A DNA stretch of 64,000 nucleotides from a virus, in the IMG/VR virus record IMGVR_UViG_3300017963_007659, positions 1-64,000 of that record, one strand, 5' to 3'. The notes below the pieces were generated by a model, which was given only the letters and a program-made list of their open reading frames with translations, was not told the origin of the DNA and searched no databases. Shown here one piece after another: positions 1 to 64,000 of the stretch (positions within the stretch are counted from its first letter, which is position 1; every line of letters begins with the position of its first letter). A program made the position numbers and the translations under genes.

Positions 1-843
1 TCACGCCGCAGATGAAAGACTATCGAATTCGGCCAGTTCCGAGGTCCAGCCGTGGTGCTCGATGGCTTCGCGCATGGTCTGCTTGTCGCGCTCGATGTCC
101 GCGATGATCTTGTTGAGGCGACCGACGAGCTTGGTCATCTCATCCTTGTAGCTCGTCACCCGGATGCTGTCGTAGCGCTCGCCAACTCCCTCGAAGCCTT
201 CAAGAATCTCGACCATGAGGGTGACATTTCCGTAGCGACCCGCTTCCTCATTGGTCACTGTGGAGAGGTCACTGGTGAACGACTTACGCGCCCTGTCTTT
301 GTCCCACTCTCGCACGGAGACCTCGACCTGAAGCGCTGGGTTGGTCGCGTAGACAGCCAACTGAGCTTGGACGCCATCCTTGAAGTTCTCCATGTCTCTG
401 AGCGCCTCAAAGGACCCTTCAGGGCTCTCCTGGAGCGGGAGATAGCGGGTGCCCTTGCAAGGCCCTGTGTGCCAGGAGCCTCCGTACTGACCGCGCCTAC
501 GGTCACCATGGACGTTCCATCCGTGACGGCGCATCTTGCCCGTCTTGTCCATGATGCGGTGCGGCTTGAGGCAGTAGGGACAGGTCTTCTTGAGGGCAGC
601 TTCCAGAGCCTTGACCTCAGCGATGACGACCTTGATTTCTTTCTTGATTTCGTCTTGGCGATCGAAGCCAGCGGACAGCAGCTTCTGCATCTCAGCGGCT
701 TCTTGGTCGGAGACCTTCTCACCGATGTAGAAGCCTCGGTTGATCTTGACCTGCGTGTTCCACTTGCGGATGTTGTACTTCAACTCCTTGGCTTCCGCCT
801 TGAGTTCGGAGTGCTTGGCTTTCTTTTCTTGAAGAGTTGTCAT
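1..843 (-). CDS. Zinc-knuckle-like phage protein, 280 aa
   Basis: Function is unknown. Residues 1-85 are Lys/Glu-rich and probably form a coiled coil. They are followed by C88-P-Y-C91 and a His/Gly/Arg-rich stretch ending near C129. This C-x2-C...HG...G-x-C layout recurs in phage hypothetical proteins and probably binds zinc. The C-terminal 150 aa are mixed alpha/beta with a second helical segment at 240-270. The ATG at 843 is chosen because a GGAGGA ribosome site precedes it and the predicted promoter lies just upstream, which excludes longer in-frame starts. The gene is monocistronic on the minus strand, opposite to the main gene array. It could be nucleic-acid binding; moderately sure it is a real gene, unsure of role. 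Confidence 0.8.
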   Translation of the reverse strand: MTTLQEKKAKHSELKAEAKELKYNIRKWNTQVKINRGFYIGEKVSDQEAAEMQKLLSAGFDRQDEIKKEIKVVIAEVKALEAALKKTCPYCLKPHRIMDKTGKMRRHGWNVHGDRRRGQYGGSWHTGPCKGTRYLPLQESPEGSFEALRDMENFKDGVQAQLAVYATNPALQVEVSVREWDKDRARKSFTSDLSTVTNEEAGRYGNVTLMVEILEGFEGVGERYDSIRVTSYKDEMTKLVGRLNKIIADIERDKQTMREAIEHHGWTSELAEFDSLSSAA

Positions 844-863
844 GCTGTCCTCCATCCACAAGA

Positions 864-892
864 ACACTACCAGAATCACCCAACCACGTCAA
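864..892 (-). promoter_or_regulatory. Sigma70-like promoter for the zinc-knuckle gene
   Basis: On the minus strand TTGACG (887-892) and TAGTGT (864-869) are separated by exactly 17 nt. The predicted transcript start falls about 15-20 nt before the ATG at 843. The spacer end (ATTCTGGTAG) resembles the window-wide 10-mer ATTCTTGWAG. Confidence 0.7.
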
Positions 893-1299
893 CCACTTTC
901 TTCATCTGGATAATCAGGAAGCTCTTTCCAGCAGGGAACGTCCAGCTCCTCTGGGAAGCCTCCAAGCTTGTTAGGAAGACTCATCAGGAAGGAAGACCCC
1001 GCTTCGGTACCAGCGACCATGTAGCCCACCCCACCAGCCTTCAAGAATGCCTTCACCATCGCTGTACCAATGCCCTGGTCCTGCCACTCCTCGTCCACAC
1101 CAATAGCCAGCTCGTCTCCCCCGCTCTCTGTGACACCACCGATGACTGCGCCATGTTCGTTGCGCGCGACCACCACGACGGTCTCTGAGAAGTGCTGGAC
1201 TATGTTCCCTTCCTCATAGATGTCACTCAGTCCATCCAAGTCATCGTCTTCGAGGTCCAGCCCATAGATCTGCACGGTGATTGTGTAGTCATCCGACAT
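889..1299 (-). CDS. GNAT-like N-acetyltransferase
   Basis: A 136-aa protein with the GNAT motif A around residues 66-86: a beta strand (ELAIGVDEEW) followed by QDQGIGTAMV, the Q-x-x-G-x-G/A loop that binds the acetyl-CoA pyrophosphate, then a helix. The N-terminal half is short and acidic, so this is a compact GNAT. The substrate cannot be read from sequence. ATG at 1299 is preferred over an in-frame GTG at 1308 because AAGGAG lies about 10 nt upstream of the ATG and too close to the GTG. It starts 2 nt after the stop of the upstream gene, so the two are co-transcribed. Its 3' end overlaps the promoter of the next minus-strand gene. Confidence 0.7.
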   Translation of the reverse strand: MSDDYTITVQIYGLDLEDDDLDGLSDIYEEGNIVQHFSETVVVVARNEHGAVIGGVTESGGDELAIGVDEEWQDQGIGTAMVKAFLKAGGVGYMVAGTEAGSSFLMSLPNKLGGFPEELDVPCWKELPDYPDEESG

Positions 1300-1301
1300 G
1301 G

Positions 1302-1718
1302 TTAGCACATCTCCTTCAGGGGAGCTACTCTTTCCTCACCCCAGCGAGAGGACAGGTGGGCGATGACGGTCTCAGCGGTCATCCCGGTCTGAGAGATGAC
1401 TTTCTCGAAGCCGAGGCGTAGTCTACGCTCGGAGCGCTCACCATTCATCAGCACGTTGAGCTTCAAGAAACGGTAGTGCATGGCGTTCATGATGGTGGAC
1501 CATTCGGCGCGCTCGCGCTCTTTGTCCGCCTCGTACTGCACCTCACGCGCCTTGCGGTTGATGTAGGAACTGTCGCGCCCCATCAGTCTTGAAGCACACT
1601 CGGTCCCGACGTAGGTCTCACCCTCGCCGTCAGTCAGAACCACAGTCCTCTTCAGGTTGGTCTTCCCGCAGCGCTCGCAGGTTTCAACTTCGTCTGAGAT
1701 TCCGAGTATTTGCCACAT
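1302..1718 (-). CDS. Small zinc-finger-like phage protein
   Basis: A 138-aa protein beginning with CERC (C14, C17) and a GTECA motif (C41) after a GEGETYVG beta hairpin. This CxxC...G-T/S-x-C-A pattern recurs in short phage proteins that look like treble-clef or ribbon zinc folds. The rest is helical and charged (residues 50-138). ATG 1718 has GGAGGT 5 nt upstream; a longer TTG start would overlap the ribosome site. First gene of a two-gene minus-strand operon with the GNAT-like gene. A nucleic-acid or regulator-binding role is a guess. Confidence 0.75.
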   Translation of the reverse strand: MWQILGISDEVETCERCGKTNLKRTVVLTDGEGETYVGTECASRLMGRDSSYINRKAREVQYEADKERERAEWSTIMNAMHYRFLKLNVLMNGERSERRLRLGFEKVISQTGMTAETVIAHLSSRWGEERVAPLKEMC

Positions 1719-1742
1719 GCTGACCTCCAACCTGATAGAACA

Positions 1743-1771
1743 ACACTACAGGAATCCTCACCGATTGTCAA
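1743..1771 (-). promoter_or_regulatory. Sigma70-like promoter of the zinc-finger/GNAT operon
   Basis: TTGACA (1766-1771) and TAGTGT (1743-1748) on the minus strand, spacer 17 nt. The spacer carries GAGGATTCCTG, identical at the promoter at 2061-2089. Confidence 0.75.
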
Positions 1772-1779
1772 CCGAAATC

Positions 1780-2040
1780 TTACGCCAAACCAGCAGCTTC
1801 AAGAATCTCCTGAGAGGGCACCCTGTGGTAGAAGCGACCGCCATAGGCGACGACTTTCCGCACGGTCGTCCCGGTCCCATTGCCTCCACCAGAAGGAGGA
1901 CAGTCTGTGATGAGGACAACGCCACCGTTTCGACAGTGGGCTCTCTCGTCAGAGGTAAGACCATAGACATTCTTGTAGGGCATGGAGCCCCAACCGTTGC
2001 TGTAGCCTGTGTCCGATACGAGGATGCTCTCTTCACTCAT
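1780..2040 (-). CDS. Hypothetical protein, 86 aa
   Basis: Not recognised. The protein is short, Gly/Ser-rich and soluble, with a predicted beta-rich middle (GGVVLITDCPPSGGG) and a C-terminal helix. It has no membrane segment and no clear metal site. The ATG at 2040 follows a GGAGGCAAT ribosome site and lies just inside its own strong promoter. It is transcribed away from the large plus-strand kinase array that begins 97 nt away, so this intergenic region is divergent. Confidence 0.7.
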   Translation of the reverse strand: MSEESILVSDTGYSNGWGSMPYKNVYGLTSDERAHCRNGGVVLITDCPPSGGGNGTGTTVRKVVAYGGRFYHRVPSQEILEAAGLA

Positions 2041-2060
2041 GATTGCCTCCAACACCGACA

Positions 2061-2089
2061 ACACTACAGGAATCCTCACCCCAAGTCAA
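2061..2089 (-). promoter_or_regulatory. Sigma70-like promoter of the 86-aa gene
   Basis: TTGACT (2084-2089), 17-nt spacer, TAGTGT (2061-2066) on the minus strand. It shares GAGGATTCCTGTAGTGTTG with the promoter at 1743-1771. Confidence 0.75.
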
Positions 2090-2102
2090 CAGAAATATTC
2101 CT

Positions 2103-2116
2103 AGTCAAGGTTATCT
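2103..2116 (+). promoter_or_regulatory. Combined AGTCAAGG / GGTTATCT element
   Basis: AGTCAAGG (2103-2110) runs into GGTTATCT (2109-2116), 20 nt before the first kinase-like gene. It joins the two intergenic motifs seen elsewhere in the window and is a likely plus-strand promoter; inference from recurrence only. Confidence 0.5.
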
Positions 2117-2136
2117 AAGGGGGAGGAGATCCTTAC

Positions 2137-3285
2137 ATGGCGAATCCCGTTGTAACTCTTACCAAAGATGCTCCGAAGAGTACCGTAGCTCCGAAGAGCG
2201 CACCCTCCAATGCTCCTATCCCGAAGAAGGTGATAGACGATCCCGCGATCCGTGAGAGAGTCAACGCTCCCAAAGGGAAACTCCGATTCCTCGGTCACGG
2301 TATGTACGCCAACGTGTACGACCTCGGAGATGGGCGAGTCCTGAAGCTCACGAGAGACAAGAAAGATGCGTTCGCATTCGCCAACGTCCTCCATCGACCC
2401 TCTCCCGCGTTCGCTGTGACTCTGGATGTCTTCCAGCTTCCTGGAAAACCCAGAATATATGGAATCGTATCAGAGAAGCTCAAGCCTTTGGGAGCCAAGG
2501 AAGAAGCTGAGTGGAATGTATTCTCAGCTCTCTTCTTCTATAGGATGATCTATCCTCTGACCTATCAGGCCAATGGGATCAACTCCACATGGGCCAAGTG
2601 GGTCAAGAAGGTCCTCGACATGTGGACCAATCACGTGGTTCAGGTTGGTTGGGAGCAGCAAGACTTCCGGATGTGGCCTTTCGATGAAGGGCTCTGGATG
2701 GAACGCTTCAATCCTGGTGTCATCGACGCTATCAACACAGCCAACCTCATCGATGATTCCAAAGCGAAGTTCTTGGTTCAGGTAGCCAAGGCTTTGGAGC
2801 ACGCTCGCATCAAGTGGTGGGACCTCCACGACCAGAACATCATGCGAAGAGGTGGCGGAAAACGCATCGTCGTCGCAGATCTTGGTCTCAGCATCTCCCC
2901 GAAGGTCAAGATTCCTGTCTTGGGTAAGAGCACAGGACCGCGTGTGTTCGACGTGGCTGCGGCTGCTGAGAAGCTGGAGGGGGAAGACCAGGTGGTCGTA
3001 GCGGGAGACGAGACTCTTGAAGAGCTGGCTGAGAAGGTCCAACTCTACGCCTCGAAGCTCAAGCCGGTCACCCCGAAGCCCATCACTCCGAAACCCATGG
3101 TCAATACGCTGACGGCAAACATGCAGCAAGCTATCCGAGACCATGAGGACCGCACCATCTTCCAGTTCATCGATGATGCGGCGAAGGAAGCTGCCTTCCA
3201 ACGCAAGGTAGTCCAGGGCACTGAGAAGAAGCCTACGAAGGAAGCCATATTCACTTCAGAGACCTTGGTTGTCGTAGAAGACTGA
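2137..3285 (+). CDS. Protein-kinase-like protein 1, with C-terminal extension
   Basis: First and longest simple member (382 aa) of an 18-member paralogous family with the protein-kinase fold signature. A Lys/Pro-rich N-terminus (1-45) precedes the Gly loop GHGMYANVY (53-61), ATP-anchoring K70, the hinge EKLKPL, catalytic loop DLHDQN (about 229-234) and the Mg-binding Asp of ADLG (about 248). The DLHxxN form resembles APH/UbiB-type small-molecule or atypical kinases more than HRDLKPxN Ser/Thr kinases. Unlike its paralogues it continues for about 120 residues past the IPVL tail, with a Lys/Pro repeat (KPVTPKPITPKP) and a charged helical end. ATG follows GGAGGAG. All catalytic residues are present, so activity is plausible; the substrate is unknown. 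Confidence 0.85.
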   Translation: MANPVVTLTKDAPKSTVAPKSAPSNAPIPKKVIDDPAIRERVNAPKGKLRFLGHGMYANVYDLGDGRVLKLTRDKKDAFAFANVLHRPSPAFAVTLDVFQLPGKPRIYGIVSEKLKPLGAKEEAEWNVFSALFFYRMIYPLTYQANGINSTWAKWVKKVLDMWTNHVVQVGWEQQDFRMWPFDEGLWMERFNPGVIDAINTANLIDDSKAKFLVQVAKALEHARIKWWDLHDQNIMRRGGGKRIVVADLGLSISPKVKIPVLGKSTGPRVFDVAAAAEKLEGEDQVVVAGDETLEELAEKVQLYASKLKPVTPKPITPKPMVNTLTANMQQAIRDHEDRTIFQFIDDAAKEAAFQRKVVQGTEKKPTKEAIFTSETLVVVED

Positions 3286-3292
3286 ACCTCTC

Positions 3293-3302
3293 ATTCTTGA
3301 AG
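3293..3302 (+). promoter_or_regulatory. ATTCTTGAAG copy overlapping a ribosome-binding site
   Basis: An exact copy of the window-wide 10-mer ends in AAGGAG, the ribosome site 9 nt before the ATG of kinase 2. One of the few noncoding copies. Confidence 0.5.
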
Positions 3303-3310
3303 GAGCCGCG

Positions 3311-3958
3311 ATGGCTCGAACTCTCGAACAGGCTATTGAACTGAGGGCCAAGCAAGGTGGGGGTGGGTTCACCCCCTCACAGCTCCGCACTATAGTTGAC
3401 GCTACGCTAAAAGAGGTGGATGCGACAGACGAGTCCCAACTCAAGTTCTTGGGCCAAGGATTCTTCGGGGACGTCTTCTGGTTGGGCGATAAGCGTAAAG
3501 TGCTGAAGCTCACCAACGACTACACCGACGCCTATGCCTCCGAGATTGTTCGCAGGAAGCCAGACAAGAACCTCGTCAAGGTCTATCAGGTGTTCGCTCT
3601 CGCGGACAGCTACCCAGCCGTCATCGGTATCGTCAACGAAAAGCTCTCCCCTCTTGCAAGTCACGAGCGAGCGAAGTTGGACTATCTCCGGAAGCTGTGG
3701 AACAAAGCCATAGGACAGCGTACCTTCCTCACCCGACAGAACCTCGACAAGTTCGTCGACTCCCCTCAGATAGAAGAGGTCGACGATGCGGACTACGGTC
3801 TCCTCTCGACGCTGGTGAGAGTGTTCACCGACCGGCATATCAAATGGCGAGACTTGAGCGGGGACAACATCATGGCGCGGGGACGGGAGAAGGTGGTTTC
3901 CGACCTCGGTTTCTCTGAATCCTTGAAGCAACCGATCCCGGTGCTGGTGAGGTTGTGA
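3311..3958 (+). CDS. Kinase-like protein 2
   Basis: A 215-aa family member, close to the minimal length. Gly loop GQGFFGDVF (48-56), K66 in KVLKLT, the family signature KPDKNLVKVYQVF, hinge EKLSPL, catalytic DLSGDN (about 181-186) and SDLG (about 198). It ends in IPVLVRL, a variant of the family's I-P-x-L tail. AAGGAG precedes the ATG. Its stop overlaps the next start by one base, so it opens a five-step translationally coupled run. Confidence 0.85.
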   Translation: MARTLEQAIELRAKQGGGGFTPSQLRTIVDATLKEVDATDESQLKFLGQGFFGDVFWLGDKRKVLKLTNDYTDAYASEIVRRKPDKNLVKVYQVFALADSYPAVIGIVNEKLSPLASHERAKLDYLRKLWNKAIGQRTFLTRQNLDKFVDSPQIEEVDDADYGLLSTLVRVFTDRHIKWRDLSGDNIMARGREKVVSDLGFSESLKQPIPVLVRL

Positions 3959-4638
3959 TGACGAGCATAGCCGCAGAAAAGCTCCTCCTTCCATACTATG
4001 GGGAAGACTCCCCGAAGGTAGTCCAAACAATTGTTGACCATCTCGGAGAGAAGGACGGCAACTGGAAGTGGTTGGGAGAAGGCTCCTTCGCGAACGTCTA
4101 CTGGCTCCACGACAAAAAGAAGGCGCTGAAAATCACTCGTGACCGCAACGACGCCGATGCTTCTGAAATCATGCGGAATAAACCAGACCGCTCCGTTGTG
4201 AAAGTATACGATGTCTTCGCTCTGCCAAAGCAATACACAGACCTCTGGGGAATCGTCGTCGAGAAGCTCTCTCCGCTCAGCTACAAGGAAGGGGAAGCGA
4301 TAGCTAATCTCTACAATCTCTTATGGGACCTTGGCATAGACCAGACCCCAACCATGAAGCATGTCAAGGAGTTCAAAGAGAGGCTGGAGAACCCAGATCC
4401 CAAGAAGCACCCTATAGACAAATACATACAAGAGTACTACGACAAGAGTGGCGTCACCGAAGAGATGATCGACCGCTGGGAGACATGGGCCAAGGTCCTG
4501 GACTCCAGACACATCTACTGGAAAGACTTCAAACCAGCTAATGTCATGTCGCGCGGTCGAAATATGGTCATCTCAGATTTGGGCTACAGCAAAGTACCAC
4601 ACCAGAAGATCCCCGAGCTTCAAGTATCGGAGACGTAA
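3958..4638 (+). CDS. Kinase-like protein 3
   Basis: A 226-aa member with Gly loop GEGSFANVY (40-48), K58 and catalytic DFKPAN (about 190-195), which is closer to the eukaryotic-type DLKPxN than most paralogues, then SDLGYS. The central region between hinge and catalytic loop (about 105-175) is unlike that of its neighbours and is the likely specificity part. ATG 3958 overlaps the previous stop (TGATG). Its 3' end shares near-identical DNA with the ends of kinases 4 and 5, pointing to recent duplication. Confidence 0.85.
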   Translation: MTSIAAEKLLLPYYGEDSPKVVQTIVDHLGEKDGNWKWLGEGSFANVYWLHDKKKALKITRDRNDADASEIMRNKPDRSVVKVYDVFALPKQYTDLWGIVVEKLSPLSYKEGEAIANLYNLLWDLGIDQTPTMKHVKEFKERLENPDPKKHPIDKYIQEYYDKSGVTEEMIDRWETWAKVLDSRHIYWKDFKPANVMSRGRNMVISDLGYSKVPHQKIPELQVSET

Positions 4639-4642
4639 TGTC
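4597..4642 (+). repeat. Gene-junction repeat, copy 1
   Basis: Positions 4597-4628 are identical to 5262-5293 (32 nt), and 4616-4642 are identical to 5946-5972 (27 nt, through the TAATG stop/start). They span the conserved C-terminal tail codons and the junction to the next kinase gene. Confidence 0.85.
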
Positions 4643-5303
4643 CATCCCTATCCTCAAAGCTCTCAGTAACAATACAGGTGAAGCAGAGTTAGCCCTGGAA
4701 GCAATAGGGCAGCGCTTGGATATAGACCCTAGAGATTACAAACGCTTCCAATGGATTGGGCACGGAGCGTATGCCGAAGTCTACTGGATTCCGGATCGAA
4801 AGCGTGTACTCAAGATCACACGTGACAATGAGGATGCTAACGTCTCTCGGTTAGTACAGAAGAAACCAGACAAAGCCTTCGTCAAAGTATATGATGTATT
4901 CGAGGTCTTCTCTTATCGTTGGGGTATCGTAGCAGAGAAGCTCACACCGATGAGCAATAGCTTGGAAATGAGCTTTGGCAGGTGTCTAGCCCTGTGTACG
5001 TTTTTGGATATAGAAGTGGTTCCTATCTCCGACATCCTAGAATTCTTCCATGATCCTAAAGTCTTGGACCAACCGGAAGTCATTGACGAGATGAAAGCTG
5101 TGAGGGTATCGCGAGAGGAAGTTGAGAGCTTCTTGAAGACACTCAGAAAATGGGAGCGGGCCTTAGACGCGCGGAATATCTTCTGGAAAGATGTCAAACC
5201 ATCCAATGTCATGATGCGAGGACGGGAACTGGTCATTTCTGACCTCGGCTACAGTGAAGCCCCACACCAGAAGATCCCCGAGCTTCAAGTATCAGGTGTA
5301 TGA
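4638..5303 (+). CDS. Kinase-like protein 4
   Basis: A 221-aa member. Gly loop GHGAYAEVY (41-49), K59, hinge EKLTPM, catalytic DVKPSN (about 185-190), SDLGYS, tail KIPELQVSGV. Start codon overlaps the previous stop (TAATG). Lower GC and more ATA/TTA codons than kinases 1-3, suggesting the run is not a simple recent copy throughout even though its 3' end is. Confidence 0.85.
   Translation: MSIPILKALSNNTGEAELALEAIGQRLDIDPRDYKRFQWIGHGAYAEVYWIPDRKRVLKITRDNEDANVSRLVQKKPDKAFVKVYDVFEVFSYRWGIVAEKLTPMSNSLEMSFGRCLALCTFLDIEVVPISDILEFFHDPKVLDQPEVIDEMKAVRVSREEVESFLKTLRKWERALDARNIFWKDVKPSNVMMRGRELVISDLGYSEAPHQKIPELQVSGV
5262..5293 (+). repeat. Gene-junction repeat, copy 2
   Basis: Identical over 32 nt to 4597-4628. 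It lies at the 3' end of kinase 4 and then diverges before the stop. Confidence 0.85.
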
Positions 5304-5968
5304 TGCAGTGGACTTTTCCAAGAGCCTTGAATATGAAGCTCTCTGACGGGGAAGACTCCTCCGAGCTGTCCGAAGACAATCCTATTCTTGAAGCCATCCT
5401 ACAGAGACTAGGAGAGCGACAATCAAACAACTTGAAATTTCTTGGGGTTGGAGGGAATGCCTTTGCTTACTGGATGAGCGACAAACGGAAAGTCTTCAAG
5501 ATTACAGGAGACAAAACAGATGCGTATACTTCTCTGGTAGTCAGCCATAACCCATCGAAATACATAATAAAAGTACACGACGTTTTTGCTATAGATGAAA
5601 AAAAGTACATTTGGGGTATAGTAACAGAAAAGTTGACTCCGCTCACGGCAGAAGCGAAGAAGAGTCTCAAGAGGATCATCAGCATCTGTGAAGCGCAGTC
5701 TCTGACAAGGACAAACCGCCTCCTTGAAGCCCGCATAAAGTATCAAGAGAACCTTTTGTTGTCTGGAGAAAAGGCGCAAGTGACGCAAGAAGATTTGGAC
5801 CTTTTGCAACATTATATCAATGACTTAGATGCCCGTGGTATCCGATGGGGTGCCGACTTTTATCCAGATAACGTTCTCATGCGCCGACAGACCCCTGTCA
5901 TCTCTGATTTAGGAGTCAGCAGCTCCCCACGGATGTCGATGCCTAAGCTTCAAGTATCGGAGACGTAA
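5300..5968 (+). CDS. Kinase-like protein 5, divergent catalytic loop
   Basis: A 222-aa member, one of the most diverged. The Gly loop is GVGGNAFAY (49-57) rather than GxGxxAxVY, the Lys is K67 (VFKIT), and the catalytic loop reads WGADFYPDN, one residue longer before the Asp than most, then SDLGVS. Essential K, D, N and D remain. Tail MPKLQVSET. ATG at 5300 overlaps the previous stop; a second ATG at 5303 is equally possible. AT-richer than the flanking genes. Confidence 0.8.
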   Translation: MMQWTFPRALNMKLSDGEDSSELSEDNPILEAILQRLGERQSNNLKFLGVGGNAFAYWMSDKRKVFKITGDKTDAYTSLVVSHNPSKYIIKVHDVFAIDEKKYIWGIVTEKLTPLTAEAKKSLKRIISICEAQSLTRTNRLLEARIKYQENLLLSGEKAQVTQEDLDLLQHYINDLDARGIRWGADFYPDNVLMRRQTPVISDLGVSSSPRMSMPKLQVSET

Positions 5969-5972
5969 TGTC
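5946..5972 (+). repeat. Gene-junction repeat, copy 3
   Basis: Identical over 27 nt to 4616-4642, covering the tail codons of kinase 5 and the TAATG start of kinase 6. Confidence 0.85.
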
Positions 5973-6660
5973 TGCCTTTGAATACATTATTAGGCGCAAG
6001 CTAGACGATGTAAACCTCTTACAGAAGGTGGACTTGGACGCGATTCTTGAAGATATCAAGATGCGGCTGGGGGAGAAAGACCTCGCGAGAATTGGGAATT
6101 TAGGCTCTGGAAGCTGGGCTTCCGTTTTCTGGCTATCCAATAGACGCAAAGTCGTCAAGGTCACGCATGACCCACAGGATGCTCAGGCGTCAGCGGTCGT
6201 CCTCAAACGCCCAAGCAAGTACCTCGTCAAAACTTATGATGTCTTCGCTCTCACTCCTGACAAATATACCGTCTACTGCATCGTCAACGAGAAGTTGACT
6301 CCTCTGGGACGCAGAGAAGAGCTACTCATCCCTGTCTTATTGCGTCTCTTGAAACAGAGCGGGCAGAATCACAGCATCACTATGGAAACCTATGATGCGA
6401 TTATAAAGCTGTTGGAGAAATTTCGCGGACGCGACTGGAAGTCCTGGCTGAATTCCTATCTGGCGGCACAACACCTGAACATGGACGCGGACAGTTTCAT
6501 GGACTTCTACAAGAATATGGCGGAAGCCCTCGACTCCCGTGGTATCCGTTGGTGGGATATCAAGAAAGCCAACTTCATGATGCGGGGACATCAGATCGTC
6601 ATCTCCGACCTCGGAGCTGGTACGGTAACAGGAGCCCCGAAGATCCCCTCCCTCACCTGA
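5968..6660 (+). CDS. Kinase-like protein 6
   Basis: A 230-aa member. Gly loop GSGSWASVF (46-54), K64 (VVKVT), hinge EKLTPL, catalytic DIKKAN (about 197-202), SDLGAG, tail KIPSLT. The insert between hinge and catalytic loop is rich in aromatic and basic residues (FRGRDWKSWLNSY). Last gene of the overlapping run 2-6; followed by an AGTTACCT element and a nuclease-like gene. Confidence 0.85.
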   Translation: MSAFEYIIRRKLDDVNLLQKVDLDAILEDIKMRLGEKDLARIGNLGSGSWASVFWLSNRRKVVKVTHDPQDAQASAVVLKRPSKYLVKTYDVFALTPDKYTVYCIVNEKLTPLGRREELLIPVLLRLLKQSGQNHSITMETYDAIIKLLEKFRGRDWKSWLNSYLAAQHLNMDADSFMDFYKNMAEALDSRGIRWWDIKKANFMMRGHQIVISDLGAGTVTGAPKIPSLT

Positions 6661-6667
6661 AAACACA

Positions 6668-6675
6668 AGTTACCT
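6668..6675 (+). promoter_or_regulatory. AGTTACCT element
   Basis: Seven nt separate it from the ATG at 6682, leaving no room for a Shine-Dalgarno site. Read as a -10 box it would give a leaderless mRNA. Confidence 0.4.
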
Positions 6676-6681
6676 GTCTCC

Positions 6682-7074
6682 ATGACAACGTTACCTCTGA
6701 GCCTCTCTGCCTATCTCCAGCGGAAAGAGACGCCAGACCTACCAGAATCTCTCGCACCTCTCCACGAAGCCCTCTACTCTATCAAAGCCCTCACCATCTC
6801 CGGTGTGTACTTCCTCCTACGAGACGAAGAAGTCGTCTACGTCGGACAGAGTTCCAACGTCGCACAGCGCATCGCGGCTGGCCACCCGGAGAAGGAGTTC
6901 GATGACGCAGTGTGTCTATTGGTACCACAGGAACAGCTTCTTGAAGTGGAGGCAGCTTTCATCTCAGCTCTGAACCCTCTCTATAATAGGACAGCGCTCC
7001 CCAAGGGCAGCTACAAGAATGCCCAAACCCTCCGTATCCTAGACCAATACGGTTGGGACATCGAAGACTTTTGA
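6682..7074 (+). CDS. GIY-YIG domain nuclease-like protein
   Basis: A 130-aa single-domain protein. The GIY-YIG core is visible as GVYFL (about 39-43) and VVYVGQSSNVAQRI (about 51-64), with the catalytic Arg in the latter helix. H70, the Glu/Asp-rich KEFDDAV strand and a late LEVEAAFISALNPLYN segment supply the conserved Glu and the Asn typical of UvrC/homing-type members. It lacks a separate DNA-binding domain, so it may be a repair or host-DNA-degrading nuclease or a decayed homing enzyme. No ribosome site is visible before the ATG; see the upstream AGTTACCT element. Confidence 0.8.
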   Translation: MTTLPLSLSAYLQRKETPDLPESLAPLHEALYSIKALTISGVYFLLRDEEVVYVGQSSNVAQRIAAGHPEKEFDDAVCLLVPQEQLLEVEAAFISALNPLYNRTALPKGSYKNAQTLRILDQYGWDIEDF

Positions 7075-7076
7075 TA

Positions 7077-7084
7077 AGTTATCT
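7077..7084 (+). promoter_or_regulatory. AGTTATCT element
   Basis: Lies 30 nt before the ATG at 7115, right after the stop of the GIY-YIG gene. Same element as before other operon heads. Confidence 0.45.
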
Positions 7085-7114
7085 AGTAGAGAATTCTTGT
7101 ATTTGGAGTTGAGC

Positions 7115-8077
7115 ATGAACACGTCAGACGTCGCGAAGGTAGCTCTCAAGCTTCTTGAAGCTGGAATGAAGGATGAGGCACAGCAGATTCTTGAAGGGGC
7201 TACGAAGGTGGCTTTCGGATGGAAGAAGCTCCCCAAACATTTCCCTCAGTCCGGATTGGAGTGGCAGGAGTTTCTTATCACTCTCAACGATATCCTCGTG
7301 AAAAACAAGCACCAACGAGGACGCATTCCGTATATCAAGAACAGTGTCTACAAGAAAGATGTCATCGACCCCATATTCGAGAACATCATTGCCTACAAGA
7401 AGAAGCAGCCCTGGTTCCGCTTGCAGAAGCACTCCTCTGCGCAACTCATAAAGGACCTTCAAAGGTCTCCGCACTGGAGACTGTTCGAGAAATCAGGGAA
7501 GAGGGTTCTCTTTACCACAAAAAAGGAAGCCAAGGATCGTATCTCCAAGAGGGATGACCTGGTGTTCGTAGCAGACGTGCGCCCCACCAAGGACATTGTT
7601 GCTCTGTATCTTGCGCACCTAGAGGTGCTAGGCACCCCTCTGTTCCCTCTTCTGAACCAATTTGATAGAATACCAACGAAGACTGAAGGGTATCCAGAGG
7701 GAACTGCCTTCCATTGGGTATTCGATGACACCGTAATGGGGAATGACCCAACTCTTGAAAGGGGGCATGACGCTGCGGGCATTGCTGTTTGGATCGTTCA
7801 GAAAGACCCTTCAAGTAGGCAGCAGTACAAAGAGACGGTACAAGAAATGCTGTCACGTGTGCTCGACCACGCACAAGGACAGGCACGTACAGCCTATGAA
7901 CACAGCGACACCCAAGTTCCTTACAAGGAGTGGTTGAAAACCTTCTATTATGATGTCTTCTTTGACCACGAGAGCTACTCGAAGCTTCACCCTTATGACA
8001 AAAAGCTCTTGAAGTCATTTTTCGAGCCTCAAACAAAATATGGTTTCTATATGGGACTAACAATCTCATCCTTGTAG
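7115..8077 (+). CDS. LEAG-helix family protein A (unknown C-terminal domain)
   Basis: A 320-aa protein opening with the shared helical hairpin DVAKVALKLLEAGMKDEA (5-22), found on at least ten other proteins here. A helical region follows, then a small beta module near 118-156 (SPHWR..., LFTTKK, DLVFVADV) that recurs in the proteins at 8956, 10180 and 50968. The C-terminal 150 aa (GTAFHWVFDD...; a helical coil; aromatic end) match no family I recognise. ATG 7115 has TGGAG upstream; an earlier start at 7097 is less likely. First of four consecutive members of the family, which looks like a polymorphic effector set with exchangeable C-termini (inference). Confidence 0.75.
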   Translation: MNTSDVAKVALKLLEAGMKDEAQQILEGATKVAFGWKKLPKHFPQSGLEWQEFLITLNDILVKNKHQRGRIPYIKNSVYKKDVIDPIFENIIAYKKKQPWFRLQKHSSAQLIKDLQRSPHWRLFEKSGKRVLFTTKKEAKDRISKRDDLVFVADVRPTKDIVALYLAHLEVLGTPLFPLLNQFDRIPTKTEGYPEGTAFHWVFDDTVMGNDPTLERGHDAAGIAVWIVQKDPSSRQQYKETVQEMLSRVLDHAQGQARTAYEHSDTQVPYKEWLKTFYYDVFFDHESYSKLHPYDKKLLKSFFEPQTKYGFYMGLTISSL

Positions 8078-8085
8078 AGGACACC

Positions 8086-8952
8086 ATGAGACACGCCAGA
8101 GTAGCCAAGACGGTTCTCAAGCTTCTTGAAGCGGGCTACAAGAATGAAGCTCAACAGCTTCTTCTCTCCTCGATTAGGGCTGCGAGCCAAGGCACACAGA
8201 TGTTGAAGGGCCTCCTCTCCTACCTGTCCATGTCAGAACTTGATCGTCACATTGAACTGATATACGGGTCAGAATTCTTTGTGAGAGAGTATTCGTCAGT
8301 CATCCAACAGACTCTTGCAGACCCTAAAGTTTCTCCGAAAGCCAAGCAGGAGCTGTCCTCCCTTTCTGATGACACATATCTGACGGAGCTGTCCCAACAG
8401 ACGATCGAAACGGTAGCGAAGCACATTACTGAGAAGGAACTACAACAAATCCTATCCGCTATTGAGAGATATGAACCCGGTGAAACCCCCCTCTGGGCCG
8501 CCGCCAGTCTCAATTCTAACCGTATTCAAAAAGGATGGCTTCTTCATCGAACAAATAATGCCGACCAGATAGAATCAAACGGATTCCTGTATGGGATTGA
8601 GGACATGCGTCTTCTAGCGCTCACAACTCATATAGGAGACGCCTACAAGAAACAGGGGGGCTACAACTTCGCCTTCACACCCAAGGACTTCAAGCACTAC
8701 GGTAGGCGAGGGCATTATGGGGATGAACTAATTCTGTTCTACGCTCCCTATGTCTACATGCACCATTATGCCGATGACGAGCCTCAAGCCGTCTTCTGGG
8801 GGAAAGATGCTGAACACATCCAGCAGGTCTATGAGGATGATGGGTATTACACTATTCTTGTAGAAGACAAAGATGGGGAAGAAGACGAAGTTGAAGTCTC
8901 TGATATAGCGGACCTCATCGATGTGGTAAGAAAATCAACAGGGAAGCGTTAA
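8086..8952 (+). CDS. LEAG-helix family protein B, ADP-ribosyltransferase-like
   Basis: A 288-aa protein: LEAG hairpin (6-24, KLLEAGYKNEA), a helical middle, then an ART-like region from about 147. There GWLLHRTNNADQIESNG has the LH/R plus 'I..xGF' layout of the NAD-binding strand and helix, GYNFAFTP (about 192) corresponds to the Y-F strand, and a QAVFWG segment (about 235) sits near where the third catalytic element is expected. No clean H-Y-E triad can be assigned by eye, so the ART call is tentative. The acidic C-terminus is unlike its neighbours. Starts 8 nt after the previous stop. Confidence 0.65.
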   Translation: MRHARVAKTVLKLLEAGYKNEAQQLLLSSIRAASQGTQMLKGLLSYLSMSELDRHIELIYGSEFFVREYSSVIQQTLADPKVSPKAKQELSSLSDDTYLTELSQQTIETVAKHITEKELQQILSAIERYEPGETPLWAAASLNSNRIQKGWLLHRTNNADQIESNGFLYGIEDMRLLALTTHIGDAYKKQGGYNFAFTPKDFKHYGRRGHYGDELILFYAPYVYMHHYADDEPQAVFWGKDAEHIQQVYEDDGYYTILVEDKDGEEDEVEVSDIADLIDVVRKSTGKR

Positions 8953-8955
8953 GTT

Positions 8956-10149
8956 ATGAATATTCATAAACTTGCCAAAGTCAGTCTTCAGATTCTTGAA
9001 GCGGGCTACAAGAATCACGCTCTCCGTCTCCTCCATGCATCCCTTCACACAGCCGTCTTCTACCGTGAGACACCTGTGGACCCCTCTACCGACGTCGTAG
9101 ACCTCTTCACACGGGACTTGAAGCGTCACCATGACACCCGTAGGAGCTTCATAGAGGTCAAGCCCTTCTTCCGCAACCCCAAGATGTGGGCTCCCTTCCA
9201 AGGCAGAATCAAAGGCGCGGACGAGAAGCACCTCGCCTACTGGGTAGACAAGGCTAAGGACCTCGGTATCGCTCTGGAGAAGTCCCACATGTGGGAATAC
9301 CGTCCTTCCATCCCTGGAGGGATAGGACGTCACTACTTCGTCTCGAAGAGGACCATGGGCCACAGGGAGCTGGTCTTCGTTCTGGAGCTGAACATCTCCT
9401 ACAACCGCTTCGTCCTCTCCATCCGTCCTCTGGAGGAGCTGTACGAAACCACCGTGGAAGACGAGGAAGAGGAAGAGGAGATCTGGGAAGAGTTTCTTGA
9501 AGGTGGGGACATCGACCTCGACGTCTTCAAAAAGAAGGCGGAAGAGGATAAGATCTCCTTCGAGGTTATCAAACTTCTCAATGACGATATCGTCTACTTC
9601 TTCAAGATTGGTGACAAGAAGTACATCGCGGATCTCGACAACGCGGGTAAGGTGCTGACGGGTCTCGAAGCTGAGTCCTGGTTGAACAGCAGCCTCGACA
9701 ACGCGGAGGACCTCACTGAAATCGACCCCGACCTGGACCTCACAGACTTCTGGAATAGCCCTTCAACGCTCTACCACGCGACGGACCACGACAACATCGA
9801 ATCCATCATGGAAAGTGGTCTCCAATTGGAGAGCAAGACCCGTGGGATGACGAACCGTTGGATGGGAGCTTCGGTCTTCACCTCCACCAACCCGGAAGCC
9901 ATCCACTCCTACGGTGATACCATCTTGGAGATCGACACCGAAGCCATGAAGCGAGACGGCTACACTCCCCGTGTCGAATTGGAGCCTGGGATTGTAGAGT
10001 ACGAAGCTGCGCGGAGCCTCCTCTCTTGGTTCGACATGGACGAAGGGGACTATCCCCTGGAAGACCCAGCCAATACGGACGGGGTGGATCGCGAGACGAT
10101 CATCCTGAACGGTCCTGTTCCTGCTAAGTACCTGACGGTCATGGACTGA
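8956..10149 (+). CDS. LEAG-helix family protein C with C-terminal ART-like domain
   Basis: 397 aa in four parts: LEAG hairpin (6-24, QILEAGYKNHA); the shared beta module (about 125-146, RHYFVSKR and ELVFVLEL); an acidic linker (about 165-185); and from about 272 an ADP-ribosyltransferase-like domain. The last shows LYHATDHDNIESIMESGL (His on strand 1, then the helix), SVFTSTNPEA (about 305) and SYGDTILEID, the usual ART order. NAD-dependent transfer to a protein or nucleic acid is plausible. The target is unknown. The start follows the previous stop by 3 nt with a weak ribosome site. Confidence 0.75.
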   Translation: MNIHKLAKVSLQILEAGYKNHALRLLHASLHTAVFYRETPVDPSTDVVDLFTRDLKRHHDTRRSFIEVKPFFRNPKMWAPFQGRIKGADEKHLAYWVDKAKDLGIALEKSHMWEYRPSIPGGIGRHYFVSKRTMGHRELVFVLELNISYNRFVLSIRPLEELYETTVEDEEEEEEIWEEFLEGGDIDLDVFKKKAEEDKISFEVIKLLNDDIVYFFKIGDKKYIADLDNAGKVLTGLEAESWLNSSLDNAEDLTEIDPDLDLTDFWNSPSTLYHATDHDNIESIMESGLQLESKTRGMTNRWMGASVFTSTNPEAIHSYGDTILEIDTEAMKRDGYTPRVELEPGIVEYEAARSLLSWFDMDEGDYPLEDPANTDGVDRETIILNGPVPAKYLTVMD

Positions 10150-10162
10150 CCTGCCCGCCAAG

Positions 10163-10170
10163 AGTTATCT
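10163..10170 (+). promoter_or_regulatory. AGTTATCT element
   Basis: Nine nt before the ATG at 10180, with no Shine-Dalgarno between them; a leaderless mRNA is plausible. Confidence 0.45.
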
Positions 10171-10179
10171 ATACCCAAG

Positions 10180-11757
10180 ATGACTCTGTATTTCCACAAA
10201 ATTGCGACCATAGCGACCAAGCTTCTTGAAGCGGGCTACAAGAATGAGTCTCTCCGTCTCCTTCGTGCCACACTACGCAAGGAGCAGCTACCGGACCAAT
10301 CCCTAGCAGCTCTCATCATAAAGTCCCTCCAGCGAAACCCCACGCAGCGACACTACGCTAGAGAGGTGAAGCGACTCTTGAAGGATGAGCGCTTCTTGGA
10401 GCCCTTCCAGGGGAAGTTTCACGCTCACTCCCCCATGCAGAACGTGTACTACACCTACGACGTCCTTTCTCTGCTCAAAGAGTTGAAGTCCTCGCAGGTC
10501 TGGCGACCCATCCAACCTGCACCTGGAGCCCAACCTGGTATCCACTACGTGACCACGAAGGTCTTCGGTGGGGACAGCGTGGTTCTTGTAGCTGAGGTCC
10601 TAGGGAAGAGGGAAGCGCCTGTGCGGCTCTTCATGTCTCCTCTCGACCAGATAGAAGCGGCGGAAAACGAGTCAAAGGATCCTGTGGAGCTTCTGGAGGA
10701 GCGCTTCCCTGGGAAGGGGTGGAGCGCTGCCCCACTCCTCGTAGATTATACAGGAGAGCGCATCGTCTGTGGAGGTCGTGATCCGCGCTTCGAGAGGCGA
10801 GGGATGGAAGCCTTCGATATGGATGAGCTTGGATTCCCAGGGCTCTACGGAGTCCATGTAGGAGATGCCAACGAGTGGCTTTGTGTCCTCGAACGAGACG
10901 GTTTCTGTGACGGAGACGCCTACATCTACGAGATTGACTTCGAGTCATGGAACCGCAAGCATCCGGACAAGCCTTTTGTTGCCATCGACGACCCCCATCC
11001 TGTGGACAAAGACTCTGTAGGGTGGTCAGCGATCGTCTTCTCCGAGATGAAGACCATACCCGCTGAGATTGTCAAACTGCGAGAGAAGATCCCCTTCCAG
11101 AAGGTCCTTGAGGAGTGCGACCCCGAAGCTGCCTACGATGAGTATGGCGAGCCTACAGAATGGTATGGGTCTTCCCAACGAGTCCCCGTTTACTCCTCCT
11201 TGGTCTATCTCTCCCGCACCAAGCACAGAGGACTCAACTCCGAGTGTGATAGGGTCCAAGACCTCACCCAGGAGGTCAAGGATGGAGACCGTTCAGCTAT
11301 CCAGCAGGCAGCCTCCATGCTCGCGCACCATCCTGGGTTGAGGGGCTTCAAGGGTTGGGTCGTACCAGCTCCTCGGTCCAAGGCGGGTAGTCCCTCGAAC
11401 ATGGTGCTCGCCAAAACTCTTGTAGACCAAGGGATTGGCGTCAAGGCTGTAGATATGGTCCAGAGGATCAAGGATATCGAGTCTTCAAGAATGAGGCGAA
11501 GAGACAAAGGTGTGGATGGCGGGACGACTCTTGAAGAGCACTTGCAATCGATGGGCTTTGTTGGTAGAGTAGCAGACCAAGGGGTGCTCATCGTGGATGA
11601 CATCTTCACCACCGGAGCTACTCTCAAAGCGGTCGCTCTGACGATGCGTAAAGCGGGCTACAAGAGTCCTATCTCCGCTGCTGCCCTTGGGTACTACAGA
11701 CCAGACGCGCGCAGTGCCGAGGACTGTCCCGTCCACCACAGAACCTTCTACGTGTAA
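10180..11757 (+). CDS. LEAG-helix family protein D with C-terminal phosphoribosyltransferase domain
   Basis: 525 aa. LEAG hairpin (about 8-26, KLLEAGYKNES), the shared beta module (about 120-140, IHYVTTK and SVVLVAEV), a middle domain (about 185-320) with possible distant ART-like features (GLYGVHVGDANEW; AIVFSE), then a type I phosphoribosyltransferase domain (about 385-525). The PRPP loop is clear: VLIVDDIFTTGATL near 469-482, with two acidic residues followed by TTGAT. It resembles ComF-type PRTases. The fusion of an effector-like N-terminus to a PRTase is unusual. It may act in nucleotide salvage or use PRPP in modification. It begins close to an AGTTATCT element. Confidence 0.8.
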   Translation: MTLYFHKIATIATKLLEAGYKNESLRLLRATLRKEQLPDQSLAALIIKSLQRNPTQRHYAREVKRLLKDERFLEPFQGKFHAHSPMQNVYYTYDVLSLLKELKSSQVWRPIQPAPGAQPGIHYVTTKVFGGDSVVLVAEVLGKREAPVRLFMSPLDQIEAAENESKDPVELLEERFPGKGWSAAPLLVDYTGERIVCGGRDPRFERRGMEAFDMDELGFPGLYGVHVGDANEWLCVLERDGFCDGDAYIYEIDFESWNRKHPDKPFVAIDDPHPVDKDSVGWSAIVFSEMKTIPAEIVKLREKIPFQKVLEECDPEAAYDEYGEPTEWYGSSQRVPVYSSLVYLSRTKHRGLNSECDRVQDLTQEVKDGDRSAIQQAASMLAHHPGLRGFKGWVVPAPRSKAGSPSNMVLAKTLVDQGIGVKAVDMVQRIKDIESSRMRRRDKGVDGGTTLEEHLQSMGFVGRVADQGVLIVDDIFTTGATLKAVALTMRKAGYKSPISAAALGYYRPDARSAEDCPVHHRTFYV

Positions 11758-11760
11758 ATC

Positions 11761-12447
11761 ATGACTGACTTTCCACGATATCTTCAGCGCGCTCTCGACA
11801 AAGTAGGCGTTCATCTCTATCAAGAGCACTATGGCAAGGAGCCACTGGACTTTGATACCTTCCTCCAAGCTATCGCTACAAGAATCGGCGAAAGGAACAT
11901 CAGGAAGATCAAAGAGATAGGTCACGGGTATTCCGGGACTGTCTTCTGGCTATCTGATAGGAAGAAAGTCCTGAAAGTAACGTCAGCCCAAAGCGATGCC
12001 TATGCCTCCTCCTCAGTCAAGAGGAAGCCGAGTCGAGCCCTCGTCAAGACGTATGATGTCTTCGCGGCGACGGACGACACGACCTTCTACAATCTCTACT
12101 TCATCGTCAACGAAAAACTCACGCCCCTCGCTGGACCTCCTTTCCTCAAAGTGGAGCGGCTCATCAATCTCGTTCGTCGAGCTGATGACTATATCAGCCC
12201 TGTCAACATGGCCAACTACAAGAAACTGCGGGAAGAAGTCGCCAACAGGGAAGACTTGCAAGAGGACTTCGAGGATAGTGACAATCTCTTGGACCTCTAC
12301 AAGAGTTGGGCTGAAGCGCTCGATGCGCACCGCATCATCTTCAATGACCTGAAAACGGAGAATGTGATGCTGCGAGGGCGCGACATTGTCATCGCCGATC
12401 TTGGGGGAACGGCTCCGTCAACCGAAATTCCTTCCATTACTGATTGA
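11761..12447 (+). CDS. Kinase-like protein 7
   Basis: A 228-aa member opening the second kinase run (7-14). Gly loop GHGYSGTVF (54-62), K72 (VLKVT), hinge EKLTPL, catalytic DLKTEN (about 196-201), ADLGGT, tail EIPSITD. The DLKxxN loop is nearly the canonical Ser/Thr kinase form. ATG lies 3 nt after the PRTase stop, with no strong ribosome site, so it is probably coupled to that gene. Confidence 0.85.
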   Translation: MTDFPRYLQRALDKVGVHLYQEHYGKEPLDFDTFLQAIATRIGERNIRKIKEIGHGYSGTVFWLSDRKKVLKVTSAQSDAYASSSVKRKPSRALVKTYDVFAATDDTTFYNLYFIVNEKLTPLAGPPFLKVERLINLVRRADDYISPVNMANYKKLREEVANREDLQEDFEDSDNLLDLYKSWAEALDAHRIIFNDLKTENVMLRGRDIVIADLGGTAPSTEIPSITD

Positions 12448-12454
12448 GGGTCCT

Positions 12455-13183
12455 ATGTCATTCAATTCCAAATTCGAGGCTGAACTGGGAAAGCAATGGA
12501 ATGTGCGTCCTAGCGACTTCAATTCAGACAATCCCGACCATAAAGAAGTAGCTGAAGCCTTCCAAGGGTTTCTTGAAGAGATCTATCTGCGGGTAGGGGA
12601 ACCGGACAGCCGTCGCTGGAAGGTTCTCGGGGAAGGGTCCAACGGTGTGGTGTTCTGGATGAACAATCACGCCCGAGTCTTGAAGCTTACCCGAGACATC
12701 CAAGACGCCTACGCCTCGGAGATCGTGAAGAAAAAGCCCGATAAGAATCTGATCAAAGTCTATGATGTCTTCGAGATGGGGCTCCCTTACTTCGGGGAGA
12801 AGTGGTGCATTGTCAACGAGAAGCTGACGCCGCTGTCTTCTTCTGAGGAGAAGGAATGGCAGAACATCATTCTTGTAGCTCGGGGAAGATACTCCAAATA
12901 TGGACTTCCTACCATGCACGAACTCTCCCTCAATTGGGTCCTGGAGGTTCAGGAGTGGTTGGATAGCGAACGGATCTGGGATGCTCCCTACCATATACTG
13001 GAAGCTATCAGGGCGCATATGCCGACACTGAAGACATGGGCCAAGCTTCTTGAAGACCGAGGTATCGAGTGGGGTGACCTCTCGCTGGGCAACATCATGA
13101 AGCGCGGACATCTCACTGTGATTTCGGACTTGGGCTTTGGTCGAACCAGCTCCAGCCCCTCCATCCCTCAGCTTGAGGTATAG
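12455..13183 (+). CDS. Kinase-like protein 8
   Basis: A 242-aa member. Gly loop GEGSNGVVF, K77, signature KPDKNLIKVYDVF, hinge EKLTPL, catalytic DLSLGN (about 208-213), SDLGFG, tail SIPQLEV. Its central insert resembles that of kinase 9 (KYGLPTMHEL versus KFWAPRMDAL, then HMPTLKTWAKLLEDRGI versus HHTLETWAKLLKNRGI), so 8 and 9 are a close duplicate pair. ATG 12455 has GAGGG upstream and avoids overlap with kinase 7. Confidence 0.85.
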   Translation: MSFNSKFEAELGKQWNVRPSDFNSDNPDHKEVAEAFQGFLEEIYLRVGEPDSRRWKVLGEGSNGVVFWMNNHARVLKLTRDIQDAYASEIVKKKPDKNLIKVYDVFEMGLPYFGEKWCIVNEKLTPLSSSEEKEWQNIILVARGRYSKYGLPTMHELSLNWVLEVQEWLDSERIWDAPYHILEAIRAHMPTLKTWAKLLEDRGIEWGDLSLGNIMKRGHLTVISDLGFGRTSSSPSIPQLEV

Positions 13184-13185
13184 GT

Positions 13186-13881
13186 ATGCAATTTGAAACG
13201 GCTCTGGGTAAAGTCCTCATGCTCTATTCTCTCCGCGACCAGGAGGTGCGAGAGGACTTCGAGTTCTACAAGAATGCCATCCTGACCCGCGTTGGAGCCA
13301 AAGAACCCACCGACCTCAAGTTTCTTGGACAGGGCATGAACGGCTATGTGTTCTGGTTGCCAGACAAGAAACGAGTCTTGAAGCTCACGGTGGATGAGGG
13401 GGACGCGAACGCCTCTGAAGTCATTCGGAAAAAGCCAGACCGAAACCTCATAAAGGTCCACGACGTGTTTACCTTCGGTCTTCCTCACTGGCGGCAATCG
13501 TGGGGGATTGTATCGGAGAAACTGCGCCCCTTGTCCAGGAGCGAAGAAGAAAGCTGGCGCTGGATTGTACAGATGAGCACGGGGCAGTACCGTAAGTTCT
13601 GGGCTCCTCGAATGGACGCTCTAGACCAGAAGTGGGTCGATGCGATAGATGCGTGGACCACCAGCGATGACGCAAAATACATCCCTGGGTTGGTCGAAGC
13701 CATAGAGGAGCATCACCACACTCTGGAGACATGGGCGAAGCTCCTCAAGAATCGTGGAATCATCTGGGGTGACCTGAACTTGGGCAACATTATGCACAGA
13801 GGTGCTGTGCCTCTCATCTCCGACGTTGGAGGAGGGTATGCTCCTTCCCAGCATCTACCACAGTTGACACCAGAGGACTGA
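13186..13881 (+). CDS. Kinase-like protein 9
   Basis: A 231-aa member, sister of kinase 8. Gly loop GQGMNGYVF (48-56), K66, catalytic DLNLGN (about 196-201); the metal-binding motif is SDVGGG rather than DLG, but the Asp is kept. Tail HLPQLTPED. Begins 2 nt after the previous stop. Confidence 0.85.
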   Translation: MQFETALGKVLMLYSLRDQEVREDFEFYKNAILTRVGAKEPTDLKFLGQGMNGYVFWLPDKKRVLKLTVDEGDANASEVIRKKPDRNLIKVHDVFTFGLPHWRQSWGIVSEKLRPLSRSEEESWRWIVQMSTGQYRKFWAPRMDALDQKWVDAIDAWTTSDDAKYIPGLVEAIEEHHHTLETWAKLLKNRGIIWGDLNLGNIMHRGAVPLISDVGGGYAPSQHLPQLTPED

Positions 13882-13883
13882 AG

Positions 13884-14768
13884 ATGCGTATCGACGAAGA
13901 GGTCTCCGAGATGCTGGCTCCATCCCAGAGAATCCATCCGAAAGCTGACAGCTCCGACAGCGCGAACGAAAAGCGGGACCGTGTGAAGTGGCTTGAGGAG
14001 CAGTACCGTCGGCACGGAGGAGACAAACCGAAGTCCCTCTGGACCCCTTTCGACTACCATCTCCAGAAGCATCAATTCGAGAAGAGAGGGATAGCCTACG
14101 CTATCGGTCCATGCATCGTAGGGAAAGCAACGAGCGCTCCTCTTCGTCCAACCCTTCCCCCAGAAGACCTGGAAGCAGCTCAGAAGTACACGGAAGCTGT
14201 GCTGAGCTGGGCTGGAGAGAAACCAGACAACTACGAGCTGAAGTTCTTGGGAGAAGGCTGGGACGGCTCCGTCTTCTGGCTCTCCGATAAGAAGAAGGTG
14301 CTGAAGATCACGCTTGACCCAGAGGACGCCAAAGCCTCAGCTATCCTCAAGAGGAAACCCGACAGAGACCTCTACAAGATTTACAAAGTAGGAAGGATAC
14401 TAGACGGTTACGCCATCATAGCGGAGAAGCTCTCTCCGCTAGCCAGTTCCGAGCACCGCACCTGGGATCGCGTCTACAACGAGCTGAAAGGTATGCACCT
14501 CCATCCCTCTGGTGCCCAAGGTCCAATGAACGAGAAGTGGCTGGAGAAGGTCAAAGACGAAGCTCTCTCGGAGAAGTGGAACTTCCCAGCGATCAACGAG
14601 AAGCTGACGCAGATTGAGGAGTGGGTCGACCTGTTCACAGACCGAGGCATTCTCCTTCAAGATTTCCACGCGGGCAACATCATGGCTCGTGGACGCACGG
14701 AGATTGTCTCCGATATGGGTAGGTCCAAGATCGTCGGTGGACCGAGCATCCCCGAGATTCAGGTGTAA
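13884..14768 (+). CDS. Kinase-like protein 10, with N-terminal extension
   Basis: 294 aa; about 75 extra residues before the core (charged, with a KRDRVKWLEEQYRRHGG helix) make it longer than its siblings. Core: GEGWDGSVF, Lys near 140, hinge EKLSPL, catalytic DFHAGN (about 260-265), SDMGRS, tail SIPEIQV. The WAGEKP segment before the Gly loop is shared with kinase 11. Starts 2 nt after kinase 9. Confidence 0.85.
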   Translation: MRIDEEVSEMLAPSQRIHPKADSSDSANEKRDRVKWLEEQYRRHGGDKPKSLWTPFDYHLQKHQFEKRGIAYAIGPCIVGKATSAPLRPTLPPEDLEAAQKYTEAVLSWAGEKPDNYELKFLGEGWDGSVFWLSDKKKVLKITLDPEDAKASAILKRKPDRDLYKIYKVGRILDGYAIIAEKLSPLASSEHRTWDRVYNELKGMHLHPSGAQGPMNEKWLEKVKDEALSEKWNFPAINEKLTQIEEWVDLFTDRGILLQDFHAGNIMARGRTEIVSDMGRSKIVGGPSIPEIQV

Positions 14769-14772
14769 CAAT

Positions 14773-15519
14773 ATGGAACACCCTATCGAGAAATATTTGG
14801 ACAAAGATGAGTTCGTCCAACAGGTCTACGACCTCCTGTACAATGCTTTGATCGTCCGAGGTGAATACGACGAAGAGGAGATGAACATCGTCCAAGCCTA
14901 CTGTGATGCGATCCTCAAGTGGGCTGGTGAGAAGCCTGGGAAGTACCATCTCCCGTTCCTTGGTGAAGGGGAAGACGCTGAGGTCTACTGGCTCAATAGC
15001 GACAAGAAGAAAATCTTGAAGCTGACGATGGACAAGAGTGACGCCCACGCATGTCAGATCTTGGCGAAGAAACCGGACAAGTCACTCTTGAAGGTCTACA
15101 AGGTCGTCGATGTCTGCCATGGAGGTTCCGATTGGGGCTACGCCATCCTGGCTGAGAAGCTGACGCCTCTGTCTGGAAGCATGCGGAAATACTTGGAAAA
15201 AGCGCTTCTTGGGCTAAAAATGATGAGTAGTCTTCCCCGGCATGGAGTGACCAAGCCCTGGATCGTGGAAGTCAAACATGCGCTCAACGTCTTCAAGGAT
15301 GACCCAAGAGCCCAGAAGTATGTGGACGATGTTGTAAATGTATTCCCAATCCTAGAAGCATGGGCTAACGCTCTGACGGATAGAGGTATTGCTTGGACAG
15401 ACTTCCATCTCGGAAACATCATGATGCGAAGGCATGATCCAGTCATCGTGGACTTCGGTAGGTCGCGAGTCTACAGAGGTTCCATTCCGAAGCTTCAAGT
15501 ATCCCTACCTGAGAAATAG
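14773..15519 (+). CDS. Kinase-like protein 11
   Basis: A 248-aa member with WAGEKPGKY shared with kinases 10 and 12, Gly loop GEGEDAEVY, Lys near 83, catalytic DFHLGN (about 210-215), and VDFGRS, one of only two members with the canonical DFG. Tail SIPKLQVSLPEK. ATG 14773 directly follows the previous stop; an upstream start would overlap kinase 10 extensively. Confidence 0.85.
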   Translation: MEHPIEKYLDKDEFVQQVYDLLYNALIVRGEYDEEEMNIVQAYCDAILKWAGEKPGKYHLPFLGEGEDAEVYWLNSDKKKILKLTMDKSDAHACQILAKKPDKSLLKVYKVVDVCHGGSDWGYAILAEKLTPLSGSMRKYLEKALLGLKMMSSLPRHGVTKPWIVEVKHALNVFKDDPRAQKYVDDVVNVFPILEAWANALTDRGIAWTDFHLGNIMMRRHDPVIVDFGRSRVYRGSIPKLQVSLPEK

Positions 15520-15527
15520 GTGTAGCC

Positions 15528-16235
15528 ATGTCCGATATCTATGACCTCTACGGAACGAAATTTGGTAAGGAGCTGCTACGCCGCTACCCCTCTCTCCCCC
15601 GTGGAGAAGAGGGGCGTACTCTTCTCATGTCGGTAGCTGATGCTCTTTTGGAGCTGGGTGGGGAGAAGCCTGGAGCCTACAAGAATCTCTCCTTCCTCGG
15701 TTCCGGTGCCTATGCCTACGTGTATTGGTTCAAGGGGAACAGGTCGAAAGTCTTGAAGCTGACGAGCGACGAAGACGACGCCAAAGCGTGCCAGATCTTG
15801 GTGAAGAAGCCAGACAAGGCACTCTTGAAGGTGTATGCTGTAAGGGAGCTGGTCCCTCACTCTCTATGGGCTATCATCACAGAGAAGCTCACGCCGCTGT
15901 CCAGCAGCGAAGACAGGATGTGGGAAGAGGCGCACGGAGCTTGGGAGACGTTGGGGCTCAGCCTCAGGCACATCGGTCTGGACAAGATGTTCATGGGCGA
16001 CCTCGAAGAGGCTATGGAAGACGCGGAGAGGGCTGGTCATGGTGAGTGGAACCGCGCTATCGAGAGGGTGCTTCCGACTCTTGAAGTGTGGATGAAGAAG
16101 CTGACGGAGCGCGGTATCATCTGGAGAGACCTCCACCGGGGGAACATCCTGATGCGGGGGCGTGTACCTATCATCAGCGATCTTGGTCTGTCGTTCGTTC
16201 CCAGAAGCGGGGCTATCCCCATTCTCGACGTGTAG
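15528..16235 (+). CDS. Kinase-like protein 12
   Basis: A 235-aa member. Gly loop GSGAYAYVY, Lys near 77, family signature KPDKALLKVYAV, hinge EKLTPL, catalytic DLHRGN (about 201-206), SDLGLS, tail AIPILDV. Followed by about 100 nt without a gene that contains a direct repeat, so the run probably ends here. Confidence 0.85.
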   Translation: MSDIYDLYGTKFGKELLRRYPSLPRGEEGRTLLMSVADALLELGGEKPGAYKNLSFLGSGAYAYVYWFKGNRSKVLKLTSDEDDAKACQILVKKPDKALLKVYAVRELVPHSLWAIITEKLTPLSSSEDRMWEEAHGAWETLGLSLRHIGLDKMFMGDLEEAMEDAERAGHGEWNRAIERVLPTLEVWMKKLTERGIIWRDLHRGNILMRGRVPIISDLGLSFVPRSGAIPILDV

Positions 16236-16247
16236 CGGTAAGAATTC

Positions 16248-16293
16248 TTAACGATAGAAATCTCTACCGATACAGATTTTTAACGATAGAAAT
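16248..16293 (+). repeat. Direct repeat TTAACGATAGAAAT x2 in an intergenic region
   Basis: Two exact 14-nt copies (16248-16261 and 16280-16293) lie 32 nt apart, about three helical turns, upstream of the kinase-ART fusion gene. The spacing and place suggest an operator; the rest of the 16236-16339 gap shows no promoter I trust. Confidence 0.6.
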
Positions 16294-16339
16294 TCCGACC
16301 ATCCAGCGGTTAGTTCTTAGGTGAGGGACTGCACTGCGC

Positions 16340-18553
16340 ATGGCACACGTCAGAAACACAGACATCTTCCGTTGGGTTCATCACTACCTGGAGACGGTAG
16401 CTCATCCTTCCTTCAAGGATTTCGATTCCTACGAAGATCTCGACGATCAAGAAGAGAGCTACGCCGAAGAGGTCGTGGGGAAGATCCTCCGACATGTGGG
16501 GCAACCTGAAGGCACCCCCAGATTCTTCCCGGAGAGGATTGGAGAAGGAGCTGACGCTGAAGTCTACTGGCTCGCCAACAAACGCAAAGTCCTCAAGCTC
16601 ACGGTCTCCGAAGACGACGCCAAAGCCCTAGCATACTTCAAGAAACACCCAGACAAGGGTATCGTGAAGGTCTACGACGTCTTCTCTATCCCAGACACGT
16701 TTCTCTATGGAATCGTCATGGAGAAGCTCACCCCATCTGATAAACACTGGCAGGAGATCGCGGAGCGCATCTCCTTCGCTGGTAGGGGTGGCTTCTTTTT
16801 GAGCATGAAATGGTTCGAGGGGCAGCTCCTACCAGCTATCCAAAAGAGAAGGGAACGAGGAGTCGGTGGTCCTTTCATGGACGCGATGACCCCGGAGAAC
16901 ATCGAAGTCATCCATCATTGGTGTGAGGTGCTGGACAAAGCTGGAATCAAATGGGCTGATATGCACGACGAGAACGTGATGTTCCGGGGACGGCAGCCTG
17001 TCCTCATGGATTTGGGGAGATCGACGGGAGCAACTGGACGCATCCCTCAGATGAAAGCTGCGGCGATTCTTGAAGCTCGCAAGGCTCAACCCATCGATGG
17101 GAAGATCGTCTCCAAGAAGGTGCTGGGGATGATCCTCCGTCACTTCCTCACAGAGAAGATGTACGAGGAGCACGTCCCTACAATGTACCAGGACATGCTC
17201 CCCTACAAGAGATGGAAGCACGAGAACGAGAGAGCCATCGCGGATGGGGTGCACTACGACGAGAATGGTCCTCTGGTCAACGTCTACACCGGCACCTTCT
17301 TCCTGGATGACCTCGACCTCTTCAAGAATTTCCACGCCTTTCTCGAAAAGACAGTCAAAGGATGGGGATGGTATGTGCTGCGCGCCAATCTACCACAGCA
17401 AGAAGGGAAGCCCTACTCCGTGGACTTGGCACCGAACTACGGGACTCTTGTAGAGGACGTCCCTCCCAAGCTCTACCATCTTGCTCTCAAAGAAGATCTC
17501 CCCAGCATCCGACGCAAGGGTCTTATCCCCATGAAGGGGCGTGAGCACGGTGTGACGGTGCGTGGCTATCCAGATAGGGTCTACTTCGCCCGAAGCATGA
17601 ACGTCGTCTACGACCTGCATGAAGGCTTCCTGGGACGCAACTATGAGGAGGAGGGGAAGTACGCGGTCATCACCATCGATACCCACAAGCTGAGAAGGGG
17701 CACGAAGTTCTACGACGACCCGGAAATGCCCCAAGGCTACAGCATGTGGACCTACACGCACGTACCGAAGGAAGCGATTCTTGAAGTGCGTGACATGATG
17801 ACGGAGGAGAGGCTAGCGCAGCTCGTAGAAGCCAGGAAGATTCAACCGCTCTCCAAGGAGTTCGTAGAGAAGAAGCTCTCCGACCTCATCCCGGAATTCC
17901 TCTTCACCCCTGACAACTACAAGACTGTAGAGAGGAAGTACCCAGACCTCTTCGATTACGACACCTGGAGAACCGACGGAATTCAGTATAGTCAGGAAGG
18001 GGTATTCGAGCACAAGAACAAGGTCTCGGCCAATATAGGTACGCATTCGCTCGACCCCTATTTCTTCAAGAATCTCGTCGCTTACCTCGAACCGAAGCTC
18101 AAAGGTTGGGGGTGGTATATTCTCTCCTTACAAATGCCGAAGGACGACTATGACTTCATGAATCTCCAAGTAGCGCCGAACTACGGCACGCAGCTCAAGA
18201 CTCCCCGCTACCTCTACCACATCACCCCGAAGAGTAATATGGAGAGAATCAAGCGCAAGGGGTTCATCCCGAGACCAGCTCGCCAGCACGGAGACGCACA
18301 GCGACGGCAGTATCCAGATAGAGTCTACTTCGGGACTCAATACAGCACTGTCGAGAAGCTCTACAAGGAATTTGTCATCCACGGCGAGAAGGAATCCTAT
18401 GTTCTCTTCATCGTACAGGGAAGCCGCATCCCCAAGAACGTCAAGTTCTACGAGGATCCAGAAATGCCTATGGGTTCGAGCGCATGGACCTACACACACA
18501 TCCCGGCCACCGCTATCGTTGGGATGGAAGATGCTGAGACGGCTTTCAACTAA
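16340..18553 (+). CDS. Kinase-like 13 fused to two ART-like repeats
   Basis: 737 aa. Residues 1-240 are a full kinase-like unit (GEGADAEVY, Lys near 86, DMHDEN near 207, MDLGRS, tail RIPQM). Two tandem repeats of about 245 aa follow. Each starts with an EARKxQPL/I-D-type linker and a helical preamble containing KGWGWY and APNYGT, and each ends in an ADP-ribosyltransferase-like core: LYHLALKEDLPSIRRKGL / RVYFAR / MWTYTHVP (about 378-470) and LYHITPKSNMERIKRKGF / RVYFGT / AWTYTHIP (about 623-720). The His-first and Tyr-Phe strands are clear; the third catalytic residue is not. A phosphotransferase joined to ADP-ribosylating units in one chain is striking. Confidence 0.85.
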   Translation: MAHVRNTDIFRWVHHYLETVAHPSFKDFDSYEDLDDQEESYAEEVVGKILRHVGQPEGTPRFFPERIGEGADAEVYWLANKRKVLKLTVSEDDAKALAYFKKHPDKGIVKVYDVFSIPDTFLYGIVMEKLTPSDKHWQEIAERISFAGRGGFFLSMKWFEGQLLPAIQKRRERGVGGPFMDAMTPENIEVIHHWCEVLDKAGIKWADMHDENVMFRGRQPVLMDLGRSTGATGRIPQMKAAAILEARKAQPIDGKIVSKKVLGMILRHFLTEKMYEEHVPTMYQDMLPYKRWKHENERAIADGVHYDENGPLVNVYTGTFFLDDLDLFKNFHAFLEKTVKGWGWYVLRANLPQQEGKPYSVDLAPNYGTLVEDVPPKLYHLALKEDLPSIRRKGLIPMKGREHGVTVRGYPDRVYFARSMNVVYDLHEGFLGRNYEEEGKYAVITIDTHKLRRGTKFYDDPEMPQGYSMWTYTHVPKEAILEVRDMMTEERLAQLVEARKIQPLSKEFVEKKLSDLIPEFLFTPDNYKTVERKYPDLFDYDTWRTDGIQYSQEGVFEHKNKVSANIGTHSLDPYFFKNLVAYLEPKLKGWGWYILSLQMPKDDYDFMNLQVAPNYGTQLKTPRYLYHITPKSNMERIKRKGFIPRPARQHGDAQRRQYPDRVYFGTQYSTVEKLYKEFVIHGEKESYVLFIVQGSRIPKNVKFYEDPEMPMGSSAWTYTHIPATAIVGMEDAETAFN

Positions 18554-18564
18554 GGTGGGATGTG

Positions 18565-19254
18565 ATGTCTGAGGTTGAGAAATTCGGCGAGACCATCGGG
18601 TTCATTCTCCGTAAGAACGCCCTCCCTAGAGCAGGTCGGGAGCGCTCCGAGGCGATAGCTGAAGCCATCTTCGAGAGGCTTGGGGAGACCAAGGCTCCTT
18701 CTGACCTTGGACGGGGGAGCTACGCCAACGTCTACTGGCTCAAGGGCAACCGCAAGAGAATCTTGAAAATCACGAGCGACTCCAGCGATGCGTTCGCTCT
18801 GAAGCACCTACAAGAATCCCCCAAGAAGTCCCTCGTCAAGGTCCACGACGTCTTCGAGATCGTTCCGAAGCATCTGTGGGGAGCTGTGACGGAGAAGCTG
18901 TCCCCTCTCTCGTCCACAGAGTACGACAACTGGCAGCAACTTCGTGAGATGCTTGAAGAAGATGAGGCTTTCTATGATGTCGAGAGGACCCTCGGTCGAG
19001 AAGGCGTGACAACGCGGTACTTCTATCTCTTGGAGCAAGCGAAAGAAAAAGCAGGCACCGTCCTCCCTACCGACAAAATGCTTGAGAGCATCTTCAAGTG
19101 GGGGAAGGACCTGTCCTCCCTTGGAATCAAATTCACCGACCTGACGGAAGACAACATCATGAAGAAGGGGGCGAACGACATCCTCATCGATCTCGGCTAC
19201 AGCGATGTCCGTCCTACAAGAATCCCTGCTCTCCAGGGAGAGGGCATACACTAA
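18565..19254 (+). CDS. Kinase-like protein 14
   Basis: A 229-aa member. Gly loop GRGSYANVY, Lys near 68, catalytic DLTEDN (about 192-197), IDLGYS, tail RIPALQGEGIH. Its insert is long and acidic (REMLEEDEAFYDVERTLG). ATG 18565 has AAGGTGGGA upstream. Confidence 0.85.
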   Translation: MSEVEKFGETIGFILRKNALPRAGRERSEAIAEAIFERLGETKAPSDLGRGSYANVYWLKGNRKRILKITSDSSDAFALKHLQESPKKSLVKVHDVFEIVPKHLWGAVTEKLSPLSSTEYDNWQQLREMLEEDEAFYDVERTLGREGVTTRYFYLLEQAKEKAGTVLPTDKMLESIFKWGKDLSSLGIKFTDLTEDNIMKKGANDILIDLGYSDVRPTRIPALQGEGIH

Positions 19255-19274
19255 CTACAAGAAAGGATACAACT

Positions 19275-19556
19275 ATGCGCATTTCAGCTTATCATTCCGA
19301 CACCCTCTCAGCTCATGTCGTCATCGTCAAAGAGGGCAAGGCTCTCGGACGGGTCCAATGGGCAGACACCAAGAAGAAGACCTGCATGATCGCCATCGAT
19401 CATCTCGACTCCTACGAAGAGACCTATGACCGGACAATCGTGCCTGACGATGTTCGTGGCTTCACGCTGAAGGAGCTTCAAGAATTGGAAGCTGAGGGTA
19501 TCGAGATTCTTCCGAGGGCTGAGGTTGAACTCTTGAAGCAGGCTGCTTTGGAGTAG
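19275..19556 (+). CDS. Hypothetical protein, 93 aa
   Basis: Not recognised. Short protein with an N-terminal beta-rich half (HVVIVKEGKALGRVQW, an SH3- or OB-like strand pattern) and a helical C-terminus (LKELQELEAEGIEIL...EVELLKQ). ATG 19275 has AAAGGA at a good distance. It closes the second kinase run, 20 nt downstream of kinase 14, and converges with the next minus-strand gene. Confidence 0.7.
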   Translation: MRISAYHSDTLSAHVVIVKEGKALGRVQWADTKKKTCMIAIDHLDSYEETYDRTIVPDDVRGFTLKELQELEAEGIEILPRAEVELLKQAALE

Positions 19557-19569
19557 AGATGTTGGAGGT

Positions 19570-19821
19570 CTACGAGAGGATGGAGCGCTGCTCGGGGGTG
19601 AAGCTGTCGAGGTAGATGACGTCGCCGATGGCGAGGCAGAGAGCGTCACGAACGGGAGCGGGGGAGTAGGGAGTGACGTCGCCGCAATAGACCCAGCAGT
19701 TCTCTTGGAGGTCGAAGCGATTGAGAGAAAAGTTGCGACCGGATTCGAGGACACGCTCAGCCTCGAAAGTCTCGTTGGTGACGGGGTGCTGAAACTTGAC
19801 GGTGACTGTTGAGTTGCTCAT
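19570..19821 (-). CDS. Hypothetical protein, 83 aa
   Basis: Not recognised. Small soluble protein with predicted beta strands (TVTVKFQHP, ENCWVYCGDV, AIGDVIYLDSF) and two cysteines. ATG 19821 follows a GGAGGAAA ribosome site and its own sigma70-like promoter. One of the few minus-strand genes, transcribed divergently from kinase 15. Confidence 0.7.
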   Translation of the reverse strand: MSNSTVTVKFQHPVTNETFEAERVLESGRNFSLNRFDLQENCWVYCGDVTPYSPAPVRDALCLAIGDVIYLDSFTPEQRSILS

Positions 19822-19843
19822 GCTGTTTCCTCCAACCAAGAGA

Positions 19844-19872
19844 ACAATACCAAAGATATTCTTGAAGGTCAA
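19844..19872 (-). promoter_or_regulatory. Sigma70-like promoter of the 83-aa gene
   Basis: TTGACC (19867-19872), 17-nt spacer, TATTGT (19844-19849) on the minus strand. The spacer contains an exact CTTCAAGAAT (the 10-mer's complement) on the transcribed strand. Confidence 0.7.
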
Positions 19873-19982
19873 GAAAAAGTTTTGAAAGAGGAAAATTGAA
19901 TGACAACTTTTGAAAAACTTTCTCTAGCTAATCCTAAAATAAGCAAAAGGTTCTAAATTATTTAGGAAAGAAGAGTTCTAGC
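19873..19982 (+). promoter_or_regulatory. AT-rich divergent intergenic region upstream of kinase 15
   Basis: Unusually A/T-rich for this genome. It carries two related blocks, AAAAGTTTTGAAAG and CAACTTTTGAAAAACTTTC, and a TAAAAT box near 19935, with TTGAAA 19 nt upstream. A plus-strand promoter and possibly an operator are likely; no precise boxes can be claimed. Confidence 0.35.
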
Positions 19983-20762
19983 ATGACTTTCGACCGAGAC
20001 TTCCAACATCTACTCTCCATGTCCGGAGCTTCCAAAGGACTATCTTCCTCACTTATTCCGGCTATTCTGGAGCGAATAGGAGAGTCCACAGTCCCAACGC
20101 AACAACTAGGGCATGGGAAGTTTGCTGTAGCTTTTTGGCTCAAGCAGAAGCGTAAAAGGGTCCTGAAGATTACGAGAGATGTGGAGGACGCCTACGCTAT
20201 GCAACGGGTCAAAGACCGTCCACAGAAGCATCTCGTCAAAGTATATGACGTATTTGAGATTGTAGAACATCGCCTCTGGGGAATTGTTGCTGAGAAGCTC
20301 ACTCCGATGGACTACGAAGAGAAAGATGCGTGGCAAGAGCTTTGGAATATACTTTCAAGCGAGGAATATGCGTATCTCGGGGATGAGCTAGTACAAAACG
20401 GCTTGACCCCTGGGTTCGCGGATGAGGTAGTAGACGCCATAGAGAATCCCATCGATGACGGTGAAGAGGACGAGGAAGACGAAGACGTCTGGGATCGTCA
20501 CTTCTATGAGGTCCCTGAAGATGATATCCTTGACGCGCTGCGTAATTGGGGGAAAGAGTTGAGTGCGCTCAATATCAAGTTCTATGACTTCCATCCAGGG
20601 AACATCATGATGAGACGGCACGACTACATTCTTGTAGATCTAGGGTATGGAGCAGTTCCACATACAAAGGTCCCAGAATTGGATATTGGGCAAGAAGGAT
20701 ACCAGTATCCCTTGAAGTTCAGCCAGGCGGCAGCTACAAGAATCCCAAAACTGCAAGAATAG
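19983..20762 (+). CDS. Kinase-like protein 15, with doubled tail motif
   Basis: A 259-aa member. Gly loop GHGKFAVAF, Lys near 62, hinge EKLTPM, catalytic DFHPGN (about 202-207), VDLGYG. An acidic insert (DDGEEDEEDEDVWD, about 157-170) sits before the catalytic loop. The C-terminus carries the family tail twice: KVPELDI, then after about 20 aa RIPKLQE. Stands apart from the other runs with its own AT-rich upstream region. Confidence 0.85.
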   Translation: MTFDRDFQHLLSMSGASKGLSSSLIPAILERIGESTVPTQQLGHGKFAVAFWLKQKRKRVLKITRDVEDAYAMQRVKDRPQKHLVKVYDVFEIVEHRLWGIVAEKLTPMDYEEKDAWQELWNILSSEEYAYLGDELVQNGLTPGFADEVVDAIENPIDDGEEDEEDEDVWDRHFYEVPEDDILDALRNWGKELSALNIKFYDFHPGNIMMRRHDYILVDLGYGAVPHTKVPELDIGQEGYQYPLKFSQAAATRIPKLQE

Positions 20763-20772
20763 GAGAACTCAC

Positions 20773-21195
20773 ATGTTCACAGCTTCACAGATAGTAGCTC
20801 ACCTGATAGGAGACTACCTCCTCCAGTCCGATTGGATGGCGGTTGAGAAGACCAAGCGGTTACGTCCTGCTCTCATCCACGGAATCTTCTACACGCTCCC
20901 CTTCATCTTCCTCATGAGCTTCGGCTGGTTCTGGAATGCGGTAGCCTTCCTCCTGATAGCGCTCTCACACGCGCTCATCGACCGCTACAGGTTGGCTCGC
21001 TACGTGGGGTGGGCCAAGAACAACATCGCTCCTCTCTTCTACAACAAGCAGTGGGATGAGTGCAAGGGGACCGGCTACGGACCGGAGAAGCCTGCTTGGA
21101 TGGCGGTATGGTTGCTGATCATCACTGACAACACGATGCACCTGGTGGTCAATGCTGTGGTGTTGGGGGTTTGCGGCTGGGTAGCTGCTGGGTAG
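20773..21195 (+). CDS. DUF3307-like integral membrane protein
   Basis: 140 aa with several hydrophobic segments (about 32-70 and 112-138) and an N-terminal HLIGDYLLQSDWMA followed by EKTKRLRPALIHGIFYT, the conserved H-x2-GD-x2-LQ and K...H pattern of DUF3307 proteins. The His/Asp residues near the membrane face suggest a conserved but unknown activity. Phages and bacteria both carry this family. GGAG lies 8 nt before the ATG. Follows kinase 15 by 10 nt and is probably co-transcribed. Confidence 0.8.
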   Translation: MFTASQIVAHLIGDYLLQSDWMAVEKTKRLRPALIHGIFYTLPFIFLMSFGWFWNAVAFLLIALSHALIDRYRLARYVGWAKNNIAPLFYNKQWDECKGTGYGPEKPAWMAVWLLIITDNTMHLVVNAVVLGVCGWVAAG

Positions 21196-21196
21196 G

Positions 21197-21445
21197 CTAG
21201 TCTTCGTCGAGGACGGTCTTCTCGTCTTCAACGACCATCTGGACGTCTCCGTACAGCTCCGCAGCGACCTCACGAACCTCGTGAAGAGTCTCACAATGGA
21301 TGTTTTGTTTGTCATTGGTGCGAAGCTTCCACTCCGTCACCCCACAGATCCGGTACTTCTCAGCGTAGCCGATGGTGACTCCATTGACCACGACGTCGCG
21401 CTGCCCATCGCCATTGGTGTCCATCCTGACTGTGATTGTCGCCAT
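21197..21445 (-). CDS. Hypothetical protein, 82 aa
   Basis: Not recognised. Begins with a beta hairpin containing DTNGDGQRDVVVNG, which resembles a calcium-binding D-x-N/D-x-D-G loop but is single and may be incidental. The C-terminus is acidic. ATG 21445 lies just inside its promoter, with GGAGGGC as ribosome site. Converges with the DUF3307-like gene with 1 nt between stops. Confidence 0.7.
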   Translation of the reverse strand: MATITVRMDTNGDGQRDVVVNGVTIGYAEKYRICGVTEWKLRTNDKQNIHCETLHEVREVAAELYGDVQMVVEDEKTVLDED

Positions 21446-21468
21446 GCTTCTGCCCTCCAACTAGGTAC

Positions 21469-21497
21469 ACCCTACAAGAATCCCCCTACGATGTCAA
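21469..21497 (-). promoter_or_regulatory. Sigma70-like promoter of the 82-aa gene
   Basis: TTGACA (21492-21497), 17-nt spacer, TAGGGT (21469-21474) on the minus strand. An exact ATTCTTGTAG abuts and overlaps the -10 box. Confidence 0.75.
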
Positions 21498-21514
21498 CGA
21501 AAATCGACCTGATA

Positions 21515-21522
21515 GGTTACAT
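21515..21522 (+). promoter_or_regulatory. GGTTACAT, variant of the RGTTAYCT element
   Basis: Twenty nt before the ATG at 21543; one mismatch from consensus. Divergent with the promoter at 21469-21497. Confidence 0.3.
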
Positions 21523-21542
21523 GAGAGGGACAGGAGACACCA

Positions 21543-21947
21543 ATGTGCATTGACTCTAAACGGGTTGCTCACATAGCCGTAAAGCTCGTGAAGGCGGGTT
21601 ACGCTGACGAGGCACTTCTGATTCTTGAAGCCAAGAAGAAGAAGAAAGGTCCTGACTACTACAAGAAACGGGCGAAGAAGCGCATGGATGACGCCTTCGA
21701 CCGAGCAGGGGGTGGGGCTAAGGGAGTGGCTGCTGTCCTGAAGGCAACGAAGCTCCGGATCAAGAAGACAACGCTGCCAATCAAGCTATGGGGTATCGTA
21801 GACGCTCTGGATGACCTCATCATGAAGAGCCGTGACCTCCAGACAGAGTGGGGCGTCAAGGATGCGGATAAGAAGTTCGTGAAGTTGCGAGACCAAGCCA
21901 AAGCCAAAGCCAAGAAGATAGAGAAATCCGCTATTTCTAGAGGTTAG
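21543..21947 (+). CDS. Basic LEAG-helix protein, 134 aa
   Basis: Starts with the LEAG-type hairpin (RVAHIAVKLVKAGYADEALLIL, about 7-28) and then becomes very Lys-rich (KKKKKGPDYYKKRAKKRMDD and a C-terminal KAKAKKIEK). Likely nucleic-acid or acidic-protein binding. It sits immediately before the first virion-protein gene, so it may be virion-associated. ATG has AGGAG upstream. Confidence 0.75.
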   Translation: MCIDSKRVAHIAVKLVKAGYADEALLILEAKKKKKGPDYYKKRAKKRMDDAFDRAGGGAKGVAAVLKATKLRIKKTTLPIKLWGIVDALDDLIMKSRDLQTEWGVKDADKKFVKLRDQAKAKAKKIEKSAISRG

Positions 21948-21958
21948 TTGTAGACAGC

Positions 21959-23548
21959 ATGCTGATCTCCCCTTTTGAGCAGGTGTACCACAGTGTATAC
22001 CAACGGATGTTGGACGCGGTAAAAGCGTCTACCTTCCTCTTGCGCGCCCCTATCATCATTCCCGCGTCTGCGACGGGGACGGACTTCACAATATCGGAGT
22101 TGACTCCAGGGATTGGGGTTCAGATTAGTGTAGACGGGAAAGAGTATGTGCGCTTCGTCCCGGCACAAGAGACGGAGACGCACACCCTCATCTTGGAGCC
22201 CAGCAAGAGACATCTGGTGGAGGCACGGGATGACGCTGGGAATGTGTCATCGACTCTTGTAGCTTCGGCGTACTACGCGACGATGCTTGGTGGGCTCGCT
22301 CAAGACTGGTTCACGAATGTTCGGCGTGACCTCGAAGACCATGAGAGACAGCTCACCTCTCGCTACTCTTCAAGATTATTGGAGCACCGTCTCACCTTCG
22401 AGAATCTTCTCCCCCGCACCCGTGCGTTCCGTCGACAGCTCGTCCGGATGGGAGCTAAGTCGCTCGTCAACGAGATGACATCCGGACAAGGTGTCCTGGA
22501 CCTGACAGCCGCTGGTACAGCCCAGACGCCCCTCGTTTATCCGGTGGCGTCATCGAAGACGGTGTTCGCTCCACACGTCCATCCTTTGTTCAATGAAGCC
22601 GCTGATTTTGGAGGCTTTGAGTTCCACATCTGGCTCTTCAACACCTGTGTGGCTTCTTGGGCTGCCTTCATCCGTCTCGCGAACAACCTCGACGATGATA
22701 TCATGAAGCTGCTGGAGGTCGGGGAGAGCAAGGTCGTTGTAGACGTTGGCGGCACCATTGAGCAGCATGTCTTCGACTTCTCTCAAATCGGATGTGGGCT
22801 GGAGAGCATTCTCTCTGAGTTCCTGGACTGCATGGCGGCGATTCGTGCTTTCATTCTCACGACCATCAGCAGTGAGTACGTCATTGAAGCCTACGGGTAC
22901 TTCTTGGACACGGAAGTCGAGAACGTTCTTGGAGGACGGTGGCTCGATTCTCCGATCCCTCTTGACTCCGGTGTTGTGCTCGATACTGAGGACGACATCG
23001 ACCCCACAGTGGCTGGAGGAGATGGTTGGGTAGGTACGGGGCTTAGCGACAGAACGGACGCGCACGGCGTCGATACGGTGGTCCAGGGTGTAGCTACTTT
23101 CGCCACCTTCACTCAGTTCTATGAAGGTCCAGCCATCACGCCTCTCCAGACTCAGGGACTATCGGTTGATCTCGACCACGCCATCACGACTACAAGTGAC
23201 GGTGACATCGTTGTCGTGGGTCTCGATACGGTGACTGGCTACATCCAGATCATAAACAACACGTTTGACGCTGGCGATGCGGTAGTCATCGCGGGTCTAC
23301 CTTTCACCTTGGGGATTGGACCTCCTCCTCTTTGGAGTGCAGGTCTTACAGGGAGGTTCACAGCGGTCAACATCGCGGCTGCTATCAATGCAGCTCCTCC
23401 ATGGCCTGGAATCGTGGCGATAGCGTCCACACTTTCCCCCATTGTAGCGCTCTACGTGCCCTATGTGGGTCCTCCTCCTGTCGTGACGCTCGCTGTTATA
23501 GACGCACCAACCAATAACTTCGTGATCTCCGGTCCGCAGTTGGCCTAA
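21959..23548 (+). CDS. Virion structural protein, 529 aa (tail/baseplate-like)
   Basis: No named family recognised. The N-terminal third (about 1-190) mixes beta strands and a helical coil (NVRRDLEDHERQLTSRYSSRLLEHR). The middle contains hydrophobic helices (NTCVASWAAFIRLANNLDDDIMKLL). From about 335 the protein is Gly/Asp/Thr-rich beta sandwich of the kind found in tail tube, baseplate or fibre proteins. Placement at the head of a virion-gene group supports a structural role. GAC/GTC-rich codon use matches other virion genes in the window. Confidence 0.7.
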   Translation: MLISPFEQVYHSVYQRMLDAVKASTFLLRAPIIIPASATGTDFTISELTPGIGVQISVDGKEYVRFVPAQETETHTLILEPSKRHLVEARDDAGNVSSTLVASAYYATMLGGLAQDWFTNVRRDLEDHERQLTSRYSSRLLEHRLTFENLLPRTRAFRRQLVRMGAKSLVNEMTSGQGVLDLTAAGTAQTPLVYPVASSKTVFAPHVHPLFNEAADFGGFEFHIWLFNTCVASWAAFIRLANNLDDDIMKLLEVGESKVVVDVGGTIEQHVFDFSQIGCGLESILSEFLDCMAAIRAFILTTISSEYVIEAYGYFLDTEVENVLGGRWLDSPIPLDSGVVLDTEDDIDPTVAGGDGWVGTGLSDRTDAHGVDTVVQGVATFATFTQFYEGPAITPLQTQGLSVDLDHAITTTSDGDIVVVGLDTVTGYIQIINNTFDAGDAVVIAGLPFTLGIGPPPLWSAGLTGRFTAVNIAAAINAAPPWPGIVAIASTLSPIVALYVPYVGPPPVVTLAVIDAPTNNFVISGPQLA

Positions 23549-23552
23549 TCAC

Positions 23553-23560
23553 GGTTATCT
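23553..23560 (+). promoter_or_regulatory. GGTTATCT element
   Basis: Four nt after the stop of the 529-aa gene and 21 nt before the ATG at 23582; a second GGTTAC lies between. Confidence 0.45.
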
Positions 23561-23581
23561 TGAAGGGATAGAGAGGTTACT

Positions 23582-23866
23582 ATGGCTAAAAGATTCAAGC
23601 ACCTTTGCGCTGCTTCAAGAAGCATGATCCCCCTGTGTCAACACCTGAGCTACGAGAAAGGTGCTGTATGCGCCAAGAAAGTCGCTCTGGTTCAGGACAA
23701 CATCGAGTTGGGACCGGCTGACAGGAAAGCCTGTAGGCACTTCCTTTCGGTCGATGCGGTAGAGACCACGGTAGAGACCACGGTAGAGACCACGGAAGAG
23801 AAAAAGACCAAGAGAGGTCGCAAGAAGACCGTCAAGGATAGTTCCTCTCTTGAGGGAGATGAATAA
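23582..23866 (+). CDS. Small Cys-containing protein with VETT repeats
   Basis: 94 aa. Four cysteines spaced through residues 8-60 (C9, C19, C30, C51) with His residues suggest a possible small metal-binding fold, followed by a Thr/Glu linker of three VETT units and a basic KRGRKK tail. The start has GAGAGG upstream. Function unknown; possibly a DNA- or virion-associated accessory protein. Confidence 0.7.
   Translation: MAKRFKHLCAASRSMIPLCQHLSYEKGAVCAKKVALVQDNIELGPADRKACRHFLSVDAVETTVETTVETTEEKKTKRGRKKTVKDSSSLEGDE
23759..23794 (+). repeat. Three tandem 12-nt repeats
   Basis: GTAGAGACCACG occurs three times in a row in frame and encodes VETT x3; a fourth, degenerate unit follows. Copy number probably varies between relatives. 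Confidence 0.9.
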
Positions 23867-23875
23867 GGATCCTGC

Positions 23876-25414
23876 ATGCCTCCATGCTCTTCTAACACAG
23901 ACTACTATGTGTATAGTCTCTGTTATCCTGATCGACGTCTATATGTAGGGGAAGAGACAGAACCTTTGCCTTTTTATATTGGAAAGGGAAAGGGAGAACG
24001 TCTCAACCAACATGTAGTTGAATCCCACAGAAAAAACCAGGATGGGAGTTGGCGCTACAAGGGAAGAAAAGCCAACACGGTGCGCAAACTCGTTCGTGAA
24101 GGCAAACGACCCTTGGTAGTCAAGCTCGAAGACAACCTGACCGAAGAGGAAGCCTACGAACTGGAGTGCATGCTAGTAAAGGCTTTTGGTCGCCGAGATC
24201 TTGGTACAGGCATTCTGTGTAACCATGCGGACGGAGGTATTGGGCCTGTTGGTGTTTCTGAGGAAACTCGAAGACGGATGGGTGATTGGCAAGTAGGGCG
24301 AACAAGGTCTGAGACAACCAAAAGAAGAATACGAGAGACAAAAGCCAAAAACCCTTACGTTTTTACGGACGAAGACCTCCAGAAGATGGCTGAAAACTCC
24401 AGGAACAGGGTTTGGACTGACGAGTCTCGTAAAAAGTTGAGTGAGTCCCTCAAGGGACGAACCTTCACGGAAGATCATCGAGCCAAAATTAGTGCTTCAA
24501 AAAAGAACGCTAATTATCCGCCAGAAACCTATGAAAAGTCTACAGCCACACGTAAAGCCAAGCAGAGGGTTGCGAACGACGTCTTCAAACTCCTGTATTT
24601 GCTAGAAAAAGAGACGAAGTTCTCTCGCAAAGCCCTGTCCCTTCAAGAATTAGAAGCCTGGTGTGCCCAACTCCACCAAGAATTTGAGTCTCTTCCAGAA
24701 GAAAAAAGGGCAACCCTACAAGAATATTGGAAAATACGTCAAGCCTCTCCCAATGGAGGACTCACGGTTGCTCGACGGCGTAAAGAAGAGTTGTTCCAAG
24801 AAGGTGCGCCCTTAGTATGGAAGCTTCAAGTAGCAGCTCCTCAGAAGAACGAATCCTTGAAAACCTGGAAAGCCTTTGTAACAGAGGCACAGAAAATGCT
24901 CTCAGCTCTTCCAAAACAGGAGCAGGACCTTCTTGACGACGCTTGGTTGCAGCATGTCGAGCAGGAGAGTCACCTAGATAGTACCCCACATGAACGAAAT
25001 AGGCGCGCTCAAAAGGAGCAGGCACAGACTAAACGTATTCTTGTAGCGAAGACTCTCGATCTTATCGTTATGCTCCAAGCGCCCCTTCCTACTCTCTCAA
25101 AAAAAGGCCCTCTGAAACAATGGGAAACCCTACATAAAAAGTACAGCCAGCAGTATGAGAGTCTCTCTGCGGTAGAGAAGCACGACGCGGAGTATATTCT
25201 TGAAGAGCACAAGAAAGAGGTTAATTCTCATAAGAGAGGTGCCTCTCCAGCACGGACTGCTGGTGTTCAGAATTATTGGGATCGTAAAAAGTCCTTAATG
25301 AAAAAAGCTGAAGAGTTATCACGTAGGCATCCAACCGTATCTCTCCCGAAGAAACGCGCTTCTGAGAAGGAGTGGAGAGATATAATAAAACATCTGGAAG
25401 CGTTGGGAGAATAG
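23876..25414 (+). CDS. GIY-YIG homing-endonuclease-like protein with NUMOD3-like motifs
   Basis: 512 aa. The GIY-YIG nuclease core occupies about 8-115: YYVYSL, then LPFYIGKGKGERLNQH with the catalytic Arg, and an AYELECMLVKAFG helix with the conserved Glu. Downstream are NUMOD3-like DNA-binding repeats (SEETRRRMG..., DESRKKLSESLKGRTFTEDHRAKIS), typical of phage homing enzymes. The remaining 280 aa are a long charged helical region that I do not recognise and that is atypical for the class. AT-richer than neighbours, and it sits between virion genes, as expected for a freestanding mobile nuclease. Confidence 0.85.
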   Translation: MPPCSSNTDYYVYSLCYPDRRLYVGEETEPLPFYIGKGKGERLNQHVVESHRKNQDGSWRYKGRKANTVRKLVREGKRPLVVKLEDNLTEEEAYELECMLVKAFGRRDLGTGILCNHADGGIGPVGVSEETRRRMGDWQVGRTRSETTKRRIRETKAKNPYVFTDEDLQKMAENSRNRVWTDESRKKLSESLKGRTFTEDHRAKISASKKNANYPPETYEKSTATRKAKQRVANDVFKLLYLLEKETKFSRKALSLQELEAWCAQLHQEFESLPEEKRATLQEYWKIRQASPNGGLTVARRRKEELFQEGAPLVWKLQVAAPQKNESLKTWKAFVTEAQKMLSALPKQEQDLLDDAWLQHVEQESHLDSTPHERNRRAQKEQAQTKRILVAKTLDLIVMLQAPLPTLSKKGPLKQWETLHKKYSQQYESLSAVEKHDAEYILEEHKKEVNSHKRGASPARTAGVQNYWDRKKSLMKKAEELSRRHPTVSLPKKRASEKEWRDIIKHLEALGE

Positions 25415-25416
25415 CT

Positions 25417-25860
25417 TTGGCATTTTCAGTCCTGGCAGTTGTTCTTACACAAGCTAAAGTAAGAATGGCACAAATGTTGGAAGATGGGAAGTCTTTTAAG
25501 ATTACCCATTTCGCTGTATCGGCTGATGGGCACGATCCGCTGGACCCCACGATAGCGCGGACTCCGGACCCAGCGGAGACGGATTGTGGTTCAACCATCT
25601 TCACGAAGGCTTTCGTGCCTGGAGATGTTACCTACACGAGCCCCACATGTCCTACATGGGCATGCAACATGCTGCCGGGGGATGTGACTGGTCCAGTCTC
25701 TCAGGTGTGTCTGGTTGGTACGGTCGAGTACTGTCCTACGCCTGGAGACCCGGAATGTGTCCCTCCAGCCACGGAGTTCGTGGTCGCTATCGGAACTATG
25801 CCTCTGAAGGTCATCACGATTCATGACACGGTGACCTTCAATGTTTCGATTCAGTTCTAG
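25417..25860 (+). CDS. Tail/baseplate-associated protein, 147 aa (TTG start)
   Basis: Related to the proteins at 42932 and 43459: an N-terminal helix (AKVRMAQMLEDGKSFKITHFAV), a DPLDPT turn, then a beta-rich domain ending in strand VTFNVSIQF. The shared pattern A-R-x-L-x-E-G-x-x-F-K-I-x-x-F-A-V marks a small phage paralogue family, probably tail-fibre attachment or baseplate proteins. No ATG is available before the conserved helix; TTG 25417 follows GGGAGA at suitable spacing, 2 nt after the nuclease stop. Four Cys residues in the middle are peculiar to this copy. Confidence 0.65.
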   Translation: MAFSVLAVVLTQAKVRMAQMLEDGKSFKITHFAVSADGHDPLDPTIARTPDPAETDCGSTIFTKAFVPGDVTYTSPTCPTWACNMLPGDVTGPVSQVCLVGTVEYCPTPGDPECVPPATEFVVAIGTMPLKVITIHDTVTFNVSIQF

Positions 25861-25868
25861 GAGTCGCT

Positions 25869-26741
25869 ATGCGAAGAATTAGCAAAGGTGCAACGAAACG
25901 GCTCGCGGACAGCGTGGTGAGGTTGACTCTTGAAGGGGCAACCGAAGACGCCAAGCGAGTAGTGAGCGTTCTCGCCACCTTCACCAACGTGCAGCGTCTT
26001 CCTGGAGAAGATGGACAGCCTGGCTTTGGTCGGGGTTGGGGCTTTGGAGATCCTTACGAAGAGTTTGGATACGGCAAGGCGAAACAGAAGAAGACCATCC
26101 CGAACACCGGGGACCTCCCTACCTCCTTTGACCAGGAAGTTGAAGAGGATGAAGAGGAAGAGTCCAAAGAAGCCGCCAAAAAAGAGAAGAAAGAGAAACC
26201 GAAGAAGCTCGACGAGGACGAACACACCGAGGACCATAAGTCCGATACGTTCGACCCCGATGACTTCGATATGACGGTTCATGCTCAGACCGAAGATGAC
26301 GACGAGGAGATCATTGAAGATCCCGAAGACTCCTTCTTCGAGCCGGAAGACTTCGACATGGATGTCGTCTTCGCTTCCGCTGTGCAGAAGGTTTCTTCTG
26401 TCCTGGGTAAGAAAGCTTCTCATGAGTTCGCTGGCTTCTTCGGTGGGCTTGGTGCTGCATCCTTGAAGACGGCTGAAGGGGACGACGACGAGGAGCTGGT
26501 TGAAGTCGACGTTGAGACCATTCCTGAGAAGAGACCGCGCAACCGCCGTGAGGTGATGCGGGTGTGGAAGGAAGACCTCATCCCTGACGTCACCCCGATC
26601 ATCCGACGTGTGCTCAAGCATGTCTCGGTACAGTACAGTCTCCCCTTCTCGACCCTGACGAACGCTCTTCGAGGTCAGGACTCGCAGGTAGCTGACCTGC
26701 TGGCGGACGCTCTGGACGGTATCTCCCGATCCGAAGAGTAG
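25869..26741 (+). CDS. Acidic LEAG-like protein, 290 aa
   Basis: N-terminal helix RLADSVVRLTLEGATEDAKRVV (about 12-33) is a diverged LEAG hairpin. A long low-complexity acidic/lysine region follows (about 90-175, with DEEEESKEAAKKEKKEKPKK), then a more ordered, partly helical C-terminal third (AVQKVSSVLGKKASHEFAGFF; RVLKHVSVQYSLPFSTL). Probably a virion-associated or scaffold-like protein; no catalytic motif seen. Precedes the third kinase run by 4 nt. Confidence 0.7.
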   Translation: MRRISKGATKRLADSVVRLTLEGATEDAKRVVSVLATFTNVQRLPGEDGQPGFGRGWGFGDPYEEFGYGKAKQKKTIPNTGDLPTSFDQEVEEDEEEESKEAAKKEKKEKPKKLDEDEHTEDHKSDTFDPDDFDMTVHAQTEDDDEEIIEDPEDSFFEPEDFDMDVVFASAVQKVSSVLGKKASHEFAGFFGGLGAASLKTAEGDDDEELVEVDVETIPEKRPRNRREVMRVWKEDLIPDVTPIIRRVLKHVSVQYSLPFSTLTNALRGQDSQVADLLADALDGISRSEE

Positions 26742-26745
26742 CGTT

Positions 26746-27468
26746 ATGGCTACCCCTCTCATCCTCAAACGTGGTCTCGGCAAGTGGTTCAACAACAAGC
26801 TTCTCGCAAGTGGGATGCGCAAGGAAGAGCATCGCATTCGCGTCATGGAGAGCCTCTACGAGCGCATCGGAGAGACAGGAGACAGTCACCTCAAGTTCCT
26901 AGGTGAGGGGATGTATGCTGCTGTAGGATGGCTCCAGCACGACCGCAAGAAGGTCCTCAAGATTACAGCAGACGAAGATGACGCCATGGCGCTAGAGACC
27001 ATCCGGCAACATCCTTCAAAGTTTCTGGTGAAGGTCCATGATGTCTTCCGCATCACACCTCCCAACAAGAAGGGCTACTTCGGGATTGTGGAGGAGAAGC
27101 TCACCCCGCTCGCGCATGATGTAGAAGAGGACTTCTTCCGTGATATGGACTACATGAATGAGGATGTGTGGGGAGTTCCGGCTTCGCTAGGTTCCGTTCC
27201 GGATTTAGACGAAGCATGGGAAAGTCTTGAAGAATTCCTGACGGAGAACAAATACGCCGAAGAATGGCAACGCGGTGTCTATGGTGACATTCTTAAGCAG
27301 TTGGAAGAATGGAATGAAGCTCTCTACAAGAGAGACATCGCCTTCCACGATCTCTCTCCAGGCAACGTTATGATGCGTCGACATGCCTGGGTGCTGATGG
27401 ACTTCGGGCACCACAGCCGCGCTCCCTATCATAGACTTCCCCAGCTCGATATCATTCGATACTCCTAA
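26746..27468 (+). CDS. Kinase-like protein 16
   Basis: A 240-aa member opening the third run. Gly loop GEGMYAAVG with W in place of the usual YW, Lys near 72, hinge EKLTPL, catalytic DLSPGN (about 202-207), MDFGHH (DFG form), tail RLPQLDIIRYS. Directly downstream of a virion-type gene rather than other kinases. Confidence 0.85.
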   Translation: MATPLILKRGLGKWFNNKLLASGMRKEEHRIRVMESLYERIGETGDSHLKFLGEGMYAAVGWLQHDRKKVLKITADEDDAMALETIRQHPSKFLVKVHDVFRITPPNKKGYFGIVEEKLTPLAHDVEEDFFRDMDYMNEDVWGVPASLGSVPDLDEAWESLEEFLTENKYAEEWQRGVYGDILKQLEEWNEALYKRDIAFHDLSPGNVMMRRHAWVLMDFGHHSRAPYHRLPQLDIIRYS

Positions 27469-27481
27469 TCCTTCTTCCCTC

Positions 27482-27489
27482 TGTTATCT
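27482..27489 (+). promoter_or_regulatory. TGTTATCT, variant of the RGTTAYCT element
   Basis: Seventeen nt before the ATG at 27507, followed by TTGGAGGAG as ribosome site. Confidence 0.4.
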
Positions 27490-27506
27490 ATACTTGGAGG
27501 AGACGT

Positions 27507-28193
27507 ATGTCTTCAGGTATGCTTGGTCCCTTCGAGAGATACGCTACAAGAAACGTGATGCACATCTCCGACTCGATTGCTCCAGATGTCTTCGCCAAGA
27601 TCTACGAGCGCATCGGGGAAGACCCCTCCGGCCTCTGGCACCAGGTGTTGGGGAAGGGTTCGACGGCTGTAGCGACGTGGCTCAAGAGCGACAAGACGAA
27701 AGTCCTCAAGATTACAAATGATGAGTCCGACGCCTACGCCATGGAGAAATTCTTGAAGCGCCCGAGTCGTCATGTGGTCAAAGTGTACGACGTCTTCCAG
27801 ATTACGCCTTTCGCTTGGGGCATGGTGGTACAAAAAGTCACACCTTTGGCGTCGAGTGCCTACAAGGATTGGACGAGGACGCGCTCCCTGATCAGTAAGT
27901 TTGTCGGTGTCCCTCCTCTTGGAAATGGAGCCGTCCCTATCTATCAGAAAGATCTTGAAAAGCGATTTGAATACCCAAGCAAGTCTCAGATGGAGCCCTT
28001 GGAGAAGATGAGAGCATTCTTGAAGCAGCTCGCTCTCTTTGACGAGGCTCTAGCAGATCGTGGGATTACATGGTTTCAAGATCTCCATGCTGGCAATGTA
28101 GGCATGAACCGTCGGGACATGGTTCTCTTGGACCTTGGGGGTGTGCGCACTTCTGTTCCTAGTCTCCCGAAGATAGAGGTAGAGGCAGCATGA
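27507..28193 (+). CDS. Kinase-like protein 17
   Basis: A 228-aa member. Gly loop GKGSTAVAT, Lys near 67, a QKVTPL hinge where others have EKLTPL, catalytic loop WFQDLHAGN (about 189-197; one extra residue before the Asp, as in kinase 5), LDLGGV, tail SLPKIEVEAA. GGAGGAG precedes the ATG. Confidence 0.85.
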   Translation: MSSGMLGPFERYATRNVMHISDSIAPDVFAKIYERIGEDPSGLWHQVLGKGSTAVATWLKSDKTKVLKITNDESDAYAMEKFLKRPSRHVVKVYDVFQITPFAWGMVVQKVTPLASSAYKDWTRTRSLISKFVGVPPLGNGAVPIYQKDLEKRFEYPSKSQMEPLEKMRAFLKQLALFDEALADRGITWFQDLHAGNVGMNRRDMVLLDLGGVRTSVPSLPKIEVEAA

Positions 28194-28933
28194 CGACCGT
28201 TGACCCTCAATTGAAACAAGGTCCTGGCCAACAACTCTATTGGCACATCTACTTGCGTGACGGGAGTGCCCCTCAAGAAGATCAACAGGCGATGGCGTTG
28301 GATATCCTACACGCTCTCTACCGTCGCATCGGGGAAGATGTCAACACAGCCGACCTTCCTCTACTTGGGCACGGAGCAGACGCAGCTATCTACTGGATGA
28401 AGAAAGACAGGAAAAAGGTCCTCAAAATCACGCGTAATGCTCCGGATGCTTGGGCGTTGGAGCTGTTTCGTCGGAAGCCTTCCAAGGATGTCGTCAAGGT
28501 GTATGATGTCTTTCAGATCTTCCCGAAGGAGAAAAGGAATACTCTCTACGGGATCGTAGAACAGAAGCTCACACCTCTCCACAATGTCGTGGACTTCGCG
28601 GCGAGCTACGATTACGTCAAAGACTACGGTGTTCGCTGGTTGGGTGAAGACACGAACTATGGTGATATCGTACAGCTTCTTGAAGAGGACCGTGCCTTCT
28701 ATGAGAAGGAAGGGAACAAAAAGGAAGCAGACTTCATCGAAAAGACTGTTCTCCCGTTTGCTCATCAGATGGAGAGGTGGAACGACGCTCTCCACAAGAG
28801 AGGCATTGTCTTCAAGGATTTGCACGAAGGCAACGTCATGATGAACCGACATCAGATGGTACTGATGGACCTTGGTAGATCTAAAGTTCAAAGTATGAAG
28901 CTTCCTCTCCTTGACGTACCGAGGAGCACGTAA
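28190..28933 (+). CDS. Kinase-like protein 18
   Basis: A 247-aa member, last of the array. Gly loop GHGADAAIY, Lys near 78, QKLTPL hinge (shared with 17), catalytic DLHEGN (about 210-215), MDLGRS, tail KLPLLDVPRST. The central insert is long and charged (EDRAFYEKEGNKKEADFIEK). Start overlaps the previous stop by 4 nt (ATGA). Confidence 0.85.
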   Translation: MTTVDPQLKQGPGQQLYWHIYLRDGSAPQEDQQAMALDILHALYRRIGEDVNTADLPLLGHGADAAIYWMKKDRKKVLKITRNAPDAWALELFRRKPSKDVVKVYDVFQIFPKEKRNTLYGIVEQKLTPLHNVVDFAASYDYVKDYGVRWLGEDTNYGDIVQLLEEDRAFYEKEGNKKEADFIEKTVLPFAHQMERWNDALHKRGIVFKDLHEGNVMMNRHQMVLMDLGRSKVQSMKLPLLDVPRST

Positions 28934-28946
28934 AGGGAAGACATAC

Positions 28947-29288
28947 ATGACCCACACCCCACATGTCGCATATATCAAAGACGTTGAAGAATACCTCGCT
29001 GTCATAGAGGAGCGTCTACAAGAAGCGGTGAAGCGCGCGGTCTACGCCCATGACCAGCGAGCGGCGGACGATATCGCCCAAATGCAGGAGCTTGCTACGG
29101 ATCTCCATGTGCTCGTCTTCGCTTTCCTGACCAATCTCCGAACCCTACCCCCTGAGAAACCACCTATAGACCCGTCTCCTTTGGACCACACACCTGTTGG
29201 GTACCTGTGGCATGATATCCGTGATACGGAAGAGGAAATTGACGAAGAGGACGAGAATCGCATCACTTTGATTCCTGATGAGGAGTAA
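28947..29288 (+). CDS. Helical protein, 113 aa
   Basis: Not recognised. Residues 8-70 form one long amphipathic region (VEEYLAVIEERLQEAVKRAV...), followed by a Pro-rich segment and an acidic end (EEEIDEEDENRI). Likely oligomeric. ATG 28947 follows AAAGGGAAG. Co-transcribed with kinase 18. Confidence 0.7.
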   Translation: MTHTPHVAYIKDVEEYLAVIEERLQEAVKRAVYAHDQRAADDIAQMQELATDLHVLVFAFLTNLRTLPPEKPPIDPSPLDHTPVGYLWHDIRDTEEEIDEEDENRITLIPDEE

Positions 29289-29293
29289 TCTCA

Positions 29294-29301
29294 GGTTACC
29301 T
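29294..29301 (+). promoter_or_regulatory. GGTTACCT element
   Basis: Nineteen nt before the ATG at 29321, with TAGAGG as ribosome site in between. Confidence 0.45.
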
Positions 29302-29320
29302 TAAGAATGTAGAGGTTTAC

Positions 29321-30502
29321 ATGAGCGATCAAGAACTTTGGAACACCCTCAAGAACGTCCAAAAGACTCTGAAGAAGTGGGAACACGTCAAGAGTCGTCT
29401 CCCCAAAGCCATCCGTGAAGACGCTGGAGAAGCCTTGTACACGGAGCTGGTGGAGGCAGCGGACAACCTCCAGTCTTGCATCGCGGATGCTCTCTCTCAC
29501 GAGATTCGAGCCGACGCCCAAGACGCACCTCCTTTTAATAGAGAGGAGCTGACGGAGAAGCTGCACACAACCGCGCACAAATTCATCCAGGCGAACCGCA
29601 TGGACTTCGCGAAAGAGATTCTGGAAGCTGAAGCGCAGCTCAAGGGATTCGATGTGGTTGGAACCCAGAGGGATAGCTTGGACACAGCAATCGATGCTCT
29701 TGTAGCGTATGCTTCGGGTCAAAAGACCGCAGCCACCGTCAAGCCATCGATGTGGAACAAGATCGTAGCTAAGATTCCTGGAGTCTGTCGCTTCAACAGC
29801 ATGAGTGTACATCGACTCCAAGAAGCCCTGAAGCGAGCTATCCAAATTCAAAAAGAGATCAAGGCTGCTGAAGCTGCTGGTGACAAATCTAAAGTCAGCC
29901 ACTTGGTCCGTGAGGCCATGGACTTGGCGTACCCAGAGACCGCTAAAGGGCTCGGAGCTGAAATCAACTGGAAGATGTACAAAAAGTCCTACGCGAAGTT
30001 CGTCAAAGCTGGAAAAGCTGTACTAGAGCTTCGTAAGCAAAACAAGAAAGTTGAAGGACTCAAAGCAGCTTGTGACTCCAAGGGAAAGAAGAAAAAGAAG
30101 GGTTGTACCTCCTGCTCAAACTCTATCACAACAGAGCAGGTCCAGGTTATGGCCAAGCTCGTCGAGTTGGGCGAAGAGCAAGCTGCCAAAGATCTCGGCA
30201 CGCAGCTCATAGCCCAGCAGCAATCACAAGACCTTCCCAACCCAGATACCTCCTCAGAGACCATCGACCACAAAACCGCTTTCGAGGCAGCCTTGGAAGA
30301 AGGCAAGAAGGTCGGTCAACGAAAAGAAGCCTCTGGGGTGCAGAAACTCAAGATGATGCTCGACGACGTCATCTATGGCAATCGCTTCCAACATGAGCTA
30401 TCCCGTTGGACGGACGCGAACTTCGATGAGAGCAAAGCACGGGAGCTTCAAGAAGCTCTCAGCGACTCCATTGAGAATCTTCTCTGGACCTACATGAGGT
30501 AG
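29321..30502 (+). CDS. LEAG-like helical protein with repeated C-terminal domain, 393 aa
   Basis: Mostly helical and charged. A Lys/Cys patch (KGKKKKKGCTSCSNS, about 252-266) separates an N-terminal helical region from an internal LEAG-like hairpin (VQVMAKLVELGEEQAAKDL, about 271-289). The last 75 residues (EASGVQKLKMMLDDVIYGN ... IENLLWTYMR) are almost identical to the C-terminus of the next protein, showing domain duplication. No enzymatic motif found. Could be virion-internal or a scaffold-type protein. Confidence 0.75.
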   Translation: MSDQELWNTLKNVQKTLKKWEHVKSRLPKAIREDAGEALYTELVEAADNLQSCIADALSHEIRADAQDAPPFNREELTEKLHTTAHKFIQANRMDFAKEILEAEAQLKGFDVVGTQRDSLDTAIDALVAYASGQKTAATVKPSMWNKIVAKIPGVCRFNSMSVHRLQEALKRAIQIQKEIKAAEAAGDKSKVSHLVREAMDLAYPETAKGLGAEINWKMYKKSYAKFVKAGKAVLELRKQNKKVEGLKAACDSKGKKKKKGCTSCSNSITTEQVQVMAKLVELGEEQAAKDLGTQLIAQQQSQDLPNPDTSSETIDHKTAFEAALEEGKKVGQRKEASGVQKLKMMLDDVIYGNRFQHELSRWTDANFDESKARELQEALSDSIENLLWTYMR

Positions 30503-30540
30503 TTTAGTATCATACTAGACTAGATTAGAAGGAAGATAAA

Positions 30541-30909
30541 ATGATCACTGATAAGCACATCGAAGCCCTCGCGAAGCTCGTAGACGCTGGCCAATCGGAA
30601 GCCGCCAAGAAGCTAGCTGAGAATCTGGTCGCTCTGAATGTGGAAACCCCGGCTGAAGCTCCTTGTGATTTCTCCCAGATGGGCGAGAAGCGAGCAGCGT
30701 TCGAGAGAGCGCTCCATGCAGGGAAAGAGAAAGAAGCCTCTGGGATTAACAATCTCAAGAGGATGCTAGAAGACGTCATCTACGGCAACCGATTCCAAAA
30801 AGAATTGTCTCGTTGGACCGATGAGAGTTTTGATGAGAGTAAGACGCATGAGCTTCAAGAAGCGCTCACTGACTCCATTGAGAACCTTCTCTGGACATAC
30901 ATGAGATAG
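30541..30909 (+). CDS. Short paralogue of the preceding C-terminal domain, 122 aa
   Basis: An N-terminal LEAG-like hairpin (HIEALAKLVDAGQSEAAKKLAENL, about 5-28) is joined to the same C-terminal domain as the 393-aa protein (DVIYGNRFQKELSRWTDESF; ENLLWTYMR end). It is in effect the 393-aa protein without its first 265 residues, from tandem duplication. AGGAAG precedes the ATG. Confidence 0.8.
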   Translation: MITDKHIEALAKLVDAGQSEAAKKLAENLVALNVETPAEAPCDFSQMGEKRAAFERALHAGKEKEASGINNLKRMLEDVIYGNRFQKELSRWTDESFDESKTHELQEALTDSIENLLWTYMR

Positions 30910-30935
30910 TTGACAACTACCCAAAGGATATCGAC

Positions 30936-32519
30936 ATGCCTGACGAAAAGACAGCGAAAGAGCGCACTTGGGTCACGAACGGCTACCTGGAGCTTCTCCC
31001 TGGTAGTGGCTTCTCCAGAGGTCACGCCAAAGCGCTCAAGAAGCATCTCATGCAGATGACCAAGGCTCCTCGCTATTGGCCTCTTCGTCATGGGAAGAAG
31101 TGGACGTGCACTGACGTCGCTATGTCGCGCAGAGCGATTCTTGTAGCTTTCGAGACCGACGCTCCTGCTGACTATGAGATTCTAGACGAGATCGAACAGG
31201 ACCTCATCGGAGATAACGGCTTCGAGGGTCTCATCGCCGACTTCTCACGAAGCACTCACGCTCCAAAGTCCATGGGAGAAGCTCTCTATGAGGTCGATCT
31301 CCTGGATGAAGACCGCGCTGATTCAGCGAAGCCGTTGAAACGCATTGGAGCGGATGTTTCGTGGAACGTGGGGATGGACGCCAAAGGAGCGAACGTCCAA
31401 CAAACTGAAGAGGGAAACATGTCCAAAGTTAGTTCCGACGAAATGGAAATCCTCAGCACTCTGATAGAGAGTGGTCAAAAAGACGCAGCGCGTCAACTTG
31501 CTCATGGTCTCGCTGAGCGTGGGGACACTATCGTCGCTGACGGTGATGAGGAAGAGGTCGCCGAGCCGGTTGAGGCTGAGGTCAAGGAAGCTGCTCTTGA
31601 TATACCCCCCTCTCTTCCTAGGGAGCTTCAAAAGGCGTCTCCTGCTCAGTTGAGAAAAGCAGTGGACTATCTTGCGAAGAAAGCCACACGTGAGCTTCGG
31701 AAGATGCAGGATATTGTCCAAAAACAAATCCCTACTGCCTTCAAGAAACAGGATGACGTCGCGCTGGGTAACCTCCAGATGATGGAGAGACTCCTTGCGG
31801 AAGCTGTTGACAAGAGAGAGTTTGGAGCGAGCACCAAAGAGGCTGGCTACAAGAAACAACGCCTCTCCCCAGCTGAAGCCAAGGTGATGAAGCGGACTCT
31901 TCGTGACCGACGTCGAGACCGAAAAAACCGGAAGCTCATCGACATGCAGCACAAAAAGCTGGGTCTTGAATTCGGGCAGACGGTCTACTTCCAGGATGAG
32001 CCCTACCTCATGTACGATCTGGATGCTGAGGCGTCGGCTCCTCGTGGGGTGCTGGCTGTTTTGGTAGCTCCTGACTTCTCTCATCTCGTGCGCTACGTCA
32101 AGATCCCTGCGATCTCGACGGAAGCTCCTGGTGGTGGATACGACCCGGAGACGGATGAGTATGCCCATTGGGCGTCCAGTGACGAGGACAACGTCGTGAA
32201 GATCGAAGGTCTTCTCAAAGAGGGGAAGGTCGACGAGGCTATCGAGCTGCTCTCCGCTGATGCTGAGCCCAAGGAAGCGACGTCCAAGACAGGAAGCTAC
32301 AAGAGTCTGAAACTCCATGGCGAGATTCACGACCTCCAGACACGCCTCCAGGACAGAATGTCAAAGGAGATTCTTCGTGTTCCCCTTCCGGATGAGACGG
32401 TCATCCTGGACTACCCAGACGGAAAGTTCGACAGGCAGATGAAAAAGGCGCTCGACCTCCTAAAGGCGCTCGAAAAAGCTTACGATGCCTACTCTCGGTA
32501 CAATCCAGACTACAAGTAG
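30936..32519 (+). CDS. Multi-segment LEAG-like protein, 527 aa
   Basis: N-terminal 140 aa are mixed alpha/beta (TWVTNGYLELLPGSGFSRG...; AILVAFETDAPADYEIL). Two LEAG-like hairpins follow: MEILSTLIESGQKDAARQLA (about 168-187) and VKIEGLLKEGKVDEAIELL (about 422-440). Between them is a basic helical region (KKQRLSPAEAKVMKRTLRDR) and a beta segment (LEFGQTVYFQDEPYLMYDL). No family recognised. An internal ATG before KVSSDEM could give a shorter product. Follows the two related genes, forming a small operon. Confidence 0.7.
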   Translation: MPDEKTAKERTWVTNGYLELLPGSGFSRGHAKALKKHLMQMTKAPRYWPLRHGKKWTCTDVAMSRRAILVAFETDAPADYEILDEIEQDLIGDNGFEGLIADFSRSTHAPKSMGEALYEVDLLDEDRADSAKPLKRIGADVSWNVGMDAKGANVQQTEEGNMSKVSSDEMEILSTLIESGQKDAARQLAHGLAERGDTIVADGDEEEVAEPVEAEVKEAALDIPPSLPRELQKASPAQLRKAVDYLAKKATRELRKMQDIVQKQIPTAFKKQDDVALGNLQMMERLLAEAVDKREFGASTKEAGYKKQRLSPAEAKVMKRTLRDRRRDRKNRKLIDMQHKKLGLEFGQTVYFQDEPYLMYDLDAEASAPRGVLAVLVAPDFSHLVRYVKIPAISTEAPGGGYDPETDEYAHWASSDEDNVVKIEGLLKEGKVDEAIELLSADAEPKEATSKTGSYKSLKLHGEIHDLQTRLQDRMSKEILRVPLPDETVILDYPDGKFDRQMKKALDLLKALEKAYDAYSRYNPDYK

Positions 32520-32553
32520 CTCTTCCTGATCCCTCCTCTCCGCACATCTTCAG

Positions 32554-32561
32554 GTTATCTC
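32554..32561 (+). promoter_or_regulatory. GGTTATCT element
   Basis: Lies 58 nt before the ATG at 32620 in a 100-nt gap. The bases after it can form an ATCTC/GAGAT hairpin. Confidence 0.45.
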
Positions 32562-32599
32562 TCCCTAGGTGAGATATTCCGCCTAGTTAATCTGGTGTC

Positions 32600-32620
32600 A
32601 TGACCAAAGAGGCGTCTTAA
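32600..32620 (+). CDS. Possible six-codon leader ORF
   Basis: ATG ACC AAA GAG GCG TCT TAA encodes MTKEAS. Its stop overlaps the start of the 1492-aa gene (TAATG), the arrangement expected for translational coupling. GAGG within it also serves as ribosome site for the large gene. It may be coincidental. Confidence 0.3.
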   Translation: MTKEAS

Positions 32621-35600
32621 TGACCATTAAAGCCTATTTTCAGTACCGTGAACAGGATGCCACCCGCTATTGGAACCTGACCAATGCGAACATTCGGCTC
32701 AAAGGTATTCTTGAGGGAACTGGTGTAGTTTCATCCGTAGCTGGCCAGCTTCGGGTAGAGATCGCCCCCTTCACCGTCCAAACCTTCGATGGGATGACTG
32801 TCGTCTCCGATGCGATTGAGACGTTGAACGTCACGGACGACGAAGTCTACTACATCGTCCTCTACGCCAAGTACCAGACCCTCGGTACGCCGACCTTGGT
32901 ACTTCAGGCAATCACTGCGGCGACCTACGCTGCACATCCTGAGAAAGACTACCTCGTCACCTTCGTTCGCTTGGACATTCCCCCGGCTGCGGTTCAGGTC
33001 AACCCAGCCGACTACGACGGGTCTGTTCGAGACGGTCTGTCTCCTCTTCGTCGTGCCTACTGGAAAGAGGCTGTAGCTGACTTCGCTTCGTTGCCTACCG
33101 ATGAGCAAGAGGTTCAGAACGGCGATATCCGGTTGACGCTGGATACCCACACAGCTTGGGTCTACAATTCTGGAACCACGACCTGGGATGCTCTCTCAGT
33201 CACGACGACTCTGGAAAATGTAGGTGGTCGTCAGGTGGAGTACTTCGCGGACTGGAACCGAGCGGCTAACGGTGACGGTATCGTTGGTGGTAACGATCGC
33301 TACGGAACCTTCAACACCGCGTTCACTACAGACCCCAAGCTCTCTATCCACGAGCACGCTGGCGTAGTGGACATGATTGGAATCGGTCAGATCCACGCAG
33401 CTATCAATGGACACCGTGTCGATACGATTCACACCGACTATACGATGACAACCGCACAGCCTGCTCCTGCTGCGCCTGACCGTTATGACTTGGTGTGGTT
33501 GGAGGTTTGGAGAGAGACCACGCTGAGCCCCGAGACTGAGGTGCATGAGACCTACGGTGGTGGCACAGCAGCGTTCTCTGTAGTCAGAGACGCCTTGGAA
33601 GACCTCAATATCAACTCCAATGAGGTTGCTGGAGCGAACTACGACGTAAACCAGATCACCACGACCGACGACAATCAGTTTGTAGTCACCAAGTGGCGCG
33701 TTTGGGATATGCCCAACGTCGATCCCTTGAACGTCAACCAGCCCCACTACCAGGTGGACTCTGGTGGTATCAAGCCACAGAACATCGACGGCAATAACTT
33801 CGAGCGTCCTCTCTATGGTGTCTACAAGGGCAATGTATGGCGAGCGCTCTCTCCGACAGCCTATGATGACTACTCTTGGGCGATCCCACTCTTGGTCATT
33901 CGACGTACTGAGTTCGAGACCATCGTCGGCAACAACGCTATCAAAATCATTCGCTCGAATGGTGAGCGCTACGTCTGGGAAGTCTACCCAACCGCTGAGG
34001 TAGACAACGGATCTCGCATCACGGGCATGAGTCATATCAATACCGAGACTCAAAAGAAAGAGGATACCCAGCAGCTCGGAGCGTCTGGTTGCCTCAATTA
34101 CCCAGACCTTCAATTGGGAGTGGATACCTTGACGGTTCCCCAAGGGTCTACATTCCACATCGATGGGTACACACACACTCTTCAATCGGACCTGACTATC
34201 ACTCTTCCGGATGCTCCTCTTCTCGCAACGAGGCACGACTTCGTTTATTTGGAGATGACAAGAGCCACGAACCCTGACGAAAGAGTACCCACTGAGACCA
34301 ATGATCTACTCTTCACAGGCTACGATATTTATCGCGGATTCGTCACATACAACTACCAGCTCAATCTTGCGGTCGTTGACGCAGGCGTGGACACTATTAT
34401 TGAAGATGCTATGGCAACGGCTGGATTTGCCAATATCAGCCCTGGTCTCTACCGAGACATCTCCACAACAGACGCGCGTAGTCCTATTGATTACGCCATT
34501 TGGGCCATTCCTGTAGCCATCGTTCACCGCTTGAACCAAGCTGGGTGGGACCGTGCGATACAACCGAATGGTGGTGCTGCGGGTACCCGTCCCGACAACC
34601 GAGACTGGCATGACATCGATGTCGATGATGTGTTGGACCTCCGTCACAAAGTAGTGCTCCCTGGAGAGGACCTGAAGGGTCTTCTGGACGAGTCGCAAGA
34701 GCGACTGTTGAGTGGGAAGCTGCGAACCCGTATGGTACAGCATCCTACATGGGCGAATAACTATGGTACGGGTCTGATGGAACAGACCAGCCTCTCGGTA
34801 GGCGGAACCGCTGGAACGAACAAACTTCCGGCTGACCCTGACACTCTACGCTACATCTGGTCAGATGCAGCCGAACAGGTGGTGTTTGGGGAGACATTCC
34901 CTGCGAATGCTCCTTATGCTGGAACGTATGTCACCTGGAATGGACCGGCCAACCCGGCTACCTTGACGATTGCAGCCCCTCCTGGAGCGTACATCGTCAT
35001 CGGGTCTGGAGACCTCAACCCCATTTTCGGCATTCAACGACATACTGCCTCACCGCAGAACGGCAACGGTCCTGGGATCAGTGACTCAGATAACGGAGAC
35101 AACTTCACCGTCATGTTCCCCAACATCGGTGACTTGCCGTGGACGCAGACGTCATTTGATGCAAACGGTAACGCCATTGCGTGTTCAATAACTACAAACT
35201 GGGTGTCAACAATCAACCCCGCTGATGCTGATGCTGTCATGCACGTCTACTACTGGATTTGCTATGACCGTTCGACGCAGCTCGACGGACAGGGCAATAT
35301 CTACAACGACTTGAACCAAGGCTTTCAGCACGTGCCCGACGAGGTCATTCTCGCGGAGAACTTTGCCGGGGGTAATGACCCAGCCATTGGTCCGCTAGCT
35401 CGGGAAATGACCTACGTGAACTACACAGGAGCTTCGCTGACCATCACAGCAGCTCAGATTACCGCAGCGTACCCTGAGTTCGCTGGACCACCGAAGATCT
35501 ATGGTGTGCCTGTAGTCCATACAGAGGGACGTTCTATTATGCACGCCAACGCGACAAATCCATCCAGTGAGATTTCTATCTCTCTCGACGACGCGTTTAC

Positions 35601-37098
35601 AGACATCACCATCACGCCAACAGTAGCTTGGGTCAATGAGAATATAAAAGTTCTCGTTATCTTTGACGACGTTGGCTATGAGGGGTGGTTCGACTTCCGC
35701 CAACACACCAAGAGCCTCATGGGACCATGCTTCTGGTCAGTGCAGGGACCATGGACTCCTGGAGCGGTGGAAAGTGGCGTTCTCATAGAGCTAGCTGCGG
35801 GGCAATACAGCCTTCCTATGGATGAAGTGATTAAGGAAGGTATGGTAGCAGGTGGTATCCAAGAAGATGCATGGGGCAATCCTGGACGTATGAACATCCA
35901 TGGGCTTGTCTACTGGAGAGCCGCTGGTTCTCCTCCAGGCACTCCTTGGGAGATGACCACATGGGCTGGAGACCCCTTTGAGCCCTTCATGCGCTTCGGA
36001 GCACTCAACTCCCATGTATTCACATTCATGTTCGAGACGGTACCCGCTGTACCTCTTGCCTATGAATTCATGTTCGTGATCCCGGTCACAAACCCTGCTG
36101 GACCAGCCGCCGATTACATCTTCACGACGAAGTATACGCCCTATCAAGGGAAAAACACCGCATCCTCCGCTGACATTGACGAAGACCTCCATGGAGTTTG
36201 CGTGGCTAGTGGAGACCCGGCTTGGACGACAAGAGGATCGAACGATCCCCGTATCCAAGCCCTCGACCAACCCACCGGTTACATTGACCGCACGGATATC
36301 GTCTCAAGTGACCCCAGCAGATGTCTGACAACACACCAACAGAACGATACCTACTGTCTCGTTCAAAGCTGGCGAGACGACTACAAGAATGAGAGGCATG
36401 TAGCAGGGAACGCCTCCGCGCGTCTTCCTCTAGTTGACCCCACGAACAACATCTTCGCCCTCTCCAGTCCGGAGTTTGGATTAGATTCCTCGCTTCGTTA
36501 TGAAATCCTTGTGATAGGTGGTTTTACCGAGCGCGAAGCGACGGACTTTGCGTCTTCGGGGTCTATGCCGTCAGCTTCTCCGTACACCCTTGGGACCATT
36601 GAGGAGCCAGTGATTGGGTCATTGCTGAAACCCGGCTCCATTATTCGTTGGCCTCTTGGTATGTCAGTTATCACGAAGTCCGCTCTTCGGGATGCTGGAA
36701 TAGTACAGGGACAGCGTGGATGGTCGATAGCTCACGAATATCTCCAGTCGACATTCCTACCTCCTGGATATTACTTCCCGACCTGTACGGCTTCATACCT
36801 GCCAGGAGGAAGTGGTCATAACTGGAATCTGCTTCTTCGGGAGCTTGGTGTCTCGTATCTGGAAGCGCCCGAATTCTTCAGCATGGGGACTTCCCTGACA
36901 CTCACGATAACGGCAGCAGCACTTGGCTACCACTGTGCCCTCATTTCTCCGGACCAGGACCCAGGGGTACTACGCATGCAGGTCACAACAGCACAGCTTC
37001 CTGCCACCGTCAGCGGTACGACGGTCAATGCTGTCGGAAACACGTTCGATGCATTCTTGCCACACCGCAATCTGATCTTGAGTTGGAATGCTGGGTAG
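32620..37098 (+). CDS. Large virion protein, 1492 aa (baseplate/fibre-like)
   Basis: The longest gene of the window. It is beta-rich, Thr/Asn/Gly-rich and lacks membrane segments, as in phage baseplate or tail-fibre proteins. The first 200 residues (YFQYREQDATRYWNLTNANI..., TLNVTDDEVYYIVLYAKYQT) have the look of a virion-attachment domain; the middle has repeated PxxYDLVWLEVWRETT / RHDFVYLEMTRATN segments, suggesting duplicated beta domains. The C-terminus contains more compact domains. Specific role unknown. It heads a 20-kb set of virion genes. Confidence 0.75.
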   Translation: MTIKAYFQYREQDATRYWNLTNANIRLKGILEGTGVVSSVAGQLRVEIAPFTVQTFDGMTVVSDAIETLNVTDDEVYYIVLYAKYQTLGTPTLVLQAITAATYAAHPEKDYLVTFVRLDIPPAAVQVNPADYDGSVRDGLSPLRRAYWKEAVADFASLPTDEQEVQNGDIRLTLDTHTAWVYNSGTTTWDALSVTTTLENVGGRQVEYFADWNRAANGDGIVGGNDRYGTFNTAFTTDPKLSIHEHAGVVDMIGIGQIHAAINGHRVDTIHTDYTMTTAQPAPAAPDRYDLVWLEVWRETTLSPETEVHETYGGGTAAFSVVRDALEDLNINSNEVAGANYDVNQITTTDDNQFVVTKWRVWDMPNVDPLNVNQPHYQVDSGGIKPQNIDGNNFERPLYGVYKGNVWRALSPTAYDDYSWAIPLLVIRRTEFETIVGNNAIKIIRSNGERYVWEVYPTAEVDNGSRITGMSHINTETQKKEDTQQLGASGCLNYPDLQLGVDTLTVPQGSTFHIDGYTHTLQSDLTITLPDAPLLATRHDFVYLEMTRATNPDERVPTETNDLLFTGYDIYRGFVTYNYQLNLAVVDAGVDTIIEDAMATAGFANISPGLYRDISTTDARSPIDYAIWAIPVAIVHRLNQAGWDRAIQPNGGAAGTRPDNRDWHDIDVDDVLDLRHKVVLPGEDLKGLLDESQERLLSGKLRTRMVQHPTWANNYGTGLMEQTSLSVGGTAGTNKLPADPDTLRYIWSDAAEQVVFGETFPANAPYAGTYVTWNGPANPATLTIAAPPGAYIVIGSGDLNPIFGIQRHTASPQNGNGPGISDSDNGDNFTVMFPNIGDLPWTQTSFDANGNAIACSITTNWVSTINPADADAVMHVYYWICYDRSTQLDGQGNIYNDLNQGFQHVPDEVILAENFAGGNDPAIGPLAREMTYVNYTGASLTITAAQITAAYPEFAGPPKIYGVPVVHTEGRSIMHANATNPSSEISISLDDAFTDITITPTVAWVNENIKVLVIFDDVGYEGWFDFRQHTKSLMGPCFWSVQGPWTPGAVESGVLIELAAGQYSLPMDEVIKEGMVAGGIQEDAWGNPGRMNIHGLVYWRAAGSPPGTPWEMTTWAGDPFEPFMRFGALNSHVFTFMFETVPAVPLAYEFMFVIPVTNPAGPAADYIFTTKYTPYQGKNTASSADIDEDLHGVCVASGDPAWTTRGSNDPRIQALDQPTGYIDRTDIVSSDPSRCLTTHQQNDTYCLVQSWRDDYKNERHVAGNASARLPLVDPTNNIFALSSPEFGLDSSLRYEILVIGGFTEREATDFASSGSMPSASPYTLGTIEEPVIGSLLKPGSIIRWPLGMSVITKSALRDAGIVQGQRGWSIAHEYLQSTFLPPGYYFPTCTASYLPGGSGHNWNLLLRELGVSYLEAPEFFSMGTSLTLTITAAALGYHCALISPDQDPGVLRMQVTTAQLPATVSGTTVNAVGNTFDAFLPHRNLILSWNAG

Positions 37099-37109
37099 GA
37101 GGTAACTTT

Positions 37110-37772
37110 ATGAGTTCCGTAGCATTTTTCGTCAAAAAAGGGGTGGTGGTCCGAAAGTCTACTACCGACTTTACTCCAAAAGAGGGAGAAAAGCTAGTAG
37201 TTCTGGATGAGGAAACGGCAAAAGGGATGACGGTCACCCCATGGATCCCAGGGTCTTCTCTCTATGACAAGCCAGAGGACTTTCCCTTCTGCAAGATCTC
37301 TGCGGATGATATCCAAACGGAGTACACGCCTCCGACAGTGGACAGGCAGGCGAAGAAAGTAGAAGCGCTTCTTAGCTCCATTCTTGTAGTCTTGGGGAAG
37401 TCTCTTCCAACGGAGCTTCAAGAATCCCTTAGCCTCCTCCAGTCCCAACTCGCTGTCCATGCGGAGATGGAAGAGTATTGGGGACGTGTGGTCTATACAG
37501 AGGGAGCAGCTACTCTCACGGACGGTGACGGAATTACCGTAGAGGTCGTTCAAGACGGTGAGCTGAAAGTGACCTTCGAGAGTGCTTTCGCTGAGACCGC
37601 TTCCTTTGGGGTCTGGGTCACCTTCGAGACCGATGGCGTGCGCTATGTCACGTCACACAGTGTAGGTGGAACAGACTGTACGATCTCCCTTAAAGCCATC
37701 TCAGATGGGGCTGCTGTCACTGAAGCCACCTTCTCCGTTCTCGCCAAGGGTCGTCTCGGCTCCGCAGAATAA
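37110..37772 (+). CDS. Putative virion accessory protein, 220 aa
   Basis: Not recognised. The N-terminal half is soluble, mixed alpha/beta, with a helix QAKKVEALLSSILVVLGKSLPTELQESL (about 83-110); the C-terminal half is a predicted beta sandwich (ATLTDGDGITVEVVQDG, VTFESAFAETASF). It follows the 1492-aa gene by 11 nt with GGAGG before the ATG, so the two are co-translated; likely a partner or cap of that structure. Confidence 0.7.
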   Translation: MSSVAFFVKKGVVVRKSTTDFTPKEGEKLVVLDEETAKGMTVTPWIPGSSLYDKPEDFPFCKISADDIQTEYTPPTVDRQAKKVEALLSSILVVLGKSLPTELQESLSLLQSQLAVHAEMEEYWGRVVYTEGAATLTDGDGITVEVVQDGELKVTFESAFAETASFGVWVTFETDGVRYVTSHSVGGTDCTISLKAISDGAAVTEATFSVLAKGRLGSAE

Positions 37773-37824
37773 CGCACTTTTTCTTCAAGAATGACCGTAT
37801 CTGTCACTGGAAGATAAAAATTCC

Positions 37825-37832
37825 AGTCAAAG
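37825..37832 (+). promoter_or_regulatory. AGTCAAAG element
   Basis: Fourteen nt before the lipoprotein ATG, preceded by A-rich TAAAAATTCC. Same arrangement before 50593, 61242 and 62123. Confidence 0.45.
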
Positions 37833-37846
37833 GTATGTAGGGAGAT

Positions 37847-38359
37847 ATGACGATGGAGAAAACTATCTACAGCCTGATTTCAACCATTCTTGTAGGATTA
37901 CTTGTAGTTGCTGGCTGCGGAGCTGAACCACGCTCCCAGGACGACCCCTTCGATGCCGATGTGGAAGAAGACGGAGATGTGGAGTCTGACGCCTCAGATG
38001 GAGATGCGGACGGAGACTCTGACGGCGATGCGGACGGCGAAGGAGGCCCAGACTACGAGGGGGATGAACCTGGAGAGTGTGACGACGGAGCTGACAACGA
38101 CCGTGACGGTCTCTTCGATTGTGATGACGATGGCTGTGCTGGTAGCCCCGTCTGCGATCAAACAGATGGAGATGCGGATGCTGACTCTGATGGCGACAGC
38201 GATGGCGATGGCGACGGGGATTCAGATAGTGACTCCGACGCTGATGAAGATGAGGACGTTGACGAGGAGGAGGAAGACGCAGACATCGACGAAGATGTAG
38301 GAGGACGAAGAGGAGGAGCCGTGCGGAGGCTGTTCCACAGGCTTCACCTGCTGCGATGA
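37847..38359 (+). pseudogene. Lipoprotein with Asp/Gly-rich stalk, 5' part of a frameshifted gene
   Basis: Residues 1-24 are a lipoprotein signal peptide with lipobox LVVAGC, so the mature protein would be lipidated at Cys24 and surface-attached. A stalk of D-G-D/D-A-D-G units (about 32-160, with DDGADNDRDGLFDCDDDGC, a calcium-loop-like segment) follows. Near 38300 the frame changes: this frame runs to an Arg-rich nonsense end, whereas the +1 frame continues as E-E-E-P-C-G-G-C-S and joins the Cys-rich part at 38388. Removing one G near 38300-38307 would restore one long protein. This composition is typical of secreted proteins of Myxococcota-like bacteria. The shift may be a real mutation, an assembly error or programmed. 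Confidence 0.75.
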
Positions 38360-38387
38360 TCGCTGTGTAGCTCTAGATGTCGATGAG

Positions 38388-39236
38388 ATGAACTGCGGAG
38401 GTTGTGGCCTCCAGTGTGGCTCCGGAACGGACTGTGTCTCAGGGGAGTGTCTCTGTAGCTGGACTCTTCATGGAACGGACCTCTCCATCGTCTGTGACCC
38501 CGGAGCCGGTTGCTGCGTCAGCGATACCACGGGCATGGGGGAATGTGTGAACCTACGAATCGGAGCCCTCGACGACGACAATTGGGAAGAGACTACCCAC
38601 TGTGGTACCTGCAACAATAGCTGTAATGGCTGGTCCTGTCGGGAAGGGGAATGCTGCTTCGAGTATGACCCCGCGACTTGGGAGACCTGGGATGAGTGTC
38701 CTACCCCTGAGCACATGTTGACTCCAGACTGTGGTGGCGACTGTGGTCCAGACGGTACCTGCTGCGGAGACCGCTGCGTGGATACGGAACAGGACGAGAT
38801 GAACTGTGGTGGTTGCGGTCGAGAGTGCGGGGATGGAGCTACCTGTGTTGAAGGCGTGTGCCGCTGTCTACAATCGAGCGGCTATGAGGAAGGTGTCGAC
38901 TGTCGGTCATGGGGAGCGTGCTGCCGAGAAGGCTGGATAGGGGAACCCCGCTGTGTGGATATCATCGATGGGGTGAGCAGCGGTGGTGGAGATGTCACAC
39001 ATTGTGGTGGATGCGGAACCGTCTGCTACTACATCGATGAACCCCCTTACGATAGCGCGCAAGAGTGCGTTGACGCAATGTGTTATGTTGAGACGGATGC
39101 TGGCTATTGTACTCGTGACACGGACTGTCCTGATCCTCCTGCCTGGTTGTTTGACACCTCGACTCCTACTGTAGAATGCAGAGCAACGCGCTGCGTCGTG
39201 ACCTATCCTCCCTACGGTGCTCCTTTCGGCGGCTGA
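38388..39236 (+). pseudogene. Cys-rich 3' part of the frameshifted lipoprotein gene
   Basis: 282 aa from the first ATG, but the coding frame is open upstream to about 38305 and reads CSTGFTCCDDRCVALDVDEM before it. It contains at least three NCGGCG-type units (NCGGCGLQCGSGTDC, NCGGCGRECGDGATC, HCGGCGTVC) with CCGDRCVDTEQDEMNC connectors, a disulphide-rich extracellular repeat of deltaproteobacterial surface proteins. No independent ribosome site precedes 38388, supporting a single original gene. Probable role: surface or virion-exposed protein, perhaps taken from a host. Confidence 0.75.
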
Positions 39237-39267
39237 CCTCTTTGAACTGAAGCAGTCAAAGAGTGGT

Positions 39268-39528
39268 ATGCACATCAGTAGAGCGCATCCATCTTTCGGT
39301 CTATATGTTCACGCGGTGCAGGAGGGACAACGCATTCCCTGTCTCCATACCGTCAGCACTGATAACAAACAGTATCTGACAAACGACCTGATTGGTGGTG
39401 TCTACGACTACCTCTACGTCAAACTGTCGGATCTCCCCCGCATGCCTCTTCAAACCCTCCGAGACTTCTACGATACCAAAGAGGAGCATGAGATCAGGAT
39501 TATTGAGAAGGATCCCTACCGTGAATGA
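39268..39528 (+). CDS. Hypothetical protein, 86 aa
   Basis: Not recognised. Compact and beta-rich (FGLYVHAVQEGQRIPCLHTV, DYLYVKLSDL) with a helical end. ATG 39268 is preferred; an in-frame GTG at 39217 would add 17 aa and overlap the preceding gene. AGTCAAAGAG lies immediately upstream, resembling the AGTCAAAG element. Confidence 0.6.
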   Translation: MHISRAHPSFGLYVHAVQEGQRIPCLHTVSTDNKQYLTNDLIGGVYDYLYVKLSDLPRMPLQTLRDFYDTKEEHEIRIIEKDPYRE

Positions 39529-39937
39529 GGGAGGATGCAAGCTCGCAGAATTTCAGGAGCTTCCTCTTCTGGACGCCCTCTTCCATGTTGGTGCGTTCTT
39601 TGAGACGCTCATAGCTTCAACACACAGTTTGGCCCAACGCCTCATCATAAAGAGCCCTTTGGGGTGCGCACTGAAGGTCTTCTGCCATGATGCGGAGAAC
39701 CGAGCGCTTCTTGTAGAAGCTGTGGAAAAGGCTCTTGAAGTTCCCATTCAGGAAGGCTGCGTACACAACAATGACCATGGCTTCTTCGGGATCATGGTGA
39801 TTCTTGAAGCCGAAGATCATCAGCAGACACTATGCCAGATTGCGGATATGATTGCTACAAGAATCCCTCTCGGGTGTATGGGGTGCTATCTTCGCGCGTT
39901 CGTTCGGAAGTACGCCGATCCTGACCTCCTCTGGTAG
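39521..39937 (+). CDS. Hypothetical protein, 138 aa (GTG start)
   Basis: Not recognised. Mixed alpha/beta with a central KVFCHDAENRALLVEAVEKAL helix and HNNDHGFFGIMVILEAEDHQQTL strand-helix, resembling a small ferredoxin-like fold, but with no proof. GTG 39521 follows AAGGA and overlaps the previous stop by 8 nt. The 3' half carries two exact copies of the window-wide 10-mer (39800, 39855). Confidence 0.65.
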   Translation: MNEGGCKLAEFQELPLLDALFHVGAFFETLIASTHSLAQRLIIKSPLGCALKVFCHDAENRALLVEAVEKALEVPIQEGCVHNNDHGFFGIMVILEAEDHQQTLCQIADMIATRIPLGCMGCYLRAFVRKYADPDLLW

Positions 39938-39956
39938 CCCAAAGGCCCCTCCATCA

Positions 39957-39964
39957 GGTTACCT
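39957..39964 (+). promoter_or_regulatory. GGTTACCT element
   Basis: Nine nt before the ATG at 39974. It overlaps a CCTTA-TG-TAAGG inverted repeat (39962-39973) that ends at the ATG; AAGG touching the start codon is too close for a normal ribosome site. Confidence 0.45.
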
Positions 39965-39973
39965 TATGTAAGG

Positions 39974-41044
39974 ATGACGTACCATTTCCTTAAAAGACGA
40001 GTCCATTCAGCTTTTGAGATGCACACTATCCTCCGTGAGTGGATGATTGGACCTCTTGGCTGGACAGACATAGACAACGACCCTGGTGGTGGTTCCTTCG
40101 GCTTGGTCGCTTCAAGTACCGATGGTATCCTGACGACCAGCTTCCCTCGACGCATCTCTTCTGGGTCCAGCCTCTTCACCCCTGCGATGGTAGGGCAATG
40201 GCTCGTGACCTACGGCACAACTCTCGACCAGAACAAAGGCGTCTTCAAGATTGGGCGCTACATCGACCCTCAGAACATCGAATGTGTCGATGGGCTCTTC
40301 GGACCGAACTTCACCACAGAGTCTCCTGTGAACTGGAGAGTGGTCGATCCTACTCTGAACATCGGAAACTCCTGGTTCGTGGCTCAAGCCTACAACGGTT
40401 GGGAAGTCCGCGTCTATACAACAGGTGTAGCTACCGAGATTCATTATGAAACTGGACCTTTCGGTGGGTGGGACTCCGTGGGTGACGCTTGGACGCAACC
40501 TGTGACGAGCAGTGCCTACATCACAGAAGGAACAAACCAGAGTTGGACATGGTTCGGTCCTGATTCTCCAGGAAACACTCACATTGTAGGTGTGAGTGAT
40601 GACGACTACGACACTGTGCGCGAGATCGCCTACATAGGGGAAATCAATGCATTTTATCCTGCATCAGACCCCTCTCCTGTGATTTGTTTGGGAGGGGCTC
40701 CGGATTTGACTCCTGCTGGCTTCTTGGGAGGGGCACGTGGAGGTCAGATAGCTGCGGATGACGTCACACCTGTCGACGTTGTATCTCTAGAGTTCGGTGA
40801 CGGAGGGGTTGCCTTCGAGTTTTTCCAAGACTTGGAGCCGAACGCATGGGATGGCTTTTGGGATGAAGCTGATATTGAGGTGAGTGCGCTAGCAGGGGTC
40901 AACTCTGAGAACCGAGGCGTTCTATACGACGTTCGGTTGTGTAGTACCTTGCTAAGACGGAGGGAATCTCTCAATAATGGTCGGACACGCCTTTCGTTGG
41001 GAACGGGAGTCAGCGTGCTGTCGGATGGAGGTTCTCTCGGATAA
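39974..41044 (+). CDS. Virion/fibre protein, 356 aa
   Basis: Beta-rich, Gly/Thr-rich. An N-terminal helix (HFLKRRVHSAFEMHTILREWM) precedes a domain whose strand order (MVGQWLVTYGTTLDQNKGVFKIGRYIDPQNI, in pieces) parallels the protein at 41375 (VGKLLAVYDPAEVRNTGIFP...FTDPSTI), so the two are paralogues. A probable tail or baseplate component. Start adjoins a GGTTACCT element. Confidence 0.7.
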   Translation: MTYHFLKRRVHSAFEMHTILREWMIGPLGWTDIDNDPGGGSFGLVASSTDGILTTSFPRRISSGSSLFTPAMVGQWLVTYGTTLDQNKGVFKIGRYIDPQNIECVDGLFGPNFTTESPVNWRVVDPTLNIGNSWFVAQAYNGWEVRVYTTGVATEIHYETGPFGGWDSVGDAWTQPVTSSAYITEGTNQSWTWFGPDSPGNTHIVGVSDDDYDTVREIAYIGEINAFYPASDPSPVICLGGAPDLTPAGFLGGARGGQIAADDVTPVDVVSLEFGDGGVAFEFFQDLEPNAWDGFWDEADIEVSALAGVNSENRGVLYDVRLCSTLLRRRESLNNGRTRLSLGTGVSVLSDGGSLG

Positions 41045-41059
41045 CCAGAGAGGACTGAT

Positions 41060-41365
41060 TTGATCCTACAGAAGACTGCCATACTCGGGGCATTGTTGGT
41101 TGCGGTTCGTAAAGGAAAGAAAGTACAGAATGTAACGAAGATCGATACCGACGCAAAGACGGTACGAGATGTTACAGGAAAAACATATCAGGTCGACTTC
41201 TTCGTTGCCCTCAAGCCTCCTGTCTTTCTACATAGCAAGCTGGAGGCTCTTGGTATCGAATGGACGGGAGATGTCGCTGCTTACATTAAAAGGAAGAAGC
41301 GACAGTTGAACCAAGAGAAACGCCGCTCGAAGCGGAAGATCAAAGACGAGCAAGCGGCTGCATAG
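41060..41365 (+). CDS. Small basic protein, 101 aa (TTG start)
   Basis: Not recognised. Hydrophobic N-terminus (ILGALLVAV), a beta-rich middle (KIDTDAKTVRDVTGKTYQVD) and a highly basic helical C-terminus (YIKRKKRQLNQEKRRSKRKI). TTG 41060 with GAGAGG upstream is the only start before the conserved part. Sits between two paralogous virion genes. Confidence 0.6.
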   Translation: MILQKTAILGALLVAVRKGKKVQNVTKIDTDAKTVRDVTGKTYQVDFFVALKPPVFLHSKLEALGIEWTGDVAAYIKRKKRQLNQEKRRSKRKIKDEQAAA

Positions 41366-41374
41366 GATCAAACG

Positions 41375-42922
41375 ATGGCGAAACAATGGCTTAAGAACTG
41401 TCCTACAGCGAACCCGCAAGTGCAGGCATTTTCTGCCTTTTGGTTCCTACGGCACTGTCTTCGCTACGATGAGGTGCTGACCTCTGGAGCATGGCCTTCT
41501 GAAGATGCTGCGGACGCTGATGGGGTCGTTGTGACAGCAGCTCCGCAAGAGTTCACGACGACCAATGCACACTTCGCTGTTGGAGATGTAGGAAAGCTCC
41601 TCGCTGTCTACGACCCAGCGGAAGTACGCAACACAGGTATCTTCCCCATCGCTGCCTTTACCGACCCTTCAACCATCACTCTTGGCGGCGCGTGTGACTG
41701 GCAGTCAGACGCTGTAGACCTAGAATGGGTCATGTTCGACCCGGCTTTGGCTCCTGCTCTCGACGAATGGGCTGTAGTCACACCTTCTGTCTCTGGCTAT
41801 GACTTCGAGGTCTGGCTGTCTCCTCGCTCTGCTCCGCATGCTGGCTTGGCCTTCCAAGTTGGCCCAACAGGCGGTTGGGTCGATACCGTCACTGGTCCTA
41901 TACCTGGCGGCATACCTGATGGCGACATGGAATTGGGAGGGACGGCAAACTGGACCCCAGGGGGCGCTGCTGCTGTCGCAAAATCCGTGGTTCAAGTCCA
42001 ATCTGGTGTTCGGAGCCTCATGATTCAGTCTTTCGGTCTTGGCTCGGTCGATAGCGCTCCCTTCAATGGAACAATTGACGGTCAGAACTATGACGTCACG
42101 CTCTGGGTCTACAACGCCTCTGGTCAGCCGCTCAACGTCACCCTCTGGGATGGGGCTGGTTGGCAGGTCTATCCTCCTATGCCGGGTCCACCCGCTTGGA
42201 CTCCATACACGTTGAACTTCACGAAGTTGGCAGGCACTCCAGCCTACCTCCAGTTTGTGACAGCACCCTTTGTTCCGATCAACACCTTGTTCTTGGATAC
42301 CGTCGAATTGGTCTCAACCACACCCGCCCACTTCTCGGAACCAGCTACGAACTATGTCAACCTCGACCCAGCATCGACCACGCTGTTTGCGTGCGGAGAT
42401 GACGATCACTGCTTCTTCTGGGATGAAGGTGGAGCTTCAAGAGCCGGTGCCTACGTAGGAAACTTCGAGCCCCTTCACCCGCCTCCGTCTGTCACCTCTG
42501 AGGGGGACTCGCATCCAAGCTGTGTGCTGGGGGTAGACAATGCGGCTCCTGTACTCAACAGGGCCACCGCTCCCGTGACATCGTTTGCACAAGGAGGCTC
42601 AGCTCTTTTCTCCGACAACACTACTGTCGTCACCTGTTACTTGAATGAGTGGCAGACTTCAGACGCTACCGCGACAGATGTCTTCGGAGATGTGAACTAC
42701 TTGACGAACCCGAGAACAACAACAGGAACAGCTTGGGGGACCATGATCATCCATAGGGAAGACCTCACACTAGGACCACGGTCCAAGGCTGTTCGAGGTG
42801 CTCCGAAGAGCATCTATCTCGTGAATGACAACAACTTGAACCGTGCGCTTCTTGAAGGAGACACGGTCTATGTAATACAGAATGGAATGGCTGTCGCTTG
42901 GGACGGCAGTGTTCCTATCTAA
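41375..42922 (+). CDS. Virion/fibre protein, 515 aa
   Basis: Paralogue of the 356-aa protein in its first 170 residues, with an additional C-terminal half containing a carbohydrate-binding-like beta sandwich (about 185-300: DMELGGTANWTPGGAA..., QSGVRSLMIQS..., YDVTLWVYNASGQPLNVTLWDG), typical of lectin-type jelly rolls that bind host glycans. No catalytic residues noted. A receptor-binding role is an inference. Confidence 0.7.
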   Translation: MAKQWLKNCPTANPQVQAFSAFWFLRHCLRYDEVLTSGAWPSEDAADADGVVVTAAPQEFTTTNAHFAVGDVGKLLAVYDPAEVRNTGIFPIAAFTDPSTITLGGACDWQSDAVDLEWVMFDPALAPALDEWAVVTPSVSGYDFEVWLSPRSAPHAGLAFQVGPTGGWVDTVTGPIPGGIPDGDMELGGTANWTPGGAAAVAKSVVQVQSGVRSLMIQSFGLGSVDSAPFNGTIDGQNYDVTLWVYNASGQPLNVTLWDGAGWQVYPPMPGPPAWTPYTLNFTKLAGTPAYLQFVTAPFVPINTLFLDTVELVSTTPAHFSEPATNYVNLDPASTTLFACGDDDHCFFWDEGGASRAGAYVGNFEPLHPPPSVTSEGDSHPSCVLGVDNAAPVLNRATAPVTSFAQGGSALFSDNTTVVTCYLNEWQTSDATATDVFGDVNYLTNPRTTTGTAWGTMIIHREDLTLGPRSKAVRGAPKSIYLVNDNNLNRALLEGDTVYVIQNGMAVAWDGSVPI

Positions 42923-42931
42923 GGACTACGG

Positions 42932-43450
42932 ATGGCGAGCATAACGCTGGTACCTGGAGTTGTCTTCGGCGCGCTTTCCCCAACGTCACCATCGACGTCC
43001 GGACCCGCTAGTGGTGCGCCCATTCTTTGTGGCGATACGCATGCCCTAGCTACCATCACAGGACGGACCCTGCTTGCTCGGAGCCTCGCTGAGGGGCTCG
43101 CCTTCAAGATTGTGACCTTCGCAGTTGGAACAGCGGGTTACGACCCCACAGACCTGACGAAGGCACTTCCTGTGGACAACACCTTGACTACTCTTCCGGG
43201 AGAGATCTTCTCGGATGCAGTGGATTTGGTAGAGACGCCAAACGATACTGGAAGGAGCTTCTACTGTAGATTGCAGCCATCCGAGGCAAACTATGGGCTG
43301 GGAGACATCGGGATTTGGGGACAGATCGTCCACTCTCCAGAGAACCCAGCGGAAGTAGGGACAACGTTCCTGTTCGCTATCGTCAATCAGCCCTTCCAAG
43401 GCAACAACGAGGACTACACCTACATTTACCGTGTAGTTGTGCAGTTTTAG
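42932..43450 (+). CDS. Tail/baseplate-associated protein, 172 aa
   Basis: Same family as 25417 and 43459: after a Ser/Pro/Gly N-terminus, ARSLAEGLAFKIVTFAVGTAGYDPTDLTKALP, in parts, is the shared core, followed by a beta domain with LGDIGIWGQIVHSPENPAEVGT and an end strand RVVVQF. Likely subunits of a common fibre or baseplate assembly. GGA lies 7 nt before the ATG. Confidence 0.75.
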   Translation: MASITLVPGVVFGALSPTSPSTSGPASGAPILCGDTHALATITGRTLLARSLAEGLAFKIVTFAVGTAGYDPTDLTKALPVDNTLTTLPGEIFSDAVDLVETPNDTGRSFYCRLQPSEANYGLGDIGIWGQIVHSPENPAEVGTTFLFAIVNQPFQGNNEDYTYIYRVVVQF

Positions 43451-43458
43451 GAGCTATC

Positions 43459-43959
43459 GTGGCGATTCCAACCATCTCACTCTTCACCGGATGGCCAATC
43501 CTTGGAGCCGTGGGGTCTGGACTATCTGGACCCTCTTCGTCCAGCTACTACGACCTAACAGACGGTGGACGCGAGCTGATGGCTAGAGCGTTGGTGGAGG
43601 GGTTGGCTTTTCAGATTCTTGAAGTGGCTTATGGTGGAGGTGGATACAACTTGTCTGACCCTACGAAAGCTCTTCCAGTGATTACCTCTTCTACAGCTCT
43701 TGACGATGAGAAGCTACGGGAACCCGTGACCTTTGTCAATGTCATCCCAGGCGGTACCTCTGAATACTACTACAGACTCGACAGGGATGAATTGAACGGA
43801 GAGCGTATCGGTGAGGTCGGGCTGTATGCTCAAATCACACGCTCCCCCCTGTTCCCGGCTGAAGTAGGAACTTGGGTCCTTTATGCGCTTATTCATACAC
43901 CCCTTCAAGTAAAGGGGAGCAAGAGAGTGTTGACGGGAAGAATTTCCCTGTCCCTCTAA
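43459..43959 (+). CDS. Tail/baseplate-associated protein, 166 aa (GTG start)
   Basis: Close paralogue of the preceding protein (MARALVEGLAFQILEVAYG; DPTKALPV; VGLYAQITRSPLFPAEVGT). The family keeps these blocks across a full duplication. GTG 43459 with GGAGC upstream follows the previous stop by 8 nt; ATG codons further in would cut the conserved start. Confidence 0.75.
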   Translation: MAIPTISLFTGWPILGAVGSGLSGPSSSSYYDLTDGGRELMARALVEGLAFQILEVAYGGGGYNLSDPTKALPVITSSTALDDEKLREPVTFVNVIPGGTSEYYYRLDRDELNGERIGEVGLYAQITRSPLFPAEVGTWVLYALIHTPLQVKGSKRVLTGRISLSL

Positions 43960-43977
43960 GACTAGGAAGAAGCACTC

Positions 43978-46900
43978 ATGGCAAGTAAACGAGCACTCTC
44001 CCTCCTGACTGGAGTGAATGAACAAATAACGGACTCCGATGTTCTCGTCACAGGGCGAGTACAGACCGTAGACGGCACAGAAGCTGACCCTGCTCTCAGA
44101 TTTCAGAGTGAAGCAACAGGACTTCTTCTCTCTGCGGCTGGAACCTTGGGATTTAGTGTGGCAGGAACACAGTATCTATCTCTGTCTTCGACAGAGCTTA
44201 CGCTGTCTGCTGGGAACCTGAAGCTTCCGGATACTCCAGGTGGAGGAGCGTCAGGAGTTCTAGAATTCAATAATGCTCCTACGATGCATGTATATGGAAC
44301 TACTTCTATATTCGTAGGTAGTAATGCCGGAAACTTCACGGCAGGTGCTGCCACAAATGTGGTGGTTGTTGGGGACGGAGCCCTAGCAGCACTAACAAAT
44401 GGCAACAATACAATCGCTATAGGAGCTGGGGCACTAGTAAATGCAACCAATGGAGCCCTCAATACAATTGCAATCGGTTCAAATGCCGGATCAGGAATAA
44501 CTTCAAGCTCTCAAACTAACATCGTCATCGGTCATGATGCCATGACCGCTGCGGCGAACTTGCAAGAAAATACAATTGTAGGCAATTCAGCCTATCAAGA
44601 TGGAACGAATGGTAGCAATGTTGTTGTAGGCTACAGGGCAGCCTACAACGCAACAAGCTCAAGTCAAAACGTTATAGCCGGAAGTGAGGCAGTAGAAACT
44701 GGAATTTTGACTGGAGATCGTAACGTAATCTTGGGATTTTCAGCCGCTAGAAATGCCACATCAGCAGGCGATAGTGTCTTTATTGGCAATGAATCTGGGG
44801 AAGGAACTACGACAGGACAGCGCTCTGTAGCCGTTGGGGGAGACTCCTTGATGGCAAACAATACAGGGGATGACAACATAGCTATTGGCTATCGTGCCAT
44901 GGCAGATGATGCTATTGTTGCTATTGGGGCGATGTCAAATAACGTTGCCATTGGCACGGAAGCCCTACGCTACATTGAGGCTGCTACAGCAGGAAACGTA
45001 GCTATCGGCTTCAATGCTCTTCGATTAGTCCAAGGGTCTGGAGCAACTACAAATAACGTAGCTATTGGCTATCAAGCAGGATCTACCGCAGATGGAGCTA
45101 ATAGCTGTGTCTACATCGGCTATCAATCTGGGCTAAACAATGCTACAAGTAACAGACTTATCATTGAAAATAGCAATGATATCACTACTCCTCTTATTGA
45201 TGGAGACTTTTCCGGGAAGGTACTAACTCTCAACGCCAAAGTTACTCCAGCAGACGATGCTGCGCGTTCTCCTCTCAATATTACAGAGAGAAGTGCTGCT
45301 CCCACCTCTCCAGCCACGCATGATGTATACATAGACGATGGAACAAATACAGGGACTGGATCACCAGGATTTAGGAGATATACCGGGGCTGGCTGGGAAG
45401 ACATGGGGTCTCTGGCGGCCAGTGGTGCTCTTCCTGGAATCGAACAGATCCTTTTCGTAAACAAAACTTCGGACGGATACACAGCGGACGGGACTATCGC
45501 CAAACCATACAAGACAATTGGAGCTGCGGTGACCGCTGCCACCGCTCTCACTCCAGCCATCGGCAACAGGATTGCAATCTTCATCTATCCAGGTATTTAT
45601 GACGAGACAGTGTCTACCGCTGATGCTTATGTAGAGTTCATTGGCTTAGACAAAGCCTCCACGATTGTTAATCCTACAACGGGACGAGCACTCAACGTTG
45701 GAGATAGCAACATACGCTTCACTAACTTGACCTTTGAAACGACAGACACCAACAGTGTTGTTTACTTTACGGCAGGGAGCCTCTCGGGTATTGAATTTGA
45801 CAATTGTCACTTCTTTGTGAATAATGCTGCTGGAGGAGCTTTCCAGGTCCCACAAAGCGATGTGAGCATAATCTTTAGAGACTGTCATCTACAGCACGTA
45901 GATACGACAGATGACATATACATCGATAATGCTCCAGCCTACGGCGGTAAGGTAGAGTTCTATACCTGCAAGATTGAGGGTCAGGTGCAGTCTTATGACA
46001 AAGACCTCTACATGTATGGATGTCATCTAGAGTGTCTAGCCTCAAGAAACCTCTATGTGCTAGGCGATGCGAGTAAAATAATCCGTATCGTTGGCTGCAC
46101 AATCGAAACACTGGCAGCACATGGTACTCCTGTCTATATTGATACGGCTTGTGACTGGTCTCTGCTTGGCTGCTCTCTTAAGGCGGCGGGTACTGGAAAC
46201 GAGGTCCAAAGTGGAGGAGACTACCCAGGGACAGTGAAAAATTGTGCCATGGAAATTGGCATGGCATCCTCTGTTCGCCTTCTATCTCCAATCCGAAATA
46301 TTGGTGGTTCGGTAGACTTTTATGAGGACTTCCAACAAGCGATTGATTCCATCGATTCTGGAGACCAAGGAATTGTCGTACTACACGAGAATATAACAGC
46401 CACAGAACAAGCAGTAGACTCTGGAGCTACCGTTACCATTAAGGGAAATGGCTACACCCTTACGGCAAGCTCAACATACTGCTTCCGATCAACAGCTTCA
46501 AGCACCTTGATTGTAGACGACCTAAATCTCTCCGGAGGAGGAATAGCTCTCTCCACAACAAGTTCTACAATGAAGCTCAAGAATGTAAATATAGATCAAG
46601 GGAGAATCTCTATTCAAGCGGGTGCAGATGGGAACTCAAAGCTCATCATGGATAGAGTCATCTGTGACAACCCAGAGGCAACCTATCCAGCCCTTGAATT
46701 CGATGACGCAGATGCTTTCGTATATGTATTTGACAGCTATTTGCAGGGGGCCTCTGGTCAGCCTGCAATCCGTTATGATACTGATAACGATAACTTGTCT
46801 ATGGCGAATACCGCCGCGTTCCATGGTGATGGTGGGGCGAATAATCCAATCAGTAACCCAACAGCAGCTACGACCTACAAGAGTCATCACTGTACTTTCG

Positions 46901-47001
46901 GAGTAGCTCCTGAAGACAATGCGAACTTGAGTAATGATATTGATTCTGGACAGCGTTACAACACAATCGATCCGGATGCTGACTACAGTTGGGCATTGTA
47001 G
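43978..47001 (+). CDS. Fibre: YadA-head-like repeats plus beta-helix, 1007 aa
   Basis: Residues about 110-385 are built of 14- to 16-residue units such as NNTIAIGAGALVNATNG, NVAIGTEAL and DNIAIGYRAMADD, the left-handed beta-roll repeat of trimeric autotransporter (YadA/Hia) heads. After a collar-like linker (PATHDVYIDDG...) residues 495-980 resemble a right-handed beta-helix with YIGIY/VEFIGLDKASTIVNP-type rungs, as in tailspikes. Together they form a trimeric adhesive fibre, presumably for host recognition. No catalytic motif seen. AT-richer than neighbours, hinting at separate origin. Confidence 0.8.
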   Translation: MASKRALSLLTGVNEQITDSDVLVTGRVQTVDGTEADPALRFQSEATGLLLSAAGTLGFSVAGTQYLSLSSTELTLSAGNLKLPDTPGGGASGVLEFNNAPTMHVYGTTSIFVGSNAGNFTAGAATNVVVVGDGALAALTNGNNTIAIGAGALVNATNGALNTIAIGSNAGSGITSSSQTNIVIGHDAMTAAANLQENTIVGNSAYQDGTNGSNVVVGYRAAYNATSSSQNVIAGSEAVETGILTGDRNVILGFSAARNATSAGDSVFIGNESGEGTTTGQRSVAVGGDSLMANNTGDDNIAIGYRAMADDAIVAIGAMSNNVAIGTEALRYIEAATAGNVAIGFNALRLVQGSGATTNNVAIGYQAGSTADGANSCVYIGYQSGLNNATSNRLIIENSNDITTPLIDGDFSGKVLTLNAKVTPADDAARSPLNITERSAAPTSPATHDVYIDDGTNTGTGSPGFRRYTGAGWEDMGSLAASGALPGIEQILFVNKTSDGYTADGTIAKPYKTIGAAVTAATALTPAIGNRIAIFIYPGIYDETVSTADAYVEFIGLDKASTIVNPTTGRALNVGDSNIRFTNLTFETTDTNSVVYFTAGSLSGIEFDNCHFFVNNAAGGAFQVPQSDVSIIFRDCHLQHVDTTDDIYIDNAPAYGGKVEFYTCKIEGQVQSYDKDLYMYGCHLECLASRNLYVLGDASKIIRIVGCTIETLAAHGTPVYIDTACDWSLLGCSLKAAGTGNEVQSGGDYPGTVKNCAMEIGMASSVRLLSPIRNIGGSVDFYEDFQQAIDSIDSGDQGIVVLHENITATEQAVDSGATVTIKGNGYTLTASSTYCFRSTASSTLIVDDLNLSGGGIALSTTSSTMKLKNVNIDQGRISIQAGADGNSKLIMDRVICDNPEATYPALEFDDADAFVYVFDSYLQGASGQPAIRYDTDNDNLSMANTAAFHGDGGANNPISNPTAATTYKSHHCTFGVAPEDNANLSNDIDSGQRYNTIDPDADYSWAL

Positions 47002-47010
47002 GAGTAAGAC

Positions 47011-50000
47011 ATGGCAGGTGGTGGACAACTAGGGCATTTCATAGGTTCATTTGCGAACCATACTGAGGCTACCAACTCATTATCTGGGCAAACGGAGGCG
47101 TATGGTCTCATCTATTATAACACCACAAACAGTGCCTTGTATGTTTTAGGCGCTAGTGGTGGGTGGGCTCCTATGGAGAGCCCTTGGGCTCAAGATTCTG
47201 GCTTCATCTATCTTAATACAACGACAGATGATGTAGTTATTGGTGCCTCGTCTCAAGACCCTGATGGTCAGCGCTTTTATATTGAGGACACCTCCTCTCT
47301 TCTCACCTATACGAGCGCTATCAAACTGAAGCATAACAGCGCTGGGAATAAAGCCGGATGGATGGGGCTAAATGTAGAGTCGTACTATGATGGAACAGGA
47401 GGAGGAGGAGATGATTACGTCATTCAATCGAAAGCGGGCTTGCATCCGACCGCTGCTGCTAACTATTCCAGTGTACGCTGCCTCACTGCCGACTGCAATG
47501 TTGGAGCAAATGCTACATTAACCACCTATTATGGCCTTCATATCCCTGGCAATACAATAAGTGGAACCCTCACTACAGGATATGGAATCTTCCTTGGAGA
47601 TGTAGGCGCGTCTACCAGTTGGGGGCTATACCAACAATCCGCGACAGATAACAACTACCTTGCCGGTCCTGTTGGTCTCAACACGACAACTATCGACGGT
47701 GCTGCGCGACTTGACATCGTAGACACGGACGAGACAGCATCTACGTGGGGTGCTCGTATCCGTTTGGATAAGGACGGAGCTGGAACAAAGTCGGTCTTCC
47801 GAGGTGTGGAAGTTCAAATAGACCACGGAGCTTCGGAAGATGCAGGAACCTATATCGGCTACGATAGCGATATCAACTTCGTTGGTGGAGGCACGGAGAC
47901 ACTGACGACAGGATACGGCTTGCGGAGCAGTATGGCTGTGAACACAGCCGGTGACATCGTACAGGATTATCGTGGCATATACCTCGCGGCATCAGGAGGT
48001 TCCGGAGAAATTACAACCTCTCATGGCATCTATATCGACACTCAGGACCTAAACTCCACCTCGTCTTACGGAATTTACCAAGTCTCTTCCTCTGACGGAA
48101 ACTACTTTGGCGGAAACTTCGGGTTGAGTACTCCACCTACAACCGATACTAAAATTGGTATGGTAGACACGGACGAGACGGCTGCTACATACGGAATTCG
48201 CATTTTACTGGACAAGGATGGGGCGGGGAAGAAGACATCCTGGGTCGGGGTAGAATCAGGAGTTGACCACTCCGGAGCAGCAGCAGGTGGAAACTATTAC
48301 GGTTTCGAGTCTGACCTCGATTTTATTCCTGGAGCAGCACAAACTCTAGACCTCGGTGTCGGATTCCGCAGTCTCCTTAGTACTGGAGCAACTGACACAG
48401 TCACGCAGTATATGGGTCTATTTGTGGAGGAGCCCACAGGAACAGGAACAATTACAACGGCTTTTGGTGTACGTATTGGAGACCTAGGAGCCACAACGAG
48501 TTACGGTATTTACCAATCCGGAGCTAGTATGATCAACTTCTTCCAGGGAGTCATGGCGCTAGGCACCACGACAATCTCTGGGAAGAAAGCACTAATCCAC
48601 GTCAAAGATGAAGAAAACATTGGAACTGGACTCAGTGTCAACTTCCAGAAGAGCGGCACAGACCAATCAGAATGGACAGGCATTAGCAGCGGCTGCACCT
48701 ATACCGGCGCTGAAGGGGCAGGATCTTTGGTGGCGTATACTGCTCCACTTCAAGTCAATACAGCAGCAGGGGAAGCTTTCACCCGTCTCGTCGGGTATCG
48801 AACGGAATTCGAGGTTGGAGGAAATGGAGAAACCATCTCTGAAATCATCGACTTCCATGCCGCCTATAGCGAAATAGATGGTACCATCACATCTTACTAT
48901 GGCTTGAAGGTTGAGGATCCTTCGCCTCTAACAACCATCACGAATAGCTACGGTGTGCATATCGAGAGCATGAGTGGCACGACGACGAGCTATGGAATCT
49001 ATCAAGATGGTACTTCAGATGACAACTACTTCGCTGGAGACATCGGACTTGCTGTAGCGAGTCCTTCTGCGAAGATTGATATTCTTGAAGAGAACTCTCC
49101 TACACATACCTATGGGCTCCGGGAGAGATACAATGTCTCCTCTGGGACAGGTGCTCTCTATTATGGAGCCTACCTTTCGCATGTTTACAACAGTGGCTCT
49201 ACTATCTCTACGACTCAACGCGGTGCGTACATCTACTTCGAGTCGGGAAACGCGAGTACTCAAGTCAACAATGCGAGAGGTGTTTCTGTTCACTTCATAG
49301 CGAATGCTGGGAGCACAATCTCCGATTTCCGCTGCTTCGAGGCTGGTTTAGGTGTTGGAAGCACAGGCACGGTCACCGACGCTTATGGGCTCTATATCAA
49401 CGACATGGGCGAAAACACCACCACCACTACAGCGTATGGGATCTACATCGAAGACCAGACGGGCACGACCAATTATGCGCTCTACTCCGCTGGTACAGCC
49501 GACAGAAGCTTTTTCGCAGGAGACCTTCAAGTAGATGGAAATATTGGAATTGATACGACTCCAACAGCAGGAACTCGTGTCTACATTGAAGAGGACGCCC
49601 TCAGTGGCACAACCAATGGAGTCTATACTTCAGTAGCCCCGGGAGGTGTCACAACGAACAAGCTTCACTATGGCTACCGAAACTACATCCTTCAAGGCAC
49701 AGGAGGCTCTATCACAGACTACACCTCCTACAAGAGTGATATCAACATCACAGGAAATCCAACTGCCTCGTCCTTGAAGATTCTCGATGGCGTCATCACG
49801 TTGAATGGTACGTCCATGTCCGCAACGACAGTGACAGGCATCGACGTGCTTCTTGAAGCTTCTGGTGGAGATGCTACGACCATGTATGGGGTGCGGTCTG
49901 AGATTCAAGTAGAAGATGCCTCGTCTTCAGTGTCTACTGCCTATGCTGGGTACTTCGACATTGACGTCACTTCTGGCTCACTGACCACAGGCTATGGGGT

Positions 50001-50271
50001 CTATATTGCGTCTATTACCGCAGCCTCGAATAACTGGGGCATCTATCAGCTTGGTGCCTCAGATAGCAACTACTTCGCTGGACCAACAGGCTTTGGAACC
50101 TCTTCTATCGACGCGTGTGCCGTTGTAGAATTCAGTTCTACATCAAAGGGAGTGCTTCTTCCTCGCGGGACCTCAGATCCTGCATCTCCTGTAGATGGCT
50201 TGATCTACTACAATACTTCTACTGACAAACTTCGTTTGAGAGCAAATGGTGCTTGGGTCAGCTTGAACTAA
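47011..50271 (+). CDS. Modular repeat fibre, 1086 aa
   Basis: About six or seven modules of about 150 aa. Each begins with a T-S-Y-G-I-Y-Q motif, then a D-x-N-Y-F-x-G turn (SSDGNYFGGNFGL, TSDDNYFAGDIGL, ASDSNYFAGPTGF), and in several an (I/V)xDTDET...LDKDGAG segment. The C-terminus reads GVLLPRGTSDPASPVDGLIY then NTSTDKLRLRANGAWVSL, a common phage fibre end that resembles the intramolecular-chaperone region in placement but not in catalytic motif. Likely trimeric. Starts 9 nt after the beta-helix fibre. Confidence 0.8.
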   Translation: MAGGGQLGHFIGSFANHTEATNSLSGQTEAYGLIYYNTTNSALYVLGASGGWAPMESPWAQDSGFIYLNTTTDDVVIGASSQDPDGQRFYIEDTSSLLTYTSAIKLKHNSAGNKAGWMGLNVESYYDGTGGGGDDYVIQSKAGLHPTAAANYSSVRCLTADCNVGANATLTTYYGLHIPGNTISGTLTTGYGIFLGDVGASTSWGLYQQSATDNNYLAGPVGLNTTTIDGAARLDIVDTDETASTWGARIRLDKDGAGTKSVFRGVEVQIDHGASEDAGTYIGYDSDINFVGGGTETLTTGYGLRSSMAVNTAGDIVQDYRGIYLAASGGSGEITTSHGIYIDTQDLNSTSSYGIYQVSSSDGNYFGGNFGLSTPPTTDTKIGMVDTDETAATYGIRILLDKDGAGKKTSWVGVESGVDHSGAAAGGNYYGFESDLDFIPGAAQTLDLGVGFRSLLSTGATDTVTQYMGLFVEEPTGTGTITTAFGVRIGDLGATTSYGIYQSGASMINFFQGVMALGTTTISGKKALIHVKDEENIGTGLSVNFQKSGTDQSEWTGISSGCTYTGAEGAGSLVAYTAPLQVNTAAGEAFTRLVGYRTEFEVGGNGETISEIIDFHAAYSEIDGTITSYYGLKVEDPSPLTTITNSYGVHIESMSGTTTSYGIYQDGTSDDNYFAGDIGLAVASPSAKIDILEENSPTHTYGLRERYNVSSGTGALYYGAYLSHVYNSGSTISTTQRGAYIYFESGNASTQVNNARGVSVHFIANAGSTISDFRCFEAGLGVGSTGTVTDAYGLYINDMGENTTTTTAYGIYIEDQTGTTNYALYSAGTADRSFFAGDLQVDGNIGIDTTPTAGTRVYIEEDALSGTTNGVYTSVAPGGVTTNKLHYGYRNYILQGTGGSITDYTSYKSDINITGNPTASSLKILDGVITLNGTSMSATTVTGIDVLLEASGGDATTMYGVRSEIQVEDASSSVSTAYAGYFDIDVTSGSLTTGYGVYIASITAASNNWGIYQLGASDSNYFAGPTGFGTSSIDACAVVEFSSTSKGVLLPRGTSDPASPVDGLIYYNTSTDKLRLRANGAWVSLN

Positions 50272-50291
50272 AGTTCAGATAAAGGAAAGTT

Positions 50292-50531
50292 ATGGCACAA
50301 CAAAAAAGTACATGGGTTACCCATGACGGCAAGAAATTCGATTCAGAACAAGATGCAAGCACTTGGGAAAACAATCAGGTCACAGCACTGGAAACCTGGA
50401 TCACGGAGAATCTCTCCGATATTCCAGTAGGGATACGGAACATAGTAGCAAAAGCTCTAGCAGAGAATATTACCAATATCTCTGAGATCATGAGGACAGC
50501 CAACCGAAGCAGTGGGCATACTCACGATTAG
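50292..50531 (+). CDS. Hypothetical protein, 79 aa
   Basis: Not recognised. A short helical, soluble protein (WENNQVTALETWITENLSDI...NIVAKALAENITNI). Its position directly downstream of the repeat fibre, with AAGGAAAG before the ATG, suggests a fibre-assembly chaperone, by analogy with phage tail-fibre assembly genes only. Confidence 0.65.
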   Translation: MAQQKSTWVTHDGKKFDSEQDASTWENNQVTALETWITENLSDIPVGIRNIVAKALAENITNISEIMRTANRSSGHTHD

Positions 50532-50554
50532 GGCTATTTCTTTCAAGATAAACT

Positions 50555-50562
50555 AGTCAAAG
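50555..50562 (+). promoter_or_regulatory. AGTCAAAG element
   Basis: About 30 nt before the ATG at 50593, preceded by AAGATAAACT. Confidence 0.4.
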
Positions 50563-50592
50563 TACATAGCTAGAGAAAAGGAGCTTGATCGT

Positions 50593-50922
50593 ATGAGTGA
50601 TTCTAAAGCCAGAAAGCAACCAGAAGCCCCTAACTACACCTTGTCCCCAGAAGACGCACAGGTCCTCAACGACGTTCTTACACGTCAGCTTCATGTCTCC
50701 GCAGAACACAGTCAGGTACGTTTGCGCTTTCTTGCCCTCACAAAGGAGTACGAGAAAAGTGCAGCCTCCTTGAAGGAACAAGAGGAGCAGCTGACTGAAG
50801 TCCTGAAAGGGCTCAACCATGAGCAGACAACAACCTTGAAGCAGTTGGCTGCCCGCATGCAGGTCCCCGAGGGATACCATCTGAACATTGACACCATGAC
50901 TTGGGAAGCCCAGCAACAGTAG
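50593..50922 (+). CDS. Coiled-coil protein, 109 aa
   Basis: Not recognised. One long heptad-like helix (about 35-85, FLALTKEYEKSAASLKEQEEQLTEVL) flanked by short loops; ends GYHLNIDTMTWEA. Probably oligomeric. Its AAAAGGAG ribosome site is strong. Possibly virion-internal or chaperone-like. Confidence 0.7.
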   Translation: MSDSKARKQPEAPNYTLSPEDAQVLNDVLTRQLHVSAEHSQVRLRFLALTKEYEKSAASLKEQEEQLTEVLKGLNHEQTTTLKQLAARMQVPEGYHLNIDTMTWEAQQQ

Positions 50923-50950
50923 CCCTACCCTCTACCTACCGACGGGGAAC

Positions 50951-50958
50951 GGTTATCT
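50951..50958 (+). promoter_or_regulatory. GGTTATCT element
   Basis: Nine nt before the ATG at 50968 with no Shine-Dalgarno; leaderless transcription possible. Confidence 0.45.
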
Positions 50959-50967
50959 GAAAGTGTA

Positions 50968-51825
50968 ATGATTCCCCAAACCAATACACCAGAACGCCTT
51001 CAGAAAGTGGCTCTCCTTCTCGCAGAGGAAGGCTATCATGAAGAAGCTGCTGAAATTCTCGCACTTAGAATGCCTCTTCGCGGTCGAGATCCACTAGAGC
51101 TACTCAAGTCGAAGTTCAAGTACTGGACGCAACAACGAAAGCGCCGGCAGTATCTAGACAATCTATGGCCAGCTTTCGAGACCGTCTACAATAGGATTGA
51201 AGCAGTACCCCTTCGTACAAAAATCCCCGGATTCTATGTAGACGACCCTAACGCGTTATACAAAGAGCTGAAGTCAATGCCAAAGAGGTGGCGCGAGCTT
51301 CCAGCCGGGGGTGCTCGACGTCTTTTCGTCACGAAGAAACGTCAGATGGACACCAAGGGGCTCTATCCCCGGGGAGACCTCGTCTTGGCTCTCCTCCTGG
51401 AGAGGAAGTTCGCTTGGATTTTCTTCGCTCATAGAGCAGCCCTAACGGCTCTCAAAAACCCGAAGCTCAAGGCTAAGGCCAAGAACCTAACGAACCTCTT
51501 CGTCATTCCTGGACGTACTGAGTTCACACAGGAGGGGGAGAGCAACTACATCTGGCACGCTGGAGACGGAGCGTCTCCCTACCATACCGTAGTCTCTCTT
51601 AAAGAGAAGACGCCTGGCTACAAGTATCACCTCGAACTGGACATGGACATCGACGACTTCATTCGTTGGTACGACTACCAGTATTCGAGGGGACGTGTTG
51701 GAGACGTTCAGATTTATGGGACCTCACAGCTCCACGAAGACGACCGAAACAAGCTTGAACTGTGGCTCAAGAAGAATGGCGTCCACTATATGATGCGTCC
51801 GGATACACAGCGAGTGGACGGTTAG
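50968..51825 (+). CDS. LEAG-helix family protein E, 285 aa
   Basis: Fifth member of the family at 7115-11757, found far away among virion genes. LEAG-type hairpin (LQKVALLLAEEGYHEEAAEIL, about 11-31), basic helical part, then the shared beta module near 110-150 (RRLFVTKKRQMD; RGDLVLALLLE). The C-terminal domain (YIWHAGDGASPYHTVVSL, YKYHLELDMDIDDF) aligns loosely with that of protein A (7115). No catalytic residues recognised. Confidence 0.75.
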   Translation: MIPQTNTPERLQKVALLLAEEGYHEEAAEILALRMPLRGRDPLELLKSKFKYWTQQRKRRQYLDNLWPAFETVYNRIEAVPLRTKIPGFYVDDPNALYKELKSMPKRWRELPAGGARRLFVTKKRQMDTKGLYPRGDLVLALLLERKFAWIFFAHRAALTALKNPKLKAKAKNLTNLFVIPGRTEFTQEGESNYIWHAGDGASPYHTVVSLKEKTPGYKYHLELDMDIDDFIRWYDYQYSRGRVGDVQIYGTSQLHEDDRNKLELWLKKNGVHYMMRPDTQRVDG

Positions 51826-51864
51826 CTTATAGAGAGCCTAGACCATTGACAAAAGAGTGAGATC

Positions 51865-53382
51865 ATGGGCGATATCCAATTTGAGCACTTCAAGCGAACC
51901 CTTCAAGACGCCATCGCAGATGTCGACTTCGTTCGTAAGAATACGGTTTTCCAAGACACCACCTTCGCAACGCAGGTCTCGGAACGTATCACAAGTCTGA
52001 CGATGGATCAGAACGTCAAGGAGGATTGGCGCATTGAGTCAAACCAAGGTCTCCTGGATGCTGACATCCCGAACCGACGCCTTGCGTTCGACCCCAAGGG
52101 CTTCTCCATCGCGCTGAGTCGCTTCCGAGAGGGCACTGTAGACGAACCGGGACCAATCTGGCGTCGACCAGACCCTGTGACGGACGACATCTACTACCTT
52201 CTGTCAGACTTGAATCGTGGCGTCCTGATGCTTGGGCAGAATCTTGAAGTCATTCGCCTTTTCCCTGGCTATGGTCCTGACCTAGCTGGAAACCAAGAGT
52301 ATGAAGAGGTATCGTCAGCCATTGCGTTCACGATTGGCGCGCAAGAGTACGTCGCCATCGCCATGGTTGGGCACCACGTCATCAGTATCTACGAGTATCC
52401 TACAGGAACCTACGTCTCGACTATTGGAACGATCGACACTCCTGGGACACCTGACGGAGGCAACTTACTCGACAGCCCCGTCGACTTGGCATTCAATTCC
52501 GCGACGAACGAGCTTTGGGTTGCCTGTCGTGCTGGACAGCCGGTAGGGGCTACAGCTCCGAATGGTTTCCTAGCCACCTATGACCTGTCTATTCCTGCTG
52601 CGCCTGCTTGGTTGAACATCCCCTCTTACTACGAGACGGACGGCTCCCTACTTCACAGAGAGGTCAATCAGCCCTCTGGTCTTCTCATGGATGCGACTCT
52701 TAATGCTGTATGGGTCTCAAACGGAGGCTCCTCAGAGTTTGGAGCTATCGACAACACAAATGGTGTTCTGGTCAAGTTTTTCGAGGGACGCACTCTCAAC
52801 TATACTCTCTCCGGTCCAGGTTCACTGCGAATTCGAGACCTCGGAGCAGGCACTCGTTGGGTCTACGTCGCGAACACCAACTACGGTACCATCGAAGTCT
52901 TCGATATCATGTCACAGAAGCACCTTCACACCTATGGCTTCCGATCCACGGAGGACACCGCTGTTAGTCAGACGGAGTTCATCTTCGGATCCATCGGACA
53001 AGCTACCGGTGTTCAGCCAGACACCGTGACCATCGATGGTGTGACGACGGAAGTCATCGTCGTCTCTGACGCTCTGAATGGACGTGTCCAGAGAATCAAC
53101 GAAGAAGCCTACGACACCGACAACTACGTGAACTACGAGCCCCGCACCTTCACCGTTCCGCTTCATCTCATCGGTTGGGCAATCAGCGGGGATGTGCCAA
53201 CCGATCTTTGTACTGTCTACTACCGCAAGTCTTTAACGGAAGAATTCAGGGTACTTGACCCTGTGACCCATGTCCCTTACGGAGACTGGTTCCAATTTCG
53301 TCTTGCGGTACATTTAGACCGAGGTCGAGTAGTACGCCCTTGGTATATAAAAGAACTGGTAATTATTGGAGAACAGGTCTAA
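51865..53382 (+). CDS. Virion protein with NHL-like beta-propeller, 505 aa
   Basis: An N-terminal helical/attachment part (about 1-85) is followed by repeated four-strand units with NHL/propeller features: VISIYEYPTGTYVSTIG, SPVDLAFNSATNELWVA, QPSGLLMDATLNAVWVS, TRWVYVANTNYGTIEVFD. A jelly-roll-like end (PRTFTVPLHLIGWAI...) closes it. Propellers in tail tips or fibres often bind glycans. It precedes further small virion-type genes. Confidence 0.75.
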   Translation: MGDIQFEHFKRTLQDAIADVDFVRKNTVFQDTTFATQVSERITSLTMDQNVKEDWRIESNQGLLDADIPNRRLAFDPKGFSIALSRFREGTVDEPGPIWRRPDPVTDDIYYLLSDLNRGVLMLGQNLEVIRLFPGYGPDLAGNQEYEEVSSAIAFTIGAQEYVAIAMVGHHVISIYEYPTGTYVSTIGTIDTPGTPDGGNLLDSPVDLAFNSATNELWVACRAGQPVGATAPNGFLATYDLSIPAAPAWLNIPSYYETDGSLLHREVNQPSGLLMDATLNAVWVSNGGSSEFGAIDNTNGVLVKFFEGRTLNYTLSGPGSLRIRDLGAGTRWVYVANTNYGTIEVFDIMSQKHLHTYGFRSTEDTAVSQTEFIFGSIGQATGVQPDTVTIDGVTTEVIVVSDALNGRVQRINEEAYDTDNYVNYEPRTFTVPLHLIGWAISGDVPTDLCTVYYRKSLTEEFRVLDPVTHVPYGDWFQFRLAVHLDRGRVVRPWYIKELVIIGEQV

Positions 53383-53387
53383 GACCG

Positions 53388-53633
53388 ATGGCTCTAGTAC
53401 ACCTCAGACAAGCTACAGTCCAGACCTCTGTGACTGTCAATACCCTTCAAGTTGTGTATGAAACCTATGATGTTCTAACGGATCCCTGCGTATTTGCCCA
53501 AGCTGACCAAACCAAGATTCTCGCCGATGCAGGGCTACCAGAAACACTGTCATGGGACTCATGTACAGTAGTTTCTCACTCCATCGTCGGGCGTACCAAC
53601 AGGTATGTGCTCGACGTTGTTGTGTCGGGTTAA
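53388..53633 (+). CDS. Hypothetical protein, 81 aa
   Basis: Not recognised. Small beta-rich protein (LRQATVQTSVTVNTLQVVYETYDV, in parts; VVSHSIVGRTNRYVLDVVV), consistent with a virion component. ATG 53388 lies 5 nt after the stop of the propeller gene. Confidence 0.65.
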   Translation: MALVHLRQATVQTSVTVNTLQVVYETYDVLTDPCVFAQADQTKILADAGLPETLSWDSCTVVSHSIVGRTNRYVLDVVVSG

Positions 53634-53636
53634 TAA

Positions 53637-54188
53637 ATGGCACCTGATACGCTTCAAGGCGGATTCACCGCTGCTGCTCCAGATTCCTCTCAGTTTGAGG
53701 AAGATGACGACCGCGAAGTCACCGCCATCACAGCTCTAGAAATCGAAACGACCAAGACAAAAGAGACGTTGGCTCGAATGCGGGACTCGAATATCGCACA
53801 TCCAATCGCCTCTGCAGCAGGGAGGATGCCAACACCACCCCCCTCCTCGCTGACACCTGATGGCTCCTGGAACACCAGAGCCATCTACAACAACCATATC
53901 TTTGACATTGGAATGGCCCGAACTCTCTTCAAGGACCAGCCGCTACGCCTTGACCGAGCTATCGAACAGATAGTAAAGAGGATCGATGTTGTAACAAAGG
54001 TTAATATAACATTAATTGAGGGGGAACTCACAATCGTGTCGGACTCTTCTCGGCACCGTTCTTTGGAGGCTCCTGGTTTGGTGGTGGCATTCTCTCGCTA
54101 CACTACTGATTTCAGTACTGTAGAGCTGACGGCTACAAGCGAACGAACACGCCTCCTGATTATTGTCTGGAGAGAAGATGACGTCTAG
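53637..54188 (+). CDS. Putative virion protein, 183 aa
   Basis: Not recognised. N-terminal disordered/acidic part, a helical segment, then a basic helix (RLDRAIEQIVKRIDVVTKVNI) and a predicted beta hairpin (EGELTIVSDSSRH; VELTATSERTRLLIIVWRED). Starts 3 nt after the previous stop and overlaps the next gene by 11 nt, indicating an operon. Confidence 0.65.
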   Translation: MAPDTLQGGFTAAAPDSSQFEEDDDREVTAITALEIETTKTKETLARMRDSNIAHPIASAAGRMPTPPPSSLTPDGSWNTRAIYNNHIFDIGMARTLFKDQPLRLDRAIEQIVKRIDVVTKVNITLIEGELTIVSDSSRHRSLEAPGLVVAFSRYTTDFSTVELTATSERTRLLIIVWREDDV

Positions 54189-54807
54189 GTCGCGAAAACG
54201 CGACCAAAAACAGTCTGCTGGCAATAATTTAGGGAATTCCGATATGTCCGATATGGAGAAGTTTGCCCTACTGCTAGAGCAGCGTGACAAAATACAAGCG
54301 GAAGCTCGTAAGGCAAACGAAGCAGCACAACAAGAGGCGCAGAAACGTCTCATTCAGGTTCAGACGGACAGCACGCAGAATCTTGCTGACGTGGCGAACT
54401 CGCTCGCGAAGGTTCATGGGGCGCAGCAAGACGCGCACGACGTTCTAGGAGCTGTTGAGAAAGCTATCGTAGAACATGACAACGCGCTGAGACGCCATAT
54501 TGACGCTATGAAGCAACGAAACAAAGAACAAGACCGCGAGCGAGACAGACTCGAAACAACAGTCGTAGCAGGCTGCACAGGCTGCCAAGATACGCAGAAG
54601 ACAAGCTCTCTGGCAATCATCGAAGTCATGGGGAAGGTCGAAAGCGCGATCAAAGACCAAACCGCAGCGACCAATAAACTTGTAGAGAAGCAGGTCAGTC
54701 TAGGTAAGATTCTGGGCTCCATCATCACGGTATCTGGAGCTTTGGCGGTACTAATCGGGGCTATTCTGGCAATGATTAAGCTCTTCAGCAGCACACCTCC
54801 TTCCTGA
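54178..54807 (+). CDS. Coiled-coil protein with C-terminal membrane anchor, 209 aa
   Basis: Basic N-terminus, a long coiled coil (about 35-120, KIQAEARKANEAAQQEAQKR; HDNALRRHIDAMKQRNKEQD), a GCTGC dicysteine (about 137-141), and a C-terminal membrane helix (IITVSGALAVLIGAILAMI, about 181-199). First gene of a run of small membrane proteins, so a lysis or spanin-type role is possible; no direct motif. ATG 54178 with GGAGAG upstream overlaps the preceding gene. Confidence 0.65.
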   Translation: MTSRSRKRDQKQSAGNNLGNSDMSDMEKFALLLEQRDKIQAEARKANEAAQQEAQKRLIQVQTDSTQNLADVANSLAKVHGAQQDAHDVLGAVEKAIVEHDNALRRHIDAMKQRNKEQDRERDRLETTVVAGCTGCQDTQKTSSLAIIEVMGKVESAIKDQTAATNKLVEKQVSLGKILGSIITVSGALAVLIGAILAMIKLFSSTPPS

Positions 54808-54813
54808 TAGACA

Positions 54814-54821
54814 GGTTACCT
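54814..54821 (+). promoter_or_regulatory. GGTTACCT element within GACAGG/CCTGTC inverted repeat
   Basis: Twenty-four nt before the holin-like ATG. GACAGG (54810-54815) and CCTGTC (54838-54843) flank it and the AAGGAG ribosome site, so a hairpin could mask translation. Confidence 0.4.
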
Positions 54822-54845
54822 TTCTGTGAAAAGGAGTCCTGTCAC

Positions 54846-55454
54846 ATGTCTAGAAACTTCCCCAAGATTCTCGGTCTCTTGACCTTCCCGGTCATCTTCC
54901 TGTTCTCCATGGTCGCATTTGGACAGCCTTGTCCAGATGTCGACGTTCAAGTAGTCAATGAAGCCGTTGCGCAGCAAGAATGGTGGATGGTGCTTCTCGA
55001 CGCGCTGCTCCAACTCGTAGCGCCCATCGTCATCGGTGTTTTGGGAACCTTGGCGAGCATCGCGATTCGTAAATGGGGGAAGAAGCTCGACGTAGACACG
55101 CAGGACCGCTTCATCGGTCTCACCCAAAACCTCATCTCTTCCGGCGTAGCTTTCGCGGAAGAGCAGGGACGCAAAGCGCTGAAGGTAGGGGAAGCGCAGA
55201 CAGATGGTGCACGGAAGCTCCAACACGCTGTGGACTACATCCAAGAGCAGCTTGAAGAGTCTCGACTCCCTCAGATGGGAACGGAGAAGCTCGAACGTCT
55301 CATTGAGTCCAGACTCCATGCAGAACGTGCGAATCCAACAGGCTCTGTCCCAAGCGACCCTTCAGACCCAGAAAACGTCTATACTATTGAACTTCCAGTT
55401 GAATCCACCACAGCGGAGACAACACCAGAACCAGAACAAACAGACGAGGAGTAA
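54846..55454 (+). CDS. LLH-type holin-like protein, 202 aa
   Basis: A signal-peptide-like hydrophobic N-terminus (about 8-26) and a membrane segment (LQLVAPIVIGVLGTLASIAI, about 59-78) precede an amphipathic cytoplasmic helix with ...RKWGKKL, VAFAEEQGRKALKVG and AVDYIQEQL. This membrane-plus-A-E-Q-x2-G-x-K pattern is that of the LLH holin superfamily. The acidic, Thr/Pro/Glu-rich tail is atypical. The role would be timed permeabilisation of the inner membrane. AAGGAG precedes the ATG. Neighbouring membrane genes fit a lysis region. Confidence 0.75.
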   Translation: MSRNFPKILGLLTFPVIFLFSMVAFGQPCPDVDVQVVNEAVAQQEWWMVLLDALLQLVAPIVIGVLGTLASIAIRKWGKKLDVDTQDRFIGLTQNLISSGVAFAEEQGRKALKVGEAQTDGARKLQHAVDYIQEQLEESRLPQMGTEKLERLIESRLHAERANPTGSVPSDPSDPENVYTIELPVESTTAETTPEPEQTDEE

Positions 55455-55460
55455 TCGTCA

Positions 55461-56024
55461 ATGTCTACAAGAATGACATCAGCCAAGGACGAGCTTCTGC
55501 TTGACCTCACTATGGAAACCGCTACTGTGCTAAGAGAAGTCCGTGAGTCTCTAGAGCAGGAGTATGATGGCAAAGTAGCGTCAGTGAACGCACAGATTCT
55601 TGAAGCGGAAAAGACCGCTGCTTCGTCAGCCATCGAGAAGCTGATCAAGAAGCATCCAGGGGCATGCAAAGTCTTCTCTGGAGGAGGAGGAGGAATAAAG
55701 GGGCTGGCGAAGAAAGCCAAGAAGCTCAAGAATGCCGTCCAGAAGATGGACTCCAAGACGGAGAAAGAACGAAAGACAGCAGGAGCAGTCGTACTGACAA
55801 CCATACTTTTTTTCGCTGGTTATCCCTTAGCGGGGTTTACTGGACCATGGCTCGCGGACGCGAATTGGAAAATCCTCAAGTGGCAAGGCAAGCAAGTCTA
55901 CAAAGCTATGGACTGGCTGCTCAAGAATGCAGAGGATGTGGGCAGTGGGATCAAAGACCTGTGCAAGGATGTCAAACCCGCGCTTCCAGACAAGATGGAG
56001 AAGGTCATGAAAGAGTCCAAGTAG
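55461..56024 (+). CDS. Membrane-associated protein, 187 aa
   Basis: Not recognised. N-terminal coiled coil (about 8-60), a Lys-rich/Gly-rich hinge (GGGGGIKGLAKKAKKLKN, about 74-91) and a hydrophobic stretch (AGAVVLTTILFFAGYPLAGF, about 107-126) that may cross or insert in a membrane, then an amphipathic end. It follows the holin-like gene by 6 nt. Lysis, pore-forming or virion-internal functions are all possible. Confidence 0.65.
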   Translation: MSTRMTSAKDELLLDLTMETATVLREVRESLEQEYDGKVASVNAQILEAEKTAASSAIEKLIKKHPGACKVFSGGGGGIKGLAKKAKKLKNAVQKMDSKTEKERKTAGAVVLTTILFFAGYPLAGFTGPWLADANWKILKWQGKQVYKAMDWLLKNAEDVGSGIKDLCKDVKPALPDKMEKVMKESK

Positions 56025-56043
56025 GATGCCACTTATTGAGTGT

Positions 56044-56051
56044 GGTTATCT
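56044..56051 (+). promoter_or_regulatory. GGTTATCT element
   Basis: Twenty-two nt before the ATG at 56074; the ribosome site AATGAT is weak. Confidence 0.4.
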
Positions 56052-56073
56052 TTGTGTGTAGTGAGATAATGAT

Positions 56074-56394
56074 ATGATAGCCCTACTCATTTGGACGAAG
56101 ATCAAACTTGTTCTAAAGAAGTATTGGATCTTCTTTGTATCCGGACTTCTTGCAGTTCTATCAGTTCTAGCTTGGGTCTTCATGCGCCCCTCAAAGAAAC
56201 CCATCCACATCGTAGTGAAGGATAAACGAGAGGAAACACACCGAAAACTCGCAGAAGCTGAAGCAAAAGCTGCTATCGAGATTGGACGGGCACAGGGTAG
56301 AGAAGAAGCGGTTCAAATAGAGGTTGAGAACATCAGGCAGGAACCGGATAGCCGGAAACGGCGTGAGCGTCTTGCAGCTCTTTTAGCGAGGTAG
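56074..56394 (+). CDS. Inner-membrane spanin-like protein, 106 aa
   Basis: One N-terminal membrane helix (WIFFVSGLLAVLSVLAWVFM, about 18-37), a short linker, and a charged coiled coil (EETHRKLAEAEAKAAIEIG..., about 53-100). This type II anchored coiled coil is the layout of phage i-spanins (Rz-like). No outer-membrane partner lipoprotein is seen embedded, though the signal-peptide protein at 56669 is nearby. Spanin assignment is by architecture only. Confidence 0.55.
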   Translation: MIALLIWTKIKLVLKKYWIFFVSGLLAVLSVLAWVFMRPSKKPIHIVVKDKREETHRKLAEAEAKAAIEIGRAQGREEAVQIEVENIRQEPDSRKRRERLAALLAR

Positions 56395-56399
56395 TCATC

Positions 56400-56672
56400 A
56401 TGACAGATACACAACGAAGAGACGCAGGACTATGGGAAGACCTTGGAGGTAAGGGGTCTACCTCCGTTGCTGCTCCTGTCAAAGCTCAGCCAAACGGGAA
56501 TGCCGACGACCTAGCTCCTGTGCGCCCCTTTGAGGGCAATGATACCCCCAATCTCATGCGACTCTATCGTGCTCTGATGACAGTGAGTCGACATGGTCCT
56601 TTGACATCGCAACCAGCTCGTCTGCTCGTCAAGCTCATCCAAGAGCTACTGCAACGAGGCGAAAAGATATGA
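56400..56672 (+). CDS. Hypothetical protein, 90 aa
   Basis: Not recognised. Disordered N-terminal half (GGKGSTSVAAPVKAQPNGNA), then a helical segment (NLMRLYRALMTVSRHG; ARLLVKLIQELLQRGEKI). Starts 5 nt after the previous stop and overlaps the next ATG by 4 nt. Confidence 0.65.
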   Translation: MTDTQRRDAGLWEDLGGKGSTSVAAPVKAQPNGNADDLAPVRPFEGNDTPNLMRLYRALMTVSRHGPLTSQPARLLVKLIQELLQRGEKI

Positions 56673-57148
56673 AACTGCTACAGTGGACAACCATCATCGG
56701 GGTCCTCATTCTCCTCCCTACCATCTGTAGGGCAGAAGAGGACACGAGTACTGTCAGTGCATCTCCCTATGAGGAGGCACCGCAGTTCAACCCGATTCCT
56801 CTGGATGAAGGAGAAGCCGCTCCCTTAGATGGGCTACTGATTGACGAGCGTACAGGAATGGAGCTAGCTCTCCTACGAGCGAGCGACCTTCGCCTGAGAA
56901 CGGAACTTGAAGTACGTCTGGACCTTTGGGAAGAGCAGGAGACCATTTACGAAAATGCTCTTGCAAGCCTTCAGAGCCAAGTAGAGACGTTGACGACGGA
57001 GCTGGCAGGGAGAGAGCCTTCGTGGTGGAATCGCTACGGAGGAGTGGTCCTAGGCACCATAGGATTTGTGGTGGGGGCTGCTGTAACGATTCTTGTAGCA
57101 TGGGCTGTAGCTGAAGCAGTTACCCCTGATACTGTAACAGCAGAGTGA
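56669..57148 (+). CDS. Signal peptide/coiled-coil/membrane protein, 159 aa
   Basis: Signal peptide with cleavage probable after CRA (about 1-22), an acidic linker, a coiled coil (ELALLRASDLRLRTELEVRL, LASLQSQVETLTTELAG; about 65-112) and a C-terminal membrane helix (GTIGFVVGAAVTILVAWAV, about 129-147). The two-anchor layout is compatible with a unimolecular spanin-like or lysis-regulating protein. Overlaps the previous stop (ATGA). Confidence 0.65.
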   Translation: MKLLQWTTIIGVLILLPTICRAEEDTSTVSASPYEEAPQFNPIPLDEGEAAPLDGLLIDERTGMELALLRASDLRLRTELEVRLDLWEEQETIYENALASLQSQVETLTTELAGREPSWWNRYGGVVLGTIGFVVGAAVTILVAWAVAEAVTPDTVTAE

Positions 57149-57158
57149 AGGACCACTA

Positions 57159-57959
57159 ATGGCAACTACAGTCGAACTCACGATCTTGACGAGAGGGTGG
57201 CTATATATAGGGAGTTCCTACAAGATTGCCCCTCAGAAGTCCCTTGTCCTCGTGATGACAAAGGTGCTTCGTGATGAGGAATTGGCATACCTTGTCTACA
57301 GGTTCGCAGAAGAAGGAAAGCTCTTTGGACGTTTGGATGGCGCGCTCGTACCTCCCTTGGATTTGCTCCTCGAATTCACGGACCCCATGTCCACTTCGAG
57401 GGGTACAGAGTTTCCTCCAGATGCTCCGATTGGGAAGTTTTTCTTCAGGACAGACCTCGGTCCTGCTGGCGAGATGTATCTTCGGAACAATACTGGATGG
57501 CTGAACCTGACGCCTACACCTATCGCGCACGGAGCTACACACCTTCCCATCGCTTTTGGCGGGACGGATCCTATTCCTGGTTTGGAGAGGCTCCAAGACA
57601 CCTACGCCTGTACGCTAGCCGAAACGGTACTCGACCTTGTCTACCAATCGGCTGGAAATACCGTTGAGCGTGCCGACGCTTCGGGCCTAGCAACTATGCC
57701 CTCTATAGGATTCATTGAGAGCAAAGGGACACCAACATCGTGTCTTGTGACTACGAGTGGTATCCTTTCTGGCTTCTTGGTTAAATATGCAGGAGGGGGT
57801 GGTTTGTCTCCGGATACAACGTACTATGCAGACCCATTGAATCCGGGGTTAATTACGAATGTACCCCCTGTAGTACCGGGACAAGTTTTCCAGCGTATTG
57901 GCTACGCTAAGAACACTGATGAGCTGTTGGTTGAGATCGACGCTCACATTCTCTTGTAG
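57159..57959 (+). CDS. Tail-fibre-like protein, 266 aa
   Basis: Beta-rich with the fibre linker ATHLPIAFGGTDPIPGL (about 129-145), the 'H-x-P-G-G-x-D-x-I-P' segment common in phage fibres, and a C-terminal beta domain (CLVTTSGILSGFLVKYAGGG; GQVFQRIGYAKNTDELLVEI) similar to capsid-decoration or fibre-tip domains. Heads a second structural group. AAGGACC precedes the ATG. Confidence 0.7.
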   Translation: MATTVELTILTRGWLYIGSSYKIAPQKSLVLVMTKVLRDEELAYLVYRFAEEGKLFGRLDGALVPPLDLLLEFTDPMSTSRGTEFPPDAPIGKFFFRTDLGPAGEMYLRNNTGWLNLTPTPIAHGATHLPIAFGGTDPIPGLERLQDTYACTLAETVLDLVYQSAGNTVERADASGLATMPSIGFIESKGTPTSCLVTTSGILSGFLVKYAGGGGLSPDTTYYADPLNPGLITNVPPVVPGQVFQRIGYAKNTDELLVEIDAHILL

Positions 57960-57970
57960 AGGAGAGAGAC

Positions 57971-58240
57971 ATGCCACGACCTTTTCCAGTTCTTTCGTCC
58001 GCTGATAAAGCTGCCCATGCCGCTGAGACCTTCACAGCGACGTTCAGATACATTGGAACGAATCCTCCCATTGCAGCAACCGGGAAATACATCATGAAGT
58101 GTACGGGTTATGACGGGACACTACATGAGATTGAGCATGGAACTGAGAACTTTGAGGTCACAGACCCAAGAGTCGCTCGCTGCTTGGAGCTGCACATCGA
58201 CTACTTCACCAAAGAGCTAGACTACGAGCGCGTGGTCTAA
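57971..58240 (+). CDS. Hypothetical protein, 89 aa
   Basis: Not recognised. Small soluble beta-rich protein (ATFRYIGTNPPIAATGKYIM...) with a helical end containing ARCLELHIDYFTKELDYERV. GGAGAGAG precedes the ATG. Between two structural genes, probably a minor virion component. Confidence 0.65.
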   Translation: MPRPFPVLSSADKAAHAAETFTATFRYIGTNPPIAATGKYIMKCTGYDGTLHEIEHGTENFEVTDPRVARCLELHIDYFTKELDYERVV

Positions 58241-58249
58241 GAGGCTATC

Positions 58250-58552
58250 ATGACGAAAGTGAAGATGGAGTATAGAGGAGAATCAAAAAGGGTGAAACTC
58301 CCTTCTGGCTTGCACACCGCAGATCGAACCGAGATGTTCATGGTAGCCGACGTAAAAACCGGCGACATAGCAGAATTTGAGGACGAACGAACCCTTCAGT
58401 TCGTCAAACTTGCTCGCTGTCAAGATGGATCCAGTGCTTGGGTCAATATCGCTAGTGCAGCGGATGTAACTGTCACATTTACACCCATTCAACCGAAAGC
58501 CCCAAGTCGGCGCACGTCCTGGAAATCACGTGGCGGACGGGCGAAGAAGTAA
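58250..58552 (+). CDS. Hypothetical protein, 100 aa
   Basis: Not recognised. Beta-rich (VKMEYRGESKRVKLPSG...; WVNIASAADVTVTFTPI) with a basic C-terminus (SRRTSWKSRGGRAKK). Starts 9 nt after the preceding stop. Confidence 0.65.
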   Translation: MTKVKMEYRGESKRVKLPSGLHTADRTEMFMVADVKTGDIAEFEDERTLQFVKLARCQDGSSAWVNIASAADVTVTFTPIQPKAPSRRTSWKSRGGRAKK

Positions 58553-58565
58553 AGGAGACTGACCC

Positions 58566-60695
58566 GTGGCAGATTATCCCCCCCTGGTACTCGTCGCTGG
58601 TGTCCGACAGCAACTCCAAGCTGCCGACACGGTGCTGGCGAATGGAATCACTGCGAGAACAGGTACAAACCTGGCTCTTACTGCGGATGGTGGACAACTC
58701 GTTACCATCCCCGCTAACGTTGACCTCCAGTTTGGTGCTGTAGATAGTCAGATTGGTAGTGCTGGTGCGCTGATCGAAGTTCAGAACCTTCTGGACAAGA
58801 CCGATGCCGAGACTATCACAGGTGCATGGACCTACAACAACAACATCGCGTTTGACAATGGTACCCGTACTATTGCTGGTATCCAGAATCAGAACCTCGT
58901 CGACAAGACGGCTGCTGAAACCATTACCCAGGGAGTGGGTGACTCATGGAACTTCATCTCCTCTGGAGATAATACGAGTCCCAACCTCTCCGTGCAGGCG
59001 ACAGCAGCACAGGAAGCCTCAACCAACCGCGTCCTCTTCCAGGTTCTCGCGAGTGGTGGTGGCAACCTCTTCTCCGTCGACTCCGAAGGTGACGTGCAGG
59101 TTGCTGGTTCCGAGACCGTCTCCGGTGCGAGCACGGTTGTTGGTACAGCCAACTTCCAAGGCGACGTCAACCTCGGTAACGGTGGTGACGCCATCGCTAT
59201 CGGTTCCGGTCCAACGGATACCGTAACTTTCGGTGGCCCGATCACCATCACGATTCCGGATACCGAGAACTGGACCGCGATCACCATCGACAACAACGAC
59301 TCGACCAATGAGCCGGATGCTTTCCGTGTTCATGGTGCGAACACCGACACCATCCGCGTCGATTACGACGAGGTTGAGGTCAACACCACGGCGGGTGACT
59401 TCGATGTCAACTCCGGTGGTGCCATCACGATGGACGCAGCGAGTGCCTCAAACCTGACGGTCACAGGTGCCACGCTGACTCTCGCAAATACTGGCGCAAA
59501 TGAACTGGACATCACCTCTGGTGGTCTCTTGGACATTAACGCTGGAGCGAACCTCGACGTGGACGCCACTGGAACCATGGCGTTCAACTCGACAGACACC
59601 ACGAACCTCACCATGCTAGCGTCAGATGCTGCCACGAAGACTTTGACCATCGCAGCAAACAACGCCATTGGTGACGCGGTCCTAGCCCTCTCGTCCAACG
59701 CGGGTGCAGGCTCTGCTATTACCTTGGACACAGGCGCAGCCGACATCGATATCACAGCGGCTTCTGGTACTGTGGACATCGACGCTGGAGTAAGTGTTCA
59801 GATCGACTCGACGGGGGGTCTGGTAGACATTGGTGGTGGTAACATCACTCTCGACGCCACCGTCGGAATCTCCCTCGACGCAGGCGGTGCCTCGAACTTC
59901 ACCGTCACCGGTAACACGCTGACCCTCTCCAACACAGGTGCCAATGAGTTGGACATCACCTCTGGTGGTCTCCTGGATATCAATGCGGGTGCAAACCTCG
60001 ACATCGACGTCACTGGCTCCTTCGATATGCTCGCTTCAACCACCTTCGCCATCTCCGGTACTGGCGCTTCTTCGGTGAACGCTACCTCGGGTACACTCAC
60101 TCTGTCAAGCACCACGTCTGGAGACGTCGCTGTTGACTCGGCAGCCGAGATCCTGTTTGACGATACGAACCGCTCTGGTTCTACGTGGGCAGCCACTTCG
60201 GTGAAGCTCACAGAGACCACTGGTGAGTGGGATACCTACGAGTCGAACTTCGGAGAGGTCTCCATCTTCAACGCTCTCAACCAGGCGTACTCCGCTGCTG
60301 GTGGAGCGGTGCAAGAGGTTCTGCTTCAGTCTCTCACGACGGCGGGTATGGCTGCTGGCGATATCGCCTATCTGTCTGCCAATGACACTGTTCTGCAAGC
60401 TGACGCTGACAGCACTTTGGGCGTAGCGAGAGCGATGGGTGTCTACAATGGAACCGCTCGAGAGGTCGTAATTCAGGGGCGCGTTGACGTGACTTTGAAT
60501 GACGGGGTTACTCCCAGCGCGGGTGCCCCCATCTACGTGTCCACTGTAGCTGGACGCGGTACGGCTACGGCTCCTTCTGGGTCTGGTGAGTATGTCACCT
60601 GCATCGGTTATGTCGTCGACAACACCGGCTACGCTGCTACCCCTGGTAACACCGTAGAGATTCTCCTTGGAATCGAGCGACCTGTCCTCGTCTAA
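58566..60695 (+). CDS. Fibre-like repeat protein with DUF2190-like end, 709 aa (GTG start)
   Basis: N-terminal repeated D-K-T-x-A-E-T-I-T segments (about 78-125) resemble fibre collar units. Residues 140-520 carry Gly/Asp/Thr beta-helix repeats, with a unit ANELDITSGGLLDINAGANL occurring twice. The last 130 residues (GDIAYLSANDTVLQADADST...VTPSAGAPIYVSTVAGRGTA) resemble DUF2190-type capsid-decoration/fibre-tip domains. GTG 58566 has AAGGAGACTG upstream. Likely a second adhesion or decoration protein. Confidence 0.75.
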   Translation: MADYPPLVLVAGVRQQLQAADTVLANGITARTGTNLALTADGGQLVTIPANVDLQFGAVDSQIGSAGALIEVQNLLDKTDAETITGAWTYNNNIAFDNGTRTIAGIQNQNLVDKTAAETITQGVGDSWNFISSGDNTSPNLSVQATAAQEASTNRVLFQVLASGGGNLFSVDSEGDVQVAGSETVSGASTVVGTANFQGDVNLGNGGDAIAIGSGPTDTVTFGGPITITIPDTENWTAITIDNNDSTNEPDAFRVHGANTDTIRVDYDEVEVNTTAGDFDVNSGGAITMDAASASNLTVTGATLTLANTGANELDITSGGLLDINAGANLDVDATGTMAFNSTDTTNLTMLASDAATKTLTIAANNAIGDAVLALSSNAGAGSAITLDTGAADIDITAASGTVDIDAGVSVQIDSTGGLVDIGGGNITLDATVGISLDAGGASNFTVTGNTLTLSNTGANELDITSGGLLDINAGANLDIDVTGSFDMLASTTFAISGTGASSVNATSGTLTLSSTTSGDVAVDSAAEILFDDTNRSGSTWAATSVKLTETTGEWDTYESNFGEVSIFNALNQAYSAAGGAVQEVLLQSLTTAGMAAGDIAYLSANDTVLQADADSTLGVARAMGVYNGTAREVVIQGRVDVTLNDGVTPSAGAPIYVSTVAGRGTATAPSGSGEYVTCIGYVVDNTGYAATPGNTVEILLGIERPVLV
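59490..60016 (+). repeat. Internal DNA repeat in the 709-aa gene
   Basis: Segments about 59490-59571 and 59938-60016 are similar over roughly 80 nt and encode the same beta-helix unit, so the rung array grew by duplication. Confidence 0.7.
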
Positions 60696-60734
60696 ACCAA
60701 CCCAGCCCTTACCTCCCAACACTTCAAGAATATT

Positions 60735-60742
60735 GGTTATCC
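60735..60742 (+). promoter_or_regulatory. GGTTATCC, variant of the RGTTAYCT element
   Basis: In the 129-nt gap 60696-60824; overlaps the end of an exact CTTCAAGAAT (60722-60731) context. Downstream lies AGTCAA-N6-TTGACT. Confidence 0.35.
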
Positions 60743-60781
60743 TTTCTACAAGAGACTGATACCTCTGTCTCAAACTGGATT

Positions 60782-60799
60782 AGTCAATGTATGTTGACT
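60782..60799. promoter_or_regulatory. AGTCAA-N6-TTGACT inverted repeat
   Basis: Perfect 6-nt arms around TGTATG, 26 nt before the ATG at 60825. Could be an operator or an overlapping AGTCAAAG-type element; the rest of the gap holds nothing else I can support. Confidence 0.4.
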
Positions 60800-60824
60800 G
60801 GTAGAAACTCAGGAAAGGAAGCCT

Positions 60825-61211
60825 ATGTCCAGCAAAAGTTCTAAGAATTCCCGTACAGCCTCCAAGAAGTCGGCAACTGCCACCCCCAAGGTAGGCTTCC
60901 CGAAGAGAATCGACCTCAAAGCGGACCATCTCAAACTTCTCCGCGAGATCAATGGCAAGGAAAAGCAAGCGCTAGATATGGTAGCTCAAGCCTACTTGCG
61001 CATCCGTCAACTCAACCAACAGATAGAAAAGCTGGAACGAGACATCATCTCCCCTCAAGAGCAAGAAGTCTACCGCAAGAGGAATCGACTGATCGAAATT
61101 GGCCAATCTTTCATGGACTTCTACGAGCTTCCCCAGAAGGACGGATTCACATGGCAGCTCACAATCGATGAAGGTGCCTGGATTCTCGTTCCCCTCGATC
61201 AAAATCAGTAA
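60825..61211 (+). CDS. Basic helical protein, 128 aa
   Basis: Not recognised. Lys/Ser-rich N-terminus (SSKSSKNSRTASKKSATATP) suggesting DNA or membrane contact, a long central helix (QALDMVAQAYLRIRQLNQQI..., about 48-85) and a short beta end. AAAGGAAG lies before the ATG. Confidence 0.7.
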   Translation: MSSKSSKNSRTASKKSATATPKVGFPKRIDLKADHLKLLREINGKEKQALDMVAQAYLRIRQLNQQIEKLERDIISPQEQEVYRKRNRLIEIGQSFMDFYELPQKDGFTWQLTIDEGAWILVPLDQNQ

Positions 61212-61217
61212 AATTCT

Positions 61218-61225
61218 GGTCAAAG
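61218..61225 (+). promoter_or_regulatory. GGTCAAAG element
   Basis: Sixteen nt before the ATG at 61242, after AGTAAAATTCT; matches the AGTCAAAG element family with one change. Confidence 0.4.
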
Positions 61226-61241
61226 TATAAGGAGAGTAGCC

Positions 61242-61430
61242 ATGCAGGCACAGGAGACAGACTTCTTCGATTGGTTCGATGCCCTTGAAGAAGAGCTTGG
61301 GAAGTTCAATGGTTCTGATGAGAAGCGCGGAGAGACAGCAGGTCTCCTCCTTATCGATGAAGCGAACTTCATGAGCAGAAACAAAAAAAGTCGAGGAGAT
61401 CTCCTCTTAAACCGATCGGGGTTACTTTAA
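61242..61430 (+). CDS. Hypothetical protein, 62 aa
   Basis: Not recognised. Acidic N-terminus (DFFDWFDALEEELGKFNG) and a basic end. AAGGAGAG precedes the ATG. It may be a small regulator or inhibitor, judged by size and charge only. Confidence 0.55.
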   Translation: MQAQETDFFDWFDALEEELGKFNGSDEKRGETAGLLLIDEANFMSRNKKSRGDLLLNRSGLL

Positions 61431-61470
61431 TAACAGGTTGGGACACTTGTCTCAACTATGGAGATAGAGG

Positions 61471-62082
61471 ATGCACTTTACTCATGACATTGCTGATCAG
61501 TTGGAGGCACAGTTCCCGGTACGTGTTACACAGTGGGGTACACAGGCTGCTCCTGCTGTCGCTGTGAACAAAGAAGTCCCAGAGGACCAAGAGTCGGATA
61601 TCATTCACAAAGCGGCTTCTTGGCTACGAGAGCAAGGCTTCGTCGACATTCGTTTCGACACTGGGCATGATGACGCTGAAGGCCAACCGGTCATCGTTAT
61701 CCGTCATCCCTGGGATGAAAACGGTGCCGAACAAGACGACGGTCAGATCGATGTCGATCAGGTCGTCGCGCTTGTCCAGGAAGGCAAGATAGCCGAGGCA
61801 CTTCAGAAGCTACCTACCAAGAGTCCGAAGAAGAATGCTCAGGTTGAGATTCCTCTGGAAGACCTGGACGACAAGCTCGAAGAAGCCATGGACGATGTTA
61901 GCAGCGCTCTATCTCACCTCGACGAGCTTGTCTTCTCTCTTGGGGCGCACGACGCCAACAAAGAGTTGGACGAGGCTACCAGCGATCTCGCGCATACATT
62001 GACTGAAAAAGTCGACGACTTGTCCACCTTGGCTCTTGAGGTCAAGGGACTCATCGACCGAATCGACGAAAATCTCCCCTAG
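61471..62082 (+). CDS. Acidic helical protein with LEAG-like hairpin, 203 aa
   Basis: N-terminal alpha/beta part (DIADQLEAQFPVRVTQWGTQ; FVDIRFDTGHDD), then a LEAG-like hairpin (VDQVVALVQEGKIAEALQKL, about 94-113) and a long acidic helical region (about 125-203, DKLEEAMDDVSSALSHLDEL). The position of the hairpin in mid-protein matches the proteins at 29321 and 30936. Function unknown. Confidence 0.7.
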   Translation: MHFTHDIADQLEAQFPVRVTQWGTQAAPAVAVNKEVPEDQESDIIHKAASWLREQGFVDIRFDTGHDDAEGQPVIVIRHPWDENGAEQDDGQIDVDQVVALVQEGKIAEALQKLPTKSPKKNAQVEIPLEDLDDKLEEAMDDVSSALSHLDELVFSLGAHDANKELDEATSDLAHTLTEKVDDLSTLALEVKGLIDRIDENLP

Positions 62083-62096
62083 TCTCAATAAAATCT

Positions 62097-62104
62097 AGTC
62101 AAAG
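62097..62104 (+). promoter_or_regulatory. AGTCAAAG element
   Basis: Eighteen nt before the ATG at 62123, after AATAAAATCT. Confidence 0.4.
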
Positions 62105-62122
62105 CCACTAGAGGGATCAAAC

Positions 62123-62683
62123 ATGACCATACTTGCGTTCGTCATCACCCTACTGGTGTCGTATACCTTGGTGTTTGCGCTACAAGAAGGGAAGCTCCCT
62201 GGCTTCATTGACTCCCGTATAGAGAAACTCCGTGGGAAGTACGCCTTCTTCGAGAATCTCTTTGGCTGCTCTTTCTGTCTAGGGTTCTGGACGGGGCTTC
62301 TATCCTATGCCTTGGTCCATCTGGCAACACAAGGACTCACGTACACCTGGAGCACCTTTGCTCTATGGCCTCTGGTAGGACTGGCTTCGTCTGCTACCTG
62401 CTACCTTCTGAGTCAAGTCTCGCTGCTCATGGACTACATCTCAATGCGTGGCATGGAAGAGGAGCTTCCGCCCGAGTTGGAAAACATCTTAGAGCAGCGA
62501 CGACTGATGCAAGACCCTGAATTTCTACAAGATTTGGGCTTCGTTCATGACCAGGAGAATAGGATCTTCGTCGACACCGTAGAAGACAAAGACTACTTCT
62601 GTTCCGACTGCGGAGGTTGCCAAGAAGTGGACGATGAAGACGAGGAAGAGGATCAGGAGGACGGTCCAGACTACCGTCACTAG
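62123..62683 (+). CDS. DUF1360-like membrane protein, 186 aa
   Basis: Two or three hydrophobic segments (about 2-18, 48-70, 78-102) with FGCSFCLGFWTG between them, the C-x2-C-x-GFW signature of DUF1360 membrane proteins found in phages and bacteria. The C-terminal half is acidic with a second CSDCGGC cluster (about 160-166). It may bind metal at the membrane; the role is unknown. Confidence 0.75.
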   Translation: MTILAFVITLLVSYTLVFALQEGKLPGFIDSRIEKLRGKYAFFENLFGCSFCLGFWTGLLSYALVHLATQGLTYTWSTFALWPLVGLASSATCYLLSQVSLLMDYISMRGMEEELPPELENILEQRRLMQDPEFLQDLGFVHDQENRIFVDTVEDKDYFCSDCGGCQEVDDEDEEEDQEDGPDYRH

Positions 62684-62690
62684 CTCCAGC

Positions 62691-62698
62691 GGTTATCT
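62691..62698 (+). promoter_or_regulatory. GGTTATCT element
   Basis: Twelve nt before the ATG at 62711, with no Shine-Dalgarno between. Confidence 0.45.
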
Positions 62699-62710
62699 GA
62701 ACATGACACC

Positions 62711-64000
62711 ATGGGTATTCTGGAGCAGATTCATAATCTTACAAATTCCGCGCTTCCTTCCTCACATGTAGGATATCACAAGTGGCGTGGAATTACTCTC
62801 CCAACCGACCTTTTCATGAGCGGAAGCGTGCGCTTCGCCCGAAAGACGGGGAATATTCTTCCTACCCTTCTTCCTTACAACTTCTCCAGGCTCTCGCAAG
62901 ATGTCAAACTGAATGACCAGATCATCTTCCTGGAGAGCTTTCCTACGCCAAGCATCACGCTGGGGACGAGGATTCGGATCAATCGACGGGAAGTCAAGAT
63001 TGTTGAAGACTTCAACGTAGATAACAACGAGCTTCTCCTCTCCACGGGCGTACAGGCAGCCTATCCCTCCTACACTCCTGTAGAGGTCTATGGGCAACCA
63101 ATTGAATCGGATGGAAGCTACATCGCGGGTCCTGGAGCGAATGTCATAAACGTCGACTCCACATGGAAGATTTATCCAGGGGATGTCCTCGTCTTCACGG
63201 CTGCTGAGATTGGGGTCACCGCAGCTACCCTCACAGCGTCCGTAGGAGGCGTCTATAGTTATCAGGTCACTCTTGAAGAGGACATCCCCTACGACCTCTC
63301 CGATCGCGCCCTCATCCTCCTGAGAGCCTACCCAGCGTATGAATCAGAGACACGGGTACTCCCCACTACCCCTGGCGTCTTCACCTCCTCTGGAGTAGGT
63401 CCCTTCGTTGTAGATTGGGTGTCTGGTCCGCTGCTCACCAGCGCTCGACCAGAAGAGTTCATGTACATCTATCTACAGACAGCAGCCGGAACCGTTATCC
63501 AAGAGAAGCTATTCGATAAGAATGACCTTATCCTCCGTGCTCCAATCAAAGCGGACTATCCTCTCTTCTGGAATGTAGAGAGAGGGAAGATCAATTGGGA
63601 TGGAACACGGCTGCACGCCACCACGGATGACCGAGGAAAGTTCCACCTCTTCAAGAAACTTGTCCCCAACTTCCCCACGGACCAAGTCAACCAGTGGAAC
63701 ATTCAGGTTGAGCCCGATAATGACGTCAACCTCTTCGTGGAGCTGGAGCCAAACACAAGGCAATCATACGCTCTTACAGGAGGAGTTGTCACCACAATCA
63801 ACATACTCTTGGATCCAACAGACCAACCGGTTGAGAGAGTACACCTACGTATAGACTCAGGATCGAATCCTGAGACGCGGGTGCGTCTAAATGACTGGAA
63901 CTTGGTAACTTCCCGTGTTGAGACCCTTCGGTACCATGTCGTCTCTCGCGTTACAGGGGACTACAACTACGCACTTTCTGGACTGTTCATTAAGCCGATG
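62711..64000 (+). CDS. Partial virion structural protein, at least 430 aa, runs off the window
   Basis: An uninterrupted frame from ATG 62711 to the end of the window (no stop). Beta-rich, with MGILEQIHNLTNSALPSSH as a short N-terminal helix, then repeated Ig/sandwich-like strands (TRIRINRREVKIVEDF..., YSYQVTLEEDIPYDL, MYIYLQTAAGTVI). No transmembrane segment. Composition and context match tail or baseplate proteins. The end is not seen. A GGTTATCT element is directly upstream. Confidence 0.75.
   Translation, partial: MGILEQIHNLTNSALPSSHVGYHKWRGITLPTDLFMSGSVRFARKTGNILPTLLPYNFSRLSQDVKLNDQIIFLESFPTPSITLGTRIRINRREVKIVEDFNVDNNELLLSTGVQAAYPSYTPVEVYGQPIESDGSYIAGPGANVINVDSTWKIYPGDVLVFTAAEIGVTAATLTASVGGVYSYQVTLEEDIPYDLSDRALILLRAYPAYESETRVLPTTPGVFTSSGVGPFVVDWVSGPLLTSARPEEFMYIYLQTAAGTVIQEKLFDKNDLILRAPIKADYPLFWNVERGKINWDGTRLHATTDDRGKFHLFKKLVPNFPTDQVNQWNIQVEPDNDVNLFVELEPNTRQSYALTGGVVTTINILLDPTDQPVERVHLRIDSGSNPETRVRLNDWNLVTSRVETLRYHVVSRVTGDYNYALSGLFIKPM

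Follow-up and report, generated by a model that had tools for sequence, protein, structure and literature searches.

A STIG1-type lipoprotein gene carried by a jumbo phage and probably split in its acidic stalk by a one-base indel

The phage record

The gene described here lies in the IMG/VR phage record IMGVR_UViG_3300017963_007659, a linear sequence of 186,314 bp with a GC content of 0.52, of which the first 64 kb constitute the window that was analysed. The window carries genes for a DNA polymerase, a terminase, a portal-like protein and tail or virion proteins, and the lipoprotein gene sits in a region rich in tail genes. Through the terminase, another IMG/VR contig of this virus was found, i.e., IMGVR_UViG_3300017971_000328, of 55,887 bp; it overlaps positions 155168-186308 of the record and extends 24.7 kb past its end. 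Since this extension does not match the start of the record, the phage genome must be at least about 211 kb long. The carrier of the lipoprotein gene is a jumbo phage.

Several other genes of this phage deserve mention. Nineteen divergent kinase-like paralogs of approx. 220-290 residues, mostly in tandem, are found at positions 2137-28933 of the window and at 147254-148057 of the record (minus strand); a weak match to Pkinase was detected for one of them (E 3.9e-4). Such an expanded array within one phage is striking. Within the array lies the gene of a 525-residue protein (window 10180-11757) whose C-terminal part is a phosphoribosyltransferase domain (PF00156). A fusion of 737 residues (window 16340-18553) joins a kinase-like domain to a region weakly similar to the RNA 2'-phosphotransferase Tpt1/KptA (E 1.9e-4, below the cut-off); a similar stretch is apparently repeated in its C-terminal half, and by eye positions 8086-10149 seem related. 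Upstream of the tail-like genes, positions 23876-25414 of the window encode a GIY-YIG homing-endonuclease-like protein with a NUMOD3 motif.

Architecture of the lipoprotein locus

The locus consists of two overlapping open reading frames on the same strand, frame A and the second, or +1, frame, whose features are collected in Table 1. Frame A (37847-38359) encodes 170 residues that begin with MTMEKTIYSLISTILVGLLVVAGC, continue to DADEDEDVDEEEEDADIDEDV and end in the non-native basic tail GGRRGGAVRRLFHRLHLLR. As judged from sequence and pattern, MTMEKTIYSLISTILVGLLVVAGC has the traits of an SPII lipoprotein signal, i.e., an n-region with Lys, a hydrophobic stretch and a lipobox ending in Cys; no other convincing lipobox ORF was found in the pieces of the record that were scanned. 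The stalk resembles the acidic double-disulfide repeat of NCBIfam NF033662 (E 2.4e-7), with a score of 30.4 bits that lies below the curated cut-off of 41. Past the codon GTA at 38297-38299, frame A encodes the basic tail, which does not resemble the rest.

The +1 frame is closed upstream by the TAG at 38298-38300 and is open from there to the end of the gene. It begins with EDEEEEPCGGCSTGFTCC, which carries on naturally from the acidic stalk and leads into the first cysteine unit, and it shows no further stop or indel across its 311 codons. An open run of this length was not obtained in any of 3000 simulated sequences of 1390 nt with the same dinucleotide make-up, where the median was 83 codons and the maximum 213. 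The whole head matches Stig1 (PF04885) with 36.1 bits, above the gathering score of 24.1, and its two units, compared with each other starting at the first Cys, are 39% identical. No ATG, GTG or TTG is present in this frame between 38301 and 38388; the earliest start is the ATG at 38388, which is located inside the first STIG1 unit and is not accompanied by a signal peptide.

Table 1. Features of the split lipoprotein gene (positions in the window)
Feature	Position	Strand	Basis
Shine-Dalgarno-like AGGGAG before the ATG	37839-37844	+	sequence
Lipoprotein signal peptide ending in lipobox V-A-G-C (codon of Cys24 at 37916-37918)	37847-37918	+	sequence, pattern
Asp/Gly/Glu-rich stalk, frame A	37919-38297	+	translation
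Acidic double-disulfide-like repeat within the stalk (one copy)	38075-38155	+	NF033662, sub-threshold
Stretch in which frame A gives way to the +1 frame, including the +1-frame TAG (38298-38300)	~38297-38318	+	sequence, codon log-odds
Out-of-frame basic tail GGRRGGAVRRLFHRLHLLR and TGA stop (38357-38359), frame A	38298-38359	+	translation
Cys-rich head, +1 frame, 311 codons and stop; begins EDEEEEPCGGCSTGFTCCDDRCV	38301-39236	+	translation, Pfam, simulation
STIG1 unit 1	38319-38450	+	PF04885, 27.3 bits (cut-off 24.1)
STIG1 unit 2	38727-38864	+	PF04885, 30.9 bits (cut-off 24.1)

Both frames are open over 56 nt (38301-38356). In the +1 frame, acidic residues are again encoded from 38301 and the first Cys motif follows at about 38319; for the acidic linker and this motif both to be native, the change of frame must fall within the short stretch given in Table 1. 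The codon log-odds of frame A fall from +12.6 in the scoring interval at 38235 to negative values from 38280 onward. The open frames, the log-odds, the simulation and the PF04885 matches thus bear out an earlier note on this DNA, which had described a lipoprotein gene with signal peptide, lipobox and stalk in one frame and Cys-rich repeats in the +1 frame, and had located the join near 38300-38307. It had also observed that the removal of one G joins the two frames; this is correct, but it is one of several equivalent one-base changes, and the extra base is not identifiable from the sequence.

Relatives of the head and their gene organization

A search with an exact pattern gave a match in Polyangiaceae, which led to a group of relatives in Myxococcota. 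These are STIG1 (PF04885) lipoproteins that share with the phage gene a lipobox, a low-complexity and often Asp/Gly-rich linker, and units of the type NCGGCG..C..G..C..G.C; the stalk and the head of the phage gene are complementary halves of a known architecture. The phage gene differs from them in being carried by a phage, in its very acidic stalk and in its split over two frames in this record. Counting only the Myxococcota matches whose N-terminal region lay inside the fetched DNA, lipobox, linker and STIG1 units are found in a single frame in about 17 of 19 relatives, 13 of them recognized by pattern and four by eye (L018, L025, L029 and L044), while L021 and L026 are ambiguous. These one-frame relatives indicate that the split is not part of the family plan, although they are distant (approx. 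50% identity over approx. 50 residues) and the unbroken state is inferred from them.

Among curated families, the best named one for the head is the MXAN_6577-like cysteine-rich protein (NF041328, E 7.7e-12); the score of 45.3 bits is far under the family cut-off of 100, so the head falls outside this family as it is defined. The literature searched for STIG1 in phages and for MXAN_6577 yielded no useful information. No relative of the head was detected in the viral contigs of IMG/VR, either by protein search or by alignment of the repeats, and an exact-DNA search of viral contigs, including a pattern that accepts both lengths at the join, returned no copy of the locus; neither did the use of the neighbouring genes as bait. 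Phage GenBank records gave no match to the head, and the genome contigs inspected by repeat alignment gave pattern matches of which none was confirmed. The surface protein gene looks to have its source in myxobacteria-like hosts, and the protein family points to a host for this phage that would be Myxococcota-like.

Nature of the frame break

The reading that we favour, with a probability of roughly 0.87, is that of a single Myxococcota-type lipoprotein gene, borne by a jumbo phage and split within its stalk by a one-base indel that is not programmed. The ATG at 38388 is 29 bases past the stop of frame A, so that gene-finding software would annotate two genes, one for a headless acidic lipoprotein and another for a downstream Cys-rich protein. 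That these are two separate functional genes is nevertheless improbable. The open frame and the homology of the second part begin before 38388, with the first STIG1 unit already under way from 38319; a start at 38388 would truncate this unit and yield a product of the disulfide type that is devoid of a signal peptide, and frame A for its part terminates in a basic tail that does not resemble the stalk. Because the first available start cuts the first Cys unit and lacks a signal peptide, the two parts are best regarded as having once been one gene. Re-initiation at the TAGGAGG site was also considered and was ruled out, given that no start codon of the second frame exists upstream of 38388.

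The earlier note had proposed, besides a read error or a real inactivation, a programmed shift that switches surface display. Phages do use frameshifting elsewhere, for example in their tail chaperones (PMC10885494), and a +1 shift within the acidic linker, or a hop of the ribosome over a short distance there, could set the ratio of headless to headed lipoprotein; it is precisely the linker that is broken, the head shows no decay, and an SD-like, purine-rich TAGGAGG (38298-38304), the only suggestive element, overlaps the site. Known +1 signals (PMC12421855; PMC10885494) comprise a slippery P-site codon, either CUU-U or a homotriplet, together with stalling in the A site and an SD-like element placed at a defined spacing; the prfB motif requires this element three bases before CTTT-stop (PMC12421855). 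Neither CUU-U nor a homotriplet P-site codon is present in the zone 38301-38356, where no base occurs three times in a row; none of the codons at 38297-38318 permits full re-pairing of the tRNA at +1, in contrast to the prfB control; and there is no pausing stop at the join, the stop of frame A (38357) lying approx. 40 nt past the native join. The phage gene therefore shares with prfB the +1 direction and a nearby SD-like purine stretch, but not the CTTT, the A-site stop codon or the re-pairing P-site tRNA, and no slip site lies at the prfB spacing. Neither CGA nor AGA is a rare codon of the phage (390 and 317 of 42,781 codons), a count that reflects the codon usage of the phage and not the tRNA supply of the host. 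The predicted RNA fold of the zone is no better than that of shuffled sequences (z -0.30), a hop to the only second-frame GGA codon of the zone (38325) would remove the first Cys, and the distant Myxococcota relatives keep one frame. A programmed switch is on this evidence very unlikely, and equally slight is the chance of a +1 recoding of an undescribed kind, in which the purine-rich SD-like linker, with no classical slippery codon, would drive the production of both headless and headed forms from one gene. What stands of the earlier proposal is one lipoprotein gene interrupted within the acidic linker, with read error and real inactivation both compatible with the data; most likely the shift is accidental and there is no built-in switch.

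Since the gene shows no other sign of decay, the break must be recent or artefactual; that the sampled phage had mutated recently and that the consensus is in error were judged to be about equally likely. Taken alone, the second half of this explanation states that the phage gene is intact and that the indel arose purely in the consensus or assembly, which we hold to be somewhat short of an even chance. The undecayed head fits such an error, as do the low-complexity, purine-rich sequence at the site and the isolation of the case, which stands alone among the window's roughly 70 genes; against it, the site has no homopolymer (no run of three or more), and the record and the second contig share 31.1 kb with no indel and with six mismatches, all of them within 50 bases of the record's end. 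That overlap does not span the lipoprotein gene, and it lowers the chance of an assembly error without removing it, as the two assemblies may share reads. All 19 of the kinase-like paralogs match their family profile in one continuous open frame, which indicates that broken genes are not the rule in this phage. A codon-model scan of the record for other frameshifts was too insensitive and flagged mostly gene ends; it missed the frameshift of the lipoprotein gene itself because the Cys-rich head has an unusual codon composition.

Predicted product and possible role

If intact, the gene would encode an exported lipoprotein, lipidated at the lipobox Cys, in which an acidic Asp/Gly stalk would be followed by a disulfide-rich head of two STIG1-type units. 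With the gene split in the stalk by the proposed non-programmed one-base indel, the sequence as it stands would direct the ribosome to a headless lipoprotein of 170 residues with a basic tail, and the head would not be produced in an exported form. The intact protein may alter the surface of the infected cell. Phage lipoproteins that block receptors exist; one of them is Llp of phage T5, described as a small outer-membrane lipoprotein for superinfection exclusion (PMC9586334). As another phage-encoded lipoprotein, Llp is a possible functional analogue of the phage STIG1 protein, which differs from it in its long acidic stalk and Cys-rich head. By this analogy, a role in superinfection exclusion or surface masking is a reasonable guess for the intact protein.

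The frame break is real in the record but ordinary, a single-copy event in a gene that is carried by a phage and belongs to a known kind of lipoprotein, and it serves mainly as a caution against inferring recoding from a single metagenome contig unless reads or relatives support it. Should the phage population carry the gene in intact form, it would represent a surface lipoprotein of the STIG1 type encoded by a jumbo phage, with a head that has no match in the searched phage records or IMG/VR contigs.

Follow-up and report, generated by a model that had tools for sequence, protein, structure and literature searches.

Phage lipoproteins that block a receptor are known. The llp gene of phage T5 adjoins the gene of its receptor-binding protein, and the product, Llp, is a small periplasmic protein which acts from the periplasm (PMC9586334). 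The gene described here resembles those of Llp/Cor-type exclusion lipoproteins in that it encodes a predicted lipoprotein in a phage and lies among tail genes, as llp lies beside a receptor-binding gene. However, T5 Llp blocks re-adsorption by a different, periplasmic route, and the passages cited describe neither a stalk nor a Cys-rich head for it (PMC9586334). The head of the present protein shares tandem CC...CV....D..NCGGCG units with the MXAN_6577-like (NCBIfam NF041328) and Stig1 (Pfam PF04885) families, while the overall plan (a lipobox and a short linker, then the 35-aa module, an Asp-rich stalk and an exchangeable domain at the C-terminus) is that of a class of module-bearing Myxococcota lipoproteins. 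Our literature searches returned no paper naming MXAN_6577, nothing on the domain for STIG1 and myxobacteria (one match concerned sequence labels), little on phages of this phylum, and nothing joining Myxococcota, jumbo phage and lipoprotein.

The window, i.e. the whole stretch of 64,000 nucleotides analysed, covers bases 1-64000 of the 186,314-base virus record IMGVR_UViG_3300017963_007659. This record comes from a genuine phage, large and uncultured, as it carries terminase, portal and PolA genes. The main landmarks outside the window are:

record 158746-160935: terminase large subunit (TerL; phrog_17415, E 3.7e-117)
record from 161332 (L017:17332-19998): portal protein with an intein splicing domain
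record 87047-89938 (L014:3047-5938), minus strand: family-A DNA polymerase (PolA) with an N-terminal uracil-DNA glycosylase domain (PF03167, E 2.3e-19)
record 150849-151979 (L017:6849-7979): DNA polymerase III gamma/tau-like (DnaX-like) clamp loader (PF13177, E 1.9e-39)

The terminase is 28-32% identical to the best 20 of 102 matching phage records, 15 of the 20 scanned window proteins have no PHROG match at E 0.01, and two tail-region proteins used as queries recovered no phage relatives. The terminase search also returned one near-identical contig, IMGVR_UViG_3300017971_000328, from which the present locus is absent and which is 99.7-100% identical to the right end of the record. The record is thus incomplete: this contig appears to extend about 24.7 kb past that end, with which the phage genome would reach at least ~211 kb.

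The lipoprotein gene (37847-39236) sits within the tail gene block, with the following features:

32620-37098, plus strand: 1492-aa protein without family match, a probable tail or fibre protein to judge by its place and size
37083-37772: 229-aa protein, between the 1492-aa protein and the lipoprotein gene
37847-38359, plus strand: stalk ORF, 170 aa, with signal peptide, lipobox VAGC and Asp-rich (Asp-Gly-Asp) stalk, ending at a TGA
38051-38155, plus strand: 35-aa module in the stalk, DYEGDEPGECDDGADNDRDGLFDCDDDGCAGSPVC, common to Myxococcota-type lipoproteins, with four Cys
38300-38318, plus strand: interval of the +1 frame shift, GA-rich, with AGGAGG twice
38301-39236, plus strand: Cys-rich part, 311 aa with 46 Cys, open only in the +1 frame
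43978-47001, plus strand: tail spike or virion structural protein (phrog_4636, E 3.3e-15; phrog_6002, E 2e-12)

An earlier note, made from the letters of this stretch, had pointed here to a surface lipoprotein with D-G-D stalks and with NCGGCG repeats joined by CCGDRCVD connectors. A lipobox signal peptide, a D-G-D stalk, CCDDRCV/CCGDRCVD connectors and NCGGCG repeats are indeed present where it placed the feature. It had overlooked that 37847-39236 is not one ORF: the stalk ORF, which extends to 38359, stops at a TGA and the Cys-rich part lies in another frame, +1. The likelier start of the stalk ORF is ATG 37853, with GGAG eight bases upstream (by eye). The lipobox follows a hydrophobic run, a pattern match from which lipidation is predicted, and the stalk ORF is the sole lipobox protein by this pattern among the 239 called ORFs of the record.

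The 311-codon +1 frame stays open in none of 2000 base shuffles. It has no usable start ahead of its domains; ATG 38388 is an unlikely start because it falls inside a conserved unit (DEMNCGGCG) that recurs downstream. For want of such a start, the locus reads as one gene whose frame changes through a shift of one base near 38300. The sequence is acidic on both sides of the junction, and the two parts read as a single protein. Recoding was considered as the cause of the shift and provisionally set aside, as no start codon, RNA structure or slippery site supports it: the RNA downstream of the break is not unusually stable (z -0.30) and no known slippery codon was seen there by eye. The likeliest cause of the break is an indel that arose recently or a fault of the assembly, and with the frame broken this copy of the gene may not yield the head.

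Relatives of the stalk module were sought with the loose motif C.[DN]G.DND.DG..DC.D..C (38078-38137), searched as DNA. Phyla are named here from MAG titles, namely 'Myxococcales bacterium' for G014, 'Deltaproteobacteria bacterium' for G015 and 'Methanosarcinales archaeon' for G016; among the genomes listed, those of the G015 phylum do not overlap those of the G014 phylum. Of 188 G014-phylum genomes, 101 carry the motif (up to 59 copies), compared with none of the 148 genomes of the G016 archaeal phylum and only 2 viral contigs among 2.9 million. A 20-kb query (window 24001-44000) matched 86 of 377 genomes of the G014 phylum; among the matches listed, nearly all fall within 37951-38320, the top one with 73% identity over 171 bases (E 1.0e-17). 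This DNA-level support is partly low-complexity acidic sequence. At the protein level, reading the matched bacterial loci yielded the module consensus xYEGDEPGECxDGADNDRDGLFDCDDDxCxGxPxC, and the phage module is 71-86% identical to eight bacterial proteins over 35 aa. Residues matching the window number 26-30 of 40 in the eight bacterial copies, versus 12-18 of 40 in other acidic motifs, two viral ones included.

A model (A2) was then built from nine module copies, including that of the phage, which accordingly scores 70.5 bits against a model containing itself. A2 was run on 80 records, made up of the phage itself, 40 G014-phylum genomes (among them G093, picked in advance) and 39 G015-phylum genomes. 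At 50 bits or more, A2 matched 7 of the 40 G014-phylum genomes versus none of the 39 others (best 46.6). Two of these seven (G093 and G045) had contributed to the model, so the independent figure is 5 of 38. At E 1e-5, A2 matched 17 of 40 and 12 of 39 genomes, respectively; weaker module copies are thus not confined to one phylum. Some genomes carry several copies above 50 bits (eight in G030, four in G019). When 21 loci were given to a stricter pattern, 13 came out, 12 of them distinct, and a lipobox-like Cys lies upstream of the module in all 12 (8 by pattern, 4 by eye). In the four module proteins that were scanned, the C-terminal part matched RCC1 repeats, FG-GAP, CarboxypepD_reg and nothing, respectively. 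All four have a single NF033662 repeat below the cut-off, and so does the phage module, in which this NCBIfam acidic double-disulphide repeat scores 30.4 bits (E 2.4e-7) for a cut-off of 41.

The phage protein differs from these lipoproteins in being phage-borne and in its STIG1-like head, which is absent from the bacterial copies read. In addition, its stalk and C-terminal domain do not share one frame. To judge by its sequence, the phage gene is built like a member of the module class, and it is broken or misassembled as it stands.

The Cys-rich part consists of two tandem halves of ~138 aa, which share 35% identity across 139 aa (E 4e-29); each half pairs a canonical STIG1-like unit with a divergent one. 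It matches Pfam Stig1 (PF04885) with 36.1 bits (E 9.5e-9), above the curated cut-off of 24.1, and NF041328 with 45.3 bits (E 7.7e-12), below the cut-off of 100. It differs from MXAN_6577-like proteins in this lower score, in the divergence of alternate units and in the acidic stalk that precedes it. In the window there are two occurrences of the STIG1-type DNA pattern and one of the acidic motif, and none of 100 dinucleotide shuffles contained either. The Cys-rich part matched no solved structure, and a structure predicted from the single sequence had a mean pLDDT of 39.5 and was discarded.

Neither the stalk nor the Cys-rich part had a tblastn match in phages and plasmids, and the gene has no relative in 50,697 phage records. 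Short patterns, which omitted the conserved units, gave no confirmed Cys-rich relative in viral and genome contigs, and DNA patterns were used in their place. In bacterial and archaeal genomes, the strict pattern found 5 contigs, four titled Deltaproteobacteria/Myxococcales (from three genomes) and one archaeal. With the Cys-rich protein as query, matches at E 1e-6 were obtained in 5 of 235 G014-phylum, 4 of 146 G015-phylum and 0 of 148 archaeal-phylum genomes, i.e. this part is dense in no group searched. Among the loci compared, the best match is L042, a bacterial lipoprotein from G184 which also has a lipobox, is 34% identical over 287 aa and passes the NF041328 cut-off of 100 with 102.2 bits. 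However, 11 viral contigs (L002-L012) carry the same STIG1-like unit in giant proteins, the longest with 2486 aa, and one of these, L008, nearly ties with L042 (70.9 vs 72.8 bits against the Cys-rich part). Some of these giants also carry long SPTP/SPSP repeats. They share the repeat unit with the phage lipoprotein but lack the acidic module and span 944-2486 aa, counted from stop to stop or to the end of the locus. In the eight whose start lies within the locus, inspection by eye revealed no signal peptide.

The earlier note had proposed that such features are frequent in secreted proteins of Myxococcota and relatives and seldom seen in phages. This is so for the stalk module; for the NCGGCG repeats it holds only in part, given the 11 viral contigs. 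The protein search that it had called for did find a bacterial lipoprotein as best match of the loci compared, but the near-tie of L008 with L042 makes the repeats the weaker host evidence; read from their sequence, they are not diagnostic of a host by themselves. It is therefore the stalk module, and not the repeats, that points to a probable Myxococcota-type bacterium as host. The proposal of a host-type lipoprotein in a phage with such a host is backed by the 35-aa module together with the MXAN_6577-like similarity, the latter below cut-off. Neither CRISPR spacers nor tRNAs, also suggested as routes to the host, gave a link: two 20-kb stretches of the record had no spacer-like match in an array among 377 genomes (three short matches from this search were checked and lie in no repeat array), and no tRNA was found in the record. 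A module dense in one bacterial clade and near-absent from viral contigs thus provides a host hint without CRISPR or tRNA, in a large phage for which none of the other genes tested has a close match.

Capture from the host, also proposed earlier, fits these data, but a recent capture does not. Synonymous codon use leans towards the phage by 0.27 and 0.16 log2 per codon for the two parts, within a range of 0.02-0.49 for 20 window genes, so that the gene was not freshly captured from a host that uses codons as the compared bacterial loci do. It would have come from a host of the module-carrying clade, long enough ago to adopt the codon use of the phage.

We thus regard the gene as very probably a modular, host-type lipoprotein of the Myxococcota clade borne by a phage. 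Our best guess for its function, a tentative one, is a surface or receptor-blocking role like that of known phage lipoproteins, because of its place in the tail block and its predicted envelope anchoring. Identity and role taken jointly form a reading that falls a little short of an even chance, with most of its weight on identity. Under this reading, the infected cell would export and lipidate the protein, and the acidic stalk, probably Ca2+-binding, would hold the disulphide-rich head off the membrane. Late in infection the head would cover or block a surface receptor, which would stop sister phages from adsorbing again to debris or to cells already infected. Superinfection exclusion by analogy with T5 Llp is plausible, although the analogy is loose because Llp, as described in the passages cited, is small, periplasmic and without a stalk. 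If it acts at the cell surface, the protein would be a phage lipoprotein for superinfection or surface change that uses the host's own display scaffold.

Alternatively, the gene may be a decaying passenger, i.e. a gene captured from the host that serves no role and is now broken by a frameshift. The one-base break without sign of recoding and the lack of relatives in the phage records agree with this; we consider it unlikely, as both parts are still open with their cysteine motifs intact and the phage-like codon use implies that the gene was long kept before it broke. It is likewise improbable that the product is a virion protein, namely a Cys-rich adhesin or fibre accessory which merely starts with a hydrophobic stretch, like the giants of large phages. 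Such a protein would suit the tail gene block, the use of the STIG1-like unit in the viral giants and the near-equality of L008 with the best bacterial match, but the lipobox and signal peptide found here were not seen in the eight giants inspected, and the stalk module is a feature of lipoproteins from bacteria.

A regulated shift, by phase variation of the GA tract or by +1 recoding helped by AGGAGG, might toggle between a stalk-only and a stalk-plus-head lipoprotein. The two AGGAGG copies in the GA-rich tract at the break and the otherwise intact frames speak for this; the unremarkable stability of the downstream RNA, the failure to see a known slippery codon and the fact that only a single genome is at hand make it very unlikely. 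We give just as little credence to a bolder version of the preferred modular lipoprotein, in which the phage would have borrowed a display scaffold of the host clade, the duplicated Cys-rich head would cloak the infected surface late, and the GA-rich junction would switch the head on or off. Finally, bacterial DNA misassembled into the phage contig is hardly credible: the gene stands alone as host-type in a record that is otherwise that of a phage, and none of the further records retrieved spans the locus, but its strand is that of the tail genes, its spacing is tight, and its codon use and GC3 are phage-like.

Some other genes of this phage deserve mention. Like the portal protein, the ribonucleotide reductase large subunit carries an intein splicing domain (L015:17839-19998), and a homing endonuclease-like protein is encoded at window 23876-25414 (phrog_314, E 5.2e-16). 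The DnaX-like clamp loader is 27-38% identical to phage copies among the matches listed, and shows 68-86% DNA identity over short stretches to Myxococcales-phylum genomes. The tail spike gene at window 43978-47001 and a second protein gene at record 73701-75230 match the same tail spike/virion families (phrog_4636, 6002 and 23837).
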